Source of the DNA: Paramacrobiotus metropolitanus
Taxonomy: Eukaryota; Tardigrada; Eutardigrada; Parachela; Macrobiotidae
Direction of reading: 5' to 3'
NCBI RefSeq assembly: GCF_019649055.1
Contig: NW_026570272.1
Coordinates: 186,001 to 250,000, forward strand
DNA length: 64,000 nucleotides
This document shows, one piece after another, positions 1 to 64,000 of the stretch. Within the stretch, counting starts at the first letter, position 1. Every line of letters starts with the position of its first letter. The translations under genes were made by a program, and so were the position numbers. The notes below the pieces were generated by a model, which was given only the letters and a program-made list of their open reading frames with translations, ran no database searches and was not told the origin of the DNA.

Positions 1-442
1 AGTCGGTCGGTGGTGGATGGACCTTCATCGAGGCAATTCGTTTGTCGACCTCTCTGATCTTCCTTTGATCCTCCAATTGACGGTTAGCGTCTTGCAGCTG
101 GCGATACTCCCACAGTCTGTCCGTTAAGACTGGTGGTCGGGTTCCTTCCCATCTCGGGTCGCGGGTTCGTTGCCGCTGGAGTGTAGCCAGGTTATCCTGT
201 TCATGCGACTCTAGTTGGTCGACAAGGTATTCTCTGCCGGCCAGGTACCGATATGCGCTCAAGTTACCAGCGACAACATTAATGTAAAGTGCCGCCGCCT
301 GAGCTCGGTGTTGTGGTCCCGTGCCGGTAACTCGTTCGTTCGTGAAGGATACGATGCATTGCGCGCAGGGCAATCTGTTGTTGTCCCTCGTCGCGTTATC
401 CCTGCACTGTTGGCAGTCCACCGTGTAAGCTTCCGTTCGGTT
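1..442 (-). CDS. Zinc-knuckle ORF of the giant element, partial, splice-dependent start
   Basis: My own reading of the minus strand gives an open frame from base 442 down past base 1 (at least 147 codons). It has no ATG near its start; the frame is closed by TGA at 446-448, and coding can begin only after the CAG at 443-445, which ends a perfect splice acceptor. Near the N-terminus is a Cys-x2-Cys-x12-Cys-x2-Cys cluster (CQQC and CAQC, about bases 355-420), a plausible zinc ribbon, followed by an Ala-rich stretch and a charged, probably helical segment ending in KVHPPPTD at the window edge. I do not recognise the family. Its position as last ORF, reached by splicing, is where retroviruses place env or accessory genes, but no signal peptide or membrane segment is visible here. 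Confidence 0.55.
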
Positions 443-465
443 CTGTCAAAACAAAAGTAAGCCAA
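443..465 (-). promoter_or_regulatory. 3' splice site before the last ORF of the giant element
   Basis: Read on the minus strand the sequence is a pyrimidine-rich run (TTACTTTTGTTTTGACAG) ending in CAG at 443-445. It falls exactly where the downstream open frame begins, with a stop codon overlapping the tract, so splicing here is the simplest way to express that ORF. It shares its last bases (TTGACAG) with the acceptor at 7288-7310. The donor is unknown. Confidence 0.55.
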
Positions 466-658
466 CCGTTTCTCGGTTGCGTCCTATGATTTACACCCTA
501 TATTTACTACGGTCGGGCCAGGTCGGTTCTCGAGCTGGTCCAAGACGCCTTTGTGGTCGTCTAATGAGGTAAGTCGACTTCTGTTGGTCGGTGACGCCTA
601 TGTGGTGTCACTGGAGGAAGGTCGGTTATGCCTCTCCTCCGACGCGTTCTGCGTTCCC
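462..658. other. Non-coding spacer between the two last ORFs of the giant element
   Basis: About 200 bases between the 1,330-residue ORF and the zinc-knuckle ORF. It contains two copies of the dispersed quasi-palindrome found throughout the element (around 544-561 and 591-611), here outside coding sequence, and no convincing ORF on either strand. Confidence 0.5.
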
Positions 659-3600
659 TCACTCCCGTGTCGGTGCTTCTGTCGACTCCGGCCGACTTGC
701 TTGGTGCGAGTCGGTCAGCTCGGTTGATTGTGCCGAGGTGGATCGTTCTTTCGGTAAGTGTCCGTGTCGGTGAGTTGATGGATTTAATGCGATGAACCGT
801 TGGCCGCCCTGGACTTTATCGGTGTTCGTGGCAAATCTTTGTTGATAGAGTGCCTTCGATAAGACGAATTCCAATTCGTCTTCCAGGGAATACTTCTTGC
901 GTCCGGCGACTACGTCCGGTTTAGGCTTGTATTTGAGGTCGACCAACTGCGGTTCTGCTGCTGTCCATTCGAACTCGAACCGTGTTGTAAGTTGGTGGAG
1001 TATTTCTCCACGGGTAAGTCCGTCGGGATGCCAGGACATTTCCATGCACGCTTCGATGGCGTGTGTCCATCCTTCATATGTTGAAGGGGCCGGATCCTTT
1101 TTAGCCGGTGGGAACTCGTAGTACATCCGCTTTGTGCTGGTGTACGTACGTATTATCTTCCCGGCATGGTATCCCAGGTCGCAGTAATGTCGCACATTAT
1201 TCTGGCTCAGTTGTCGCCAGTCGCCCGTCTCGTCTACCCTCCAATGTTGGAGGAGTTTGAAGGCGATTCTTGGTGTGGCGAATTTCGGTCCACGTGTGGC
1301 CAAGGCCTTCAGGGCGGCGAATGTGTACATCCATCCCGCATCGTATTCCGATACACTCGGCTTCGGTTTTGAAGCCGATTTAATTCCCGTATACTTGACC
1401 CTAACGTTGGTCAACGGAGGGATGTCGTCCGGCAACACTTCCATGGTGTCTTCGTTCCATTCGGAGAGAAGTGGCCGCTCGTCAGTATCAGGGGTTATCG
1501 GTATCCGTTTACCGTACTGACGAGGGATATACACTCCACCATCGTCTTCATTTCTTTTGGATTCTTCAGCTTTGTCGCTGCCGTCCTTCTCCTCCGGTTG
1601 TCTATCCGGTATCTCCGGTTCGCCCTGCTGTTGGGGTGCCGGGTTCGACGGTGGTGGTGGTTTACCATTTTCGTCGTCGTCATCGTCATCGTCTTTCGGC
1701 GATCCGTTCCCAGGTGTTTGGAAATCGTCGTCGTCGTCATCATCCTCGGTTTCTTCCTCGGATGACGAGGTCGGTTCCGATGACTTCGGCTCCTTTTTCT
1801 TGGCCGGCTTAGTCGACTTCGTCTTGGTCGACTTTGACTTTCCTTTCTGTTGGGTCAAGTCTTCCGGTTCCGGGGAAATTTCCATGGGCGAGGACGGCGG
1901 GAGTGATTGTACGTCCCTCGGAATAAACCGTCCTTTCGCGCTCCGAGTCGGTTTTGCCGTACTTGCTCGTCCCCCTGGAGCTGCTGCCGTGCCGACATAT
2001 GTTGTCGGTTCGTGGGGTGCTCGAGGTCGGGGTAGGACTTGGACTCGTCTTTGTGACGACTGTCCAGCCGTACGAGCTATATGCAGCAAAGCGGCTGCAT
2101 CCTCCGACGGTTGTTCGTTGGAGTCGCTGTATTCTTCGATGGGTTCCGTGCCAGCCGGAGGCTTGTCCGTGTTGACGTAAGACATCCGGAGGTTGAATTC
2201 ACGCCGATGTTGTTCCGGTATGAAGTTAGGCACGGTATACCGTACTGGTACGTCTCGTTCCGCGTTGGTCGTCTGAAGGGTATGTTCCGCGACCAAGGAT
2301 TCGATTCGACCTGCTATATGGTCGATAATCTCGTCAATGTTGCCCTTCTTATCCATGTACATTACGTTATATACACGGGCAATCTGGACCAAAGTCGATC
2401 CGCGGGGATTCCGGATATATCCAATACACCGTGCGATTCTAGTCGGTGTATCATCCGCGTTCCTGGCGGCTGCACTTTTAAGTGCTTTGATGAGGTCCGG
2501 TGGGAGCAGTTCGGCCATCCGTCCCCATTGTCGGTGAACGGCTACTGCTAATCCGAAATCCAAAGTCCAGGCGACGATCTGCATCATAAGTTGATGCGTC
2601 AACCATTTTCCGGTTTCGCCTCCGACTTGGATGTTGTTGGACAGTTCTCGGACCAAGGACTGGTAAATGTCCACGCCGTTTTTCCTGGCGTTTTCGATGC
2701 TCCTGACGACTTCAACATGTACTCGGACGGTACGGATTAGTGTATCGACCGGGTCATCCGGCTGTTCGTCCGGAAGACGCTCGCGTACGTCGTCGGGGGC
2801 TGGCCACTGTGATTCATCAGTGTCCGCTCCATGGTTGAACATTTCTTTTAGGTCGCCTTTAAATCCCTCGTAGGGGTCACCTTCTCCATGGTCGGAGATT
2901 GAGTCCTTTTCTTCAATATCCGAGATCTGATCGGATTCCACGTCAGACTGTTGTTTAGATGTGGAGGGCTGGGGTTGTTCGATCGGAGTCGGCGGTTTTG
3001 GTGGGTTCCGTAGCCGACCTCCTGAAGTCTTAGCCGGCTTTGTGCCGGTTCGCTCCATGACTTCCTTAAATTTACGCTCCGCCGCATCCTTGTCGTGCGG
3101 TTGTTGAGCCTTTTCCCTCTGCTCGGTCCTTTGTGGGCCGGCATCCGAAATATCCAAGTCGTCGGATGACTTGTGTCGCTTGGCCGGATTAGGCTTCGGC
3201 GTCTTTACCGTAGAGTCCGACTTCGGTTTGGTCGTCTCTTTGGCCTCCGACTTTACTGATTTCTTCTGAGTTTCCGTCGGTTGCGGCTTAGCGGGTTGTT
3301 TCGCTGCTTCCTTCTTGGCCTTCCGTTTATCCTTGTGGGATTTCGCGGAATTTGCCGAGTTGATGACCCGTGTGTCCAGATCATCGTTGATCTGGACGGA
3401 AGGTTGTCTGGTTGGAGGAGGGACTTTCATCTTGACGGATTGCTGTGCCGTCTTCTTGGTCGACTTGGGTTCCGAAGCGGTGACTTTATGTCGAGTCGGC
3501 ATAGCCGCTTGTAGGGCTTTAGGTCGACTCTTTTCCGCTCGGTAATGTTCTCCCATACGTTTCATAACGTCGGCCATCTTCTCGGTAAGCCGGTCGTGGT

Positions 3601-4711
3601 CACGCCGAGCTTCTGTGGTGTTTCCGAGTATGCTGGCACGTCGGATTCTCAATGAGTGCCAGAGTTCCCTATCCTCCGGGTATGCCATGTCGATGCAGGC
3701 ATCCTGTTCCGACCTTGTCAAGTCCTTCACATGTTGTAAGGCTGGGTCGTCATGGAATTCGCGCGATGAGTCCTGAGGTGGCTTCTCTTTAGCCGTACTC
3801 CGTTTGGTCGGTATGTTTACGGACTCCTTTGCCAACATGTTCGTTCGAGACTCGTCAATTGTTAGACGTGGGCCGGAGTGTACCGAGGTCGGTTCGTCCC
3901 TTTGTGGTGACGTTTCGACCGTTGTTTCGACTCGCGCTTCCGAAGGGGATGTTGTGTCCATCACGTCTTCGGTTTTCTTCGGTTTCGTCGGGGTATTCCG
4001 AGGTGTAAACCTGAGTGGTTTTTCCATTGTCGGTTGACTCGGCAGCTTAGTCGGCTGGGATGCTGATCGGGTCGGCGAAATTTGTTTTACCGGCGATCTG
4101 CCTCGTTTCGGCGTGGATCCCTTCGGTGGTGTCGCTGCCTTCCGTTGAATGGAGTCATCGGAGTCAACGTCGTCCGCATTCTCCTCATCTTCACTACTAT
4201 CCGACATTGTTATCGGAATCTTCTCGGTTACCTCTTCTCCGGGCCGAGGTTGAATCTCCAGTGTGTAGGCGCCCGGGTTGATGCTAGGATTACGGAGACG
4301 TTGGATCGTCTGGATCATGTTAGAGTCCAGCGGGAGTTGTCGTAACTCCTGCTTTCCGCATCTTAGAGTCACCAACCGTCGCAGGACTTTGTCCCTATCC
4401 TGGATCGTAGCATGGATCTTCTGGGCCGTTTGGGTCTGTTGCTCGTCGGTCATGGTCCGATCTCGGATACCTCCTTGAAGTTGTGCTTCGTAAAGTATCC
4501 GTTGAAGATCCAATGTTTTAGCTTGGCCGACCAACTTCTTGTGGATGCCGGGAGTAAATAAGGCCTTCGCTCCCATCACTTTCCGTGACGGGCTCGGCTT
4601 CTCTTCAGCCGGTGGTAGGGAAGACGGAGTCGCCTTCAGGATTTCCAAGAGTCGTTCCTTGGTCCTGACTGGTGATGGCGACTTCCGCTTCCTTCCGCTT
4701 GTAGAAGTCGT
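659..4711 (-). CDS. ~1,330-residue acidic, low-complexity ORF of the giant element, unknown function
   Basis: Open frame from 4711 to TGA at 659-661; the first possible start in the overlap is a TTG (4648), so it is probably reached from the preceding ORF, where a +1 shift would be needed, rather than initiated. N-terminus: a basic patch (GRKRKSPSP) resembling a nuclear signal and a helical module; residues about 150-620 are Ser/Pro/Lys/Glu-rich and disordered; about 640-830 is a compact predicted-helical domain (LIRTVRVHVEVVRSIENA to IIDHIAGRIESLVAEH); then more disorder with poly-Asp runs (around 1680-1780), and a second ordered domain near the C-terminus (SEYDAGWMYTFAALKALA to LEDELEFVLSKAL). 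I recognise neither domain. No membrane segment. Overlaps the 303-residue ORF by about 100 bases. Confidence 0.7.
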   Translation of the reverse strand, partial: TTSTSGRKRKSPSPVRTKERLLEILKATPSSLPPAEEKPSPSRKVMGAKALFTPGIHKKLVGQAKTLDLQRILYEAQLQGGIRDRTMTDEQQTQTAQKIHATIQDRDKVLRRLVTLRCGKQELRQLPLDSNMIQTIQRLRNPSINPGAYTLEIQPRPGEEVTEKIPITMSDSSEDEENADDVDSDDSIQRKAATPPKGSTPKRGRSPVKQISPTRSASQPTKLPSQPTMEKPLRFTPRNTPTKPKKTEDVMDTTSPSEARVETTVETSPQRDEPTSVHSGPRLTIDESRTNMLAKESVNIPTKRSTAKEKPPQDSSREFHDDPALQHVKDLTRSEQDACIDMAYPEDRELWHSLRIRRASILGNTTEARRDHDRLTEKMADVMKRMGEHYRAEKSRPKALQAAMPTRHKVTASEPKSTKKTAQQSVKMKVPPPTRQPSVQINDDLDTRVINSANSAKSHKDKRKAKKEAAKQPAKPQPTETQKKSVKSEAKETTKPKSDSTVKTPKPNPAKRHKSSDDLDISDAGPQRTEQREKAQQPHDKDAAERKFKEVMERTGTKPAKTSGGRLRNPPKPPTPIEQPQPSTSKQQSDVESDQISDIEEKDSISDHGEGDPYEGFKGDLKEMFNHGADTDESQWPAPDDVRERLPDEQPDDPVDTLIRTVRVHVEVVRSIENARKNGVDIYQSLVRELSNNIQVGGETGKWLTHQLMMQIVAWTLDFGLAVAVHRQWGRMAELLPPDLIKALKSAAARNADDTPTRIARCIGYIRNPRGSTLVQIARVYNVMYMDKKGNIDEIIDHIAGRIESLVAEHTLQTTNAERDVPVRYTVPNFIPEQHRREFNLRMSYVNTDKPPAGTEPIEEYSDSNEQPSEDAAALLHIARTAGQSSQRRVQVLPRPRAPHEPTTYVGTAAAPGGRASTAKPTRSAKGRFIPRDVQSLPPSSPMEISPEPEDLTQQKGKSKSTKTKSTKPAKKKEPKSSEPTSSSEEETEDDDDDDDFQTPGNGSPKDDDDDDDENGKPPPPSNPAPQQQGEPEIPDRQPEEKDGSDKAEESKRNEDDGGVYIPRQYGKRIPITPDTDERPLLSEWNEDTMEVLPDDIPPLTNVRVKYTGIKSASKPKPSVSEYDAGWMYTFAALKALATRGPKFATPRIAFKLLQHWRVDETGDWRQLSQNNVRHYCDLGYHAGKIIRTYTSTKRMYYEFPPAKKDPAPSTYEGWTHAIEACMEMSWHPDGLTRGEILHQLTTRFEFEWTAAEPQLVDLKYKPKPDVVAGRKKYSLEDELEFVLSKALYQQRFATNTDKVQGGQRFIALNPSTHRHGHLPKERSTSAQSTELTDSHQASRPESTEAPTRE

Positions 4712-5612
4712 CTACGAAGGACTGAATCATGGCCGTCAGGGTTTGCAGCCGTTCCTGATTCTTTACCGACCACACTGTTGTTGGTCTGAGGATAAATCGG
4801 GCTTCCTTGGCGTTGTTCTCCAAGTGTCCGAGATTGATATCGATCTGACAGTATTGCGGACTCCGTTGGTCGGTCTCGTCCATCATCTTTCGAAGTTCGA
4901 CGATGACAGCGTCCGCTCGCAGTAACTGTGTGTTGACTGCTTTTACCCATTCAAGGTCGGGTTTGGCTGGTGGGGCTGGAGGTGGAAGTCGGACAGAATC
5001 GAAACTCGGTTTCCGAGCCGACTGGATCTTTGTGATCCGCGACGGTCGACCTTCAGTCATGGCGTTTGTTGCCAAGCTGGTCGATTCCTGTTGTTTGTCC
5101 CGTTCCTTCTCTTCCTCGTATTCGTTCACCCTTGTTTCCAACCATGAGGTCGTTCGGATTAGGTGTTGTCGAGTCCTCATCGTTTGTGGGGCGTCCGGAT
5201 GACATAGTCGTCGTATAAACCGGGCATTGTTTCCCCACGCCAAGATATCTCGGTCCAAGTCATTCGCTTCTTGGCTGTTGTCTTCACAAAAGTTTCTGCG
5301 GGCCCTCATCTCTGTGATGAGTTCCGCTACTCTAGCCAATAGTTTGACTATATGTGGCGCGACCGTACTCGGCAGTTCGTCCGTGTCCGGTATGGCTTCC
5401 ATGATTCGGGCTTCCGTGGCCGGAGACATGGGCCGATCGGCCATTTCCATCAGTTTCGGTTGGGCAAAGCCTTCTGTTGAGGTCGGATTGGTGACAGTCC
5501 TTGGCCTACGCTCCACGTCATCATGGGTGGAGGTTGGCTCTTTGGGACGACCGCTGGTTGGGTCGTCGTCGGCTGTAGGGCTCGGATTTCGTCCTCCTTT
5601 TCCGTCAGCTTC
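4605..5612 (-). CDS. 303-residue helical ORF of the giant element
   Basis: The annotated 303 codons start at a GTG (5516), but the frame is open from 5612, so entry from the preceding ORF by -1 frameshifting is as likely as initiation. It holds two helical modules: about residues 45-110 (VKLLARVAELITEMRARR, then DILAWGNNARFIRRL) and 190-250 (LRADAVIVELRKMMDE, then NLGHLENNAKEARFIL), separated by a charged, disordered linker. Similar modules occur in the 470- and 166-residue ORFs upstream, so these frames look like parts of one repeat protein. Stops at TGA 4605-4607. Confidence 0.6.
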   Translation of the reverse strand, partial: EADGKGGRNPSPTADDDPTSGRPKEPTSTHDDVERRPRTVTNPTSTEGFAQPKLMEMADRPMSPATEARIMEAIPDTDELPSTVAPHIVKLLARVAELITEMRARRNFCEDNSQEANDLDRDILAWGNNARFIRRLCHPDAPQTMRTRQHLIRTTSWLETRVNEYEEEKERDKQQESTSLATNAMTEGRPSRITKIQSARKPSFDSVRLPPPAPPAKPDLEWVKAVNTQLLRADAVIVELRKMMDETDQRSPQYCQIDINLGHLENNAKEARFILRPTTVWSVKNQERLQTLTAMIQSFVDDFYKRKEAEVAITSQDQGTTLGNPEGDSVFPTTG

Positions 5613-5950
5613 TTAGTCCAATGCTCGATCAGTCCGGTATTACCCAGAACGGTTTCAGGGTAATATTCCTTGGTCGGATCGAGTGTAGCTAGGCGCTTCT
5701 TCACTTCGTTTATTTCGTGAAGGTATTCACTGCGCTTTTGCGCTAAGGCGTCCAACCGGGCTAGTCGGATTTCTTCATCAATCACCGCCTGTGTGGTCGG
5801 TGCTGATATTCCCGACGAGCGCAAGTTTTGTTCTTGTGCTCGTATCCGCTTCTCCGAGTCGGCTGCTATGTCGACTTGTTTATCTTCTTGTCGGCGTATT
5901 CTGCCGAATTCAGCCGTATAATTATCCATGTTCTGAGGAGGCGTGCCCAT
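5450..5950 (-). CDS. 166-residue coiled-coil ORF of the giant element
   Basis: Begins with a genuine ATG at 5948-5950 in good context, inside the end of the 470-residue ORF (85-base overlap, -1 frame). It is a charged helical segment (LDALAQKRSEYLHEINEVKK, later LIEHWTKKLTEKEDEIRAL). The last 25 residues look like a shadow of the next frame, implying that the biologically used frame changes near 5545, exactly where a slippery CCCAAAG lies. Its frame also stays open a long way upstream of the ATG, so frameshifting into it is possible too. Unknown function. Confidence 0.55.
   Translation of the reverse strand: MGTPPQNMDNYTAEFGRIRRQEDKQVDIAADSEKRIRAQEQNLRSSGISAPTTQAVIDEEIRLARLDALAQKRSEYLHEINEVKKRLATLDPTKEYYPETVLGNTGLIEHWTKKLTEKEDEIRALQPTTTQPAVVPKSQPPPMMTWSVGQGLSPIRPQQKALPNRN
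5492..5546 (-). promoter_or_regulatory. Candidate -1 ribosomal frameshift site (CCCAAAG plus hairpin)
   Basis: In the 166-residue frame the codons read ..C CCA AAG, so the heptamer CCCAAAG (5546-5540) is in the X XXY YYZ register and a -1 slip enters the 303-residue frame. Seven bases later a perfect 6-bp hairpin follows (CTCCAC 5532-5527 with GTGGAG 5516-5511, 10-nt loop). The loop end TGAC could pair with GTCA at 5495-5492 as a weak pseudoknot. CCCAAAG is not one of the strongest known slippery sequences, so this is suggestive only. Confidence 0.4.
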
Positions 5951-7278
5951 GACACTCTTAGCTTTACGGCCTCTTTCATGGCCTCCTCCTTCCGGAGACG
6001 TAGTTTTCCGATCTCCAGTGAGGGTGTTCGGCCAGGCGTTTGTCGGCCTGCCGAAGTCGACGGAATTGGTTGAGACGTCGGCGTGACAACCTGTGTGGTT
6101 ATCGCCGGGGGCCCTGGGTCAGGGTCTCCCAGTCTCTGGCCAACATGCCGAGCTACCGCTTGTTGGCAGATTCGGAGGGTTTCCTTTTCCTCGGCATGGA
6201 GCTTTAAGTTAGCATCGTTCAGACGGTTCTCATAGTACGACAGTTCAGCCAACAACTTCGTTCTGTATGGAGTGTGGCTCGGATCCATCTGTGAGGTCTG
6301 CGTAAGTGCTTGGCTGATCGTGTCTATGTGAGCACGAGCCAATTTTGCTTGTTGACGCAATTCCTCTGCGGTTCTGCCGTTGGTGTTGATTTCCTGGACA
6401 ACCGCAAAAGGTGGAGGCATCGACGTTACGACCTGTGTGGTCGTCGTCGAAACAGGCACTTGTTGGCTCTGTCCTCCGACTTGACTTCTGTGTTGGTTCA
6501 GCCGGTTCATTAAATGGGTCGTCGCGTTCGGATCCATCCAGAGGTTCTGTTGTCCGGGTGGCCTAAGATGGGTCGGTGAGATCGGTGGCGTAAGCAATAC
6601 TGGCCTTGGTGGCGAGATTGTGCCATCCGGGCTGACCATGCTGATCGTTGCGATTTGTGGGGGTGGCATTCCCGACGTTGGCGGGATTGATGCTAATCGC
6701 ATTGCCGGTGGGCTGTATGGGAAACTACTCGGCGCCAATGTGGGCGTCGTGTAGATCGGACCCGCTGTGTTAGCCATTCCTGGCGCCATTGTGGGCACCA
6801 TGTAAATCGTTACGGGCGTGTTCGCCATCCCTGGCACCATTGTCGGTGTCGGGTAAGCTGCTCCGGTCATCATTGTTGATGCCGAGCTGGTCGGTCCGAC
6901 TATTGTAGTCGGTACCGGCCACTGATAAGATGGCATTTGACCATGTGGGCCTGCTGCCGTTGTCGGAGTCATCTGACTCGTTCCAGTTCCGAGGTTCCAC
7001 AGACAGCCTGTGTTATCGACTGCTGTGTTCGGTGGCAAAATTTGCGGCGGTATCGCTCCACGTTGGGGCCCGACCGTAAGACCTGCTAACACATTAGCTG
7101 TTACGTTAGCTTGAGGATTGTCTACCTGCGGTAATGGCGTCTGTGTGGCCGACCGCGAATTGTCCGATCGCGATGTCGAGCGATGAGTCGGGTAGGGCTG
7201 TGATCGGTTCGATCCGTTACCGCTACGTCCGCTGTTCGATCCGCTGGAAGGTGGGTCGTGTCGGCGACGACCTGACAT
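5866..7278 (-). CDS. 470-residue proline-rich/helical ORF, first downstream ORF of the giant element
   Basis: Starts at a true ATG (7276-7278, context ACAACAATGTC) nine bases after a strong splice acceptor. The first 60 residues are Ser/Arg-rich; residues about 60-280 are Pro/Thr/Met-rich with an imperfect tandem repeat (PTMVPGMANT, PTMAPGMANT, PTLAPSS; bases about 6720-6860); the C-terminal third is helical (RTAEELRQQAKLARAHIDTI, LLAELSYYENRLNDANLKL). The ATG context resembles that of the ORF upstream of gag (CGACAACAATGTC), as if both mRNAs needed similar leaders. No signal peptide, membrane segment or enzyme motif, so it is not an obvious envelope protein. Function unknown. Confidence 0.65.
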   Translation of the reverse strand: MSGRRRHDPPSSGSNSGRSGNGSNRSQPYPTHRSTSRSDNSRSATQTPLPQVDNPQANVTANVLAGLTVGPQRGAIPPQILPPNTAVDNTGCLWNLGTGTSQMTPTTAAGPHGQMPSYQWPVPTTIVGPTSSASTMMTGAAYPTPTMVPGMANTPVTIYMVPTMAPGMANTAGPIYTTPTLAPSSFPYSPPAMRLASIPPTSGMPPPQIATISMVSPDGTISPPRPVLLTPPISPTHLRPPGQQNLWMDPNATTHLMNRLNQHRSQVGGQSQQVPVSTTTTQVVTSMPPPFAVVQEINTNGRTAEELRQQAKLARAHIDTISQALTQTSQMDPSHTPYRTKLLAELSYYENRLNDANLKLHAEEKETLRICQQAVARHVGQRLGDPDPGPPAITTQVVTPTSQPIPSTSAGRQTPGRTPSLEIGKLRLRKEEAMKEAVKLRVSWARLLRTWIIIRLNSAEYADKKINKST

Positions 7279-7287
7279 TGTTGCTTG

Positions 7288-7310
7288 CTGTCAAGGAGAG
7301 GAAATACGGC
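7288..7310 (-). promoter_or_regulatory. 3' splice site before the first downstream ORF
   Basis: Minus strand: TATTTCCTCTCCTTGACAG, a strong pyrimidine tract ending in CAG at 7288-7290, nine bases before the ATG of the 470-residue ORF. Together with the 177-base gap after Pol and the matching TTGACAG acceptor at 443-465, it indicates a spliced subgenomic mRNA for the downstream ORFs. Confidence 0.6.
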
Positions 7311-7454
7311 GCGTTAGAATTCTACCAACTCCCGTACATTCAACTGAAGATGTTCCGGTCAACTGAAGAGATTCCATTTCGACACCAAAGGTCCATCTAT
7401 ACCTAGCTACTGTTAAGCTATCTAAAACTTATTCTAAGTTTTACGGCTATGGCC

Positions 7455-7808
7455 CTATGACTGAGTCTGTTCTGTTGTGACTGCTGTTTTGGGTTTCTTG
7501 GGTTTTGGTGTTTTGACTGGTTTCTCAGAGTCTGCCCGTCCTTCGGTTATTCGTTCAAGGATTTCCTTATGGGCTTCGTCTTCAGCAACTTCAGTTTCCT
7601 CCAGCATCTGTCGTGCTGTCAGCTTCGGTTTCTTAGCTGTCCCATACTTCCGTTTCGGCTTAGTCGGTTCGACTGCCTGGTCGGCTGCTACGACTTCCGT
7701 GGTCGGCGCCGATGTATTCGGTAAGTCAACCTTCCGCTTTGTGTACTTCCGCTTGGGCTTAGTCGGTTGGACTGCCAAGTCGGCTACGGCGACCTCTGTG
7801 GTCGGTGC
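7455..7808 (-). CDS. pol: C-terminal Lys/Pro-rich tail of Pol (after third in-frame stop)
   Basis: In frame with Pol beyond the TAG at 7809-7811. About 117 codons, with a tandem repeat of about 40 residues (APTTEV..AD.AV.PTKPKRKY, twice) and a basic, DNA-binding-like composition; ends at TAG 7455-7457, after which all frames are closed, so this last stop is the natural terminus. The repeat register continues from the preceding segment, showing that the upstream TAG interrupts one original reading frame. Confidence 0.6.
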   Translation of the reverse strand, partial: APTTEVAVADLAVQPTKPKRKYTKRKVDLPNTSAPTTEVVAADQAVEPTKPKRKYGTAKKPKLTARQMLEETEVAEDEAHKEILERITEGRADSEKPVKTPKPKKPKTAVTTEQTQS

Positions 7809-8483
7809 CTACGAGTCGGTTTTCTTAACCGTCCTCGCTTTCCGAGCTGGCTTTGTCGCCGGCTTCGGTTCCTCTGTAGGTCGGTTGGCTGGCTGAACCG
7901 GCGCTTCCGACTTGTCTTCCGACTCCTTCGGTTTCTCCGTGGTCGGCTGAGCTTTGTTCTCGATTTCGTCCGAGGTCGGTGCTGGTTCGGCAGCTATTAC
8001 ATCTTGCTTCTGAAGTTCTTTCAGTGCAGGTGTCTCGAAGTCGGTCGGTGGTTTCTTCCGAGGTCGACCTCGTTTCTTCTTTACCGTCGGTTCGGTTTTA
8101 TCCGCATTGTTAGTCGGATCCGAAGGTTTCTCGACGGTTTCTTCCGGTTTGTTCTTCGGCTTCCGAGTAGCTTTCCCTTCTGTCGGGTCGGCTACCGGGC
8201 CTGTTGACCGAGTTGCTGGTCGACTTGTCTCGACTCGGCAATGTTTAACTCGGTCGACGGCTACCGTATCTTCACGTCCGTCTTCGCATCGAAGGAGTAA
8301 GTTGTTTGGGCCAACGTATTTGATGACCGTCCAAACTCCATCGTAGCGTTCCTTTCGGGTGGGATCCTTGGTCGGAAATTCCACCGTTACCTTATCCCTC
8401 GGTTTGAAGGTCGGATTCGACTTCTTCTTGTTATAGTGCTCGGCATTTCGTTCGAATGCTTCATCAATGTTGATGCGGGCAAT
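7809..8483 (-). CDS. pol: Integrase C-terminal GPY/F-like domain and basic tail (after second in-frame stop)
   Basis: In frame with the integrase core across a TAG at 8484-8486. The first residues (IARINIDEAFERNAEHYN) are the usual helix after an integrase core, followed by KPRDKV, then RKERYDGVWTVIKYVGPNNL, which matches the GPY/F chromatin/DNA-binding module of gypsy integrases, and then a Lys/Pro/Glu-rich tail with an AT-hook-like RKKRGRPRKK-type patch. Ends at TAG 7809-7811. Since the domain begins immediately after the stop, this segment makes sense only as part of one Pol polyprotein. Confidence 0.7.
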   Translation of the reverse strand: MARINIDEAFERNAEHYNKKKSNPTFKPRDKVTVEFPTKDPTRKERYDGVWTVIKYVGPNNLLLRCEDGREDTVAVDRVKHCRVETSRPATRSTGPVADPTEGKATRKPKNKPEETVEKPSDPTNNADKTEPTVKKKRGRPRKKPPTDFETPALKELQKQDVIAAEPAPTSDEIENKAQPTTEKPKESEDKSEAPVQPANRPTEEPKPATKPARKARTVKKTDS

Positions 8484-9668
8484 CTAATGCGAGCGCTGAA
8501 GTCGTTCTTTGATCCGTCGGATGTATTGTTCCTTATCCGTAAAGGTTTCTGGTGTATTCGTTCCGGCCACTACGTCCTGTGGCATGGTCATTTCTCGACC
8601 ATACATCATGTAGAACGGTGAGAACTTAGTCGCGGCATGGACGGCTCGGTTCATTCCGCAGACGACGTAATCCAAGGCTCTGTGCCATCGGTGTCCGTCT
8701 TTTACATCGCAGAACTTCCTTATCCCATCCCATATTGTTTGCATTTGCCGTTCGACTTGTCCTTGTCCTTCCGGATGATGGGCAGTTCCAAGTGTGTGTT
8801 GGATGCCGAAGATCCGTGCGACCTTAGCGAACGTCTTCGCCGTAAAGTGAGTCCCTCTGTCCGAGTGGATGAAGGTCGGCATTCCGTATTTCAGTAGGAC
8901 GTCTCTGACGAAGAACCTTTCGAATTCCCTCGCGGTATTCGTCTTCGTTGCCCGGGCTACGGTGAACTTCGTCAGCTGGTCGGTTACCACTGCGATATAC
9001 TGGTATCCCTTCGTCTCCGTCCGAGGAAGGGGACCTTTGAAGTCCGCGTATATGCGATACCAAGCTTCACCGACTTCCGTCTTTTGGAGTTTACCCGGTG
9101 GTGGACATCGTTGCTTGTTCGTCATAATGCATTGTCGGCATTTCTCAATGTAGGCTATGGCGTCGCTATTCATGCGAGTCCAAAAGTAGCGTAGCTTCAA
9201 TGCTTCGATCGTTTTCTCCCGTCCGAAGTGGTTTCCGGTTTTTCCGTCGTGGAGCGATCGGATGATTTGATTCCGCATAAAGAGTGGTACGACGAAGCAA
9301 CGTTCCAACTTTGTGTTGATCGTCTTCAGTCTGTACAATACTCCTTGCGCCATCTGGTAGTGTTCCAGATGTTTCGACTTGTGGTCGAGTTTCTCTGGAT
9401 TTTCCAGTTCATCGATGATTTTGCGTAGTTGCGGGTCTCGCAACTGCGCTTTCCGAAGTTCCGTGTTCGGTTCGGGTGGAGGTGGGAGTGTCTCTTCGAC
9501 TTCCAACTCGTCCTCCTCCGCCGTGTTGACGGTCCGAATGGTCGGTTCCGGTATCTCCGGTGCTGGGATGTTTATGACTCGGACCTCTGTGGTACTCAAG
9601 TCGTCCCAGTCGGTTATGACTTTGCATCCGGGGAGAACCGGTGGAAGGGGGATTTTGGTGGGTTTTCC
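8484..9668 (-). CDS. pol: Pol integrase: HHCC zinc finger and DDE core (after first in-frame stop)
   Basis: Reads on in the Pol frame directly after TAA at 9669-9671; the first in-frame start-like codon is TTG at 9599, so separate initiation is unlikely. Contains the HHCC zinc-binding domain (LHDGKTGNHFG and CRQC) and the catalytic core: the first Asp in YADFKGPL, the second in HSDRGTHF, the Glu in HPEGQGQVER. Length and spacing are normal for Ty3/gypsy. It ends at TAG 8484-8486 just after the core. Role: inserts the element cDNA into host chromosomes. Confidence 0.85.
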   Translation of the reverse strand, partial: GKPTKIPLPPVLPGCKVITDWDDLSTTEVRVINIPAPEIPEPTIRTVNTAEEDELEVEETLPPPPEPNTELRKAQLRDPQLRKIIDELENPEKLDHKSKHLEHYQMAQGVLYRLKTINTKLERCFVVPLFMRNQIIRSLHDGKTGNHFGREKTIEALKLRYFWTRMNSDAIAYIEKCRQCIMTNKQRCPPPGKLQKTEVGEAWYRIYADFKGPLPRTETKGYQYIAVVTDQLTKFTVARATKTNTAREFERFFVRDVLLKYGMPTFIHSDRGTHFTAKTFAKVARIFGIQHTLGTAHHPEGQGQVERQMQTIWDGIRKFCDVKDGHRWHRALDYVVCGMNRAVHAATKFSPFYMMYGREMTMPQDVVAGTNTPETFTDKEQYIRRIKERLQRSH

Positions 9669-12600
9669 TTATCCTTCTTCTTTCCTCTTGGAGGCGTTCG
9701 CCTTCAGACGTCTAAGAGTCCGTATTGTACAGACCTTAACTTCGTCCTTGAAGTCCTCGAAGTTGGGGACTTGGTCCAACTCTTCGTGTGGATCTTTGTC
9801 CTCACTACGTTCGAGTGGCCATCTCGACAGGGCGTCCGCATTGTCGCAGAATACGCCTGGCTTATACTCGATGGTTATGTCCCGTCCTTGTAAAGCCAGT
9901 GCCCATCTGGTTAGTCGAGGGTTGATGCCAGGTCGGTTCGACTCGCATCGGAGCAGATTCTGCAGTGCTCGGTGATCCGTTCTTACGGTGAATGGTCCGT
10001 GGTCAATGAAGTGCTTAAATTTCTGCACGGCCCATACCACGGCCAAACATTCCCATTCGGTAACTCCATAGTTGAGTTCCGGTCCTCGTAGGACTCTGCT
10101 GGCGTAGGCGATTGGATGATCGTCTTGTGAGATCACCGCGCCAAGTCCGGCTCCGCTTGCGTCACATTCAATGACGGTCTTCTTGGTCGGGTCGAACTTC
10201 GCCAGTACAGGTGCTTCGGTTAGCGCCTTCTTGATGTCGTTGAACTCAGCCGTGTGGGCTTCCGTCCAATCGAGCTTGATATTTTTGTCCTTCCGGAGGA
10301 GCTCGTACATTTTCGACGTCTTCTGAGCGTATCCTCGGATGAATTTCCGATAGTAGTTGGCCAGTCCGAGGAACGACCTGAGTTGCCGTTCAGTTCTCGG
10401 GCAGCTTTGTTCTGCAATACAGGCCACTTTCTCGTCATCGGTCTGGACTCCGTCTTTGCTGAGGACGTGTCCGAGGAACAGCAGTCTGTCCGTTCCGATC
10501 TCACATTTGGAGGGTTTGACCGTAAATCCGGCATCGCGGAGGCATTCGAGAGTCGCTCGAAAAGCTTCAAGGAAGTCTTCGAAAGTTTTACCGAAGAAGA
10601 TGATGTCGTCGATGTAGGCGAACACACCTTTCTTCCGAGCTGATGCCGTAATTTTATCCATATGCATTTGGAAAGTTGCTGGTCCGTTGCAGACTCCAAA
10701 CGGCATACGGTTAAATCGCCACATGCCTTCGGGTGTTACGAAGGTCGTGTAGTCTTTGGATTGTTCGTCCATAGGAATTTGCCAAAAGCCGGACTGACAG
10801 TCTACCTTGCCGTAGTATTCCATTCCGGCACATCGGTCCAATAGCTCGTCCGGGTTCGGTAGTGGGTAGTTGTTTTTCTTCGTAACGGCATTCAACTTGA
10901 TATAGTTGATGCAGAAGCGTGTTCCTACCGTGCCGTCTCCGTTCCGTTTCGCGGCTAAGACGACGGGGAAGCTCCATGCAGCCGATGACGGTTCGATGAC
11001 TCCTTGGTCGAGCATCTCCTGCACGTGTTTCTGGATGAATTCGCGTCCCTTCCAGCTTGTCCTGGTGGGGTTCATCTTAATCGGCTGTGCACCTTGGACA
11101 TCAATGGTATGTGTTACCCCTTTGACGTCTCCGTAAGGTTTCTTCGAGGTCGGAAATACAGTCCGGTAATCCCATGCAACTGCCTTCAGTTTAGCTAGTT
11201 GCTCGTCGGTTAAGTTTTTTCCGAAGTTCATGGAGTCGATGATTCTCCGTCGCTCCTCCTGGGATTCCGCGTCTTCCTTTTCTACCTCAGCCGTGTTGAC
11301 TCGTGCTTCCTCGACCTTCTGGTCGTCCGTCATCATAGTGAATGCTTCGGCTCGACCCATCGGTGCGCCTTTGCGTAAGGTGACTTCCCGATGAGTATGG
11401 TTTGCCACCATGACGGTGAACCGTTTCCCGTCATGCTTGGTTACGCCGTCCATGAATTCGACTCCGTCTCGTTTGGGGTCGGATTCACCTAGGTACATCA
11501 GTCTCTGGTCCGTGGATACCGGTACGTCCAGGACGACTTCTACCATGGTTACGGCTCGAGGGATGAGTTTGACCTTCCGTTGAGATCGAACTCCTGTTGC
11601 CTCGAAAACTTCGAACTGGGGTTTTGGCTTTATTTCCCGAGTAGGGGGCCATGTCTTCGCCACTTTGTGTGGGAGTTCCCATTCGACGAATTCATTATTG
11701 ATTTCCGGTTCATAGACATCGGCATATTGCATATGGCCAAGTCGTGCGCCTTTTTTCAACACCTTCGTTTGGTGAGTCGTATTCTGGATGTTTATCCATG
11801 CCGTGTCATTTTGGGGTCGGATGTCGATCTTGGCTTCGATTGGCCGAATAGGTCGGACTACCCGTTGTAGGGTAGAGAAGTAAATTCGTCTTCTCGGATC
11901 CATTGGTTTGGCCGTCCGTACCTTGATCGAACATGTTGACCATGGTGGGAGAGAGACTCGGTCGCTGTTAAAGACAACTTGTCGGTCTAACGCTTTCGTC
12001 TCTACGTAAGGATCCAGCTTCAAGTGGTGGACTTCTGGGCATTTGTTGTCCAGGTCCAGCTCGTCAATCGTCTTGACTTTGGCGACTCGTGCCTTCCATG
12101 TGTTGAAATGCTCCGACTTCTGTTGGTCGGTCAAGTTAGCCAAGGTCGGTTGTTCGGTTGACAACTGCTGAATGACGATTGTTGGAGGTCGGAAGTCGTC
12201 TTGTTCCGGTTTACCTCCTCCGAATTCCCACAAAGCCTTAAGTTGGTCGAGTTCCTCCTGTTGTTCGGGGTCGACTGGCTTGGGCTGTTCGGTTTGTTCC
12301 GGTTGCTCGTCTATAAATTCTGTGTGAACTATAGACCGCAATGCTGTAGTTAGCCGGACATCGAAGGTCGGTTCTTCGTCCTCCGATGACGAATCATCCG
12401 AGTCGTTTATGCTCGGTTTATCCGTCTTACAGTGTCGGACTGACAGATCGAATTCTTCGTCGTCATCTTCCTCGGATTCTTCCGAAGGTCGGTTATCGGA
12501 GTCTGTGTCCGCCGAATCGCTCGTGCTTTGTATGTCCGAGTCGTCCGACTGATAATCTTCGAATTCGACTTCCGATCCGTTTTCGGGGTCGACTTCTGGC

Positions 12601-15305
12601 ACGTCTTCGAATCCGACCTTTGTGGTCGGTTCGAGTTGGTCGACTTTATCCGTCAGTTGGGTCGGTCGACTTACCCCGTCCTGATTCTCGAGGTCGGCTG
12701 GCTGCGAGCCTATGTTGCTCAGCCATCGGATGCTCGGCGGTTGGGGCTTCCGACAGCGGTCTACCTTCCGTTCCTGTTGCGGAGGCGACGGTGACGACGG
12801 TCTTTCGTCCGACCAAGTTAGGTCGTGATGAGCTTTTATTGCTCGTACTACCTCGTCAATATTGTCTTGACAGATAGCACACCGATAAAGTTGATCGGTT
12901 TCCTCCAGGACTACGTCTCCTTGAGGCTTCGCCGGGCTACTCGCAAACTTCACGTTGGTTGGAGTGTGCGGCGTAAGTGGTGGTAACGGTCTAGGAACTT
13001 GCCGCGTTATGGCAGTGTCCTCGCCGTACCGTTGCCAAAATGCAGTCGTTGTCGATTCTCCGTGCAACCTTACTCGCTGCATGTAGGCGAAAAGTTGGGA
13101 GCCTAGTTCCTGGCAAGGCATCTCGAGCGGGGGTGGTATAGGAAGTCCGTATTCCATATACTGTCGATGGATCGGAATTCGTTCGTCCTCCCATTCCCAT
13201 GCTTCGTCCTCTATGTCGTTCATGAGGGCGATTACCGGTTCACACGTTTGTTGTGCGTCCAGTATCTGGTCGGGGGTTATTGCTCCGTTCTGTTGCAGAG
13301 TGGTCACTATCTCCGACGTCCGTTGGTCGAGAAAGTGTCGAACTCCCGAGAACCAAGTTCGGTACTTTTGTCGTACTTCCTCTCGGTTCATGGCATCCGC
13401 GTCAGCGGATGCCTCTGGTATCGGGATAGACTTCAATACGGTCTTCGCCGATCGTAATGTACCAGTGCTTTTCCGTTCTTCGTACGCTTCGATGGCGTTG
13501 TGCAGCTTAAGTTCCTCGAGCAGAGTCCGGTTGTTGTCCCGGCAGTCACGGCAGATGTTACGTGTGGAGTTCGCCGGGTGATCAAGCCGACTAATCCGAA
13601 CTTCGTTTCCTACCGTGTCCGATGCCTCTGGTATCGGGATAGACTGCACTACCGTCGTTCCTTCTGGTTGTTCCGGAATAGGAATCGGCGTCAGAATGAA
13701 GGTGAATTTCGAATGCAGGTAGTCGCATCCGAGTAGCACCGGGATGTCCGCTTCGGTCGGTTGGACGTGAAAAGTGTGATGGCTGGTAAAGCCCTGCATT
13801 GTTACAGGTGCCGTACAGCAATGAGACACTACGAAGGCGACTTGTCCGCCTACACCGAGTATTTTGGTGTAGTGTCCGAGAGGTTGTATCGTTAAGCCGT
13901 TCCTCTCACAAAACCGTTGTTCGATGAGCGAGGTTTCCGCTCCGGTATCCAACATCGCCAGTGTGGGCGTGGATCCGACTTGGATTTCGTGTGTCCAAGC
14001 TCGAACTGTCTTCGGTTTCTTATGTGTTCCCTTCTCAAAGGTAACTTCCCGCACCGTTGGTTTGATGGGGATTAACGACACCGGTCCGTGGTCGGCTGGC
14101 TGTTGAGTTGAACCTTGTGTAGGTCCGACTCCGACTTCAACCACTTCTATTACCTCGGGTCGGTTAGCTACTCCGTCCTCCGGTATTTCGGCGGTTCCGA
14201 ACCGTCGTGCCTGTGCCAGTATCCGTTCCTCCATTGAGACTTCTGTTGGCCTCAATGTTGACCACATGTAGTCGAGGTTGAGGAATGTTCGAGAGCCAGC
14301 TACCGTTCTGGTCGGCTGCTCCTTTGCCTGGAAGAGGTCCGCTTCTCCCGGCCGAGAGTAAACGGGTACCTGTGCTTCCAATGGGACGGTTTCCCATTGC
14401 TCGAATCCTTCCGGTTCTTCGGTAAGGTCGATTGCTGCCATTGTTGCAGCGTATCTATCCGTGGCGCGTCCGGATGATACATTGGGGAAGTTCCTGTTGC
14501 CCCGGTGCGTGGATCGGCGTCCCGGTCCTCCACGTCTTGGGCCTCGTCTGGGCTGCTCGGTTGAGTTTGTCCTCACCGGCAATCCGGTCCAACTTCCGTG
14601 GCCGGGCCGTACTACGTCACTTTGTGTGACGGACGGTGCAGTCGCATTGTTTGCGCTGCTTGGGTCGGGCAATTCCTGCGTTCCGACCTCCGACGTTCCA
14701 GCGCCAAGTTGATGCGCTGGGTCGGTTGCCTCGAGTGCCTGTTGCATCCCGGGCCAAGCTTCGACGGTGCCATTGTTGGCGTACACGCCGAGCTGAGCGG
14801 CTAACTTCCGAGCCGTTTCCGCCTCCTTTGTGGAGGTCGACATCGCTTTTGCGAAATCCTCCTCGGAGCTGTTTTCGTTCAGTCCGAGTAGTTGGAGGAT
14901 GGTTGCTATTTGTTGATGGCTTTCCTCCATCGTTGTAGGAAAGTTCCAGTCGTTCCATATCGCCGATGTTCCAGCGCCGTGTCGGTTCGCTGGGTCGGTT
15001 CGGCCGGGCATTTCTTGCGTTCCGGTCCGGAACTCGATTTCACCGTTGTTGATGAAAATTCCGAGTTCGGCTGCCTTAGTTCGGGCGGCCATCGCCTCCT
15101 TTGTGGGGGCTGACAGTGCCGTGAGGAATTCCTCCTCCGTGCAGCTGGTCCAGTCCAGTCCTAATGTGTTTAGGACTGTTACTATCCGTTTTTGTAACGG
15201 ATTAAAGTCCGGCTCGTTCCGTGAGGTAAGCGGCTGGTTAGTTGGGTTATCCTTGTCCGGTGGTTCGGTCGGATGTTGGAGGTCGAATGAGTCACCGGAG
15301 CTCAT
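9669..15305 (-). CDS. pol: Pol: N-terminal repeats, aspartic protease, RT, RNase H
   Basis: 1,878 codons, in the -1 frame relative to Gag, with an ATG overlapping the Gag stop (ATGA) and a frameshift signal 12 bases upstream. N-terminus: two tandem copies of a helical module of about 110 residues (about 33-112 and 128-210). Protease motif LDTGAETS at residue about 452. A long linker (about 560-1,380) carries two CxxC[RQ]DN knuckles and acidic runs. RT runs from about 1,420, with FAYIDDIIFFGK (catalytic YIDD) near 1,566; RNase H starts at about 1,710 (CDASGAGLGAVI). The frame is open throughout and ends at TAA 9669-9671, before the integrase. The linker is unusually long for gypsy Pol. Confidence 0.92.
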   Translation of the reverse strand: MSSGDSFDLQHPTEPPDKDNPTNQPLTSRNEPDFNPLQKRIVTVLNTLGLDWTSCTEEEFLTALSAPTKEAMAARTKAAELGIFINNGEIEFRTGTQEMPGRTDPANRHGAGTSAIWNDWNFPTTMEESHQQIATILQLLGLNENSSEEDFAKAMSTSTKEAETARKLAAQLGVYANNGTVEAWPGMQQALEATDPAHQLGAGTSEVGTQELPDPSSANNATAPSVTQSDVVRPGHGSWTGLPVRTNSTEQPRRGPRRGGPGRRSTHRGNRNFPNVSSGRATDRYAATMAAIDLTEEPEGFEQWETVPLEAQVPVYSRPGEADLFQAKEQPTRTVAGSRTFLNLDYMWSTLRPTEVSMEERILAQARRFGTAEIPEDGVANRPEVIEVVEVGVGPTQGSTQQPADHGPVSLIPIKPTVREVTFEKGTHKKPKTVRAWTHEIQVGSTPTLAMLDTGAETSLIEQRFCERNGLTIQPLGHYTKILGVGGQVAFVVSHCCTAPVTMQGFTSHHTFHVQPTEADIPVLLGCDYLHSKFTFILTPIPIPEQPEGTTVVQSIPIPEASDTVGNEVRISRLDHPANSTRNICRDCRDNNRTLLEELKLHNAIEAYEERKSTGTLRSAKTVLKSIPIPEASADADAMNREEVRQKYRTWFSGVRHFLDQRTSEIVTTLQQNGAITPDQILDAQQTCEPVIALMNDIEDEAWEWEDERIPIHRQYMEYGLPIPPPLEMPCQELGSQLFAYMQRVRLHGESTTTAFWQRYGEDTAITRQVPRPLPPLTPHTPTNVKFASSPAKPQGDVVLEETDQLYRCAICQDNIDEVVRAIKAHHDLTWSDERPSSPSPPQQERKVDRCRKPQPPSIRWLSNIGSQPADLENQDGVSRPTQLTDKVDQLEPTTKVGFEDVPEVDPENGSEVEFEDYQSDDSDIQSTSDSADTDSDNRPSEESEEDDDEEFDLSVRHCKTDKPSINDSDDSSSEDEEPTFDVRLTTALRSIVHTEFIDEQPEQTEQPKPVDPEQQEELDQLKALWEFGGGKPEQDDFRPPTIVIQQLSTEQPTLANLTDQQKSEHFNTWKARVAKVKTIDELDLDNKCPEVHHLKLDPYVETKALDRQVVFNSDRVSLPPWSTCSIKVRTAKPMDPRRRIYFSTLQRVVRPIRPIEAKIDIRPQNDTAWINIQNTTHQTKVLKKGARLGHMQYADVYEPEINNEFVEWELPHKVAKTWPPTREIKPKPQFEVFEATGVRSQRKVKLIPRAVTMVEVVLDVPVSTDQRLMYLGESDPKRDGVEFMDGVTKHDGKRFTVMVANHTHREVTLRKGAPMGRAEAFTMMTDDQKVEEARVNTAEVEKEDAESQEERRRIIDSMNFGKNLTDEQLAKLKAVAWDYRTVFPTSKKPYGDVKGVTHTIDVQGAQPIKMNPTRTSWKGREFIQKHVQEMLDQGVIEPSSAAWSFPVVLAAKRNGDGTVGTRFCINYIKLNAVTKKNNYPLPNPDELLDRCAGMEYYGKVDCQSGFWQIPMDEQSKDYTTFVTPEGMWRFNRMPFGVCNGPATFQMHMDKITASARKKGVFAYIDDIIFFGKTFEDFLEAFRATLECLRDAGFTVKPSKCEIGTDRLLFLGHVLSKDGVQTDDEKVACIAEQSCPRTERQLRSFLGLANYYRKFIRGYAQKTSKMYELLRKDKNIKLDWTEAHTAEFNDIKKALTEAPVLAKFDPTKKTVIECDASGAGLGAVISQDDHPIAYASRVLRGPELNYGVTEWECLAVVWAVQKFKHFIDHGPFTVRTDHRALQNLLRCESNRPGINPRLTRWALALQGRDITIEYKPGVFCDNADALSRWPLERSEDKDPHEELDQVPNFEDFKDEVKVCTIRTLRRLKANASKRKEEG

Positions 15306-15323
15306 CGACCTTGGGCGTTTCCC
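15256..15323 (-). promoter_or_regulatory. Gag-Pol -1 frameshift signal with H-type pseudoknot
   Basis: Slippery heptamer GGGAAAC at 15323-15317 lies in the Gag register as CCG GGA AAC (X XXY YYZ). After a 5-nt spacer comes stem 1: AGGTCGATGAG (15311-15301) with CTCATTCGACCT (15291-15280), 11 bp with one bulged T. Its loop holds TCCGGTG (15299-15293), which is perfectly complementary to CACCGGA (15262-15256), giving a 7-bp stem 2, with 1-nt loop 1, a single A between the stems and a 17-nt loop 3. A -1 slip enters the Pol frame, which is open from 15329; the Gag TGA (15304-15302) lies inside stem 1. All base pairing was checked by hand. Confidence 0.88.
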
Positions 15324-17833
15324 GGGGAGTTACTCCGAGCTGGCCCGTTGTTGGGCGACGCCAAGCCGAAAGGCTGATGTGGCGGTAACTGTTGCCGCCG
15401 TTCCGGAGATCCCTGTTGACCTCCACCGCTATTCCTGCGGTTGCCACCCGACCCGTTTCCTGGGCCGGTTTGCCGGTTTCCGTTACCGGCGCCACCCGAG
15501 CCTCCACCTTGTTGGCGTTGGCGCGGGGGCGGCACGACCAGTGCATAGTTCGGGTTGGCCGATCCCAACGGTCCTCCCGTCTGGTATCGCGTATGCCAAT
15601 CCTCGAACCAACGGCGATTCGGGTTGTCCTGTACCCGGGTGCCGATGAACGCACATCGTGCTTGGTCGTGATTGCTGAACTTGCAGAAATTGCAAGTAAA
15701 GCTGTCCGCTAACGACCATTGGAGGAACAGTTGTTCCATCCGGTCCACATAGGTCGTGTACTGCCGAGCACTTTGTTGTGCCTGGGGAGGTCGGTTCCCT
15801 TGTTGGTTGCCGCCTCCGCCGCGGTTAGGAAAGTTGCCGCGACCGCGTTTTCCGCCGCCACGTCCTTTTCCGCGACTGAAACCTCCGCCGCCATATCCCT
15901 GTGTGGGAGGTGGGCCGTATGCGGAGTATCCCTGGTTCGGGTTCTGTCCGTAACCAAAACCTGTGTTGTTTTGATTACCGCCCGAGCCGTAACCTGGGCC
16001 TCCGTAGTTGTTAACGGGGGCTCCGATTCCAGGTGCCGGGGGGTTCAGATTTGCTGCCGCCGCGCTCGCCCAAGTCTGTTGCTGGACTGGTGCTTGTTGC
16101 ACCGGTGGCGTCGGCGCCGGACTCCGTTGTCCGTACTGTGCCGTTGGAGTTTGGTATCCCGGCATCATGTGCGGCTGATATCCAGTCTGTTGTGGTATCG
16201 CCGGAGGTGGAGCTGGGACAGGTGCAGGTGTTGCTGCCCGGACTCTGGCGTAGTCGCCGTCGCGTTGTCTGCGCACCTCGTACATTTCCTTGCCATTGAC
16301 GAAGCTCCGTAAGTAGTCGCGGAACTCGATTGGTGTCGCTGGCATCCTGATTTCCAGGGCTTCCCGTAGTTTGGGTTCGTGGACGTTCTCTTTGAGATGG
16401 TACATTATTATTTGATCGGTAATCGTGGGGACTTGGGACTTCATGAACATCATTGCATCGTAGTACTGTTCCGGCGTTTCTTCGCCGAAACGGAATATCC
16501 GTTTGTTAATTCGGGATATCATGTTCACTTCTTTGTTCTTGTCCGCAAATCGCTGCTCGAATTTGGTCAGCCATAAGTTGACTGGCCATCCGCCGAGCGG
16601 TTCTCCGGCGGCTTCGAGAGTATGCCACTCTTCCGCTTGGCCCTCTAGTCGGGCTACCAAGTCGGACATGAAAGTCTGATCGTCTTCGTACCACTGTTGG
16701 GCTTGACGATACAGGCTCCGGATCTGTTTAAGCCACCCATGAAGTTTGGTGTGGTCTCCGTCGAACGGCGGTAAGGGTTGCCGACGTCCGTGAGATATCG
16801 CTCGTACCAAAGCAATGTGTGCCGGGTCCTGTGCCGGGGGAATCAGGTGTGCCACCGGCGCAGCTTGTTGTGCAGCCGGGGCAGGTGGCGGGTTGGCATA
16901 TGGTACGTGACCTTGTTGGTCTTCGTATGCCCCCTGTTGATAGGCTTCTTCGTCGTAGCCGTCGTATTCGTCCTGTTGCGGATACCGAGCCTGGGCCTGG
17001 TCTTCGTGACGAGGCCGTTGTGGCTGTCCTCCATACTGTTGTGGAGGGGGCGCTCGATTTTGTCTCGGCGCCTGCGGATAGAATCCACTCGGTTGGTCGT
17101 AGACTCTTCCGTACCGGTTGGGCTGTGTTCCCTGAACCGGTATCCGACCTTGTATTAGTCGGTGTGGAGGCACCCGACCTTGTTGGTCGGAGCTATCCTC
17201 TCCGTTCTGTCCGTCCTGCCGCTGGTCGGTCGTGTTAAATGACCGAGCCCTTGCTCGTTCAAAGTCGAACGGCGGGTTCTGGCGGAGGAAGTTCGGATTG
17301 GAGTTCGTCCTTGGTGGGCGATATGCTTCGATGCCCGGTCTCAATGGCGGGACTGGGAGACGTTCGGCATCTGTTGTCCGATCTCCTCTCGCATTAGGTA
17401 CCGGCGCGTACGTTGTTGTCCGCGTCGCGTACGAGGTGCTGGTGTATGCACCGGCAGACGTCGTTGTCGCCACGTTCGACGTTGGCACTCGCGGTGCCGC
17501 GGTCGACGTATTGTGTTCCGGTTCCGGAGCACTCGGTATAGTTGGTGGTTGTGGGATTGTTCCCACACTCGGGTCGGTCGTTACGACTCCGACGAAGTAG
17601 GAGGTGTTGTTCTCCTTCTCCGCCGTTTGCTGGGTTGGGTTGATTCCCCACAGGATGTCACTGATAGTTCGTGACGGGTGTTGATCCTGTGCCATGGACG
17701 TCCGGTATGAGGGAGGTTCAACCCGGCTATGTTCCCGGTATGAAGGAAGTTCGACCTGGCTTTGTTCCAGGTGCCTCTTCTCTTCCCTCAGACACCGTGT
17801 TTCCGTGTCCATCTCGTCCATTTGCCGCATCAT
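15302..17833 (-). CDS. gag: Gag: capsid domain and CCHC nucleocapsid knuckle
   Basis: 843 codons from ATG ATG at 17833. N-terminus: two short PSY repeats, one of them a PPSY like the late-domain motifs retroviruses use for budding factors (residues about 30-42); then Pro/Gln/Tyr-rich sequence; a capsid (retrotransposon gag) domain at about 350-520 (PPFDGDHTKLHGWLKQI, then EEWHTLEAAGEPLGGW and LTKFEQRFADKN); a Pro/Gly/Gln-rich stretch with Arg-Gly-Gly runs; one CCHC knuckle CNFCKFSNHDQARC at about 714-727 (C-x2-C-x4-H-x4-C). It overlaps the coiled-coil ORF by 107 bases in the +1 frame and ends in ATGA with Pol. Particle-forming RNA-binding protein of the element. Confidence 0.9.
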   Translation of the reverse strand: MMRQMDEMDTETRCLREEKRHLEQSQVELPSYREHSRVEPPSYRTSMAQDQHPSRTISDILWGINPTQQTAEKENNTSYFVGVVTTDPSVGTIPQPPTIPSAPEPEHNTSTAAPRVPTSNVATTTSAGAYTSTSYATRTTTYAPVPNARGDRTTDAERLPVPPLRPGIEAYRPPRTNSNPNFLRQNPPFDFERARARSFNTTDQRQDGQNGEDSSDQQGRVPPHRLIQGRIPVQGTQPNRYGRVYDQPSGFYPQAPRQNRAPPPQQYGGQPQRPRHEDQAQARYPQQDEYDGYDEEAYQQGAYEDQQGHVPYANPPPAPAAQQAAPVAHLIPPAQDPAHIALVRAISHGRRQPLPPFDGDHTKLHGWLKQIRSLYRQAQQWYEDDQTFMSDLVARLEGQAEEWHTLEAAGEPLGGWPVNLWLTKFEQRFADKNKEVNMISRINKRIFRFGEETPEQYYDAMMFMKSQVPTITDQIIMYHLKENVHEPKLREALEIRMPATPIEFRDYLRSFVNGKEMYEVRRQRDGDYARVRAATPAPVPAPPPAIPQQTGYQPHMMPGYQTPTAQYGQRSPAPTPPVQQAPVQQQTWASAAAANLNPPAPGIGAPVNNYGGPGYGSGGNQNNTGFGYGQNPNQGYSAYGPPPTQGYGGGGFSRGKGRGGGKRGRGNFPNRGGGGNQQGNRPPQAQQSARQYTTYVDRMEQLFLQWSLADSFTCNFCKFSNHDQARCAFIGTRVQDNPNRRWFEDWHTRYQTGGPLGSANPNYALVVPPPRQRQQGGGSGGAGNGNRQTGPGNGSGGNRRNSGGGQQGSPERRQQLPPHQPFGLASPNNGPARSNSPGNAQGR

Positions 17834-19952
17834 CTCCGTTAGATTGCGGGCGGCTTGTTCGCCAAAGTCGTATAGTTCGACTTCGCGGGCTTCCAGGTAA
17901 ACGATGCGGCCGTGTTGCGCCTCGTTTACCTTTCGAGCTTCGTTGCAGGCTGTACTCCAGTTGAGCTCGGAGTTTCTGTTCCTCCTTGAGGGCTTGGTTC
18001 AGCCCATAAACCTGGTCGGCTAGCTGAGCGTTTGCTTCCACCAGGTCGACATCGGCTGTCCTTTGGTTAGGAAAGCCCATGTCCCGAGCGTTCACGTCGA
18101 TGAATCGACGTCCCGTTCTGACGAGGTGGATTTCCATTTCCGCCTCGAGCTCGTCGATTCGTTGCGTTAGTCGGTCGATCTCGTTATCGGCCTTCTTAAG
18201 TACCACCACATATCTATCGACTTCGTTTCGATAGACTTCGGCCTCTTCGGTGGCCTGGTTGAGTTGCTGGTGAAACGCTCCGGCTGCCTGTTCCGACTCG
18301 ACCAGTGCGGTCTGAACGTCGGCCAGGTCTTTCTGTGCTTCTTCGAGCGCTTTGTGCGCCTCGTCAAGCTCCTTTTTGATTTCGAAGACGGCTGCTGTTG
18401 ACCGTTCCAACATGCCAGTAAGTATGGCGATTTGGTCGTCTTCGTATCGACACGGTAAGTCAGCTCGCTTCAGTATGGCGTTAAGCCGGTCGATTTCCCG
18501 TTGTTGGGTGGCGATGCCCTTGTTGGCATCGGCCATGTCTCGTTCCCATTTCCTCCGTTCGAGCTTATGGGTGTCCTCCGAGTTTCGGAGGGATCCTTCC
18601 GCCGAGTCGACGATTTTGTCCGCCAAAACGATCTGTGTGATCAGTTTATGGCATCTCGCTCGGAGTAGGTCGAGATCGTTAATCTTCTCGGGCGGTGTTG
18701 CCGCGATCCACTTCTTGGCCGTGTATTCGAGTGCACTTGCCTGGTATCCGAGGTTCTCCTTATCGGACTTGGGTGGTGTCGTAAAGAATCCGTCCGCACT
18801 ACTCGGTCTTGACGCATTTGTTGCGTCAAAGACTTCGTTTGTCGGTGACGGAGTACTACCAAGTTCGCCGGTTCCGAACATTGGTGGTGACGATCTCAGT
18901 GTCTGGTCGACAGGTCGACTTTGTGTCGCCTTAGTCGACTTCACCGTTTGTTGAGCTTCGGTTGCTCGAGTCGACTCGCTTCCAGTTGGCGAAGGTCGGC
19001 TCAACGGTGAAATTACCCGTTCGTTGGGTGCCGGCATGTTAGTCGGCGATCCGGCTGGGTGAGGGCCGCTTCGTGGCGGTACCTCGGAATCTTTCGTTCC
19101 TGCCGGTGATTTAGTCGACTGGACGGCCGCATCCGACTTTGTGTCTGCTGGTTGCCGTTCCAGGCTAGTCGGTTGCCTGTTGCCGACTTCCTTTTGTCCG
19201 ACCTCCGTGGTCGGCGTCTGTTGTCCGACCTTGGAGTTTGGCGAAATCCTTCCGACCTGTGTGGTCGGTTGGACGTTGCCGACTTCTGTTGTCGGTTTCT
19301 CCCTTCCGTTCGAGGTCGGTTGTCCGACCTCTTTTGTTAGTGGTGGGTCGACCTTCTGTTGGTCGACTTCCTTTGCTGAGGGCTGGTCGACCATTTGTTG
19401 GTCGGCTTCCCTAGTCGGTGATGGTTCACCGGCTCCTTTGGTCGGAGATTTTCGCTCGACCTGTGTGGTCGGCGATTTCCGTCCGACTTGGTTAGTCGGT
19501 ATGTCCATGTTGGACGAGGTCGGCTTCGGCGCTTCTTCCGTCCTGTTGGGTGATTGCCGTCCGAGCTCGGTGGCTTTTGTAGCCGTTACCGAGTCTGGAG
19601 CTCCGTGTGAGCTCGACTGTTGGTCGGCATGAGACAATGTGGTCTCTGCCTGCAGCTGTTCCACATCCTCCCCGGTCGGGTGGGACGGGGCTGCTACGTC
19701 AGCTGGGGCTTCCAGGAATGTTTTATCCCTGGCGTCCTCAAAACTGTCATCCGAGGTTGGATTCGAGTCAGCGAGGAGAATCCGTTCGTTGCGTCTCTCC
19801 TTCGCTTCGGCCGACTTAGTCGAGTCGGTTGAGGACGGCTGACTTTTGTCCTGACCGGCATACCGGAGTGAGTACTTTCCGGTCATGTTCGCACGCCGAG
19901 AATAGTCCGTGTTGAACTTTCTCGCGTACTCATTTTCTCGAGGATTCGACAT
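17727..19952 (-). CDS. 741-residue coiled-coil ORF upstream of gag
   Basis: True ATG at 19950-19952. Residues 1-420 are low-complexity, with many short repeats of the type PTTxVG / SPTxxV (residues about 145-250; bases about 19,190-19,520). Residues about 445-660 form a long heptad-rich coiled coil (KKELDEAHKALEEAQKDLAD and QRIDELEAEMEIHLV). The C-terminus is basic and overlaps gag; it ends at TAG 17727-17729. No nucleic-acid or enzyme motif. An extra ORF ahead of gag is known in Ogre-type elements, but I see no sequence similarity I could vouch for. Confidence 0.75.
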   Translation of the reverse strand: MSNPRENEYARKFNTDYSRRANMTGKYSLRYAGQDKSQPSSTDSTKSAEAKERRNERILLADSNPTSDDSFEDARDKTFLEAPADVAAPSHPTGEDVEQLQAETTLSHADQQSSSHGAPDSVTATKATELGRQSPNRTEEAPKPTSSNMDIPTNQVGRKSPTTQVERKSPTKGAGEPSPTREADQQMVDQPSAKEVDQQKVDPPLTKEVGQPTSNGREKPTTEVGNVQPTTQVGRISPNSKVGQQTPTTEVGQKEVGNRQPTSLERQPADTKSDAAVQSTKSPAGTKDSEVPPRSGPHPAGSPTNMPAPNERVISPLSRPSPTGSESTRATEAQQTVKSTKATQSRPVDQTLRSSPPMFGTGELGSTPSPTNEVFDATNASRPSSADGFFTTPPKSDKENLGYQASALEYTAKKWIAATPPEKINDLDLLRARCHKLITQIVLADKIVDSAEGSLRNSEDTHKLERRKWERDMADANKGIATQQREIDRLNAILKRADLPCRYEDDQIAILTGMLERSTAAVFEIKKELDEAHKALEEAQKDLADVQTALVESEQAAGAFHQQLNQATEEAEVYRNEVDRYVVVLKKADNEIDRLTQRIDELEAEMEIHLVRTGRRFIDVNARDMGFPNQRTADVDLVEANAQLADQVYGLNQALKEEQKLRAQLEYSLQRSSKGKRGATRPHRLPGSPRSRTIRLWRTSRPQSNGDDAANGRDGHGNTVSEGREEAPGTKPGRTSFIPGT

Positions 19953-20940
19953 TGTTGTCGAATCGGGTCGGCTCTGGTGGAGCCTTAAAGGTTTTATTAG
20001 TTAAAAAAGAGAAAATCGAACAATCTTCTGTGTGAAGATGTTCGGCAAAGTCAGGAATGTCTTTTAGTTCAGGAACTTCCGAGGGTCAGGAACGTCCGGT
20101 GAGATGTTGTTGTTGTTGTTGATGTGTCTGTTGGTGACTCAGTACACAGGGTTAATATACAGTACTATGGTACAGTACAGTACGTTATAGTAGTGCGGTG
20201 TAGTACGTCCTATACTACTGTATTGACCAGTGTGACGTAACAGGTTAAGTGGTCTTGCACTTCTGCCTACGTCACAGAATGCGAGCCGCGTGCAAAATTT
20301 ACAAAAAACGATGAATCACGCCTATGTTAGGCTATGGGAACTTTCCCCTGCACGCTGATTGGCTGCTTCTTAAGTACTGATAAGCGGTCGTTATGACGTC
20401 ACAAGGAAGTTCGAGAATTTTCGCGCTATTTTCCGCGAGAAAAACAAGTTATTTTTGCTCGGCTAGAAAGTTTATCTAGTCGGATTTTTGAGTTTTTAAC
20501 CGTTAGAAATTAGTTTTATTAATTGAGAAAATTTTCTGGTGGTTGAAACACCGTTAGAACTCAAAAACAAGAGAATTTCCGACCTGTTGCCGGTTAGCCT
20601 TTGTCTAACTGTCTAGACAGGTTCGTTGACCTGGCAGGTCGGTTCTCGACCAAAAGCAAAATTCCGAGTCGGTTTCTCCGTCGGAAATTACTTTTTAACC
20701 GTTAAAAAGTTAAATTTTACGGATAGAAATCGTTTTCTACCGTTAGAAAGTGAAATGCCGACCTAGTTGCGGCTAAAATCGACCTAGAACCGTTACTTTA
20801 CCGGTGTCGGTGTCGGTGTCGGTTCCGCTCGATTTCCTCCGTCAGAGGTCGGAAATCCGTCGTTTCCGTACTGAAATCCGCGTGTAAAGTTGCGGGTCGG
20901 TGTTCAAACCGATGGTCCCCGTATTAAGGAGTAATCCTAT
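19953..20940 (-). promoter_or_regulatory. Leader / probable LTR part of the giant element
   Basis: No ORF of note. On the minus strand an AATAAA lies about 50 bases before the first ORF, and the sequence keeps the element's CG-rich word usage, so this is taken as 5' leader and possibly R/U5 of the 5' LTR. A short (TTG)n run lies at about 20,107-20,120 and a patch of repeated TACAGTAC / GTAGTA words at 20,150-20,220. A primer-binding site and LTR edges could not be identified with confidence. Confidence 0.4.
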
Positions 20941-21143
20941 CGCGCTGCAGACTCTCGTTCGAGTCTGATCCGTCAGTTGGGAGAATTCCGTGCTGTTGGG
21001 AATGTGCTCTTCAGTGTGGAAGAGACAGAGAAACTGTGCTCACCAGCTGGGTGAGAATCACTTCAGTGATCCTCGTTTTCCTCAGCTGTAAGACGATGCG
21101 ATCAGTCCGATCGAAGTCAAGGCAGAGATTGCTTCAGCAATCT
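20941..21143. repeat. Array of short hairpins in the leader/LTR
   Basis: Six short inverted repeats in about 200 bases: CAGACTC/GAGTCTG (20948-20967), CTCTTC/GAAGAG (21007-21024), CTCACC/GGTGAG (21039-21055), ATCACT/AGTGAT (21057-21070), CGATC/GATCG (about 21,098-21,112) and AGATTGC/GCAATCT with a TTCA loop (21126-21143). All can form as RNA on either strand. Their even spacing suggests a structured leader rather than chance, but no function is shown. Confidence 0.5.
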
Positions 21144-21180
21144 GTCTGACAGTGACTTTCAGGTTCCTCACGAGTTCTCC

Positions 21181-21786
21181 GTAAATGAAGCCTTCACCGT
21201 CTCCTCAAAGGTTCCGTCAGAAGGAAAACCAGAAAAGATGCTGCTACCATGTAACAGATAAGCACGAGGAGATCACGAGTGATGCTTTATTGACAAATAA
21301 AGGGGAGCAATGCTGCGTAATAGCAGGAAAGCAAGAACATAGCCGTGATGGCCAAGCAAGTGTGTGCTAGAAAGCTCTTGAGCGTCCGTCAAGGCGTGAA
21401 AGAAGCAACTGCCGGCAAACACGTGCTGTGTGCCATCAGCTGTGTGATGATGCGCAGACTGGACTCTATCCAACGCGAGCGTATGAACGCTGAGTCATAC
21501 TGCGAAAGAGGAACGAGAGAGCAAGTGTGGCTCAGTGTATGCGCTGCGTATATCCGCTTCAGCGGATGAGTGCAGTGCAGCAGCACACGTACGTACAGCG
21601 AGAGAGGTGGTAACGGCAAGCAATGGTGCAAGTACGTCCTGTGTGGACCGTACGCACCAGGCGCAGTCGTACGCCTCTGACATGTCTTTTGCTCTCACTT
21701 AAAAAAAAAACTGAATTTTCGCGCGAATCCGACGCAGGTTTATACAGCTTAAACTGCTGGAAATCTGGTAAAAACTAGTAAAATAT
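21181..21786. other. Boundary region without recognised gene
   Basis: Transition between the retroelement's word usage and AT-richer host sequence. Only short unconvincing ORFs are present and an A-run occurs near 21,702. The right end of the element or its LTR probably lies here, but no TG..CA edge with a target duplication could be assigned. Confidence 0.3.
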
Positions 21787-21941
21787 TACTGTAGCCGCTA
21801 GATGAAATGGCACCACAGAGTCTGGTGTACCGATAACGACGCACACGCTGCTCGATGTTCTACGTAGCGTGTGCGATATCTGGCAGGTGGCAGGCTACGG
21901 CCGGATCTAAACGTGGTGCCATTTCATCTAGCGCTACAGTA
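21787..21941. mobile_element. MITE with TA target duplication
   Basis: Terminal inverted repeats of about 27 bp (CTGTAGCCGCTAGATGAAAT at the left, its complement with one base missing at the right, ending 21939) flanked on both sides by TA (21787-21788 and 21940-21941). No coding capacity. TA duplication and short TIRs fit a Tc1/mariner-type non-autonomous element. Confidence 0.8.
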
Positions 21942-22324
21942 CAGAGTTTTTGGTCAGCTTCGCCGCAGATTTAGAAAGTCATAATTTAATGCGGAAACAA
22001 TAAGCCCAGAACAATAATAATAATTATTTTGGGGTTTTGCCGCCGTTTATATGTGCACACTGTCGTAACATCCCGCGGCGAAATCGGTGTTTATGAATCG
22101 CCGCATATTGACACAACTTGCTCATGTAGCTTGCCAAGTAAACTGTCTGGTGTCTGCGAATTACGATGTCTGTTAAATTAAGTTAGGGAAATCGCTGCAG
22201 CGTTGAACTAAGGATACTTGTAGTTTTTTAGTTTTTTCTCTTTCATTAGTTTTTATTGTCGAAACGGTTATACAGTCCGGCAAAAGCAAAAGCTGCTATT
22301 ATTTCTCTAATGACTACTACAGCC

Positions 22325-25300
22325 ATGCACCACAACGTTACCCATTGTGGCTGGCCCAAGCGCGATTATAACTATAGTATCCACCATCCCGAACACCTAT
22401 ACCCTGATATGGTTCTGCGTCCAATTTGGCTCTTCATCTGCACCACCGGCAATATCATCAACATCATTCTGCTGAGAAAGATTCGCACCTTCCAGGCCAC
22501 CTTTCTGCTGGCCATGGCTGTTTTCGACATGACATTTATGCAAGTCAACACTACTATTCCTTAGATAATCAAAAAACATCACAATTTTACAACATTAAAA
22601 CACTACTTTGCATTTAATACCAGACATTTGCTTCACATGTATTCGTACAATGTTATGTACAAGTGATACTAAGACGTACATTTAAGCAAAGCTTGTAAGT
22701 TATTTCTAATTGCTGCATACTAAACTGCCCATCACATAGCTCTGGAACATGCTTCATACGCATCGTTGCAGCCCATATATTTCTCTTTTTTCAGGTGGAC
22801 ATTTTTCGTGCCATACATACTGGTAAGTCCACACCGGTGAAATAGGCCGCAGTTTTACTGCAGGACCGAAAGTACAATGGATGAATGGACGACAAAACTT
22901 AGGCCTTGGCTCAAATTCGAACCGTATCTCGCTACGGTACGGTAGCTCCACCGCACGAAGTAGCTGTTTGCAGTGGCCACGCCTACAGATACCGTTTTTC
23001 AAGCCACCTCGTGCGGTGGAGCCACCGTACCGTAGCGAGATACGGTTCGAATTTGAGCCAAGGCCTTACTTTACCTCGGAACCGGTTTTGCGGCTTTAGC
23101 TTTAGACCGAGAACAGAGAGAACACGGTTGGCGCGCTTACTGCTCAGCAAGCGGCTATAGCGACGGATATGCGGCGCTCAATCATCGTATGCGCTGTCAG
23201 CCGACAGCGGCTAACGGTCCGGAGTAAAGTAAATTTTGTCGTCCATTGTAGTTGGAATCTGCACCAGCAGCATAAGAAAACATTCAAACATTTCATGCAG
23301 GCACATGCAGGAATCCCCTATCAACAGCATTCATACAGTCGGAGATCGGTGTCATCGGTCGAGTGTGTTGGTAGGTTGCGTTCGGTTGCTGCTCCTCGAA
23401 CTGGATGCCTACAAATGGCTAGTGCTTAAATGTTCGTAGGGAATGTTGCTGTACAGTGCTCCGACTGGTATGGCATCTTCTAAGCAACAAATTCGGCTAC
23501 TGGAATCCATGGCCTGTTTTGCAGGGTTCTTCTGGCGTTCAGCGTAACCCGCTTGCTGAGCATCATAGACCCGTTCGGCGTGGCGACGCGTTTTACGCAG
23601 TGCCGCATGCGGATCCTGGTTCTGTGTTTGATCCTGCTGGCGGTGGTCAACAACATGTTCCATATCGTGGATTATGCCACGGAAGGCACCAGAACGGCCA
23701 ACGCCACCTGGGTGAAGAACTGGCGCCACGTTCAAAGTAGTGACGCCAGGGTACGCCAGTGACCTTGTCACCTTGTACTAAATAACCTAGTTCTCGATGT
23801 TGAAAATGCTACTCAACGAACAAATGTCATCGTGTTCCATCGAACTACACGTCAGACTGTTAGTTTGTAGATCGGTTCCCTGAAAATACAGCTGCCATGG
23901 GCTGTATAGGGAGGAGTGAATAAGCGCCGCATATTCGTCACGATCATCGATCAGCCGTTTACTCCGTACTCAGCCGGCAAGCGGAATTAAATGTCTGGAT
24001 AAACACATCCCTTGTATTCAGGCAAATCAACAACCGGCAGGGAAACGAGAGGGGCGTCCAGTAGGCATTTCAAACTTACGCTCTGTCCAATGGAACTACT
24101 GCGCCAGGCGCTTTAGGTTAACTGCGAGCGGGCTTTTTTTGAACAACAAGACGTCGTACTTATTCGCTTTAAAATGAACTGCGGTGCGCTAGTCTTTTAC
24201 TTGTGGAGGGATGTTCCGAACCTTAGCTAAACCAACTGTGCCGAACCCGCACCCGGACAATTGGTAGTGTGACACTTCGCCGCAAAAGAATTCCCTTAAA
24301 CCTTTGTAGTTTCTTGAAGACGAGCATTTCCCGGAGCTTCAGGTCTTAGAATAATGAAGTGACCGAAAGGTTCCGCTACAGCCTTACATAAGGTCACTAA
24401 CACGACTGATATACCTAGTTGCACATGTAAGTCTTAACATCCGGCACGTCGCGCACCAATTTCGAAGCATTCCAGGCAAAACTCCAAGCCTGTTCGTCGT
24501 TAACGTGTACAGGTAACTGTACACTCAACCTGCTGAGTCCGCCAACAGTAAAGCAGAATTGAAGATAAGCTCTAGGCCTTTCACTTACGTATGGTTGTTT
24601 ACAACGCGATCGACTTCGCTCATTGTAAGTACCGTCTGCTTGCAGATAGCCGCGACATTATCAACTTTCATCGCTCTGCCGCTGATCAACGCCGCGGTCA
24701 TTGGCATTCTCCTCAAGCGCCGCATGTTAAACAGGGCCTCGGCAGCAGGTCAGCGGATGAACGTCGCCGACGGCCGCCAATGGGTGCTGAACATACGGAA
24801 GAAGAACGGCCTCGTGGCAGTGCGTTCACAGGGACGCGATAAGCGGACGACGCTGACCGTGCGTCTGCTGACGGCTTCCGTCATCATGTACCTCCTCTGC
24901 CGAACTCCCTACGTCATGTGGCAGGCGTTTCTGCAAGCGGACAAGTATTGTGTGTTCCGTCTGACCGATGGCCAGAGTATGATCTTCCTGTCCTTCACCG
25001 AACAGGTTCTCTATGCCAACTATTCCATTAACTTTCTGGTTTATTGCGGTGTCAGTCGGCAGTTTCTGGCCCGTACGTTGTGGATGGTACGCCACTGTCG
25101 GCGTCCGCAGTTAAACCGGATCAATCAGCATTCCACGTCCGAGAATACGGATGAGACTGCTTGTGCGGTTATTAGTATCCAGCTGGAAAAAGCGTTAGAG
25201 ACCCAGGCGCGACGGAAATCGCAGCGGTACTTCGTGACTAATGGCAGCATATCCGTTTCCAGTTCGAGCGATGCGCCGTCACAACAATCGAAAAATCGTG

Positions 25301-25431
25301 ACACAGAGATGGAAAAACGACAAGAGCGAGAGAAAGACAAAGTCTCCAATCGGAGCGCTGAAGCATGCTGCAATGGGCGCGTTGAGCATGCGGAAAGGTT
25401 ACCAGTACCGCCGCGAAAAAGCAGAGTGTGA
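22325..25431 (+). CDS. 7TM receptor A (rhodopsin-like), multi-exon
   Basis: Exons inferred by comparison with the four paralogues: E1 22325-22539 (N-terminus with the family signature THCGWP, TM1, start of TM2), E2 22795-22822 (28-nt microexon after TTTTTTCAG), E3 about 23430-23467, E4 23525-23750 (TRLLSI..DPFG at the end of TM3, TM4), E5 24646-25431 (TM5-7 and tail; TM7 NYSINFLVYCGVS). The E1 donor is GC (TTTAT|GCAAGT) where paralogues have GT. The base pair before E3 is TTAA instead of the AG seen in copy B, so E3 splicing is doubtful. A PIF-like MITE sits in intron 2. Membrane receptor of unknown ligand; peptide-receptor-like by its TM7. Confidence 0.7.
22899..23068. mobile_element. MITE with TTA target duplication, copy 1
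   Basis: Long terminal inverted repeats (about 58 bp; GGCCTTGGCTCAAATTCGAA at the left end, complement at the right), element 22902-23065 with TTA on both sides. A diverged second copy lies at 39360-39529, also with TTA flanks. A TWA duplication is typical of PIF/Harbinger elements. Inserted in intron 2 of receptor A. Confidence 0.8.
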
Positions 25432-26443
25432 AAAGAAGCTTTGCAAATGAAGGATACCGAGCCGGAACAAAAGAGATGGTGAGCTCCGAACAGGAAGAAA
25501 AGAGCCGCTTATTCGTTTGTTGTCTTGATGATATACAGTAGAAGCGCTTTAAACTGGTGCAGCTGTTTCTCTGTTGGAACATCCCTAGGTGCCGTTTTCT
25601 AGCGGGAAACCGGTTGCTGCGTAAGATGACAAGGAATTTATAGCTAATTAGCATAGCTCTTCGGTCCCTGGAAACCGTTAAAAGTTTTTATTTAACGTAG
25701 AATTAATAGATTAAAGGTTACGAGTACGCAACTTCGCATATGCTACATGCAGTATGCATCTTAACCGCGCATTTTTTAATGTTTCCAGGTGGGAAACATC
25801 TTTGGTATGTCTCGCGCCGAGCATCATGGTATGCCATACGCCGAATGCGAGTAAACTTTGCTTTCGCTGCAAAGCGGACACACAAATGCAAAACCATCAT
25901 TTTTCGCACATTCTCTAGGCAAACGACCTTTAGCAAACTAAGCACAGTGGGGCGATTTATCGCATTTCACCGAAGCGTGACTATAGGCGCAACACGTGGC
26001 ACACTGCGGGACGGCAATATACTTCCTTGCATGATCATTAAACATGCGGTGAAGATCGCCGATGACCAAACCGTGGTACTTCGATTTTCTGCGTACAATT
26101 GCGTGTTTCTTGTTTATTGTTCATTTCGTCTGGGCCATAAAATTGTCGGTCGCAGACCGAATGTACGTACACCCTAAATTAGGTCCACAGTATGAAGGTT
26201 TCGTGCAAAAGCAGTTGAGCATCGGTGCCCGTGCCGATTTCCCGTGCGCGCGTTCACATTCTCCGTGCAAACAGCAACGCGTTGAACGACCTGACCTTTT
26301 ATTGCTTGCAGAATGTTCTCACCACAACCGTTAATGCAAAATATTTGCAGAGAAATTCAGGTGACTTCTGTAAACAGTGTTGATAGCAGTTTTGTCAGAT
26401 TCCGTAAGAGCCGAGCCGTATTGTTAATTCTACAACAACAGGG
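25432..26443. other. Intergenic; contains flank shared with the inverted copy at 43.4-43.6 kb
   Basis: No firm gene. A plus-strand ORF at 26062-26334 begins with a signal-peptide-like stretch (FLRTIACFLFIVHFVWAIKL) and could be a first exon, but the part from about 26,160 is also present, inverted, beside the duplicated LRR-like gene fragment at 43.44-43.60 kb, so it may be only duplicated flank. Confidence 0.3.
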
Positions 26444-27300
26444 TCAGCAGATAGGCTCATTCAAAGAGAACTCCACCTGATCAAAGTCAATAAATGCCGC
26501 TCCCGAGGGAAAAGGTTTTTCTGAACAATCAACTGGTACATAAACTTCGCTTGAGGCGAACGTCCAGCTGGTGAAACTCTCTTGCAACCAATACAGTTGT
26601 CCCCATTCCGCCGATCGCAGCAATTGCTTTGCGCTCTTTCGCCATCGGCGGAATGGCGCAAACTCGCAGCTGCAGTGCAGCCGGAACAGATAATCCTTGA
26701 CATCCGCGCTGAAAGTGGATGCCTTACCGATTCCCCTTTCCAGTGACAATATCCGCAGAGCCGGCAACTGAGAAAACGTATCGCTTTCGATAGTCCGAAA
26801 CGTGCAGTTCGTACAAACTACCGTTCGTAATTTCGGGGAATTTTCGAAATCCTCTCTTTTGGCACGCAGGCCCAAACAATTGTCAAGATGGTACTCGAAG
26901 AGGTTAGGCAGGGACATTTCACGCAGTCTCCCTGTTACTCTGGGATCTGTGCATGCGTGCAGCGCATACCTAACGATCTGCTTCCGTACTTCGCCGAGAC
27001 TGATGGACGAGAGTTCAGTGTCGTCGTCCGTGTTAATCGATACAGCGCGCGGACGCGCTTTGTTAACAGCTGTCAATAGGCGTGCGATTTCTTCCGCGGT
27101 TGCTTCTCGATAGCAGCTGATCTGCACCGCTTTTTGAAGAAGGCATACGCTCCTGTTATACGACTGTGGTTCACAGTTTGCCGTGAACTGCATGTCGCAC
27201 TCCTCGGCGGTCATCGGATCCGTAGAAAAGGCAAAAAATGTGTCTTGGCTGTTCGGTAGTTTCTTGGAACACAGTGATTTGTCGGCTTCGGAACCCGAAA
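26444..27300 (-). CDS. Secreted LRR-like family protein, copy 1 (main exon)
   Basis: Exon begins after a strong acceptor (TTTTGATTTGTTTCAG, CAG at 27301-27303) and runs to TGA at 26444; the ATG at 27214 is internal, since similarity with copy 2 (ending in DPMTAEEC versus EPMTAEQC) extends upstream of it. It has paired Cys residues (FTANC, then Cys clusters), a few leucine-rich-repeat-like turns (LPNLFEYHLDNCLGL, FSQLPALRILSLERG) and a Cys-rich C-terminal cap (LHCSCEFAPFRRW) like an LRR C-terminal domain. The first exon with the signal peptide was not found with confidence. Function unknown; a lineage-specific extracellular family. Confidence 0.65.
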
Positions 27301-27893
27301 CTGAAACAAATCAAAAGAATTTGGTGTCGCTATAGCAAGTGGGACAGGTATGCTTGCGCACGTGATATGCTGATAAAAATGTTGATACTTTAAAGACTGG
27401 AGAAACAATTTAACGCTTAAGTAAGTTATTATTAACTTTACTGTTGCTAATTAAAGCGTATTCATAGAATTTAAGAAAAATTACCCAGTAGGGCCAGTAC
27501 ATGGTGTCAAAAACGGTATACATACAGTATGCTAAAACTTTCCCATTAATTTTAAAAAGATTTTGAAATCCACTTTAAAATCGCGAAAAAATGCTGTGAC
27601 TCTGTAAATCAGTGTCATACTGAATTTATTAAAACCCAAATTTTGAGAGCTAGAGTAGAACAAGAGAAATCTGCTAAGAAATTTGAAAAACCGTGAAAAA
27701 CGCGCATTTGTCACCATGGCAGCTAGGGTGATCGATATTGACGTTAAACAGTGAGATACCAGTCCTTCTCGCACTATAGTAAGTACTTCTCACACTACAC
27801 GTTCCATGAGTTAGCGCTGGCTGTTTTGTTGTTTTCTTTTGCATGACGTCGTAATAATCTTGATGTTTTATGTTACAACCGCTGATGTCACTG
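27301..27893. other. AT-rich intergenic/intronic sequence
   Basis: AT-rich; only short low-complexity ORFs. It may contain the first intron and leader exon of the copy-1 LRR-like gene and the 3' part of copy 2. Nothing else is recognised. Confidence 0.3.
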
Positions 27894-28072
27894 TTATTTC
27901 CTGTTTGTATTCTCTCGATTGTTGTTCAGCTGTCTGAAGCCTAGAGGGGGCAACCGCTCCGTTGCAAGGACAATAAACTTTGTTATTAAGCAAGTTTTCA
28001 TACTGTAGTATGTGTACAACTGTATTTGTGTACTGGGAACAGAACAGAACAGTTTTTTCATACAGTACTTAC

Positions 28073-29140
28073 AGTTCGGTACGTTGATGGAAAATCTGTA
28101 CTGAGTGTGATCGATGGAGGCTGGCAAAGTGGGAAATGGATTTACTGAACAGTCAATAGGCAGATGAATATCCTTTTTACTATAACCGGCGTTCCTCCAT
28201 GAATCCGGAATGAAGAACACTTCCCCTTCTTCAACTTCGCGGCGCAATAGCTGGCGATTGTTTTCCCACCAATCACGATACCACTGGAACTCACAACCGC
28301 AGTGCAGCTTCTTCAGGTACTCACGAATCTGCCGCCTGAAAACACTCATTTTGTGCATATCGTCCTCCAGGGTCATCAATCGCAAAAATGGCAAATCAGT
28401 AAATGTCCCTTCTTCCATTATCGCAATAGTGGTATCCGCGATAGCGATTTCTCTGATGTTTTTTGATTGGCTGAAGTCCGTTTTCTTTATCTCCACTCCA
28501 TAGCAGTAAATCAGCCTGAAGGATAGCAAATTAGAGAATCGGAGTGTGGTCAGCTTTTGGCTGGTGCGACTGGAAAGGCAGTTGCTGATGGCAAGACGCA
28601 CCACCTGTTGTCGAATCATTTGAAAATTATTGAATATTAGTCGATCGCCATCATCCAGATCAACACCAACGGCTCTTAATGGTGGTTTCGAGAAGCCGGT
28701 AACCATTTGCTGAAGTTCAGCCGAAGTGACGAGCTTGCTACAGTTGATGGTCAGCGCTTGGGTGTGTGTGCAGTTATCAACTGTAGAGCCGAGGACGTGG
28801 CAGTTGGCTGTGAACTGGGGCCTACATTGTTCTGCGGTCATTGGTTCGTGGGAAAACTGCGGGAAGGTTTCCACTCCGGTAACCGTCTCCTTGTTGTCGT
28901 CATCATCTACAAAACTGTAATTATTGATTATTTTAGGCACTTTTAGCTTCCGGATCGCCACATCGCTTTAATCCGCTGAAATGACTAAAGAATCGCTTGC
29001 TTGAGCGCTTCGGGAAGCATTTTTACCTGGACATCGGCTATTTGGCGCTATTATAATATTTAGTACCAACTTACCCGTGCTGCAGTCGCTCTGATGTTCT
29101 GTTTGTGCCTGCGCAATGGGGCAGTCCTTGGCTTTTCCGT

Positions 29141-29179
<39 letters not shown>

Positions 29180-29277
29180 CGCTACCTGTTGGCACAATGC
29201 AGAAAAACAGCAAGAAATGTGCTCTGCATGCCCAGCTTACTGTTTGTTGGATCCGAGAACCGACTGGTGCTCTGACC
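28073..29277 (-). CDS. Secreted LRR-like family protein, copy 2
   Basis: Main exon 28917-28073, from an acceptor (ATCAATAATTACAG) to a consensus donor (GAACT|GTAAGT), so at least one more exon follows downstream. Same layout as copy 1: MTAEQC..QFTANC, leucine-rich turns (LRFSNLLSFRLIYC, FTDLPFLRLMTLEDD) and a Cys cap (LHCGCEFQWYRDWW). A likely first exon at 29277-29076 has an ATG, a hydrophobic segment (HFLLFFCIVPTG) and a (Ser-Asn)n run encoded by CAGCAA repeats, ending at ACGG|GTAAGTTGG. The phase between the two does not match under the simplest splice, so the first exon is tentative. Confidence 0.55.
29127..29178. repeat. (GTTGCT)n hexanucleotide repeat
   Basis: About seven GTTGCT units. 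Read on the minus strand they encode alternating Ser-Asn in the putative first exon of the LRR-like gene. Confidence 0.8.
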
Positions 29278-29321
29278 ATACCCGGCACGATTAGGGTGCG
29301 ATGGTAACGAGACTGTTTTAC

Positions 29322-29941
29322 TGACCAGGGCACATAGGGGTCCTCCAAATTCAGAAAAATCTGAGTTTTTGCAGAAAGGTTGTATACCTACGTAGAGTAA
29401 TTACAAAAATAATTTCGGCTGCTGTAATTAAGATGGGCGTGGTCAAACGCAAATTAGAAGAGTGCCCATTACCACATACTACTGTTCTATTGTAATACCG
29501 TAACAGCACAGGCTTTACGCGTAGCATTCATTTTGTGGGCATTGCAGTAGGTGCGGTGGTCTATGTCAGCGCTGTTAAATTGCTAAATATTCAAAATTAG
29601 AAATTTTCTGAATTTTTTTTGTCTTTGCTAATTAGCAAAAACAATGCAGATGTGCGAAAATAAACAACACATTTTGAATACGATTATACGAGTAATAACG
29701 CAGTTCTGGAAGTAAGCAATTTGACCGTAAAATGACTGCTACGCGTAAAGCCAGTGCTGGTACGGTATTACAATAGAACAGTAGTATGTGGTAATGGGCA
29801 CTCTTCTGATTTGCGTTTGGCCACGCCCATCTTAATTACAGCAGCTGAAATTATTTTTGTAATTACTCTACGTAGGTATACAACCTTTCTGCAAAAACTC
29901 AGATTTTTCTGAATTTGGAGGACCCCTATGTGCCCTGGTGA
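29322..29941. mobile_element. 620-bp foldback element
   Basis: Two arms of about 205 bp in inverted orientation (left from CCAGGGCACATAGGGGTCC at 29325, right ending in its complement at 29938), roughly 95% identical by eye, separated by about 200 bases. TGA occurs immediately outside both ends (29322-29324, 29939-29941), a likely 3-bp target duplication. No ORF. Lies between the LRR-like gene copy 2 and the astacin gene. Confidence 0.8.
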
Positions 29942-30077
29942 GTATATGAGGACATGTTATGGCGCATAACTTATGCGATTAGATTTTACTCTTTATTGAA
30001 GCAAACCACCAAAACTACTTTAATTCTGTTAAACATTATTCCCCTACTAGCATCGAGGTCTACAGTCTACACTCTTC

Positions 30078-31351
30078 CTATAATTTCGATTTACCTGCAA
30101 AGCTTTTTGGGTCTGCAATAGCACACCGAAACCTCCGGTGTATTCTGACGACATCCAGCGGACTCAGGTCTTTGTTCTGTCCAATCCGGGACTTTTTTGT
30201 TTGTAGGGAGAATAGTGGGGATACCGCTGTCCTTGGCGAAGGCGTTGTGCTTATAGTGCATGACTGATTCGTAATCGTACGGCAATCCGTACGTGTTGCC
30301 GTCTTCGTGCTTGGCAAACTGCTCCTTATCGCCTGAATTAAGCACTAGTGTCCATCAGCCTTAAAACTATGGGCGTTGGCGCAGCCTTACTTTTGGCGAT
30401 GTTGTCCCAGATGATGGTAACATACTCGTCTCGGTCAGATCGTGAGTGTTCGTGAAAAAATCCCAAGACGTGCATCAGTTCGTGTTGGACATCGCCGTGC
30501 TGCTTCAGGCAAGCGGGCGAATACATCACCGCTTGTTTTCCACCAATGCGGCCGATATTCGACATGCACCTACAAAGGAGAATGTTTTGTATAATCATGG
30601 AACATATCGTCAACTTGTTGCAGTAAATCACTGACTGCAGCCCCTTTTGGAAGCTGATGTAGTCTTCTTCACTGGCGCGCTCCACAAATTTGACGCAATT
30701 ACCGGAAAGGTGACTGATTATACGCATGGATTCCAAAACAATTTGCATTTCTTTTGGCGCTATAAACAATTAAGTTCACGCTTTTCTCTAGAATGTACAA
30801 GAAGCACTGCAAAAAACAGTTTCTTACTCAGTAATGCGTTTTGTTTCTTGGAGAATTCATAAGGAATTGTGTTGTTAGGCCAGAACGAGCTGGCCTCGTT
30901 AATGGCGTTTGCTGCTTCGTGTCCCAGCTGCAAAAGGCCATACGCTCGCATCGGCAAAGCAACTGAATACGCTTAAACGTCAAACCGTGCTAACAGCATT
31001 TAAAAATTTAGTACGTATTTCAAACGTGTTGCAACAACTCATTCCGTTTACTTGCAATGTCTGCAGACCGAGAATGTCTCCTTCCGGCAACTCGCTGTCA
31101 TAGCGCGTGAATTCGTCGTCGCTATTGGCCAAAATCTCCGGATCAATGAAGTCTCTCCAATCTGTACAACCGACATGGCGAACTGTATTAGATTGTTGGT
31201 AACGTAATAATTCGAGCCAGCCATTCTATCGTGCAGTGTAAACGTACAACTGCTTTTACCTACTTTCCGGTAGATTCCGGATTCTTTTCGTAGAGACCTG
31301 AGTCCAGACTGCAACATACACAATCAGCGTACATAATCCACATTGCATCAT
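30078..31351 (-). CDS. Astacin-family zinc metalloprotease, possibly frameshifted
   Basis: E1 31351-31265 encodes a signal peptide (MMQCGLCTLIVYVAVW); E2 a propeptide segment (DWRDFIDPEILAN) ending at LQTLQ|GTAAAC; later exons carry the protease start (FWPNNTIPYEFS), the zinc site HELMHVLGFFHEHSRSDRDE (three His, catalytic Glu) and the Met-turn SVMHY. After the Met-turn the reading frame shifts at a run of six T on the plus strand (30193-30198): one base fewer would continue into the conserved IGQNKDLSPLDVVRIH. The frame then ends at TAG 30078-30080; AATAAA follows near 30,000. Either a recent frameshift or a sequencing error in the homopolymer. Secreted or extracellular protein-cutting enzyme. 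Confidence 0.8.
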
Positions 31352-32867
31352 GGCGGGCTGCATTTAATCTGCTAGCAACGTGGCATAGCATCATATTTTT
31401 ACCAGACTTTGTCAGCTGGAAGAGCCCTATCTTTGCTTCCTCTTAAGTACCATTCTGCAAAATTCCCTTAGGCAAACATTTTTTTGCAGCGTTAAAAACC
31501 GGCTAGAAAAATATCACACAATTTTTGCGGCCTGAAGTTGGCGTGTAAGTCAGACAAATGCGACAATAATCTGCCGTTTGACTAAGCTTGCTTCACGTAG
31601 TTGCATCAGGTCATGCAGGCGTCAGAAGTGTTTCGCGGTTATGATATCCCAAGAGTCATCATACCTCTTTCTGCCATCAAACCAAGTGTAGCGTAATATT
31701 TCAATGAATTGTAATTAAAGAGTGCCGGTTTTCGGTTTCACGAGACCGTTAATTTATTTGACGTTAATTAAAGGAGCTTGTCGAGCTACTCGTGATGCAA
31801 AGTGTTGTTGCATCATTTGCAGCAGTTGCGTTCTACGCAGAGTGAATGTTGCATCACTCCCGGTGGGCATATGCATGGGGAATGTTGGTTTCAACTGGTA
31901 AGTGCCGTCGCAATTCTGCAGTCTGCAGACCAGAAGCACTCCACGTTCGCGTACAATACAACTTAATAGTGTTACCGCCGGTGTTTTGTGATTCTTTTTT
32001 TTAATAAATCTCTCCTTTATTGGTCAAATCGAACTGAAAAATTACTGTAGGAAAAATGCGTAATTAGGGATTAGTAATCACTGAGCATCCTTGGGGGCGA
32101 ACAACCACTCGCGCACCCCAATATTAGGAGGCCAGTTTTCAGGAGTAAACATTTTATCAGACTGAGCATAAGAACCAACACGTGCAATTCATATCTGCGA
32201 AATTAAATATTCTTGGTTAAGTTGGTTGTACCCATATAGTTTGTTCGGACCGAGTTGTCTTATTCGGACCGAGTTGTCTTACTCTGGGACAATCATTTCG
32301 GAAACTGTTATCACTTTCACTCCCAATGTTAAAGGCAGAATAATTAGTACAAAAAATGTCAGTTTTGTCAAAGCAACATCGCCAGCTGCGCACGATGCAT
32401 TAAACGAACTGCAGTAGCAAAGCTAATCAAAACCCTGGAACAATGTTCGGTATTTTCCCTCGTTGAGCTTATACGGTAGTTATAGCGACTGCAGTCGCAC
32501 GGATGCTCCCGGCAAAAATGCTATTTAACTGCAACACGCAATAACTCGAAAAACATCTTACTACTATCTCGTAGCGCGCCATGGTATCGTTCGAACGGAC
32601 CAATTCAGCAGCCAAACAGTTTTCTGAAGCAACCTGTTTATGAATAGGCCGGGGAATTTCTGCATTTTTGACTAACGACAATAACTAACACCTGTCGTGA
32701 ATTTCCAGCAGTTTCTGGTGCTTTCATTGATCTTTATTGTCTTTAATGCCAGGATCAGTGGCAAATGCAAGAACACAAAATTAGGCCTAAAAATCTGCCG
32801 TTAAGCTGAAGTTGATGGACATTTAACTTTACCTTAATATGCCAGTTTTATCGCTGATCTAACAGCA
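31352..32867. other. Intergenic; one possible exon at 31754-31960 (minus)
   Basis: Mostly AT-rich without a gene. The minus-strand frame 31960-31754 (VLLVCRLQNCDGTYQLKP to ASRVARQAPLINVK) has a protein-like composition and may be the last exon of an unseen gene, ending in TAA; I do not recognise it. Nothing else stands out. Confidence 0.25.
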
Positions 32868-35800
32868 ATGCAACACAACGTAACGCATTGTGGCTGGCCG
32901 GCGCGCAACTTTCCGTACGTATTCAGCCAGCCCGGTCTCCAGTACACGGATCTGGTTCTGCGTCCAATTTGGCTCTTTATCTGCACCACCGGCAATTTGA
33001 TCAACATTATTCTTCTGAGGAAACTCAGCACATTTCAAGCAATATTTCTGATTGCGGTGGCTGTTTTCGATATAATATTCATGTAAGAGTATAATTAATC
33101 AGCAGTACTATAATACGGGTACAGTATTACTATTCTCATTTCTCGGTACTGGAATGGTGAATTTGCCGTTTTTTTACTAGAACGTGTACAGTACTTATCC
33201 TTCTAGTTAACGTTAACCTAAGCAAGCTTAGCAAATTCATAATAATTTTCTTCGTAAGCATACATAATTACATATGTAGGCAAACCGTCCAAACGGCGCA
33301 TCTGTGTCTCTTTTCAGGTGGTCATGGTTTATAGGGACATACATAACGGTAAGTGAAAAGCGGGCGACTGCAGTGTGGAATATTTGTGTGCAACTGTGTG
33401 TCATACGCACAATTATGTACAATTTACAAGTACTGTACTGCACTCTGATTTAAAGTTTATTGGTTTCCTTTGTGTTCAACAACAATGGTTACACATTACG
33501 GTTACAAGTTCCAGAAACAACCAAAATCATTCCCTTCCCCAAATTTACTTCTGCCCGGCAAAGTGCCTAAAATAGCGGCAGCGTTTCCCTTCATTATCGC
33601 TAGACTGATGCGTTGTTTCAAGAAGGCGGTAGATCGGCTTTCTCCTGTCTTTCCTCGAATTAGGCGTCCAACGAAGCTGACTATATCTTTCGCGGCTTCT
33701 CCAAGCACGCCAAGCGTTTCCACCGCAAATGGATAGAGCAGATACTGTTCTCCGAGGGAACGGTACTTTTGTCGCTTCCGACTTTCCGCTTGCCCAGCTG
33801 CTGCGCCAGGCGCTTTTGCAGTTCCTTTAAGGTACGACGGTGCCATTGTATCTGCGCAAGTGGCATCCCATGCCAGCTGTTTTCCATCACGGACGGGTAC
33901 CAGAGTAACTCCATCCGGCCGCATGCCATTGTCTCCCGACATTCCCTTGGGCTCTAGTTCGCTAGGAATACCGGCCGCAAAACATCCACGGTGAAGAATG
34001 CTGTTTAACTCAGAATGTAAGCTCCATCTGCCTTTGTTGTACAAACAAGACAAACCATGATGACCGTCCGGGGTTACCGGAAACGAGCATGCTTGGCAGT
34101 CGTGATTAGCGACCACAGGTAAGCCAAACCTCAGTCCGATGGCGATTCTTACTTGATCATCGGAAAGTAGGGTGCCCAAACTAGCCGCCGGCAATGCATA
34201 CAACCATGCTGCAGATTCCTTTTCTGAAGCAGCCAGCAAAAGTGCCATTTCCTTGTCGCGTCCGCTTTCCATGGTTTTCAATCTCCATCTCGAGTAAGAC
34301 AAATCCACCACCGGCCAGTCCCAGCTTTTCTGAGATTTCCGAGCATGATCCACTGGCAGTTCACAATGGTAAGTATCAGTCCATAATGTTATGGCTTCAT
34401 TGAGACCCGACAACTGACAGTTAGGGAGCAATTCTGAGCAGATAGACTGTACCGAGGTAGCCGAAGCGATGAACGCTGACAGTGCTAGCTCCTCCGTACG
34501 CCGTATACCCAGTCCTCCTCGACCTACTGGCATAGTCATCTGTGTCCACTGAGATTCATTAATATCCGCATTGGCGATTGAAGTAGTAGCTTTCCTCATC
34601 AAACTGTCAAACTCGCGTAAAATATCCGGGCACGTATATGTTTGGCTTGTTCTTAAAACGTACAGCAGTTTCGGTGCACTTAGGCAGTTTCGCAATAAAT
34701 ACAGTGCTTGCTGAGATGGTAGTAATTTTAGCTTTTCCACCAACCTTTCGATTTCAGATATCTTGGAGCGTAGGAAAGACGGAACTGCAAAAACGGTAAC
34801 CGGTGCGCCCAGGAGATACAAATTCTCATTCTCGCGAACTTCCCAATCTGGCCATTGCCATAGGAAGCGATGTTTGTCCGCTGCACGTTCTTCTTCTGTT
34901 CCACCAAAAAAGTGCACTTCGCAGTTTTCATGGTTTAGAACCAAACCGATCTTATTTCCCTCTTCTTCAATCTTATGGATGTCTGCCATGACGGCTTCCC
35001 TTTTTCCGGCCAACGTTACATCATCTAAGAAACCTAATTTCAGTTCGCTCTGAAGCCCGTTCAGCAGTGGCAACGTCCCCAGGCAATATCCCAGTGGGCC
35101 AGCATTATCTCCTTGCTGAACTCCCCATTTGGAAGCGATCACGTCCTCTCCACATACCAGATGAGAAACTGGAGCATATGATTGGTGGAAGTAGGGGTAA
35201 TATTGTGGTATATCAGAGCGGACGGCTTCCAAAACGGCAGTCCTGCTGATCATATTAAAGGCATTCTTGAAATCTAGTTTCACCATGACGCGTGCCTCGG
35301 CATGTTCCGTCTCCAGATAACTTCGCGCTGCATGTACGGTAGCTTCGGCGCCTCCTTTCGTACCATATCCTAACTGGACTGGTCGAAGTTTCCTGCCCAT
35401 TTCTTACTGACATCTTGCACTGATAATCTTGGATGCTAACCTGCGCAATACTTCTCCCACTGCGATTGGACGAATTCCACCAGATGGCGTTTTCAGGGCT
35501 ACTAAATTTGCACCAAACAAAAAGGGACGTACGTCAACAGGAACTTTACCATTGACAATAACATCCAACAAACTGGTCATAGCTACACACAAGTCTCCTT
35601 CCATGGCATCTCTCCCCTCCAGCATATCTTTGAGATGCTGCGGTTTCATTCCCATAAATCCGCCGGCAGAGCCCGCTGGCATATTAAAAACAGCATCCAG
35701 CAGCTCCGCGGGGGTTACGCGGGGGACAGAAAGAGCGGGTGAAGGTGGTTCAGGGAAAACCGTACCAGGCGGCCGTGGTGGGTGTTTTTCTTTTAAAGTG

Positions 35801-38132
35801 GCAATAGTCTCTTCGTTAATATCTGCCAGTGATTCTTCGGAAGCCAGGAACTTAACAATTTCCCGAGTCTTTCCGTTTTGAAACATCTGGGTTACGCGCT
35901 TACGGAGTTTTGCAATGTCGTCGGGGTTCTCCTTACGGCTCCTTGAAGACACATTTCGAACATGGTGCCCATGCTTCGTTTCTGGCTCCTGTATTCCGTC
36001 TGCATCTGCCATACACTTAAGGTTTCTCTTTACTGTAACACTCAAGGATTCTTTGCGGAGCGCTTTCGTTTCAGGCAGGGCCAGGGCTTCTCTACAAAAC
36101 AGTAACACAGCACACCAGGATTGTGTATCGTTCAGCTGAACACATCGACGAACGCGCTTCAGGAACTCCTGTGTGCATAGGTGGCGCGCTGCTTTGGGGA
36201 TTCGTGCGGAAATGTGGATCCGTGGGGCTGTTAAAATCTTGCCAAGATAGGATACAGACTGCTGGGCGAACAAGTTTACCGTACTCTTCGATGCCATACG
36301 GTCTTTGGAGGTCTTGAACCGCATGTCGAGCGACCCGTCCTTCTTGCGTCTTAACGGCAGTTCCCCGCTCGCAGACATGGTAGAACCCAAAAAGAGGGGA
36401 ACAGGCAGCAGGCGCACAACGCAAAGCAAGACAGTGGAGGAATAAGACTTACGAGAACTCCGTAGGTGTGTCGCTTGATGTCTGCGGGACAGCTGCCACC
36501 ACACAGCCTCTGGAGAACGCAATCTTCCAGACTCAGGTCCCGCAGCCACCCTCCATACTGAACGGCGGGAAATTTGCCATTCAGGGGCAAAATAAAAAAG
36601 GCCCAGTTCTGATTCTTGTCTAATCGCCGATCGTTGCGATTGTAACCAAATTTCTGTTTTGGATATAATAATAATCTGTCTTCTATTAAACTGTCTTCTA
36701 TTAATAATAATCTGTCTTCTATTAAACTTCTATTCAGTACTTCTATTAAACTTCTATTCAGTACATCTACTGCACTCTTGTACATCACGAACAAAATAAT
36801 TAACAGCAATAGGCCAGTAGTCAGTAGAGAAACTGTACTGTACCAGGCGGATAAATACTGAACTGTTTTGTGCAGGATCACATAGAAGACCATATTACTA
36901 ACCCATCTTTTCGGGGATTCTTGAGAATATCGTGGTTTGTAGGTGAGTTACTTTAACAGGCGTGGTTTCTGCTCTTCGAACAAATTCCGTATTCGTTGTT
37001 ATTGTTTAGATGTTCGTAGGGAATGTTGCTTTACTGTGCTCCGACTGGTATGTGGAATCGTATCGTTCGCAACGGCCTTGTTCTAGGGTTGTAATCCATG
37101 CTGTGTTGCAGGGTTCTGGTCGCGTTCAGCATAACACGCTTGCTGAGCATCATCGACCCCTTCGGAGTGGCGACGCGCTTCACAAAATGCCGAATGCGCA
37201 TCGTGATCTTGTGTCTGCTCCCGGTGGCGGCCGCCAGCCAAATGTTCACCCTAGTGGATTACGCCACGCAGCATACCCCAATGGCCCACGCCACCTGGAT
37301 GAAGAACTGGCGCCGCGTTCAAAATACGGATGCTACCGTCAGTGACTTTTCTATGTCAAAAAGGAGTTATTTGATGCATTGTTACTATTTGCAGATAGCC
37401 GCGCCGCTATCGGCGTTGATCGCGCTGCCGTTGATCAACGCCGCGGTCATTGGCATCCTTATCAAGCGCCGCCTGCTGAGCCGATCGCCAACGGAAACCG
37501 GTCAGTGTATGAGCGTCCCCAATGGCCGTCAGTGGGTACTGAATATCGAGACGAAGAAAGGTCATGTAACGGTGCGCTCCCACGGACGCGACAAGCGGAC
37601 GTCGACGGCCGTGCGCTTGCTGACGGCCTCCGTCGTCATGTACCTCGTCTTCCGCATCCCCTTCGCCACGTGGCACACGATGGAGAAAGCGGAACAGCAC
37701 TGTCTGGTCCATTTAACCGATGACCAGGCTGTGATACTGCAGGCCTTTTACTTCCAATTTTTATATGCAAACTATTCGGTTAACTTCCTGATTTATTGCG
37801 GTGTCAGTCGCAAGTTTTTCGCCCGAGCAGCGGGGATAATTGGGCACTGCCGCTGCCAGCCGCCACATTCCGCGCGCGGCAGATCGAAGAGTACGCAGCT
37901 GTCAACGGCAGCGACCATTAGTGGACATCTAGAAGGGACGCTGGAGGGACAGGCGCGACGCGAACCGCAGCACCCGATCGTTCATGATGACAAGTGGTGC
38001 ACTTCCCATCCAGCCGATTCGACGTCCATCTGTCATACCCAAGAACCGACCGAAGACAGCAACGCGCGCGGCAAAGAAGTCATCTCGGTCGCGAAAAACT
38101 TAAGTACGGGTGGAGGCTACGAAAAAGATTAA
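32868..38132 (+). CDS. 7TM receptor B, split by a LINE in intron 2
   Basis: The most intact paralogue. E1 32868-33082 (TTCAT|GTAAGA), E2 33318-33348 (31-nt microexon), E3 37010-37047 (after TTGTTTAG), E4 37112-37337, E5 37395-38132. All junction phases agree: E1 leaves two bases, E2 ends in phase, E3 is 38 nt and closes a Trp codon with E4. Intron 4 is 57 nt and has no in-frame stop, so unspliced RNA would also read through. Seven hydrophobic segments, TRLLSI for the DRY region, NYSVNFLIYC at TM7, Ser/Thr-rich C-tail. The 3-kb LINE lies wholly in intron 2 on the opposite strand, so the gene may still be expressed. Ligand unknown. Confidence 0.75.
33502..36549 (-). mobile_element. LINE-type retrotransposon with C-terminal restriction-like endonuclease
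   Basis: One reading frame of about 1,015 codons interrupted by a single in-frame TAA at 35404-35406. Upstream part (36549-35404; plausible ATG near 36,378): RT fingers (AGSAGGFMGMKPQHLKD). Downstream part (35403-33502): RT motif A LDFKNAFN, motif B QGDNAGPLGY, catalytic FLDDVTLAG, then a Cys/His cluster (CQAC..HHGLSC) and a PD-(D/E)xK-like RPDGVTLVPVRDGKQLAWD, the restriction-like nuclease used by some site-specific LINEs. It is inserted antisense in intron 2 of receptor B. The stop codon would inactivate this copy unless read through. Confidence 0.8.
36655..36775. repeat. Degenerate minisatellite
   Basis: Repeats of TCTTCTATTAAAC and TTCTATTCAGTAC with AATAATAATCTG spacers, just outside the 5' end of the LINE. 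No coding meaning is evident. Confidence 0.7.
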
Positions 38133-39359
38133 TTAAAAGTTAGAGCAAAGGCGATGCTGAACCCCGATATGGGAGGTCAGTTGTCTAGACCGCAACGGGC
38201 ATTGCACATACGCACTAATGGAAATCGGAAGATAATTTGTTTAGCTTGGCTGTTGCGTTCTTGTGCCATCGGGGGTATTGTCACCTCTGCAGAAGATTTA
38301 AATTAAATTCTGTAATGGTGTGACGCCGGTAATGGTTGAACTGAAATTCTGTAATGGTCGCTTAGAGTACGTAAATGCAGGCAGCAGGTTTTCTGTACAT
38401 ATGTCCTTCCTAGGCATGCAGACGGAAAAGAAATGAGTGCCAAGGAGGCGGTATGCACTATGCCGGAACAAGGTAAACATCTTTTTTTCACTCGATATTC
38501 TGCAACTAATTTAATTTGAGCATTAGGACGAATTATACGGTCATTTAAGATATGTAATATAAAAAAACACTGAACTTGTCCGAGATGAAGACATCAATCG
38601 AACAAGGCTTAAAAATTAAAAAACCTTTCGATCGCATCACAAACTGCACAAGCGCGCTATACTTTGGAGATATTAAGCACTGCCTTGTGCTAAAATGGTT
38701 GACTACCGTAAACAGATCCTTCAGGCAGCTAACCCAGCGAAGGAAGGCGCCAGTTGCCGGCTTTGGCACAGGATAGCGGAAGGAAATTGATGGCTGGTCG
38801 AGCCTTGGACATTACTGCATCCACTACCGCAAACGCCCACGCTAATACCGGGCCACTGGTGTCTATCACCGCAGCGTCCGACAAAAACGCTGTGCCGTTG
38901 CTCCACGTGTGCTGTACATTTTTATGATGGCATTACCAAATGTCCTTATAGTCGGTAAGCATTGACGCGCCGCTTTCTCACCCGCGCCAGTATCGTGTTG
39001 TCCAATTGCCTGGCTAACTGGTTAGGGCATTAGCTAACGGCCGAGAAAGCCACCAAGCGGTATGACACCGTGGGATCCGTTACATGCCGCAGGAAATGCG
39101 AAACATTGGCCCTCTAGTCACATAAAACCACCAGGAAGGGCCGACCGGACACAAAATCTGGATCACTGTCCATGCTGTACTCTAGGTTGGGTCGCTCGAA
39201 CGGCGGAGTGGCCATGTCGTATTCCCCTCATTACCTACAAGATAACAGACTACTGCAGTTGTCGGATAGTAGTCCATGGTTCGATTTCCTCATCGGTGCG
39301 TTTTTCTGAGGTTTCCTTCGGATGGCGCCCTGTTTAGATTACGGTAATTCAAAGAAAAA
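38133..39359. other. Intergenic, no gene seen
   Basis: AT-rich sequence 3' of receptor B with only short, unconvincing ORFs. Confidence 0.4.
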
Positions 39360-39529
39360 TTAGGGCATCGCCTCAAATTCGAACCGTATCTCGCTACGAT
39401 ACGGTGGCTCCACCACAGAAGGTAGCTTAGAGAACTGTACCCGTAGATGTGGCCAATGCAAACAGCTACTTCGTGCGGTGGAGCTACCTTACCGTAGCGA
39501 GATACGGTTCGAAATTGAGCCAAGGCTTA
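39360..39529. mobile_element. MITE with TTA target duplication, copy 2
   Basis: Same family as 22899-23068: element 39363-39526, shared arm CTCAAATTCGAACCGTATCT and its complement, TTA at both flanks. More diverged in the left tip and the loop. Confidence 0.8.
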
Positions 39530-40390
39530 AATGTTTAAAAGTAACCATAATGACTGACGTTTGACCTTCTTAAAAACGGGCACGCTACTGGAAATCTTTG
39601 TGTGATTGAGTGCTGTGTACATGGATAGGTATGCGTAATCATTTTTATGAAACGTCCATCGTAAGTGTTATCCCGGCTTTAAATTTATCTTGGTACAACG
39701 ATGAATATGAATGCGTGGCCCAAAATTATGGGGAAGCTTTGCAGTATCTATTCTCAATTTTAATTTCTCATAAATTTTAGTAGTTCAGGGCTGACACGTA
39801 TGGCCGAACTAGTTACAGTAACAAAATAATCTTCTTCCGAAGATACTGTTGCATTCATTTACTTGATGAACGCCGAAGTTACGAGCATTCACAAGATAAA
39901 AGAAACGTGATAAACATCGCTGTGCTACTTAACAGGCAAGGAAGTACGCTACCGCGAGTCAGAAAAATTTAAAACCCTGCTGACGCGGCGACAACAACAA
40001 CGTAATCTTGAAGTACACCACTTCAACAATGCTGAAAGCCCTGTGTGTAGCAGCCTCGATGCTCTCAGATTTTGCAATTTCAGGTGGCAGCAAGCAAGAG
40101 AATGAGTCATGCAATCTCGTATTTGCTGTTTCAAACCTGCTTTTTGTGATGAATTGATTCAAAGAAAGCCGCCTGATAAAAAGAATGACTTAAGCGTCCA
40201 TGTAATTACAGCTACGACCGGCTTCATAGCATCATTTAGACGTTCGTTTGTACAGTATATCGACGCGCAACGCAACGCACCAACAATCTTTTACTGTCAT
40301 ATGGAATACTGCCGCAAGACAGGTGCGTACTAATATTCCAGTCCGTTATAAATCGCATGACGGCTTTGTTCACCAAGAATAGGCTTATGG
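39530..40390. other. Upstream region of the EEP-fold gene
   Basis: No firm gene. A pyrimidine-rich acceptor-like TTGTCCTTTGCAG occurs just before 40,407, so one or more upstream exons of the next gene may lie here; I could not define them. Confidence 0.25.
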
Positions 40391-42355
40391 TTGTCCTTTG
40401 CAGGAAAAGCTTTCCAACAATTGTGCAGGGGATACTGTACCCGTGTGCTATTAGTCTTATTCGACTTGAAAAAAATGATTACAGTTCGTCCAAGATTTTC
40501 CGTTATTAATATCGGCTACTATGGCGGCTTTGATAAATATCACTGGGACTGTTTGAGAAGAAGCAGCTTTATGGAGAAAGAAGGTTACGTTATTGCCATA
40601 TCGGAGATCAAAATGACGAAAGATCTCATTGCCATTGCTAGAAAAGACATCGAAGGCCAATGTCAAATGTTTTACGAACCTTCGTACAAGTCGAATTACG
40701 GATTGCTGCTACTGGTAGATAAGGCCTTCGAAGTAAAGATGTGCGATAAGAAATTTGACCCAACATTAGGCAAAGAAGAAAGCGAAGAAGACATGTCGGA
40801 TGAAGACCCGGTAGAAAAGGAGGAAAGTAAGGCAAGTTCTGGAAGAACGCGATTTGGAAAAAAGAAAAAGAGAGTGAAAAAATCGGACGAAAAGGTCAGT
40901 TCCGCCGAAGAGGATACGGGATCGAAAAAAGACGCTAAAATCGAAAAAAAGGCAGAGGAAGAGGATAAACCAGAAGCGTCAGCGGAAGAGGAGGGACGAA
41001 CCACGGAGCTACTTTTTCAGTATATTGCCTTTACCTTGTCAGATCGAAAGAATAAAAAGGATAAGAAGGATAAGGAAAAGGATAAGAGGGATAAGGAAAA
41101 GGATAAGAAGGATAAGGAAAAGGATAAGAAGTGGGCCTGTTTTTTTGGATACCGTGCAAGTAGCGGCTACAGTAATGGCAAAGCGCGACAGTTTTGTGAC
41201 CTTTTAAAATCCTTTTGCAATTACTACAGCAGCGATCACCATATGGCGATATTCGGGGACTTCAACATTTTACGGAAGGTTTCCGCGGATGTGCGAAGAC
41301 GAGGCTGTTTTGAATATGATAACAAGACGTTCGGAAGTGATATAGCCAAGATGGTGTACGACGCGGTCAAGGATGCTGGCGTGCAAGACACGGTGTTCAC
41401 ACCAACAAAAGTTCTAGGCAGGGATGCTCCGGATTACTTTGGCATGTCTGACCACGAACATTATTTTGATGCCAAAACGCCGGAGCTAAAATTTCATGCC
41501 TTTGAAGACGAAATATCTGATCATCGCGTTGTTTGTCAGTTTCCGGTGGAAGATCCAAAAAAATTGACCTGCTGCGCGGACAAATTATGCGACAAGCTTT
41601 TGACAGGGTTTGTATTTGAAAACGATGACCTAGTAAAGCACATAAATGGCCATCGGGATACTGGCGGCTATATAACGATCTGCTCGGAATGTCTGCATTA
41701 TTATGACGCTTCAGCAGCACAGCGCCACTACGGGGACCCAAAACGGATACCCGCCAACGGGCAAGACAGCGGGCACCCAATTTCTTGGCGCATTAAGCCA
41801 AGCGAAAGGAACGTATGGCGCTTCGGCCAGAATCCGTTCCAAATACGATGTGGGTTCCGTAGCGAGGACAAAAAAGCCTACTGCAACGAATGGTTGAATA
41901 ATGCAGCCGAGCGTGAAACACATCAGCGGCTTCATCACGGGAAAGGCTCGTGGATGTTCACCTGTAGAGCAACTAGAGTTGACCACCTACAATCCACTAA
42001 TGTGGGCAGCACTCAAGATTTGTGTCTCGTTAAAGATGACAACCGCCGAGAATTTTCCCATAAGAAGCATTTAGAAATGCACAATCAGCGCCATAATCCC
42101 GACGAGCATCAAGAAGCGACGCCGAAACACCAATGCGAGATCTGTTTACTTTTCTTTAAAAGGTTTACTAGCCATAAGGGGTCAACAGCATGCCGTTTTA
42201 AACACTTGGGAAATGCTGCACTGGAGTCAAGAGCAACGCAAGAGGATATCACGAAATACTGGCACTGGAAAAATCCCGAGCTAAAACAGAGAGTTGATAA
42301 GCCGAAAGCTATACCGGCTGTGAATGAAGGCGCAAGCACAAGCAAGTCAAAGTAA
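40391..42355 (+). CDS. Endonuclease/exonuclease/phosphatase-fold protein with Lys-rich insert and C-terminal zinc fingers
   Basis: 654 open codons; the likely start is the ATG at 40475, directly before the fold (RFSVINIGYYGG). EEP-fold landmarks: SEIKM at about residue 71, AIFGDFNI at about 288, ISDHRVVC at about 376, which correspond to the metal-binding Glu, Asn/Asp and His motifs of DNase I/APE-like enzymes. Between the first and second lies an insert of about 130 residues, acidic then made of KDKEKDKK repeats (bases about 41,045-41,130). The C-terminal 260 residues contain Cys/His pairs (ICSECLHYY..H; CEICLLFFKRFTSH) suggesting C2H2-type fingers. No RT follows, so it is not a full LINE. 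It could be a domesticated LINE endonuclease or a host nuclease; function unproven. Confidence 0.6.
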   Translation: MSFAGKAFQQLCRGYCTRVLLVLFDLKKMITVRPRFSVINIGYYGGFDKYHWDCLRRSSFMEKEGYVIAISEIKMTKDLIAIARKDIEGQCQMFYEPSYKSNYGLLLLVDKAFEVKMCDKKFDPTLGKEESEEDMSDEDPVEKEESKASSGRTRFGKKKKRVKKSDEKVSSAEEDTGSKKDAKIEKKAEEEDKPEASAEEEGRTTELLFQYIAFTLSDRKNKKDKKDKEKDKRDKEKDKKDKEKDKKWACFFGYRASSGYSNGKARQFCDLLKSFCNYYSSDHHMAIFGDFNILRKVSADVRRRGCFEYDNKTFGSDIAKMVYDAVKDAGVQDTVFTPTKVLGRDAPDYFGMSDHEHYFDAKTPELKFHAFEDEISDHRVVCQFPVEDPKKLTCCADKLCDKLLTGFVFENDDLVKHINGHRDTGGYITICSECLHYYDASAAQRHYGDPKRIPANGQDSGHPISWRIKPSERNVWRFGQNPFQIRCGFRSEDKKAYCNEWLNNAAERETHQRLHHGKGSWMFTCRATRVDHLQSTNVGSTQDLCLVKDDNRREFSHKKHLEMHNQRHNPDEHQEATPKHQCEICLLFFKRFTSHKGSTACRFKHLGNAALESRATQEDITKYWHWKNPELKQRVDKPKAIPAVNEGASTSKSK

Positions 42356-42927
42356 AACTCACATTATGATTAATTTTTATAATTTTTCTGGGTCTTTTTT
42401 CTTAGGAAATGCATGTACTGGTACTGTCAGTGTCGATGCGTGGCCCAGTCGCTGTAAGATTACCGTTTTTCAACAACCTTTGCACCGTCTTGTAGCGTGA
42501 TTCTGCCTCTCTGACTTCCCTTCGTGCTGATTTCATTTGTCATAATTACAGCATTTACTGTAGAACATGCTAAACGTGAAATGGCTCACAGACTCGCAGT
42601 ACTGTAGTTATTACTGTCGGTTCAGAAATTTCACGGAAGGGTGTACTGCAAATTTTTTGAACCAAAGAACAGTCCACACTTGGAGAAAAGATGAAGCCAC
42701 AGATATACGGTCTTGAAAATCTTATTAACCACTTTACGTCGCACCAGGTGTGGTACAAAGAAAATCATAAGGTAAAACCCGCAAAGGGCAGTTAATTCAA
42801 GTTTATGAGAACGGACAGGGCTCCCACAAATAGCTTGTACAAATGTGGCGGGAAAAAAAGGATATAAGAATTAAGTATCGTAAACTAAGAGAAATGCATT
42901 AGGTAATTAACTTATTTCTTCTAATCA
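42356..42927. other. Intergenic, no gene seen
   Basis: AT-rich, short ORFs only. It separates the EEP-fold gene from the LRR-like pseudogene. Confidence 0.4.
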
Positions 42928-43600
42928 GGCGGAAATCTCACGCATACTGACAGCTGTCAACAAAGCGGGTCTGCGCGCTGTTGCCGTTAACTCGTACCAC
43001 GACACTGAACTCCCGTCCAGCAGTCTCGGCGAAGTACGAAAGTAGATCGTTCGGTATCAGCTGTACGAATGCACAGATCCCAGAGTAACAGGGAGACTGC
43101 GTGAAATGGCCCTGCCTAACCTCGTAGAGTACCATATTGACACATGTTCTGGTCTGCATGCAAAAAGAGAGGATTTTGAGTCTTCCCCGAAATTGCGAAT
43201 AGTGCTGTTCACGAATTCCACCGTTCGGACTATCGAAAGCGATAGCTGGCTGAGGAACGGGAACGGGGATTCATTGTCGCTGATATCAAGGATTATCTGT
43301 TCCGGCTGCACTGCAGCTGTGAGTTTGCGCCATTCCGCCGTTGGTGAAAGAGCGCAAAGCAACTGCTGCGATCGGCGGAGTCGGGACAACTGTATTGGTC
43401 GCAAGAGAGTTTCGCCACCTGGGTGGCGGAATTTTAGCAGGGAATAGAACAAAGGTCGAAGCTGTAGGCACGAATACCTACACAAGTGCAGTTTGCACGG
43501 AGGTTATGAACGGGTGTTGGCTGCGCGCACGGGAAATCGGCACGGGAACCGGTGCTTTTGCACTGAATCTTGATAGTCCTTGTACATTTCGTTTGCGCTA
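42928..43600 (+). pseudogene. Inverted partial copy of the LRR-like gene, with nonsense mutation
   Basis: Matches the middle of the copy-1 LRR-like gene (26.4-27.1 kb) but on the opposite strand: ILTAVNKAGLRAVAVN, then GEVRK-stop-IVRY, where copy 1 has Gln (CAG to TAG at about 43,043), then LREMALPNLVEYHI. The C-terminal part is frameshifted, and the match continues past the gene into the downstream flank (43.46-43.60 versus 26.16-26.33 kb), so this is a DNA-level inverted duplication, not a retrocopy. Confidence 0.75.
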
Positions 43601-44191
43601 AATGTAAATACGACATCGTAAGACGCCCTTAGAAAACGTCAATTCAAAAATATCCATCAGTGGTGTGGTATATTTGCATATCACGAGATTATTGGCATAT
43701 CGTGAAAGTCACGATACAAACGATGACTTAGCAACTGTGCGTTATTTCCTGTTGCTGTGTCTTTGGATGTTGTACTTCTCATTTAGTTGTTATCTTGTAC
43801 TAGTCGTAAAACGGTAATACTTATTAAAGTATTAGCCCGTACTTGGAGACATCACAAGTGGGAATTCAGCGAGGATAAATGACGTTTTTCTGACAGATGA
43901 CAACGAGCAAAAACTGACCATGATTATACCGCCATGATCTCGTAATTCGACGTTCAACAAAGGTCACGCCGGCCGTGTAGAGATAGTTGCGCATTCTACA
44001 AAATTAATGCGCAAGACGAATCACATATCGGGGTTTCCATTTTTTTTGTGCCTGGCTGTCTGGTACAATATGCAGTTTGCAGAACATCGTCGGTGCACCT
44101 CTTCTGGCTGTTAAGGAACATGTGAAAGAACATGAACAAAACACTCTCAACATGCCCATGGTGCCATCAAATGTGCCCAAAACTCCAGTCC
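43601..44191. other. Intergenic, no gene seen
   Basis: AT-rich, without convincing coding sequence, up to the target duplication of the LTR element. Confidence 0.4.
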
Positions 44192-44196
44192 GTACG

Positions 44197-44296
44197 TGCA
44201 GCGCGTAGCAAACGACTATTGTGTTATGTATTGTCAGTTCGATATGATGAGTACTGTGCGATAGCGAGCTCGCCAATAAACTAGTAATTCACGACA
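44197..44296 (+). repeat. 5' LTR of the mag-like element
   Basis: 100 bp, begins TGCAGCGCGTAGC and ends TTCACGACA; nearly identical to 47857-47955. Contains AATAAA (44274-44279) close to its 3' end. Confidence 0.93.
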
Positions 44297-44358
44297 AACT
44301 GGCGTGAAGGTAGTACTAAAAACTCTTTTAAGAAACTATCACGCGCTGATTCACGACG

Positions 44359-46224
44359 ATGACGGACGAAACGTCGCTTCCTATCCTGTTAAAGTTCGAG
44401 CCCAACAAGATGGCGTGGATGTCTTGGAGGTCACGGTACCAGAACTTTATTAAACTCCAAAAGGTCACCGACGAAGAGGAGCAGAAGCGGGTTCTGCTGG
44501 ATTCATTAGGTGTGGAAGCCTATGAAATGGTACACGCTATGTGCCTGCCGAACGATCCAGCCGACAAGACACTCGCAGAAGTTCTCGCCAAACTGGAAAG
44601 GGCATACGTGAAAAAGACCCTGAAATCCACCGAATGGGCCAAGTATTTCGTATTGAAGCAGGATACGGGCGAAACTCTTTTGGATTTCGCAAACAAACTC
44701 CGCAAAAAGGCCATCCTGTGCAGCTTCCCAGCGGACGTTCTGGAGGACAACATGAAAGCAACCTTTTTGAACGGGCTGCAGGGAAAGGCTACCAGGCGAC
44801 ATCTGATGTCGAAGGACTACGACACACTGGATAAAGCTCTGGAGCTGGTGGAACAGTTCGAGCTATCCCAGGCTAGCGCGAAGAAGGCGCCGGGCAGTGT
44901 GGACGTAGCGCGCATCAGTGGTGGGCCGAGGCGGGGCGGCGGTCAAGGTCGTCAACGCGGAAATCGTCGTGGTACGGGACAGAGAGCGCGTGGCGGCGGA
45001 GCAAGCCAGAACGCGGCGGGTAGCAGTGCGAATTGCTACGGCTGCGGTAATTCAGGCCACGTCCGTGCAGACTGCTGGGCGAAGGATGTCACCTGCCGCA
45101 ATTGTAACAAGAAAGGTCACATTGCGAAGATTTGCACTGCGCCCAGGCAGAACCAGCAGCGTGGAGACGGACGACACACAATGCTAGTCGAAGAAGAATT
45201 CGACGTGTTGGCAGTGGAAGCGGCTGGCAGCCAGTCCATACGCATACCGCTGAAGTTGAACGGCACGCCAGTGCCAGCAGTGCTGGATACGGGATCAGGC
45301 GTTACCATCGTCACGGCAGAGACGTGGAGGAGGATTGATTCGCCGCGACTGTCCCCGTATACGCAGCCGCTGAGGAGCTTCACTGGCCATGCGCTGACAG
45401 TAATCGGGACCGCCACCGTGGACGTGCAACGCGCTAGCGTACGGAAGCAGTTGCCGGTGGTGGTAGTGGGCCGTGGTGGCGATGTGATCGGCCGCGACTG
45501 GATACGCGCCCTGGATCTGAGCCACATGAGCCTACGTGACCTGCAGGCTAGTTCAGTGTATAGCGTTGCGAGCAGTCTGGAAGAAGACCTCGACCGGCAC
45601 AAGGAAGTGTTTCGCGATGAGCTGGGTCATTGCAAGCGGTATAAGGCGCGTCTCCATTTGAAACCGGGAGCACGGCCAGTGTTCTGCAAACCCCGTACAG
45701 TGCCATTCGCGTTCCGGGAGGCGGTCGAGAAGGACCTGGAGCGTTTGGTGGAGCGCGGCATACTCACTCCAGTCGAACACGCCGATTGGGCGGCGCCCAT
45801 TGTGGGGACGCTGAAGAGGGCTGGAGATGTGCGAACGTGTGCCGATCTAAGCACTGGTCTGAACGACTCGTTAGACGTTCAGAAGTACCCGCTCCCAACT
45901 CCTGACGAATTATTCGCCAAGTTAAACGGCGGAGAGAAATTCAGTACGCTGGATCTCGCCGAGGCGTATGCCCAAGTGGAACTGGACGACGACAGCAAAC
46001 AGCTTGTGGTTATCAATACACACAAGGGACTGTTTCGGTATAATCGACTGCCGTTCGGAGTCGCCAGTGGGCCCAGTATATTCCAGCAAATTATGGAGCA
46101 GATTCTCCATGGCTGCGAAGGTGTGGCCATATACCTTGACGATATTATCGTCACCGGCGCCACGGATGAAGAGCACCTGCGAAACCTCGAGTGTTTGGAG
46201 GCCGAAAAGAGATACCGGTGGTGA
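44359..46224 (+). CDS. gag-pol: Gag-protease-RT fusion of the mag-like element (truncated)
   Basis: 621 codons from the first ATG after the leader. Gag core (KFEPNKMAWMSWRSRYQNF, then EWAKYFVLKQDTGETLLDF), an Arg/Gly-rich stretch, two CCHC knuckles (CYGCGNSGHVRADC, CRNCNKKGHIAKIC), protease VLDTGSGVT at about residue 315, RT with GIYLDDIIVTG-like AIYLDDIIVTGA at about 592-603. Just after RT motif C the frame jumps into the end of RNase H and stops, so the RT thumb, connection and most of RNase H are deleted. Enough Gag remains to make particles; the RT is not functional. Confidence 0.85.
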   Translation: MTDETSLPILLKFEPNKMAWMSWRSRYQNFIKLQKVTDEEEQKRVLLDSLGVEAYEMVHAMCLPNDPADKTLAEVLAKLERAYVKKTLKSTEWAKYFVLKQDTGETLLDFANKLRKKAILCSFPADVLEDNMKATFLNGLQGKATRRHLMSKDYDTLDKALELVEQFELSQASAKKAPGSVDVARISGGPRRGGGQGRQRGNRRGTGQRARGGGASQNAAGSSANCYGCGNSGHVRADCWAKDVTCRNCNKKGHIAKICTAPRQNQQRGDGRHTMLVEEEFDVLAVEAAGSQSIRIPLKLNGTPVPAVLDTGSGVTIVTAETWRRIDSPRLSPYTQPLRSFTGHALTVIGTATVDVQRASVRKQLPVVVVGRGGDVIGRDWIRALDLSHMSLRDLQASSVYSVASSLEEDLDRHKEVFRDELGHCKRYKARLHLKPGARPVFCKPRTVPFAFREAVEKDLERLVERGILTPVEHADWAAPIVGTLKRAGDVRTCADLSTGLNDSLDVQKYPLPTPDELFAKLNGGEKFSTLDLAEAYAQVELDDDSKQLVVINTHKGLFRYNRLPFGVASGPSIFQQIMEQILHGCEGVAIYLDDIIVTGATDEEHLRNLECLEAEKRYRW

Positions 46225-46690
46225 CCGCGAACCGCCTTCAGCGCTGGGCGTTGATGCTGATGGCGTACAGTTTTGCCATCGAGTACCGGCGGACAGAAGA
46301 GTTCGGCCAGGCGGACGGGTTAAGCAGGTTACCACTGCATTCCACGGAGCTGACCGAGTTGGGTAACCTGGGAATGGACAGCATAGTCAGTGCTGTGCAC
46401 ACGGAGAACGCGGGACGGTTACCAGTGTCAGTAGAATCCGTGGCAAAGGAAACCCGCGCAGATGCGGAGCTCAGCATCGTTCTGGAATACGTCCAGACTG
46501 GATGGCCGAGCGTGGTAAGGGAAGAGCTGCGACCGTATAAGCGGCTAGAAAGTGAACTGGTGACAGTGAACAGGTGTCTGTGCTGGGGCACGCGGACGGT
46601 GATTCCGAAGAAGCTGCAAGCGCAGATACTGTCGTACCTGCATGAAAGCCACCTTGGAGCGGCAAAGACCGTGGCCAGTGCCCGACGGAC
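46191..46690 (+). pseudogene. Remnant: end of RNase H and start of integrase zinc domain
   Basis: A separate frame carrying the RNase H C-terminus (RLQRWALMLMAYSFAIEYRR, then QADGLSRLP) and the His pair of the integrase zinc domain (LHESHLGAAKT). The Cys pair that should follow is absent: a second deletion joins this segment to the integrase core in another frame. Confidence 0.75.
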
Positions 46691-47799
46691 CATGGAGACG
46701 ACTCCATGTAGACTTTGCCGGGCCGTTCCATGGCACGATGTTGTTCGTCGTGGTCGACGGTATGTCGAAGTGGCCGGAAGTGGTGCCAATGCGAAGTGCC
46801 ACAACGGACGCCGTAGTTGATGCACTGCTGGATATGTTCAGCCACTACAGGCCGTGCACCGAAATTGTATCCGATAACGGGACACAGTTCACATCGGAGC
46901 AGTTTAACGGATTCTGCCAGCAGTACGGCATCCGGCACCTGCGAACGCCACCGGGCCATCCCCAATCGAATGGCCAAGCGGAACGTTACGTCCAGACGGT
47001 GAAGGACGGCGTATCCAAGCTCATGGCCGACCAGAAGCGCCTGCCGGTTGCGCTGAGGGAGTTCCTTTGGCGCTATCGTAACGCGCCTCACGCAACGACT
47101 GGGAAAACGCCGGCCGAGTTGTTTTTGGGTCGGAAGATGCGCTCGACGCTGGATCTGCTAGTCCCTGTGCTGCTGACCACGGCAGAGAAGAACAGGGAGC
47201 GCCACCGCCGAAATTTCAACCAGCACACAAAGGAGAAAGACTTTCGGTTGGGCGACTTGGTCCTGGTGCGAGACTATCGCCCAAGCCGCGCAGTGGATTG
47301 GATCAGCGGCAAGCTAATTAAGCGAGAAAGCCGGCTGATCCGGGAGGTACAGGTGAGCGATCTGCTGTGGAGGCGGCATGCAAACCAAATACGCCCTCGT
47401 TTTTGGTTGGAGACGCCGGAAAACACGGAAGCAGATACGGCAAAAGGTCAAACGGCCGTGGAGACATCGGTAGCATTTCCTCCGGCGAAAGTAATGGAAA
47501 AGACAGTCTCGCCTACTAGAGCGCGCACGCCGACGCCACCAACGCAGACGCAATCGGAGGTGAAACCACAGCCCGAGGTGATAGTACAGCCGGACGTAAA
47601 GCCAACTTTTCCGCCCATTACACAGGAACTGACGCTGGCGGCACCAGTCGCGCCGCCAAAGGTACAGCCGACAGTTCCACCATCCGGTAAGGTGAAACCA
47701 GCGAAAGCTGCGAAACCTGCACAGCCACCTGAGGAAATACGCAGAACTGGAAGAACGAACGCCGGAAAAGCCCCAAAACTGTTGATAAATGAAATGTAA
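46642..47799 (+). CDS. Integrase core and C-terminal tail of the mag-like element
   Basis: 385 codons in the third frame. DDE core: HVDFAGPF, VSDNGTQF and SNGQAERY with normal spacing; then a GPY/F-type segment (DFRLGDLVLVRDYRPS) and a Pro/Thr/Lys-rich tail ending at TAA before the polypurine tract. The zinc domain is cut off upstream and no proper start codon precedes the core, so it is probably not expressed as an active enzyme. Confidence 0.8.
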   Translation: MKATLERQRPWPVPDGPWRRLHVDFAGPFHGTMLFVVVDGMSKWPEVVPMRSATTDAVVDALLDMFSHYRPCTEIVSDNGTQFTSEQFNGFCQQYGIRHLRTPPGHPQSNGQAERYVQTVKDGVSKLMADQKRLPVALREFLWRYRNAPHATTGKTPAELFLGRKMRSTLDLLVPVLLTTAEKNRERHRRNFNQHTKEKDFRLGDLVLVRDYRPSRAVDWISGKLIKRESRLIREVQVSDLLWRRHANQIRPRFWLETPENTEADTAKGQTAVETSVAFPPAKVMEKTVSPTRARTPTPPTQTQSEVKPQPEVIVQPDVKPTFPPITQELTLAAPVAPPKVQPTVPPSGKVKPAKAAKPAQPPEEIRRTGRTNAGKAPKLLINEM

Positions 47800-47856
47800 T
47801 TTTCTTTTTTTTTATTTTATTGATGGTTTTATGAGTGGGCAACCCACTGGGGGAGA

Positions 47857-47955
47857 TGCAGCGCGTAGCAACGACTATTGTGTTATGTATTGTCAGTTCG
47901 ATATGATGAGTACTGTGCGATAGCGAGCTCGCCAATAAACTAGTAATTCACGACA
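47857..47955 (+). repeat. 3' LTR of the mag-like element
   Basis: 99 bp, identical to the 5' LTR except for one missing A (GCAACGAC versus GCAAACGAC); ends TTCACGACA, followed by the target duplication GTACG. Confidence 0.93.
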
Positions 47956-47960
47956 GTACG

Positions 47961-48294
47961 AGTAGTAGTTATACACCAAAGAAACAGCAACGGTGCATAA
48001 TAAACCGTTTCGTGGCTGTAACGTGAAAAGGTTTTGGTTATATACTTTGTACCGCGAAATCATTTCTGGTCTCTTAAAACGGTCTGCTTAGCCGCTTTGT
48101 GTTCGAAGAGAAAGAACGTCAATGCCACGATAAAAAGGGCCAGGAGTAGGTAAAGGGTTGACAGCAGACTGTGCATTCGGATTGACGCCGCCTTGGGTTG
48201 GGCATGCCCGACTTGAAAGTCGGACTATAAGGAACCCTGTACGCGGAATACAGCTCTAAGCAGGGCGCAATCCGAGGGAAACCGAGAAACGGCT
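47961..48294. other. Spacer between the LTR element and the tRNA-like unit
   Basis: No gene. The part 48,170-48,294 may be trailing sequence of the tRNA-like unit, if that is a SINE. Confidence 0.3.
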
Positions 48295-48295
48295 G

Positions 48296-48374
48296 AAAAA
48301 GGCGCCGATGGGGGAATCGAACCCCGGCTACGTCGTTAGATCCGCGTAGGCAGTACCACTGCACCACGGCGCAA
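48296..48374 (-). tRNA. tRNA-like Pol III unit (tRNA pseudogene or SINE head)
   Basis: Minus strand: A-box TGGTGCAGTGG, B-box GGTTCGATTCC (perfect), acceptor arms GCGCCG / CGGCGC, an anticodon-like stem CTACG/CGTAG, and TTTTT directly after the 3' end, the normal Pol III terminator. It does not fold as a standard tRNA: the anticodon-position loop is 12 nt, the variable loop is nearly absent and two extra bases lie between the T stem and the acceptor stem. I therefore assign no amino acid. Confidence 0.5.
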
Positions 48375-48642
48375 TACGTTGAAATCCTTTGAAAGATTTT
48401 GCCGCTGTACGTGAGCCGCTTCTCTCCTCACACAGCATTTCCGTGTGCAAGCGGATGAGGCGCTTTAGATTCCCAGTTTTTGCCAGCCACATTATCCTTG
48501 AACCAGAGAAAACCGGTCATTAAGTACGCTAATGCTCCAAAGTGATTTTTAGCTAAGTTCCTAGTGTGTTAGTTGCAGCAACAGCGCGTCCAAATTAATG
48601 TCATTAACCAATCATTTTGAAAACGCTCAGCCTGCTTACAGA

Positions 48643-51349
48643 TCATTGACGCTTGCATGTAGCGACGTCCCGCTGGTAGAACGCGACTTGATTATGGAAC
48701 AGAGCGGGAACAGCCGGGATAAAGCCAGCCCCCTTGTACACAGGTGTTTCGTCGGTGCCGAAAATCGCGATTCTTGCCCGTTTGGACAGCGATGCGGCAT
48801 AATCGAGAAACACTGACAACTGTTTACACCGTGGACTTGTGCCCTGGGTAGCAATGGCTGAAGGATGGGGCTATTCTACAATTGTGGCAACGTTACTAAC
48901 AAGACAGAAACGGGTCATAGTGCATAGATCGTAGTGACGGTCTTACCATGAATTCCACTGCCCCGGTTTTGGCGAAAAATAACGGACTAAATCCCGAGCG
49001 CACGAAACCAGCGGCCGTTTGGAACGGAGGCATCAGAAAGGAACCAGACAGACTGGAGCTGACGTTGACGTACATCAAGGTGATGGCAAAATAGGAAATC
49101 ATTAGCCACTGCCAGACAACGTATCGCATTGTGTACAACGGTAGCGGCAGGGACGTGTCGATAGCATCTACAAAGTCATATATATCTGCGGATTTCTTAA
49201 TTTTAAAGCAGATGACTGTTGTCTAAGCGGTTCACCATGTGTGGCTACCTGTTCTGACCAGCTCACCATGCGCGTAGCATGAGTAGACACATTATCGGAA
49301 GCTGCCCATTCTACAAGCCCATCCAACAATTCTTTGACCGCTGTAAGCGCAGCGCATATAAATCGCGCACAGTAATGCAAATACGCATCGTAGTGTAGTG
49401 GCAGATATAAGTATTTATCAATATTTAACCAATAATAATATGTTAGATCACAATTAATCACCGATAAAGCCTTCATCACAGTTAAAATTACCAGGTTAAT
49501 CAACAAAACCAAACAGATCGCAGTAGAATTATCACAGTTAAATTACCAGTAATTACAAAAGAAACAGAACAGTTTATGAACTACCATTCATGAAACGAAA
49601 TATGGAACGAAATATTAGTACTCAATTCGAGCGCCACCTGCGTGGAAGACCTCCTCATATCGCACTGGAATAGATTTGTTAAGATTCTGGCAGATTTGTT
49701 GCTTATTTGCGTTGAAATACGCAGACTCATGTGGCGTGACGTGTCGAAGCACATTAAATGGCTCAAGCCCACGTTTCTTTAAATTGCCGCTTACAGCGGT
49801 CAAAGAATTGTTGGACGGGCTTGTATTTCTAAAAACTTGATTTTAGTTTTGTTTCTTCTGCCGTTCTTACGAGACGTCGGTCTAATAAATTAGGCCTGCG
49901 ATCTGGCCGCACAGTGAACTGGTGTTTCTCGATTCTGGTAATCGTAATCATAGCTGCTTCGTGACTTCACATCCTTTTCCCACCTGATAAGTCGTTTGCT
50001 CCCTGGAAGCGCTGTATAAGCAATTCCAGTTGAGATGCAATTCCAGTTGGAGCATCGTTTTAATATGCATGCATAGTGTTATCGGCTATCGGTGTAACCA
50101 CATTTATCGGTGTCCATTCGTATAACCTGCCAACCGACAATTCGCTTTTCCACAATGTGGCTGCTCGACGCTTTGTCGAAACAATTTCGTTAACCGACCG
50201 GCTTGTTATCGGCCTGGTTTATAAGTTCCATAAGTTTTTTTTTTAGGTTTTTCTAGGTTTTCTTACGTTTTTCTGGATCACCAGAACGTCGTCTGCAAAA
50301 TGTCATTCAGCAACCGGCCGCCATTTTGTCAAATTGCCGGGTAAATATTTTGTCGATCAGCGATATAGTGTCAACAAACTGTCGGCGTGCCAGCAAAACC
50401 AGTTCTAGATATTATTGACTTTTACCAGAATATCGGGACTTTTTTCGCCTGAACTATTTGTTCTTACTGCAAGCCGAAGCCTTTCTTAAGTTGTTCACCA
50501 CGTAGATCCAGGTTACTGTACCTTTGTTGAAAAAGCACCTGATGAGATCGAGCGCACTTCGAAACGACACGGAGAACACGGGAGATACGCGTAACTTTCT
50601 TGTAATACACGCAGATCCACGGTTCTAGCCGCGTTCTGCACCTTCGTGACAGACTGGATTTGGCGTTCGGCCAGTGTGCATATAAACGAGAGTGCAGAAT
50701 ACGCTCACGGCGGACAGCGCCAGTCCTGGCCAATATTCGATCAAGGTCTGGACGAACAGGCCCTCGATAATGGACCGGCTTTCGATACTGGAATCTATAA
50801 GATCTCGACAATGGATGAGGATCTGATAATCGCGAATAGTGGCACCGCTAATCAGCTCAAAATGCCGTACACGCGCCGGTGTAACCGATAGAGGGCAGAT
50901 ACTCATGTTGACTTTTCCCAGCAACAAATTAGCCGGTGCGCCATTGTAATTAATCTCGTCTGGGCTAGTGAATCTCGTTTTCGGTAGACTGGTGGCCAAC
51001 ATCAAGAACCTGCTCCGTGCAAATGAATATCTGGTTATGAACCGGCTTGTTCATCGCTTTATACTCGCCTGTAAACAATTTTACGGACGGTCTGTTAATT
51101 ACTGTACCTGAATCCCAGCTTTCGGCTGATTAATGCCAATAACGTTACAGATATTCCACAGAAACATCCGGATCCGGGCGGATTTTCGAAATTCCATGGT
51201 GGATCATCCGAAACACTGGCGGTAAGTGTCGCCGTCAGATCATGGCTGGAGTCGGTTGCATTGTCGGCCACAGAAAAGACTGATGGAGGATTGCATACGG
51301 CCAAGGACATTTCCTGGCACGCTTGGTGTAATCTGGCATGGTATTCCAT
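48643..51349 (-). CDS. Ionotropic glutamate-receptor-like (IR) gene, broken or incomplete
   Basis: Ligand-binding S1 begins in an exon ending at 51108 (GISVTLLALISRKLGF|GTACAG) and continues in 51,030-50,640 (LLLGKVNMSICPLSVTPARV with the conserved Arg, then TM1 YWPGLALSAVSVFCTLVY). A further exon 49185-48947 (acceptor TCCGCAG, donor GTAAGA) carries TM3 and the SYxxxLxxxL region (WQWLMISYFAITLMY, NVSSSLSGSF), and exon 48819-48643 continues S2 (GTDETPVYKGAGFIPAVPAL) to a TGA. The pore/TM2 and TM4 exons were not found; the intron between TM1 and TM3 holds repeats. Probably a chemosensory channel subunit, likely decayed. Confidence 0.55.
49197..50070 (-). repeat. Dispersed repeat, copy 1, interrupted by a TIR element
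   Basis: Matches 56,520-56,850 in reverse orientation on both sides of an inserted segment (49311-49829): for example TTATCGGAAGCTGCCCA and its complement, and CAGTGAACTGGTGTTTCTCG versus CACCAGTTCACTG. Part of the IR gene intron. Confidence 0.65.
49311..49829. mobile_element. 519-bp non-autonomous TIR element nested in a dispersed repeat
   Basis: About 38-bp terminal inverted repeats: CTACAAGCCCATCCAACAAT at 49311 and its complement ending at 49829, one or two mismatches. The paralogous repeat at about 56,740 lacks this segment, an empty-site comparison that supports insertion. No transposase OR known motif. Confidence 0.65.
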
Positions 51350-52288
51350 CCAGATTACTACAATTTCTTACGTACAAAATGAGCGGCGGTCGTAAAGTGC
51401 GCTTGCCGCATGAAGTTATGCAGATTTCGTCCACAGGTGTATGATGGGTACGCGGGAGTACGTGAAGCCGAAATGACGCACTCGTGCCGGTGGTATCGAT
51501 ATCGTATAATGTTTAAGTTTGCCTTGACGATCAGCATACAAACGATTCAAGCGCTAGGGTAGCCGCAAAACATGCGGCACATTGCTGGACATTTGGGACA
51601 TTTGCGGGACATTTGTTCGTTGTATTGTTGACATTGTTGTGTTTGCAGGTGCGTGTACCAGAAAACAAGCACTACGCAAGCAAAAAACGCTGGATCTTAT
51701 AACCCCTTGAGAAACAGTGTTTTATGAAGTTAATAGTAATACCTATATGTAACTGCAGCGCTTTTGAGGGCATTTATCTTTCTTTGAGAACTACATATGG
51801 CATGAAAAATTATAAAACATCACGGCAAAACATGACCGACTTGTATATCATAGAAACGAAATGGGATAGACAGAATAATTGTAATGATTCTGTTTAGTAA
51901 TTACAAATGAATTCCTAATTGAACGTTTATGCGGTGCTTGCAGGGAGAAATAAATTCAGTATACATAGAAAAGGCCAGAAATGAAAGTGGTATGCAGCAC
52001 AGAGTATGTATGGCGAACGCAGTTAAGGGCACAAATCTGTTAAAGCGTCTGCTAATCTGTTCCAGTTCAAGACAATCGACAGACAAACTGTGTAATCGAA
52101 CGGGAGAAAGCCTGTTTTCTGTTTTAACATTCAAGTCTCGAGATTCAACGCGGCAGTGCAGTGCTAAGTATTTAGCCTAGCTCACGTTAAAGTGATATCT
52201 GTAGAACATACCACGGAACATGCTAGAAACGTTTAGCTTTCGTTGATAACCAGCCAACGTCGATGCAGGCGAGGCCCTCGAGTGCGAT
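51350..52288. other. Intergenic, no gene seen
   Basis: AT-rich sequence upstream of the IR gene; any promoter or first exon of that gene would be here but was not identified. Confidence 0.35.
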
Positions 52289-52480
52289 GGGATGACGGTA
52301 GCGCATTTCAGCACTCCCTGTACTGGCTGCCGCCAGCCGGCTGGAGTGGGACGTTACGGCACCACACAATACGGCTAAATCTGGCACGGTACAAAAGCGC
52401 CATGTTCAGCCACAACGTCATACTCCAGCCGGCTGACGGCAGCCAGTACAGGGAGTGCTGAAATGCGCTACCGTCATCCC
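52289..52480. mobile_element. MITE-like inverted repeat
   Basis: Two near-perfect 59-bp arms (52289-52347 and 52422-52480; outer end GGGATGACGGTAGCGCATTT) around a loop of about 75 bases. No clear target duplication. No ORF of its own. Confidence 0.7.
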
Positions 52481-53832
52481 CTCGTATACCTGCTAAACGT
52501 GCTGGCTGTACATGTGCATATACATTGTACTTCGCAGATACACTCAACGGGTAACTTTTATTTCATAAAATCAAACCAAAAAAAGTACAAAATTTTCAAA
52601 ATGTAGCAAAGAAATTAATTTTCATTAGCCTGGTAAGATGTCCTGTCGTCTTGGGACGTTGTGAGATGCTCCTGTCGCTTCCGTTCAGCGCGAAAATTCC
52701 CACAGGAGCCAGAAATCCCAGTTTGTCTCTGTTATAATCAACGGACTCTCCACTTCGTCCCTAGGCAAAAGAATGCTTCCATGACAGGTTTTGGTGACAA
52801 AACGGGTATTATGACAAGTATTTAGCGTAAGGACTATTACCGGTGCTTAGCAAACTTACGAGTCGGAATCTGTATCAGAAAAGCTTCTGACAAAGGCGGG
52901 TAACAAGGCGGAAGCATTATTTTACACATGCACATACGACGTTGGAGTAAAACTGCGGCGATATTTATACAGACGGTATAATTTAGCCAAACTTTAAATA
53001 CCAATATGATTTTTTTTTTACTTTGAAATCAACATGACTGTCTTTGTTTTTCTGACATTTGGCATTTTTTTGATAAAAGTATGCATATGTTGTACGTTGT
53101 AATGGTCCACTTGTTATAGTTTCTCTACTTGTTATACATATTTGCATGCGCGCGTGTATTTTAAAGTAGAAAGCTATAGAAAGAAGATTGAAAAATGGCA
53201 ATATGTCGACAGTAATTTGGTCGTTTAACGGTAAAATTACGGCAAGGCTTTTCAAACGGTGTTTTTGACAGGCAAATGGAACCGGTGAAGGTAAAGGCAT
53301 AGGTTTCCACGACGGTAAAGGTAAAGGTAAAAATGAAAAATGCAAATTACAACGGCGAATGCATATGTAGTGTGAGAATCGCGGCGCAGTTGAAGCTTTA
53401 TCGCAGTTTTTGGGCGGGACTGGTAATTTACTTTACGTGGAAACAATAAACCTTACATTAGAGCAATCGGCGGTATTTTCCCTTATATACGCATCTACTG
53501 GCAGACACATCCCGCGGCCAAATTGCTATTTGTGAATTAAACGACAACAATGTCTCGTAGTAGATTATGGTTGCCGTCGAACCGGTAAACATCTCGCTCA
53601 ACTGCAACAGTTGCTGCATTATGTTTTGTAAATTTTTATTTTTAGCTAATCTGCCCAATGCTTGTCGTAATTTTTAGAAAGTTTTCTTGGTGCTTGCATA
53701 ATTGCATTTATCGTTAATGCTTGTCAAGAAGTTTATGTTATCTCTGTAAAATCCAGCCAACTGCTTACGGTAACGGATCTCAAAGTATTTCTTCTTTTGT
53801 CAGTTTTATTGCTGTTCCAATAGTACACAGGC
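52481..53832. other. Intergenic with a GGTAAA microsatellite
   Basis: AT-rich; short tandem GGTAAA units at about 53,285-53,332 and a T-run near 53,010. No gene recognised. Confidence 0.4.
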
Positions 53833-55860
53833 ATGCAGCACAACTTAACGCGTTGTGGCTGGCCGGAGCGGGATCCGTTTGATATTTTTCGCCATCCTGG
53901 TTATAAATACACCGATCTTGTTCTGCGTCCAGTGTGGCTCGTTATCTGCACAACCGGCAATATCCTCAACATCATTCTCCTGAGAAAAATCTGCACATAC
54001 CAGGCCACATTTCTGATGGCAATGGCTGTTTTCGATATGATATTCATGTAAGTAAAATCAGATAATAATTAAGCAAACCATTTCGTTTTAAACATATCTG
54101 TGAGAAGTGTGTCTTTCGCATAACAACGCCTTATACCAAATCTTTTTTGACATTCTTCAGGTGGTCCTTTGCCTCGTATTACGTGAGGGTAGGTCGAAAT
54201 ACCGATAGTTCGCGATTTCAGCGCTGGAAACTATGCGGCCACAAAAGATACCGATTTTTTTTACCAAGAGCGATGCATGTAAAGAGCACTTAACTGTTTT
54301 CTAAAGGATCAAATTGGAGCCGACAGTATCCACAACCCATGCATTTGGGCATTTCTGTACACGTGTGAGTTTTTCGGTATGTGACCTTAATTAAAATCGT
54401 GTCGTTTCTGCTCTGGACTTAATTCCGTACAACTGCTACTATTTCGCTGTTCGTAGGCAATGTTGCTGTGCAATGCTCCGACTGGTAAGCAAAATCTATA
54501 AAAATAATATACCTAAGCATACAAAGTAAGGAATACCTGTTCAAAACAACTACATAAAATAAGGAATGCCTATGTAAAATGTTGGTGTTTGCGAATCCCT
54601 GCTGTTCTGCAGGGTTCTTCTGGCGTTCAGCGTCACACGTCTGCTGAGCATGCTCGATCCCTTCGGAGTGGCGACTCGTTTTACGCAATGCCGAATGCGG
54701 ATTCTGGTTTTGTGTCTAATCCCGCTGGCGGCCGCTAGTCACATGTACGCCATGGTGGAATACGCCACTCTCCAAAACCAAATGGCCAACAACAACACGT
54801 GGCTAGAAAACTGGAGCCACATCCAAAATGCTGACGCGAGGGTCAGATTGCGGTGACCTTTTGCTAAATCACCATACTGTGAACTACTATACTTACGACG
54901 ATGCTAACACGCACGAAATCAATATCGTGACTTGTTCTTAAGTAGTACATTTTATTATGTGAAGTGCAGCTTAGGACAAAATGGTCGCATACCCAACATC
55001 TCCACATTCAGAACGAATGCAGCGCAGTGCACTGTACGACTGAGTTCAAAATATCTTTTTCGTACAAGTGCACTTCACCGCTTGCGTACAGAATGCTGGG
55101 TATGGGGCTATGCGACCATTTCGTCCTACATTGTATAACGAAAGTTCATAGAAATTTCTACAACGTTCGGATAGCGCAGATCGTCGTCATTCTCGTACAA
55201 TATAATTATTCGTTTACGATGAATACTACTCGTAGTATAAAATGCTGCTTATCGTAGCTAGTCGCGCCGTTATCAACATTAATCGCTCTGCCGCTGATTA
55301 ACGCCGCTGTGGTCGGAATCCTCATCAAGCGGCGCATGCTGCACACCTCCGCAGCGGGGCAATGTGTGGGCGTGAGCAATTCCCGCAAATGGGTGCTGCA
55401 CATCGAGAAGAAGAAGGGCTGCGTGACGGTGCGCTCGCATGGGCGCGACCAGTGCACGGCCACCACCGTGCATTTGCTGACGGCCTCCGTTGTCATGTTC
55501 CTCATTTCCCGAATTCCCTTAGTGGCGTGGTACGGTTTTATGCACGCGGAAGCCAGCTGCACGATGCATCTGACGGATGAGCAGAGTGTCATCTTCCTGA
55601 CGTTCTTCTCCCAACTCCTCTATGCAAACTATTCCGTGAACTTTCTGGTGTATTGCGGCGTCAGCCGCAAGTTCTTCGCTCGAGCGATGCGGGTGATACG
55701 CCGCTGCCGGCAGCCATCTGGTTCGCGTACACATTCCCAAGACTGCAAGTCAAAGAATACGGATATGACCTTAGCTGCAGCGATCATTAGTGCGGAGTTG
55801 GCAAGGGCGTTGAAGACGCAGACGCGGCGGGAATCGGAAGAGCCGATCTGGCATCTATGA
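53833..55860 (+). CDS. 7TM receptor C, multi-exon
   Basis: E1 53833-54047 (MQHNLTRCGWP, TM1-2; donor GTAAGT), E2 54161-54188 (28 nt), E3 about 54,457-54,484, E4 54613-54841 (one codon longer than its paralogues, NNNTW), E5 55258-55860 (TM5-7, NYSVNFLVYCGVSRKFF, short tail). As in copy A, the only AG next to E3 (CGTAG|GC) leaves the phase off by one compared with copy B, so either the true acceptor differs or this copy is damaged. No other lesion is visible. Confidence 0.7.
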
Positions 55861-56519
55861 CCAGTCACGTTGACAGAGTGATTACTCGTCTCCTGTGAGA
55901 GGAATGCGGCTTGGTCGATCCTATTGAACAACCGAGACAGAAGCGAGTAAAGGAATCAGTCTCGGACTGGAGCTTGAATTAAGTAACGAGCGCGTTCAAC
56001 ATTCCGGATTAAACTACCAACTTAGTGACTAATGGATGAAGTTACAAATTAGAAAAGTTACCGAACGAAGAATAGCTACAGTGCCAACAACGCATGAAGC
56101 TAATCCATAAATCCGCACCATGAGCGGACAGCAGATGACCCACGATGGTTGAGCTTCCCGCGTCCTGAGGAAAATTCTGATGCTATCTGACCGCGGTCAA
56201 CGTCTGTAGCGTTTTGTGTTTGTTAGTGCTATGCGGCATGCGCTGAGTGATCTTTTTTTTTTAAAAATGATTAAAATCACTACCAGTATGCAAGCGTATT
56301 CAGCTTTGCAACAGTATGTATGGCAGAACCAGAAGAAAACTTAGTATCCGCCGTTTTATAAATTAACACAGTTACAATTTTCAACTTTTGCGTGGAATAA
56401 GAAGATGCGAATGCATACCGCTTCGCGAAGCGCGACTGTTCATGAATAATGTACATTAAGCGGATAAGACAACAACAACAACCTACTCCGAGCAAGCGTT
56501 TGTACGTAGCTTTATAATA
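55861..56519. other. Intergenic between receptors C and D
   Basis: No gene; short ORFs only. Confidence 0.4.
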
Positions 56520-56850
56520 AAACGATGCTCTTAAAGCATCTCAACTGGAATTGCTTACTCAGCGCTTTGAGGGAGCTTACGACTGTACAGGTTGGAAAAG
56601 CTTGCAAGTCCACGAAGCAGCTATGATTACGATTACCAGGATCGAGGAACACCAGTTCACTGTGCGGCCAGATCGCAGGCCTAACTTCATTAGTACGTCC
56701 CGTACGAACGCAAGAAGAAACAAAACTGAAACCAGGTTTAGAAATACAGTGGGCAGCTTCCGATAATGAGTCTAGTCATGCTACACGGATGCGCTGGTAG
56801 TCACACATGGACCCATGGTGAACCGCTTAGACAACACTCATCTGCTTAAA
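56520..56850 (+). repeat. Dispersed repeat, copy 2 (empty site)
   Basis: Reverse-oriented match of 49197-50070, continuous where copy 1 holds the 519-bp insertion (GTGGGCAGCTTCC junction near 56,745). Confidence 0.65.
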
Positions 56851-56981
56851 TATGCTCGGTCGTAAAGTACTTACAACTACCGAAACTACGGTAACATAAT
56901 TATGTACAACCAGATTGATTGCGGATGCAGGGAAGATATCTGCCCAGTTAACCAGCTACTGTCCATACATCTTTTCAAAGG

Positions 56982-59113
56982 TCACCATCGCTGGTTCCCC
57001 GGATTGATGCTGTTCTTAGTAATCTCGTTCTTCACTTCACTTTCTCTTGAATAAACCGATTTTACCGCAGGCTGAAAGTGTCTGTCCCTTTCCTCGACGC
57101 TCCGGTCAGCGACTGAATCCCTCTCCTGCTTTTGCGTCGGCTCTTCGTTGACGAAATCACAGTTCGCATTCTGATAGCCCACTGCGCCACCTCGCGGTTC
57201 GTGGGGCTTTATCGGCTGCTCTTCATGATCGACGGAGGTAGAATCGGTCGTTTCAGTGGTGCGATCAGAAACGGATAGTAAATCATCGTCAATAATCGGC
57301 TGCTCCGATTCCCGCCGTGCCTGTACCTGCACCGCCCTTTCCAGCTGCGCACCAATCACCGCCGCAGACGTCCCTTCTGCCTTCTTCGACGTGCCGTTTT
57401 CGAAATGCTTATTTAGGCGGGTTGACTGTGGGTATCGGCAGTGGCGTAGCATCCAGATCGTTCGGGCGAAAAACTTGCGACTAACGCCGCAATAAATCAG
57501 AAAGTTATTAATGGAGTAGTTGGCGTATAAGAACTGGTAGACAAACGGCAGGAATATCACGCTTTGATCATCGGTCAAATGGACCAGGCAGTTCTTCTCC
57601 GCGTGCTCAACCGCTTGCCACGTGACCCAGGGGATGCGGGAAACGAGATACATGATGACGGAGGCTGTTAACAGACGCACGGCCGTCGTCGTCCGCTTGT
57701 CGCGTCCGTGGGAGCGCACCGTCACCTGACCTTTCTTCGTCTGGATGTGCAGCACCCAGCGACGGCCACTTGTAGCGCCCACACGCTAACCTCTGTCCGA
57801 CGTTGTCAGCATTCGTCGTTTGATCAGGATTCCGATGACAATGACGTTAATCAGCGGCAGAGCGACTAACACTGACAGCGGTGCGGCTAACTGCAATTAG
57901 CACCGTTTGTCAAGAGATTCGTTTGCCTAATAAGCAGTAGGCACGGACGAATTTGTACATGTTAAATTATAGAAGACTGTCATGTGCAAAGGATAGGTTT
58001 AAAGTTGGATCATTCTAAGTAGCCTTCACATTCTAAGTAGAAGTTGGATCATTCTAAGTAGCAAATGCAGCTTTTGTTAATTAAAGAAGATTAGTCAGCA
58101 TAAGGTCATTTGATATACCTTAGCGTCGGTATCTTCAACGTGGCGCCAATTCCTCATCCAGGTGCCGTTGGCCATTTTGCTATCTTGGCTGGCGTATTCC
58201 ACTGTCGAGAATATGTGACTGGCTGTCGCAATCGGGAGAAAGCACAGAATAAGGATGCGCATTCGGCATTTCGTGAAACTCATCGCCACGCCGAACGGAT
58301 CGGTTATGCTCAGTAATCGTGTTACACTGAACGCAATAAGGACCCTGCAAACGACATGAATGACCGTAAAAACAAAAGTTCTATTAGTAGTATTCGTCGT
58401 ACCAGTCGGAGCATCGTACAGCAACATTCCCTGTAAGAACAAAAAAAATGCATAACATTCTGGTATTAAGCCGAACGACGCTTGGTTAATATAACCTACC
58501 GAAAAACTCGCACGTTAACGAAAACGCCCAAATGGATGGATTTTTGGTGTTGCTGGCTCCGTCTTCTTGATCCTGTGTAATATGGTAAAAACAGACGTTT
58601 TTCAGTCAGTCGGTGAACATCGTACAGTACACATCTTAACTTACAATAATGCACAGCGCAAGCGATGTCCACCTGAAAACAGAAGAAAACACGCTCTAAT
58701 GGCACATTTAATACGTACATTTTTCGCATATACTAGTAAGTATATTGACACTTTAGCTGCTAGCAACGATGCTGTCTTTTTGTGTAGATGTATCTTTGTT
58801 TAACTTCAACGGCAAATATGTATTATGTACTTCATGTAACATGCTCTTTAAATAAGGAAAAATACCTGGTTAACAGCTTTCCTGATTGATCTACATACAT
58901 GAATATCATGTCGAAAGCGGCCACTGCAACCAGAAATGTCGCCTGGTATGTTCTGATTTTCCTCAGGAGAATGATGTTGATGATATTGCCGGTTGTGCAG
59001 ATAAACAGCCAAACTGGACGCAGAACCAGATCAGTGTATTTAAAGCCGGGCTGGCTGAAAATATAAACCAAGTCCCGCTCCGGCCAGCCACAATGAGTCA
59101 AGTTTGACTGCAT
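56982..59113 (-). pseudogene. 7TM receptor D, nonsense mutation in the third intracellular loop
   Basis: E1 59113-58899 (MQSNLTHCGWP; donor GTATGT), E2 58672-58645 (28 nt), E3 58430-58403, E4 58344-58119 (226 nt, as in A, B and E), E5 57890-56982. In E5, after IKRRMLTTSDRG, an in-frame TAG (57786-57788) replaces the Gln codon present at this place in its relatives; the frame then stays open through TM6, TM7 and a long tail to TGA. One change would restore it, so the loss is recent, or the allele is polymorphic. Minus strand, opposite to the other four copies. Confidence 0.75.
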
Positions 59114-60295
59114 TGCTACATTATTACGAGTAGCTGAACGATAAAATTAAAAAGATAAAAATTATCACGTTTTGCAAACTGCAAAAACCTCAGCATGACC
59201 GCAAAACTGATTTATTGCTGCGGCTGGTCAACAAATTCTGTACGAGCATCTGCCTTTGCTGGATTGTAAATTCGTTAGAAAAATAAGAATTAATGAGCGC
59301 ACAAGAAACTGTTGCAAAACTTGGTCAAGTGCCATCGATCCAGCGCAAAACCACAGAAGTTTCCCCGGCTTGTTTACAAAGATACTGTAATAAACGGTTA
59401 ACTGTGCATGAACAAACTGTGTGCATGCTGATGAACATTCATCGTCTACTTCACAAGCCGCGTTTTCGCCGCGGGATATGTCTGCACTGACAAGTGAAGG
59501 CAAAATCCCAGATATGGTTCTAAAGTAAGGTTAATTATTTCCACGTAAGCATTCGGTTAACGCTTTTGCTACAACTGCCATGAAGCCGAAGGTCCACAGC
59601 GTTTACGACCTGCGTATGGAAGGTCGATTGGTCTTCAAGATGCTGACCGCTGTGACAAAAGGCATACCTTGTTACAGCTTTAACTAAGAACTGAGACGGT
59701 TTATGCCGGCAGGTCTGCTAAGGGTCACCAGTAATTGCTAATTTGCTGCAGCGCGAAAAGGGTATCCTGCGCCAGTTGTGCCGAAACGTGCAAGATGAAT
59801 GGCAGCAACAGCAGTTACCATACCTAGAAACAATTAACCGCAGAACAGTTTTTGGTATTTTCCTTCGTTTATCAAGACAGTCATATCCCGCGGCCAGAAC
59901 GTTATTAGCGCATTAAGCGAATACACTGACAATTTTTCGCGGCCGGCCGTGGTTTCTTATTCCAAACGGATGCATTCAACATAATGCGTATAAACCGTTC
60001 GCTCACGCATATCTGTTAATTATCATTCGTCAACACGCCGGGAACGGTCTTCAGTTTCTGAATACTGCGAACGCTTGTCCCAGTTTTTTACCATTTTTTG
60101 TGGGCTTTGATTTTTTTTAATATGATTTTTATCGTCGTAAAGGGATATTGTACGATATACCAGCAGAGGATGCTTTCCTGCATATTAGCCGAAGCGTTTG
60201 CTGTCCAAACGTGAACAGCTATCGAAGTTTATGATTGTCAATAGGATCGTTTATCTGACAGTACCGTTTATCTGTTATCGTTTATCTGTTGTACG
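59114..60295. other. Intergenic, no gene seen
   Basis: Short ORFs only; sequence between receptors D and E. Confidence 0.4.
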
Positions 60296-62160
60296 ATGCG
60301 CCACAACGTTACGCATTGTGGCTGGCCGGCGCGGAATCATCGGTACATCCACAGCAGTTCTGCTACAGTTTATGAAACGATGTCTCGAGTCTCGACAAGT
60401 CAACTTACTGCTGAATCTCTCTTTTCAGGTGGTCGCTTTTTCCTGGGTACATAGCGGTGAGTTGACTATCTATACACTGATCTGGTTCTGCATCCAGTGT
60501 GGCTGTTCATCTGCACAACCGGCAACATCCTCAACATCCTTCTCCTGAGGAAAATCAGAACATTCCAGGCAACGTTTCTGGTGGCAGTGGCTGTTTTCGA
60601 TATGATATTCATGTGAATCAATAATACTATACTTCAGAGTGCAGATAGAATTATTGCTAGACAGTTCTGCTACAGTTTATGAAACGATGTCTCGAGTCTC
60701 GACAAGTCAACTTACTGCTGAATCTCTCTTTTCAGGTGGTCGCTTTTTCCTGGGTACATAGCGGTGAGTTTACTAGCGTCGCGGCCTAGTTTGAAATAGC
60801 GAACGTAGTGGGAGAAAAGCAAAAACAATCGATGCCACGTGGTTATACATGAAAATCACTGAAATATGTTTTCGACAGGCACAAGTAGGACAAGCCAATA
60901 TCCACACCATATCCGTTCGGAGATTTATTTTTACATGCTTATGTATTGGTACGTTAGCAATCAGCAATCAGCATTTAGTGTCTGCACTTCGACTGAATGA
61001 CACGCAAGTTGTTACTGTTCTCGTGTTCCTAGGGACTGCTAGTATGCAGTGCTCCGACTGGTATGGGACCTTCTAACCAGCAAACGCATTACGCAAATAC
61101 AAAATGCGCCTGTTTTGCAGGGTTCTTGTCGCGTTCAGCTTAACACGTTTGCTCAGCGTAATCGATCCCTTCGGAATGGCGACACGTTTAACGCGCTGCC
61201 GAATGCGGATCGTCGTTCTGTGTTTCATCCCGTTAGCCGTCGCCAACAACATATTTTATATGGTGGATTATGCCACCGAGGATACCCGAATGGCCAACGA
61301 CACCTGGGTGAAGAACTGGCGCCATCTGCAGAATTCGGACGCTGAGGTGCGTCAGTGACCTTATATCAAACGCAGTTCATAATAGTACGATAGTCAGGAA
61401 ATAGTTAGAAATGATTACAAATACAGTACACTGATGATTTCAATTAGCCGCGCCGTTATCCACCCTCGTAGCTCTGCCGCTGATTAACGCCGCGGTCATT
61501 GGCATTCTCATTCAGCGACGCATGCTACATACGGCAACGGCAGCGGATCAGCGTATGGGAGTGGCCAACGGTCGCCAATGGGTATTGAATATCGAGAAGA
61601 AGAAGGGGAGCGCGACAGTCCGATCACATGGCCGCGACAAGCGGACAGGCACGACCGTGCGTCTGCTGACGGCCTCCGTCGTCATGTTCCTTCTCTCCCG
61701 CATCCCTTACGTCACGTGGCTGGCGATTGTGCAAGCGGAGAAGCGATGCCTGCTCCATGTGACCGACGACCACAGTGTCGTGCCCATAATGCTTTCTACA
61801 CAGTTTCAATGTGCCAATTACTCCATTAACTTCCTGGTTTATTGCGGCGTCAGTCGCCAGTTTTTTGCCCGCGCGCTGTGGATGCTGCGCCACTGCCGGC
61901 ATCCGCAATCCACCCGCCGTCATTCAGAGGAACTGAAGAAGCCCGTCCAACTGCGAGATAGTGCATCGAGCAATCAAGATGCAGTAACGACAGCTAATCG
62001 TGACCTCGCAAAAGGGGAAACACTGGAAGTAAGGAAAGGGATGACTCCCACCAACGAGCGCGTCAATCCTGCTGTGCGATCATGTCCGTCACGAGAGAGT
62101 AAACCGAAGACAGAAGGAACGCCCACGAACAGCATCAAGCCGGAAGAAAGACGGCGGTGA
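60296..62160 (+). pseudogene. 7TM receptor E, disrupted by a 109-bp internal duplication and a lost acceptor
   Basis: E1 starts at 60296 (MRHNVTHCGWPARN) but is interrupted at about 60,355 by a perfect copy of intron 1/microexon 2 sequence; E1 resumes after 60,464 and ends 60612. True E2 60736-60763, E3 near 61,037-61,061, E4 61121-61346, E5 from about 61,448 to TGA at 62160. The E5 acceptor CAG of the paralogues is CAA here, and the next AG would shift the phase. TM5-7 sequence is otherwise well preserved (NYSINFLVYCGVSRQFF). Probably a recently inactivated copy. Confidence 0.7.
60355..60770 (+). repeat. 109-bp perfect direct duplication inside receptor E
   Basis: 60355-60463 and 60662-60770 are identical by eye. 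Each contains the end of intron 1, the 28-nt microexon and its donor. The first copy lies within exon 1. Confidence 0.9.
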
Positions 62161-63290
62161 CCTTTGGGAACATAGCAAGCCGCAGCCGATTTGCTTTTTG
62201 ATTTGGTGCAGCAGAAGCACCGCAAATTCAGGCAAGAATATTCCTGTTGAAGTATGTCTGGTAGCAGAGGAATTTCGATGTAACCTGCTCCGCGAATTTG
62301 CAGCTACAGAGCACAGCTTTTCGGGTGCTTGTAGTAAAACTTGTGGACTATCACGTAAGACTCTGAAGGGGATCGGAATTGGCAACGCGGCCTGTTCCTA
62401 CCCGAAATCGTTTGGCACGAATGCCCGTATTGTAAAAACGTTGCCGCAATGGAAATGGGTCAAGTCACAAGTGATATGCCATGAAGCACTGTAAAAGTCA
62501 GCTAGCATATCAGTACGACAGTACAGTATCCACATGAAGGCTAGAAATTTCGTGAGTTAACTGAAAAAACGTGTCCTACAGCTTTTTTCAAGCAGTTTTT
62601 TAGTTTACCTGGTTTTATTTAGCTGCTGGTCAAGAAAATGCTACGGCTGAATAATCAGGTGATGATTTTAATTTAAAAATTGTGATGTTTTCACTTTTTA
62701 GTTATCGCATATACGTTGTACCACAGGTAAATAAAATCGAATAATCAGGAAATGAGTGACCTTTTAACCCCAGAAAAGATAGTGTCTACTGTCTACAGCG
62801 AGAAGTTACTGATGGTTTATGGTGGAATGTGGCCATCACTAACATCACAGTTTCAAAACAACAAAATTTTATTTAATGCTGCCGCTCCCTCCATAGTTCC
62901 GAACGCGGTAGCAGCGTGGCCTCGCTGAATTTCCAGCGACAATTGTTGACGGAGGTACTCATGGGAGCGAGGTCACCCGTATGCTGTTGAAGCCGCTTGT
63001 ATCTGTAGTTGCCGATTTCTGTCACGAAACGGCTAGCTGACTGTCCTCATGGTAAAAGAATTTCAAAAGGCAGCGGTGCGAAGATGTATCTGCCGTGCAG
63101 GTACGAATACATATGGGATAATCCCGCTTTTTTATCCTATGTCTGTGCGGCGGCGGATCCCGCAGTAACTAACGTAGATTTCCGGTGAGACACAGCGACG
63201 GTATCCAGGCAGGTCAGGCACGGTTTATAATTCACGTTAGCGCCTACTCAATCAAAGCGAATACGCATCGGCCGCCCAGAGCGGCGGCCA
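62161..63290. other. Intergenic, no gene seen
   Basis: AT-rich up to about 62,880, then GC-richer towards the next promoter. No convincing gene. Confidence 0.4.
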
Positions 63291-63292
63291 GA

Positions 63293-63299
63293 TATATAA
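63293..63299 (+). promoter_or_regulatory. TATA box
   Basis: TATATAA about 127 bases before the ATG of the last gene, giving a predicted start near 63,325 and a leader of about 95 bases. Confidence 0.6.
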
Positions 63300-63419
63300 C
63301 TCCATATTACCAGCTTGCTGCTTGCTTCATACTGACTAGTGACTAGCGATAGTTTTCTTTAACATTCAGAAGTTTCAAACTTTCTAACCACGGATCCAAG
63401 ACCCAGCTCGCACAGCACG

Positions 63420-64000
63420 ATGCTCATCTTCGGCGACGACGAGGACGCCGCGTGGCCGTGGAACGCCGTGGACGCGCTGGTCGACGGCCAACTGCAGCAC
63501 GGCCGCGTCATCAACCTGGCCGACAAGGGACTGATCATCGATTTCGAATGCCCCGCACAGCGCGCGCAGTTTGTCGAGTACGGGCGTGTCTTCCACTACA
63601 CGGCGAACACGGGACGCTCCAATGTGGTGGCCGTGCAGGTGCTGCTGCGGCGTCATCCCGACGGCGTCTGGATCTGGTACCCGGGACGCGTTATCCAGTC
63701 CTCTCTGTGCAAGAAAGCCGAGTACGTGGAAGCGCAGCTGCCCCAGGGGAATGTCAAGGAGCTGCTGCCCCTGGCGCAGGTGCGCCCAGCCCCCGCGGAG
63801 GGGGTCTGCGCGGAGGGGCGCGTGCGAAGGGGGGACTTTGTGATCCGCTCGTGCCAGATGCCCGCCGGTGGTTTGTCGAACCAGCCACCGCGGATCGTCA
63901 AGAAATTCAAAGCGGAGCTGAACGAAGTTGGAATGGCGATCTTCGTTTCCCTGCTCGGTGAGACCCTCACCTATCTCCAGATTCAGGATGCGCAGCCGCT
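63420..64000 (+). CDS. GC-rich gene of unrecognised family, 5' part
   Basis: Open from ATG at 63420 to the window end (193 codons, no stop), behind a TATA box. N-terminus MLIFGDDEDAAWPWNAVDAL, then VDGQLQHGRVINLADKGLII and FHYTANTGRSNVVAVQVLLR, suggesting a small beta-rich domain (Tudor/SH3-like strands are one possibility) where WIWYPGRVIQSS would be another strand. It has strong third-position GC, unlike the receptors, which suggests high expression or a different isochore. I have the impression of a lineage-specific expanded family but cannot name it. The C-terminal part lies outside the window. Confidence 0.65.
   Translation, partial: MLIFGDDEDAAWPWNAVDALVDGQLQHGRVINLADKGLIIDFECPAQRAQFVEYGRVFHYTANTGRSNVVAVQVLLRRHPDGVWIWYPGRVIQSSLCKKAEYVEAQLPQGNVKELLPLAQVRPAPAEGVCAEGRVRRGDFVIRSCQMPAGGLSNQPPRIVKKFKAELNEVGMAIFVSLLGETLTYLQIQDAQP

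Follow-up and report, generated by a model that had tools for sequence, protein, structure and literature searches.

Programmed -1 ribosomal frameshifting between gag and pol is a known mechanism in retroviruses, and the closest described signals are those of CAEV, FIV and PEG10. At the gag-pol junctions of the lentiviruses CAEV and FIV, the slippery heptamer GGGAAAC is followed by an H-type pseudoknot, and the spacer between heptamer and structure is typically 6-9 nt in such signals (PMC3835772). PEG10, a domesticated mammalian gene derived from a Ty3 element, uses GGGAAAC with a pseudoknot that follows after 5 nt (PMC2800197). In a 2003 survey, as reported in PMC5009743, 28 of 51 animal LTR elements had Pol in the -1 frame, many of them with heptamers. 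The traditional size limit of LTR elements is about 10 kb, and the giant Ty3-type element Burro of planarians exceeds it with an internal region of >20 kb, thousands of copies and a large coding capacity in excess of a usual gag-pol (PMC6431247). Burro encodes a single huge ORF1 polyprotein with Gag first and Pol included (PMC6431247).

The module described here is located in a 64,000-nt stretch of the genome of the tardigrade Paramacrobiotus metropolitanus (the window). The host was identified through the annotated protein P0002; searches for the nematode traits SL2 and cuticle collagen gave no match, but they carry little weight, as their controls were negative as well. Sequence comparison points to a signal for -1 programmed ribosomal frameshifting between gag and pol in a family of giant Ty3-type LTR elements, a reading to which we assign a probability of roughly 0.93. 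The element is multicopy and 27.35 kb long, nearly three times the traditional limit (PMC6431247), and resembles Burro in its size, high copy number and extra coding capacity. It has the features of a Ty3-type LTR element: LTRs, a primer site, a target-site duplication and the domain order protease-RT-RNase H-integrase. The 3' LTR is found outside the window, at 180331-180765 of contig C52. The first 2 nt of the 435-nt match probably lie outside the LTR proper, which would begin with TGT. Read by eye, the LTR ends are TGT...ACA, the 4-nt sequence GACA is present at both outer sides, and the primer site after the 5' LTR is TGGTAGCAGC. The features are collected below.

Features of the element and of its gag-pol junction in the window copy (positions within the window)
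Feature	Position	Strand	Remarks
5' LTR	21250..21684	-	435-nt match, identical to 3' LTR
Upstream ORF	17727..19952	-	frame break near 17930 in window copy
Gag, C-terminal part as read in window copy	15302..17833	-	capsid-like region recognised by eye; one CCHC knuckle, 15694-15653
Slippery heptamer G GGA AAC	15317..15323	-	Gag register; intact in 78/84 copies
Spacer, 5 nt	15312..15316	-	Gag TAA here in 64/84 copies, absent from window copy
Stem 1, 5' strand, 11 nt	15301..15311	-	
Gag stop TGA inside stem 1, window copy	15302..15304	-	minority state: 17/84 copies, all subfamily W
Stem 2, 5' strand, 7 nt	15293..15299	-	conserved in the core (pairs 2-6) but not in the outer pairs (1 and 7)
Stem 1, 3' strand, 12 nt	15280..15291	-	one bulged base
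Loop 2, 17 nt	15263..15279	-	variable
Stem 2, 3' strand, 7 nt	15256..15262	-	
Pol	9669..15305	-	protease aa 440-531, RT 1462-1614, RNase H 1680-1806; ends at TAA
Integrase part of Pol, same frame	8484..9668	-	H2C2 and rve domains; TAG closes

A Pfam search with the window Gag (15302..17833) gave no hit. The upstream ORF may be the N-terminal part of Gag, judging from the length of the open frame in other copies. Among the matches listed (154 matches in all), at least 34 have this stretch within an open frame of at least 1300 aa. Because of these long frames, we do not favor reading the upstream ORF as a gene of its own or placing a second programmed site, of the +1 type, there. The reading frame called Gag in the initial annotation appears to be just the C-terminal portion of a longer frame that is open in many copies. 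Similarly, the stops at 9669 (TAA) and 8484 (TAG) are not favored as programmed read-through sites, since in several other copies an uninterrupted frame spans both RT and integrase (e.g., 2626, 2581, 2537 and 2535 aa). The TAA that ends Pol in the window copy is missing from several other copies. In the genome annotation, protein P0002 starts at the protease.

Relative to Gag, Pol is read in the -1 frame, which is open from 15329. A Pol-frame TAA is located at 15332-15330, and the Gag/Pol overlap is therefore just 28 nt. As first annotated, and as confirmed on the minus strand, the heptamer is in the exact Gag register and is separated by 12 nt from the Gag TGA of the window copy (15304-15302). 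The coordinates also bear out the 5-nt spacer, the 11-bp stem with one bulge and the 7-bp pairing of its loop with a segment past the 17-nt loop 2. Together these form an H-type pseudoknot with an 11-bp stem 1, a 1-nt loop 1 and a 7-bp stem 2.

The arrangement is close to those already described. As in PEG10/Edr, a gag-like/pol-like -1 fusion comes with GGGAAAC and, after 5 nt, a pseudoknot (PMC2800197, PMC5009743), a likeness that concerns the layout of the signal alone; PEG10/Edr is a domesticated gene, whereas the tardigrade module belongs to a multicopy element. The spacer is below the typical 6-9 nt (PMC3835772) and equal to that of PEG10. For CAEV, a row of the table in PMC3835772, which we read as spacer/stem 1/stem 2/loop 1/long loop, gives 4/10/7/1/15, compared to 5/11/7/1/17 here. 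In contrast to these lentiviral signals, the outer stem-2 pairs of the tardigrade Ty3 element are dispensable among copies. The initial annotation had regarded clear pseudoknots as unfamiliar in metazoan gypsy elements, a view countered by the pseudoknot of PEG10 (PMC2800197) and by the 28 of 51 elements with Pol in -1 (PMC5009743). No pseudoknot is named for those animal elements in the available part of PMC5009743, whereas the tardigrade pseudoknot is backed by 84 copies. Unlike Burro with its single ORF (PMC6431247), the tardigrade element splits Gag and Pol between two frames, as seen in the window copy and at 13 of 20 divergent loci. One copy, C25, shows an open frame of 3543 aa at each of the two places.

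Matches of this size are rare by chance. Both strands of the window contain 548 X XXY YYZ heptamers, and a screen of these for an 11-pair stem 1 and a 7-pair stem 2 returned full-size matches only at GGGAAAC and at CCCGGGA, which overlaps it from one codon upstream and uses the same pseudoknot. A weaker match is found at 27591. When the downstream 80 nt were shuffled with dinucleotides preserved, 1 of 2000 shuffles gave any stem 1 of at least 9 with a stem 2 of at least 5, and none of the 2000 equaled the observed stem sizes. ViennaRNA, which folds without pseudoknots, included stem 1 in a structure with an MFE of -25.8 kcal/mol (z -2.77), and 3 of 200 shuffles folded as well as the native sequence. 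Rfam at its gathering threshold had no match within the window.

Conservation of the heptamer and of compensatory pairing in other copies had been named beforehand as a check, and both are conserved. The comparison set comprises 84 copies from subfamilies W (42), B (6) and C (36). L064 was left out, as its junction has no alignment (score 35), as were the duplicates L069, L070, L074, L080 and L092 (of L055, L058, L062, L056 and L060, respectively). The count of intact GGGAAAC in the table treats L093, which has an insertion, as not intact; L021, L042 and L089 also carry a damaged heptamer. All 11 stem-1 pairs are formed in 79 of 82 gap-free copies, with a single stem-1 mismatch in L038, L073 and L096, and each of the five core stem-2 pairs (2-6) in 82-84 of 84. 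The outer stem-2 pairs are poorly kept (25/84 and 47/83); thus, stem 2 of subfamily C consists of four Watson-Crick pairs and one G-U or mismatch. In the 13 divergent loci where one ORF leads into another in -1, the overlap contains GGGAAAC, whose start precedes the end of the stop by 13 nt. Genome-wide, 194 heptamer-plus-stem matches and 214 stem-1 matches were found, and the reversed control gave 0 for each.

This conservation bears on how Pol is reached. The initial annotation proposed the overlap of the Pol ATG with the Gag stop (ATGA) as a second route. Termination and re-initiation at this site, with the stem incidental or an aid to re-initiation, would fit the window copy, where the overlap is present, and an ATG occurs in 46 of 84 copies. 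However, the ATG is found in 41/42 W and 5/6 B copies and in 0/36 C copies, the stop is the spacer TAA, away from the ATG, in 64/84, and the near-invariant heptamer is left unexplained. Since the ATG is not conserved over the copies, re-initiation is rejected as a general route and is very improbable as an explanation of the module; the overlap itself stands for the window copy and extends to 17/84. The placement of the stop inside stem 1 likewise holds for the window copy and mostly fails elsewhere.

Variability, measured as the percentage of non-majority cells in the window copy and 39 others, follows the structure. The heptamer (0.4%), the two stem-1 strands (0.2% and 0.6%) and the stem-2 3' strand (0.4%) differ from the spacer (11.5%), loop 2 (7.2%) and flanks (9.6-9.7%). 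The stems and heptamer are thus 11-50x less variable than the spacer, loop 2 and flanks, with one outer stem-2 position excepted. Protein-level constraint at the C-terminus of Gag and the N-terminus of Pol, with pairing as a by-product, is conceivable here, where the whole stretch encodes Pol and the part before the Gag stop also encodes Gag. Read by eye, however, the Pol residues of W and C differ while pairing is kept, and the paired columns are nearly frozen while the spacer, loop 2 and flanks vary. Protein constraint alone is rejected on these grounds, and we give it very little credence.

Two-sided changes occur at four pairs, three in stem 1 and one in stem 2, each with the G-U form also present. 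The states are G-C/G-U/A-U at stem-1 pair 6, A-U/G-U/G-C at pair 7, U-A/U-G/G-C at pair 8, where the bulge shifts by one, and U-A/U-G/C-G at stem-2 pair 6. Three of these four changes sit on one deep branch (C versus the rest), and each of the three therefore counts as one event. On the flank tree with the root branch excluded, 16 of 19 stem-1 changes keep pairing and 3 break a pair, whereas even a set made up entirely of transitions would be expected to keep it in half of the cases (P 0.002); a stricter count is 12 of 15 (P 0.018). Sliding the partner strand lowers stem-1 pairing from 99.3% to 20-57% and stem-2 core pairing from 99.0% to 7-60%. The true stem-1 register is singled out by percentage paired and not by the tally of two-sided Watson-Crick changes, which is 2 of 10 pairs in the true register, 3 at slide -1 and 2 at slide -5. 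Random variants with four changes retain all 11 stem-1 pairs in 2-6% of cases, and the stem-1 change on the deep C branch, taken alone, is only moderately unlikely by chance.

Any RNA function would be compatible with structure and compensatory change, including a packaging, dimerization or reverse transcription element at the gag-pol border by chance. This coincidence is highly unlikely, as it leaves unexplained both GGGAAAC in the Gag register 5 nt upstream (78/84 copies) and the short -1 overlap around it. A double role is possible, and the module could have another RNA function in addition to frameshifting.

The frameshift reading, and with it the proposed junction of Gag and Pol, is supported because the copies retain the heptamer and maintain the pairing, with compensatory changes. 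An X XXY YYZ heptamer is in the 0 frame within a -1 ORF overlap, a pseudoknot follows after a short spacer (five core stem-2 pairs over the copies), and the structure is conserved with compensatory change across three subfamilies, with few independent two-sided events. From the established mechanism, we infer that ribosomes would frameshift here, at some frequency, under selection for a fixed Gag:Gag-Pol ratio. Most ribosomes would translate Gag up to its stop. Some would pause at the pseudoknot while GGA occupies the P site and AAC the A site, and both tRNAs would re-pair one base back, onto GGG AAA. The slipped ribosomes would continue into Pol and produce a Gag-Pol fusion.

The stem-1 hairpin is -14.5 kcal/mol in the window copy and L049, compared to -19.2 in L055 and -17.7 in L054 (subfamily C). 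W and B have a weaker stem 1 with a 6-7-bp stem 2, and C has a stronger stem 1 with a 4-5-bp stem 2. Tentatively, and with the odds against it, the subfamilies may have retuned one frameshift pseudoknot, keeping or shifting the Gag:Gag-Pol ratio for a 27-kb RNA genome with a Gag of ~1600 aa. If so, the ~200 natural copies (194 and 214 matches) would provide a ready-made series for relating structure to function in frameshifting.

Literature searches found no description of frameshifting in tardigrade retrotransposons and no paper on covariation of a retrotransposon gag frameshift pseudoknot; the available part of a paper on tardigrade LTR retrotransposons (PMC11071193) mentions neither Paramacrobiotus nor frameshift. 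The mechanism is not new; what appears to be new is a tardigrade case with strong comparative support. A guess made from sequence only is now a candidate frameshift pseudoknot backed by many copies of one genome and directly assayable. The frameshift may account for split gene models in the P. metropolitanus genome, such as P0002, and the comparative evidence indicates retrovirus-like gag-pol frameshifting in a tardigrade element.

The junction between Gag and Pol of this giant Ty3-type LTR retrotransposon from the tardigrade Paramacrobiotus metropolitanus is built like the -1 frameshift signals of retroviral gag-pol. The initial annotation had described a slippery heptamer, a spacer, and an H-type pseudoknot joining the two frames, and each of these parts (heptamer, spacer, stems, loops, and frames) was confirmed at its coordinates. 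The module is intact in the window copy. Pol is in frame -1 relative to Gag, and the overlap of the two frames is just 28 nt because a Pol-frame stop is present at 15332-15330. Pol carries protease, reverse transcriptase (RT), and RNase H domains, with integrase next in the same frame. Upon meeting the pseudoknot, the ribosome would allow two tRNAs to slip in tandem, from GGA AAC to GGG AAA; this step is established for -1 frameshift signals of the kind, and we infer it here. The geometry is close to that of the CAEV entry in a table of PMC3835772, with the meaning of its columns assumed, and to that of the PEG10 signal (PMC2800197).

Parts of the frameshift module in the window copy
Feature	Position or size	Strand	Remark
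Slippery heptamer G GGA AAC	15323-15317	minus	Gag register
Spacer	5 nt	minus	between heptamer and stem 1
Stem 1	11 bp, one bulged base	minus	3' of spacer
Loop 1 of pseudoknot	1 nt	minus	
Stem 2 of pseudoknot	7 bp	minus	
Loop 2 of pseudoknot	17 nt	minus	

Both strands of the window were scanned for X XXY YYZ heptamers, and all 548 sites were checked for a downstream pseudoknot. A structure of the module's size follows only GGGAAAC and the overlapping CCCGGGA, which is one codon upstream and shares the same pseudoknot. A single weaker match of heptamer and structure is found at 27591. When the downstream 80 nt were shuffled with dinucleotides preserved, 1 of 2000 shuffles satisfied a loose criterion and not one produced a structure as large as that observed.

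Variability was measured as the fraction of non-majority cells in the window copy and 39 close copies. The heptamer stands at 0.4%, the two stem-1 strands at 0.2% and 0.6%, and the 3' strand of stem 2 at 0.4%. The spacer (11.5%), loop 2 (7.2%), and the upstream (9.7%) and downstream (9.6%) flanks are variable, the downstream end averaging 23.9 rows. Loop 1 and the 5' strand of stem 2 reach 5.6%, wholly from one outer stem-2 position. This alternation of conserved and variable blocks matches the pseudoknot prediction.

The comparison was extended to 84 copies: the window copy, L009-L047 (39 junction copies), 19 of the 20 in L049-L068, and 25 of the 30 in L069-L098; L064, which does not align, and five duplicates among L069-L098 were left out. 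By nearest reference, these are divided into subfamilies W (n = 42), B (n = 6), and C (n = 36). The initial annotation had proposed conservation of the heptamer and compensatory pairing in other copies as a check, and both are found. The heptamer is intact in 78/84 copies, and two-sided Watson-Crick differences occur at stem-1 pairs 6, 7, and 8 and at stem-2 pair 6, each of which is seen in its G-U form in other copies. No stem-1 pair is missing from more than one of the scorable copies; all 11 are present in 79 of the 82 gap-free copies and ten in the other 3. The outer pairs of stem 2 are not conserved (pair 1 kept in 25/84, pair 7 in 47/83), so the supported stem 2 is a five-pair core (pairs 2-6).

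Stem-1 changes were mapped onto a tree of the flanking sequences, with the root branch set aside. Pairing was preserved by 16 of 19 changes, against an expectation of one half if every change were a transition, and of less otherwise (binomial P 0.002); a stricter count gives 12 of 15 (P 0.018). Sliding the partner strand lowers stem-1 pairing from 99.3% to 20-57%. Counting the stem-1 pairs that change on both sides does not favour the true register, which has 2 of 10, over slide -1 (3) or slide -5 (2). One branch carries three of the four two-sided changes, and, taken alone, the stem-1 change on that branch would arise in 2-6% of cases in a random-variant test. A pattern leaving stem-1 pairs 6-8 free has 214 matches, and its reversed control 0. 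Among the 67 of these matches compared letter by letter, all three free pairs are kept in 64 and two in 3; when their strands are re-paired at random, which takes no account of relatedness, the mean is 48.3 and the maximum 56. At pair 6, L054 and 4 of the places matching this pattern have A-U, every A there facing U, and these cases may share a single origin.

The initial annotation had also raised a second route to Pol through an ATG overlapping the Gag stop (ATGA). This route fails as a family feature, as the ATG is present in 0/36 subfamily C copies. The Gag stop is a TAA in the spacer in 64/84 copies and a TGA inside stem 1 in the window copy and 16 others, all of subfamily W.

An identical 435-nt repeat is located at 21250-21684 and at 180331-180765 of contig C52. 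Read by eye, it ends in TGT...ACA, with TGT starting 2 nt into the match, and GACA is on both outer flanks; these positions give an element length of ~27.35 kb. RT matches at least 150 places at 76-100% identity among the best candidates scored, of 1336 first-look candidates. Downstream of integrase, the element continues for more than 12 kb (659-7278, minus strand, then beyond the window as far as the 3' LTR). The long ORFs there within the window (1329, 303, 166, and 470 aa) have no Pfam match.

Despite its intact module, the window copy as a whole is not intact. The upstream-ORF stretch (17727-19952) is in an open frame of at least 1300 aa in 34 matches among those listed (1303-1664 aa, plus one of 3543 aa), and matches to this ORF commonly end at query residue 123-124. 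Gag therefore seems split by a frame break near 17930 (region 17727-17998), its continuity being judged from length. Pol is cut by in-frame stops at 9669 (TAA) and 8484 (TAG); in several other copies, RT and integrase share an open frame, which reaches 2626 aa at most. These stops coexist with the 435-nt LTR identity. The identical LTRs are a mark of recent insertion, so the window copy may have been mobilised in trans. In the copy at G000:C25:1208475-1216421, whose junction is in L033, a 3543-aa frame is open both where the N-terminal part of Gag matches and at RT, so that this copy apparently has Gag and Pol fused, with no frameshift between them.

A second, small element at 44211-47955 has PNMA-like Gag, protease, RT, and integrase matches, with a perfect 86-nt direct repeat on either side; the window heptamer scan found no frameshift pseudoknot of the module's kind in it. 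A gene-sized repeat is present as diverged copies in both orientations (22319-25431, 32862-38132, 53827-57908, and 58892-62160). It carries ORFs of about 180-344 aa, with no Pfam match in the three scanned, and is possibly a local gene family.

A literature search, with most subscription journals outside its scope, found no paper joining tardigrades, ribosomal frameshifting, and retrotransposons, and none on covariation in a retrotransposon gag frameshift pseudoknot. Frameshifting by -1 is already known in animal LTR elements (PMC5009743), and the GGGAAAC heptamer with the same layout in a Ty3-derived gene. Judged from sequence, the module would be a further case of this known type of signal, with strong comparative support.
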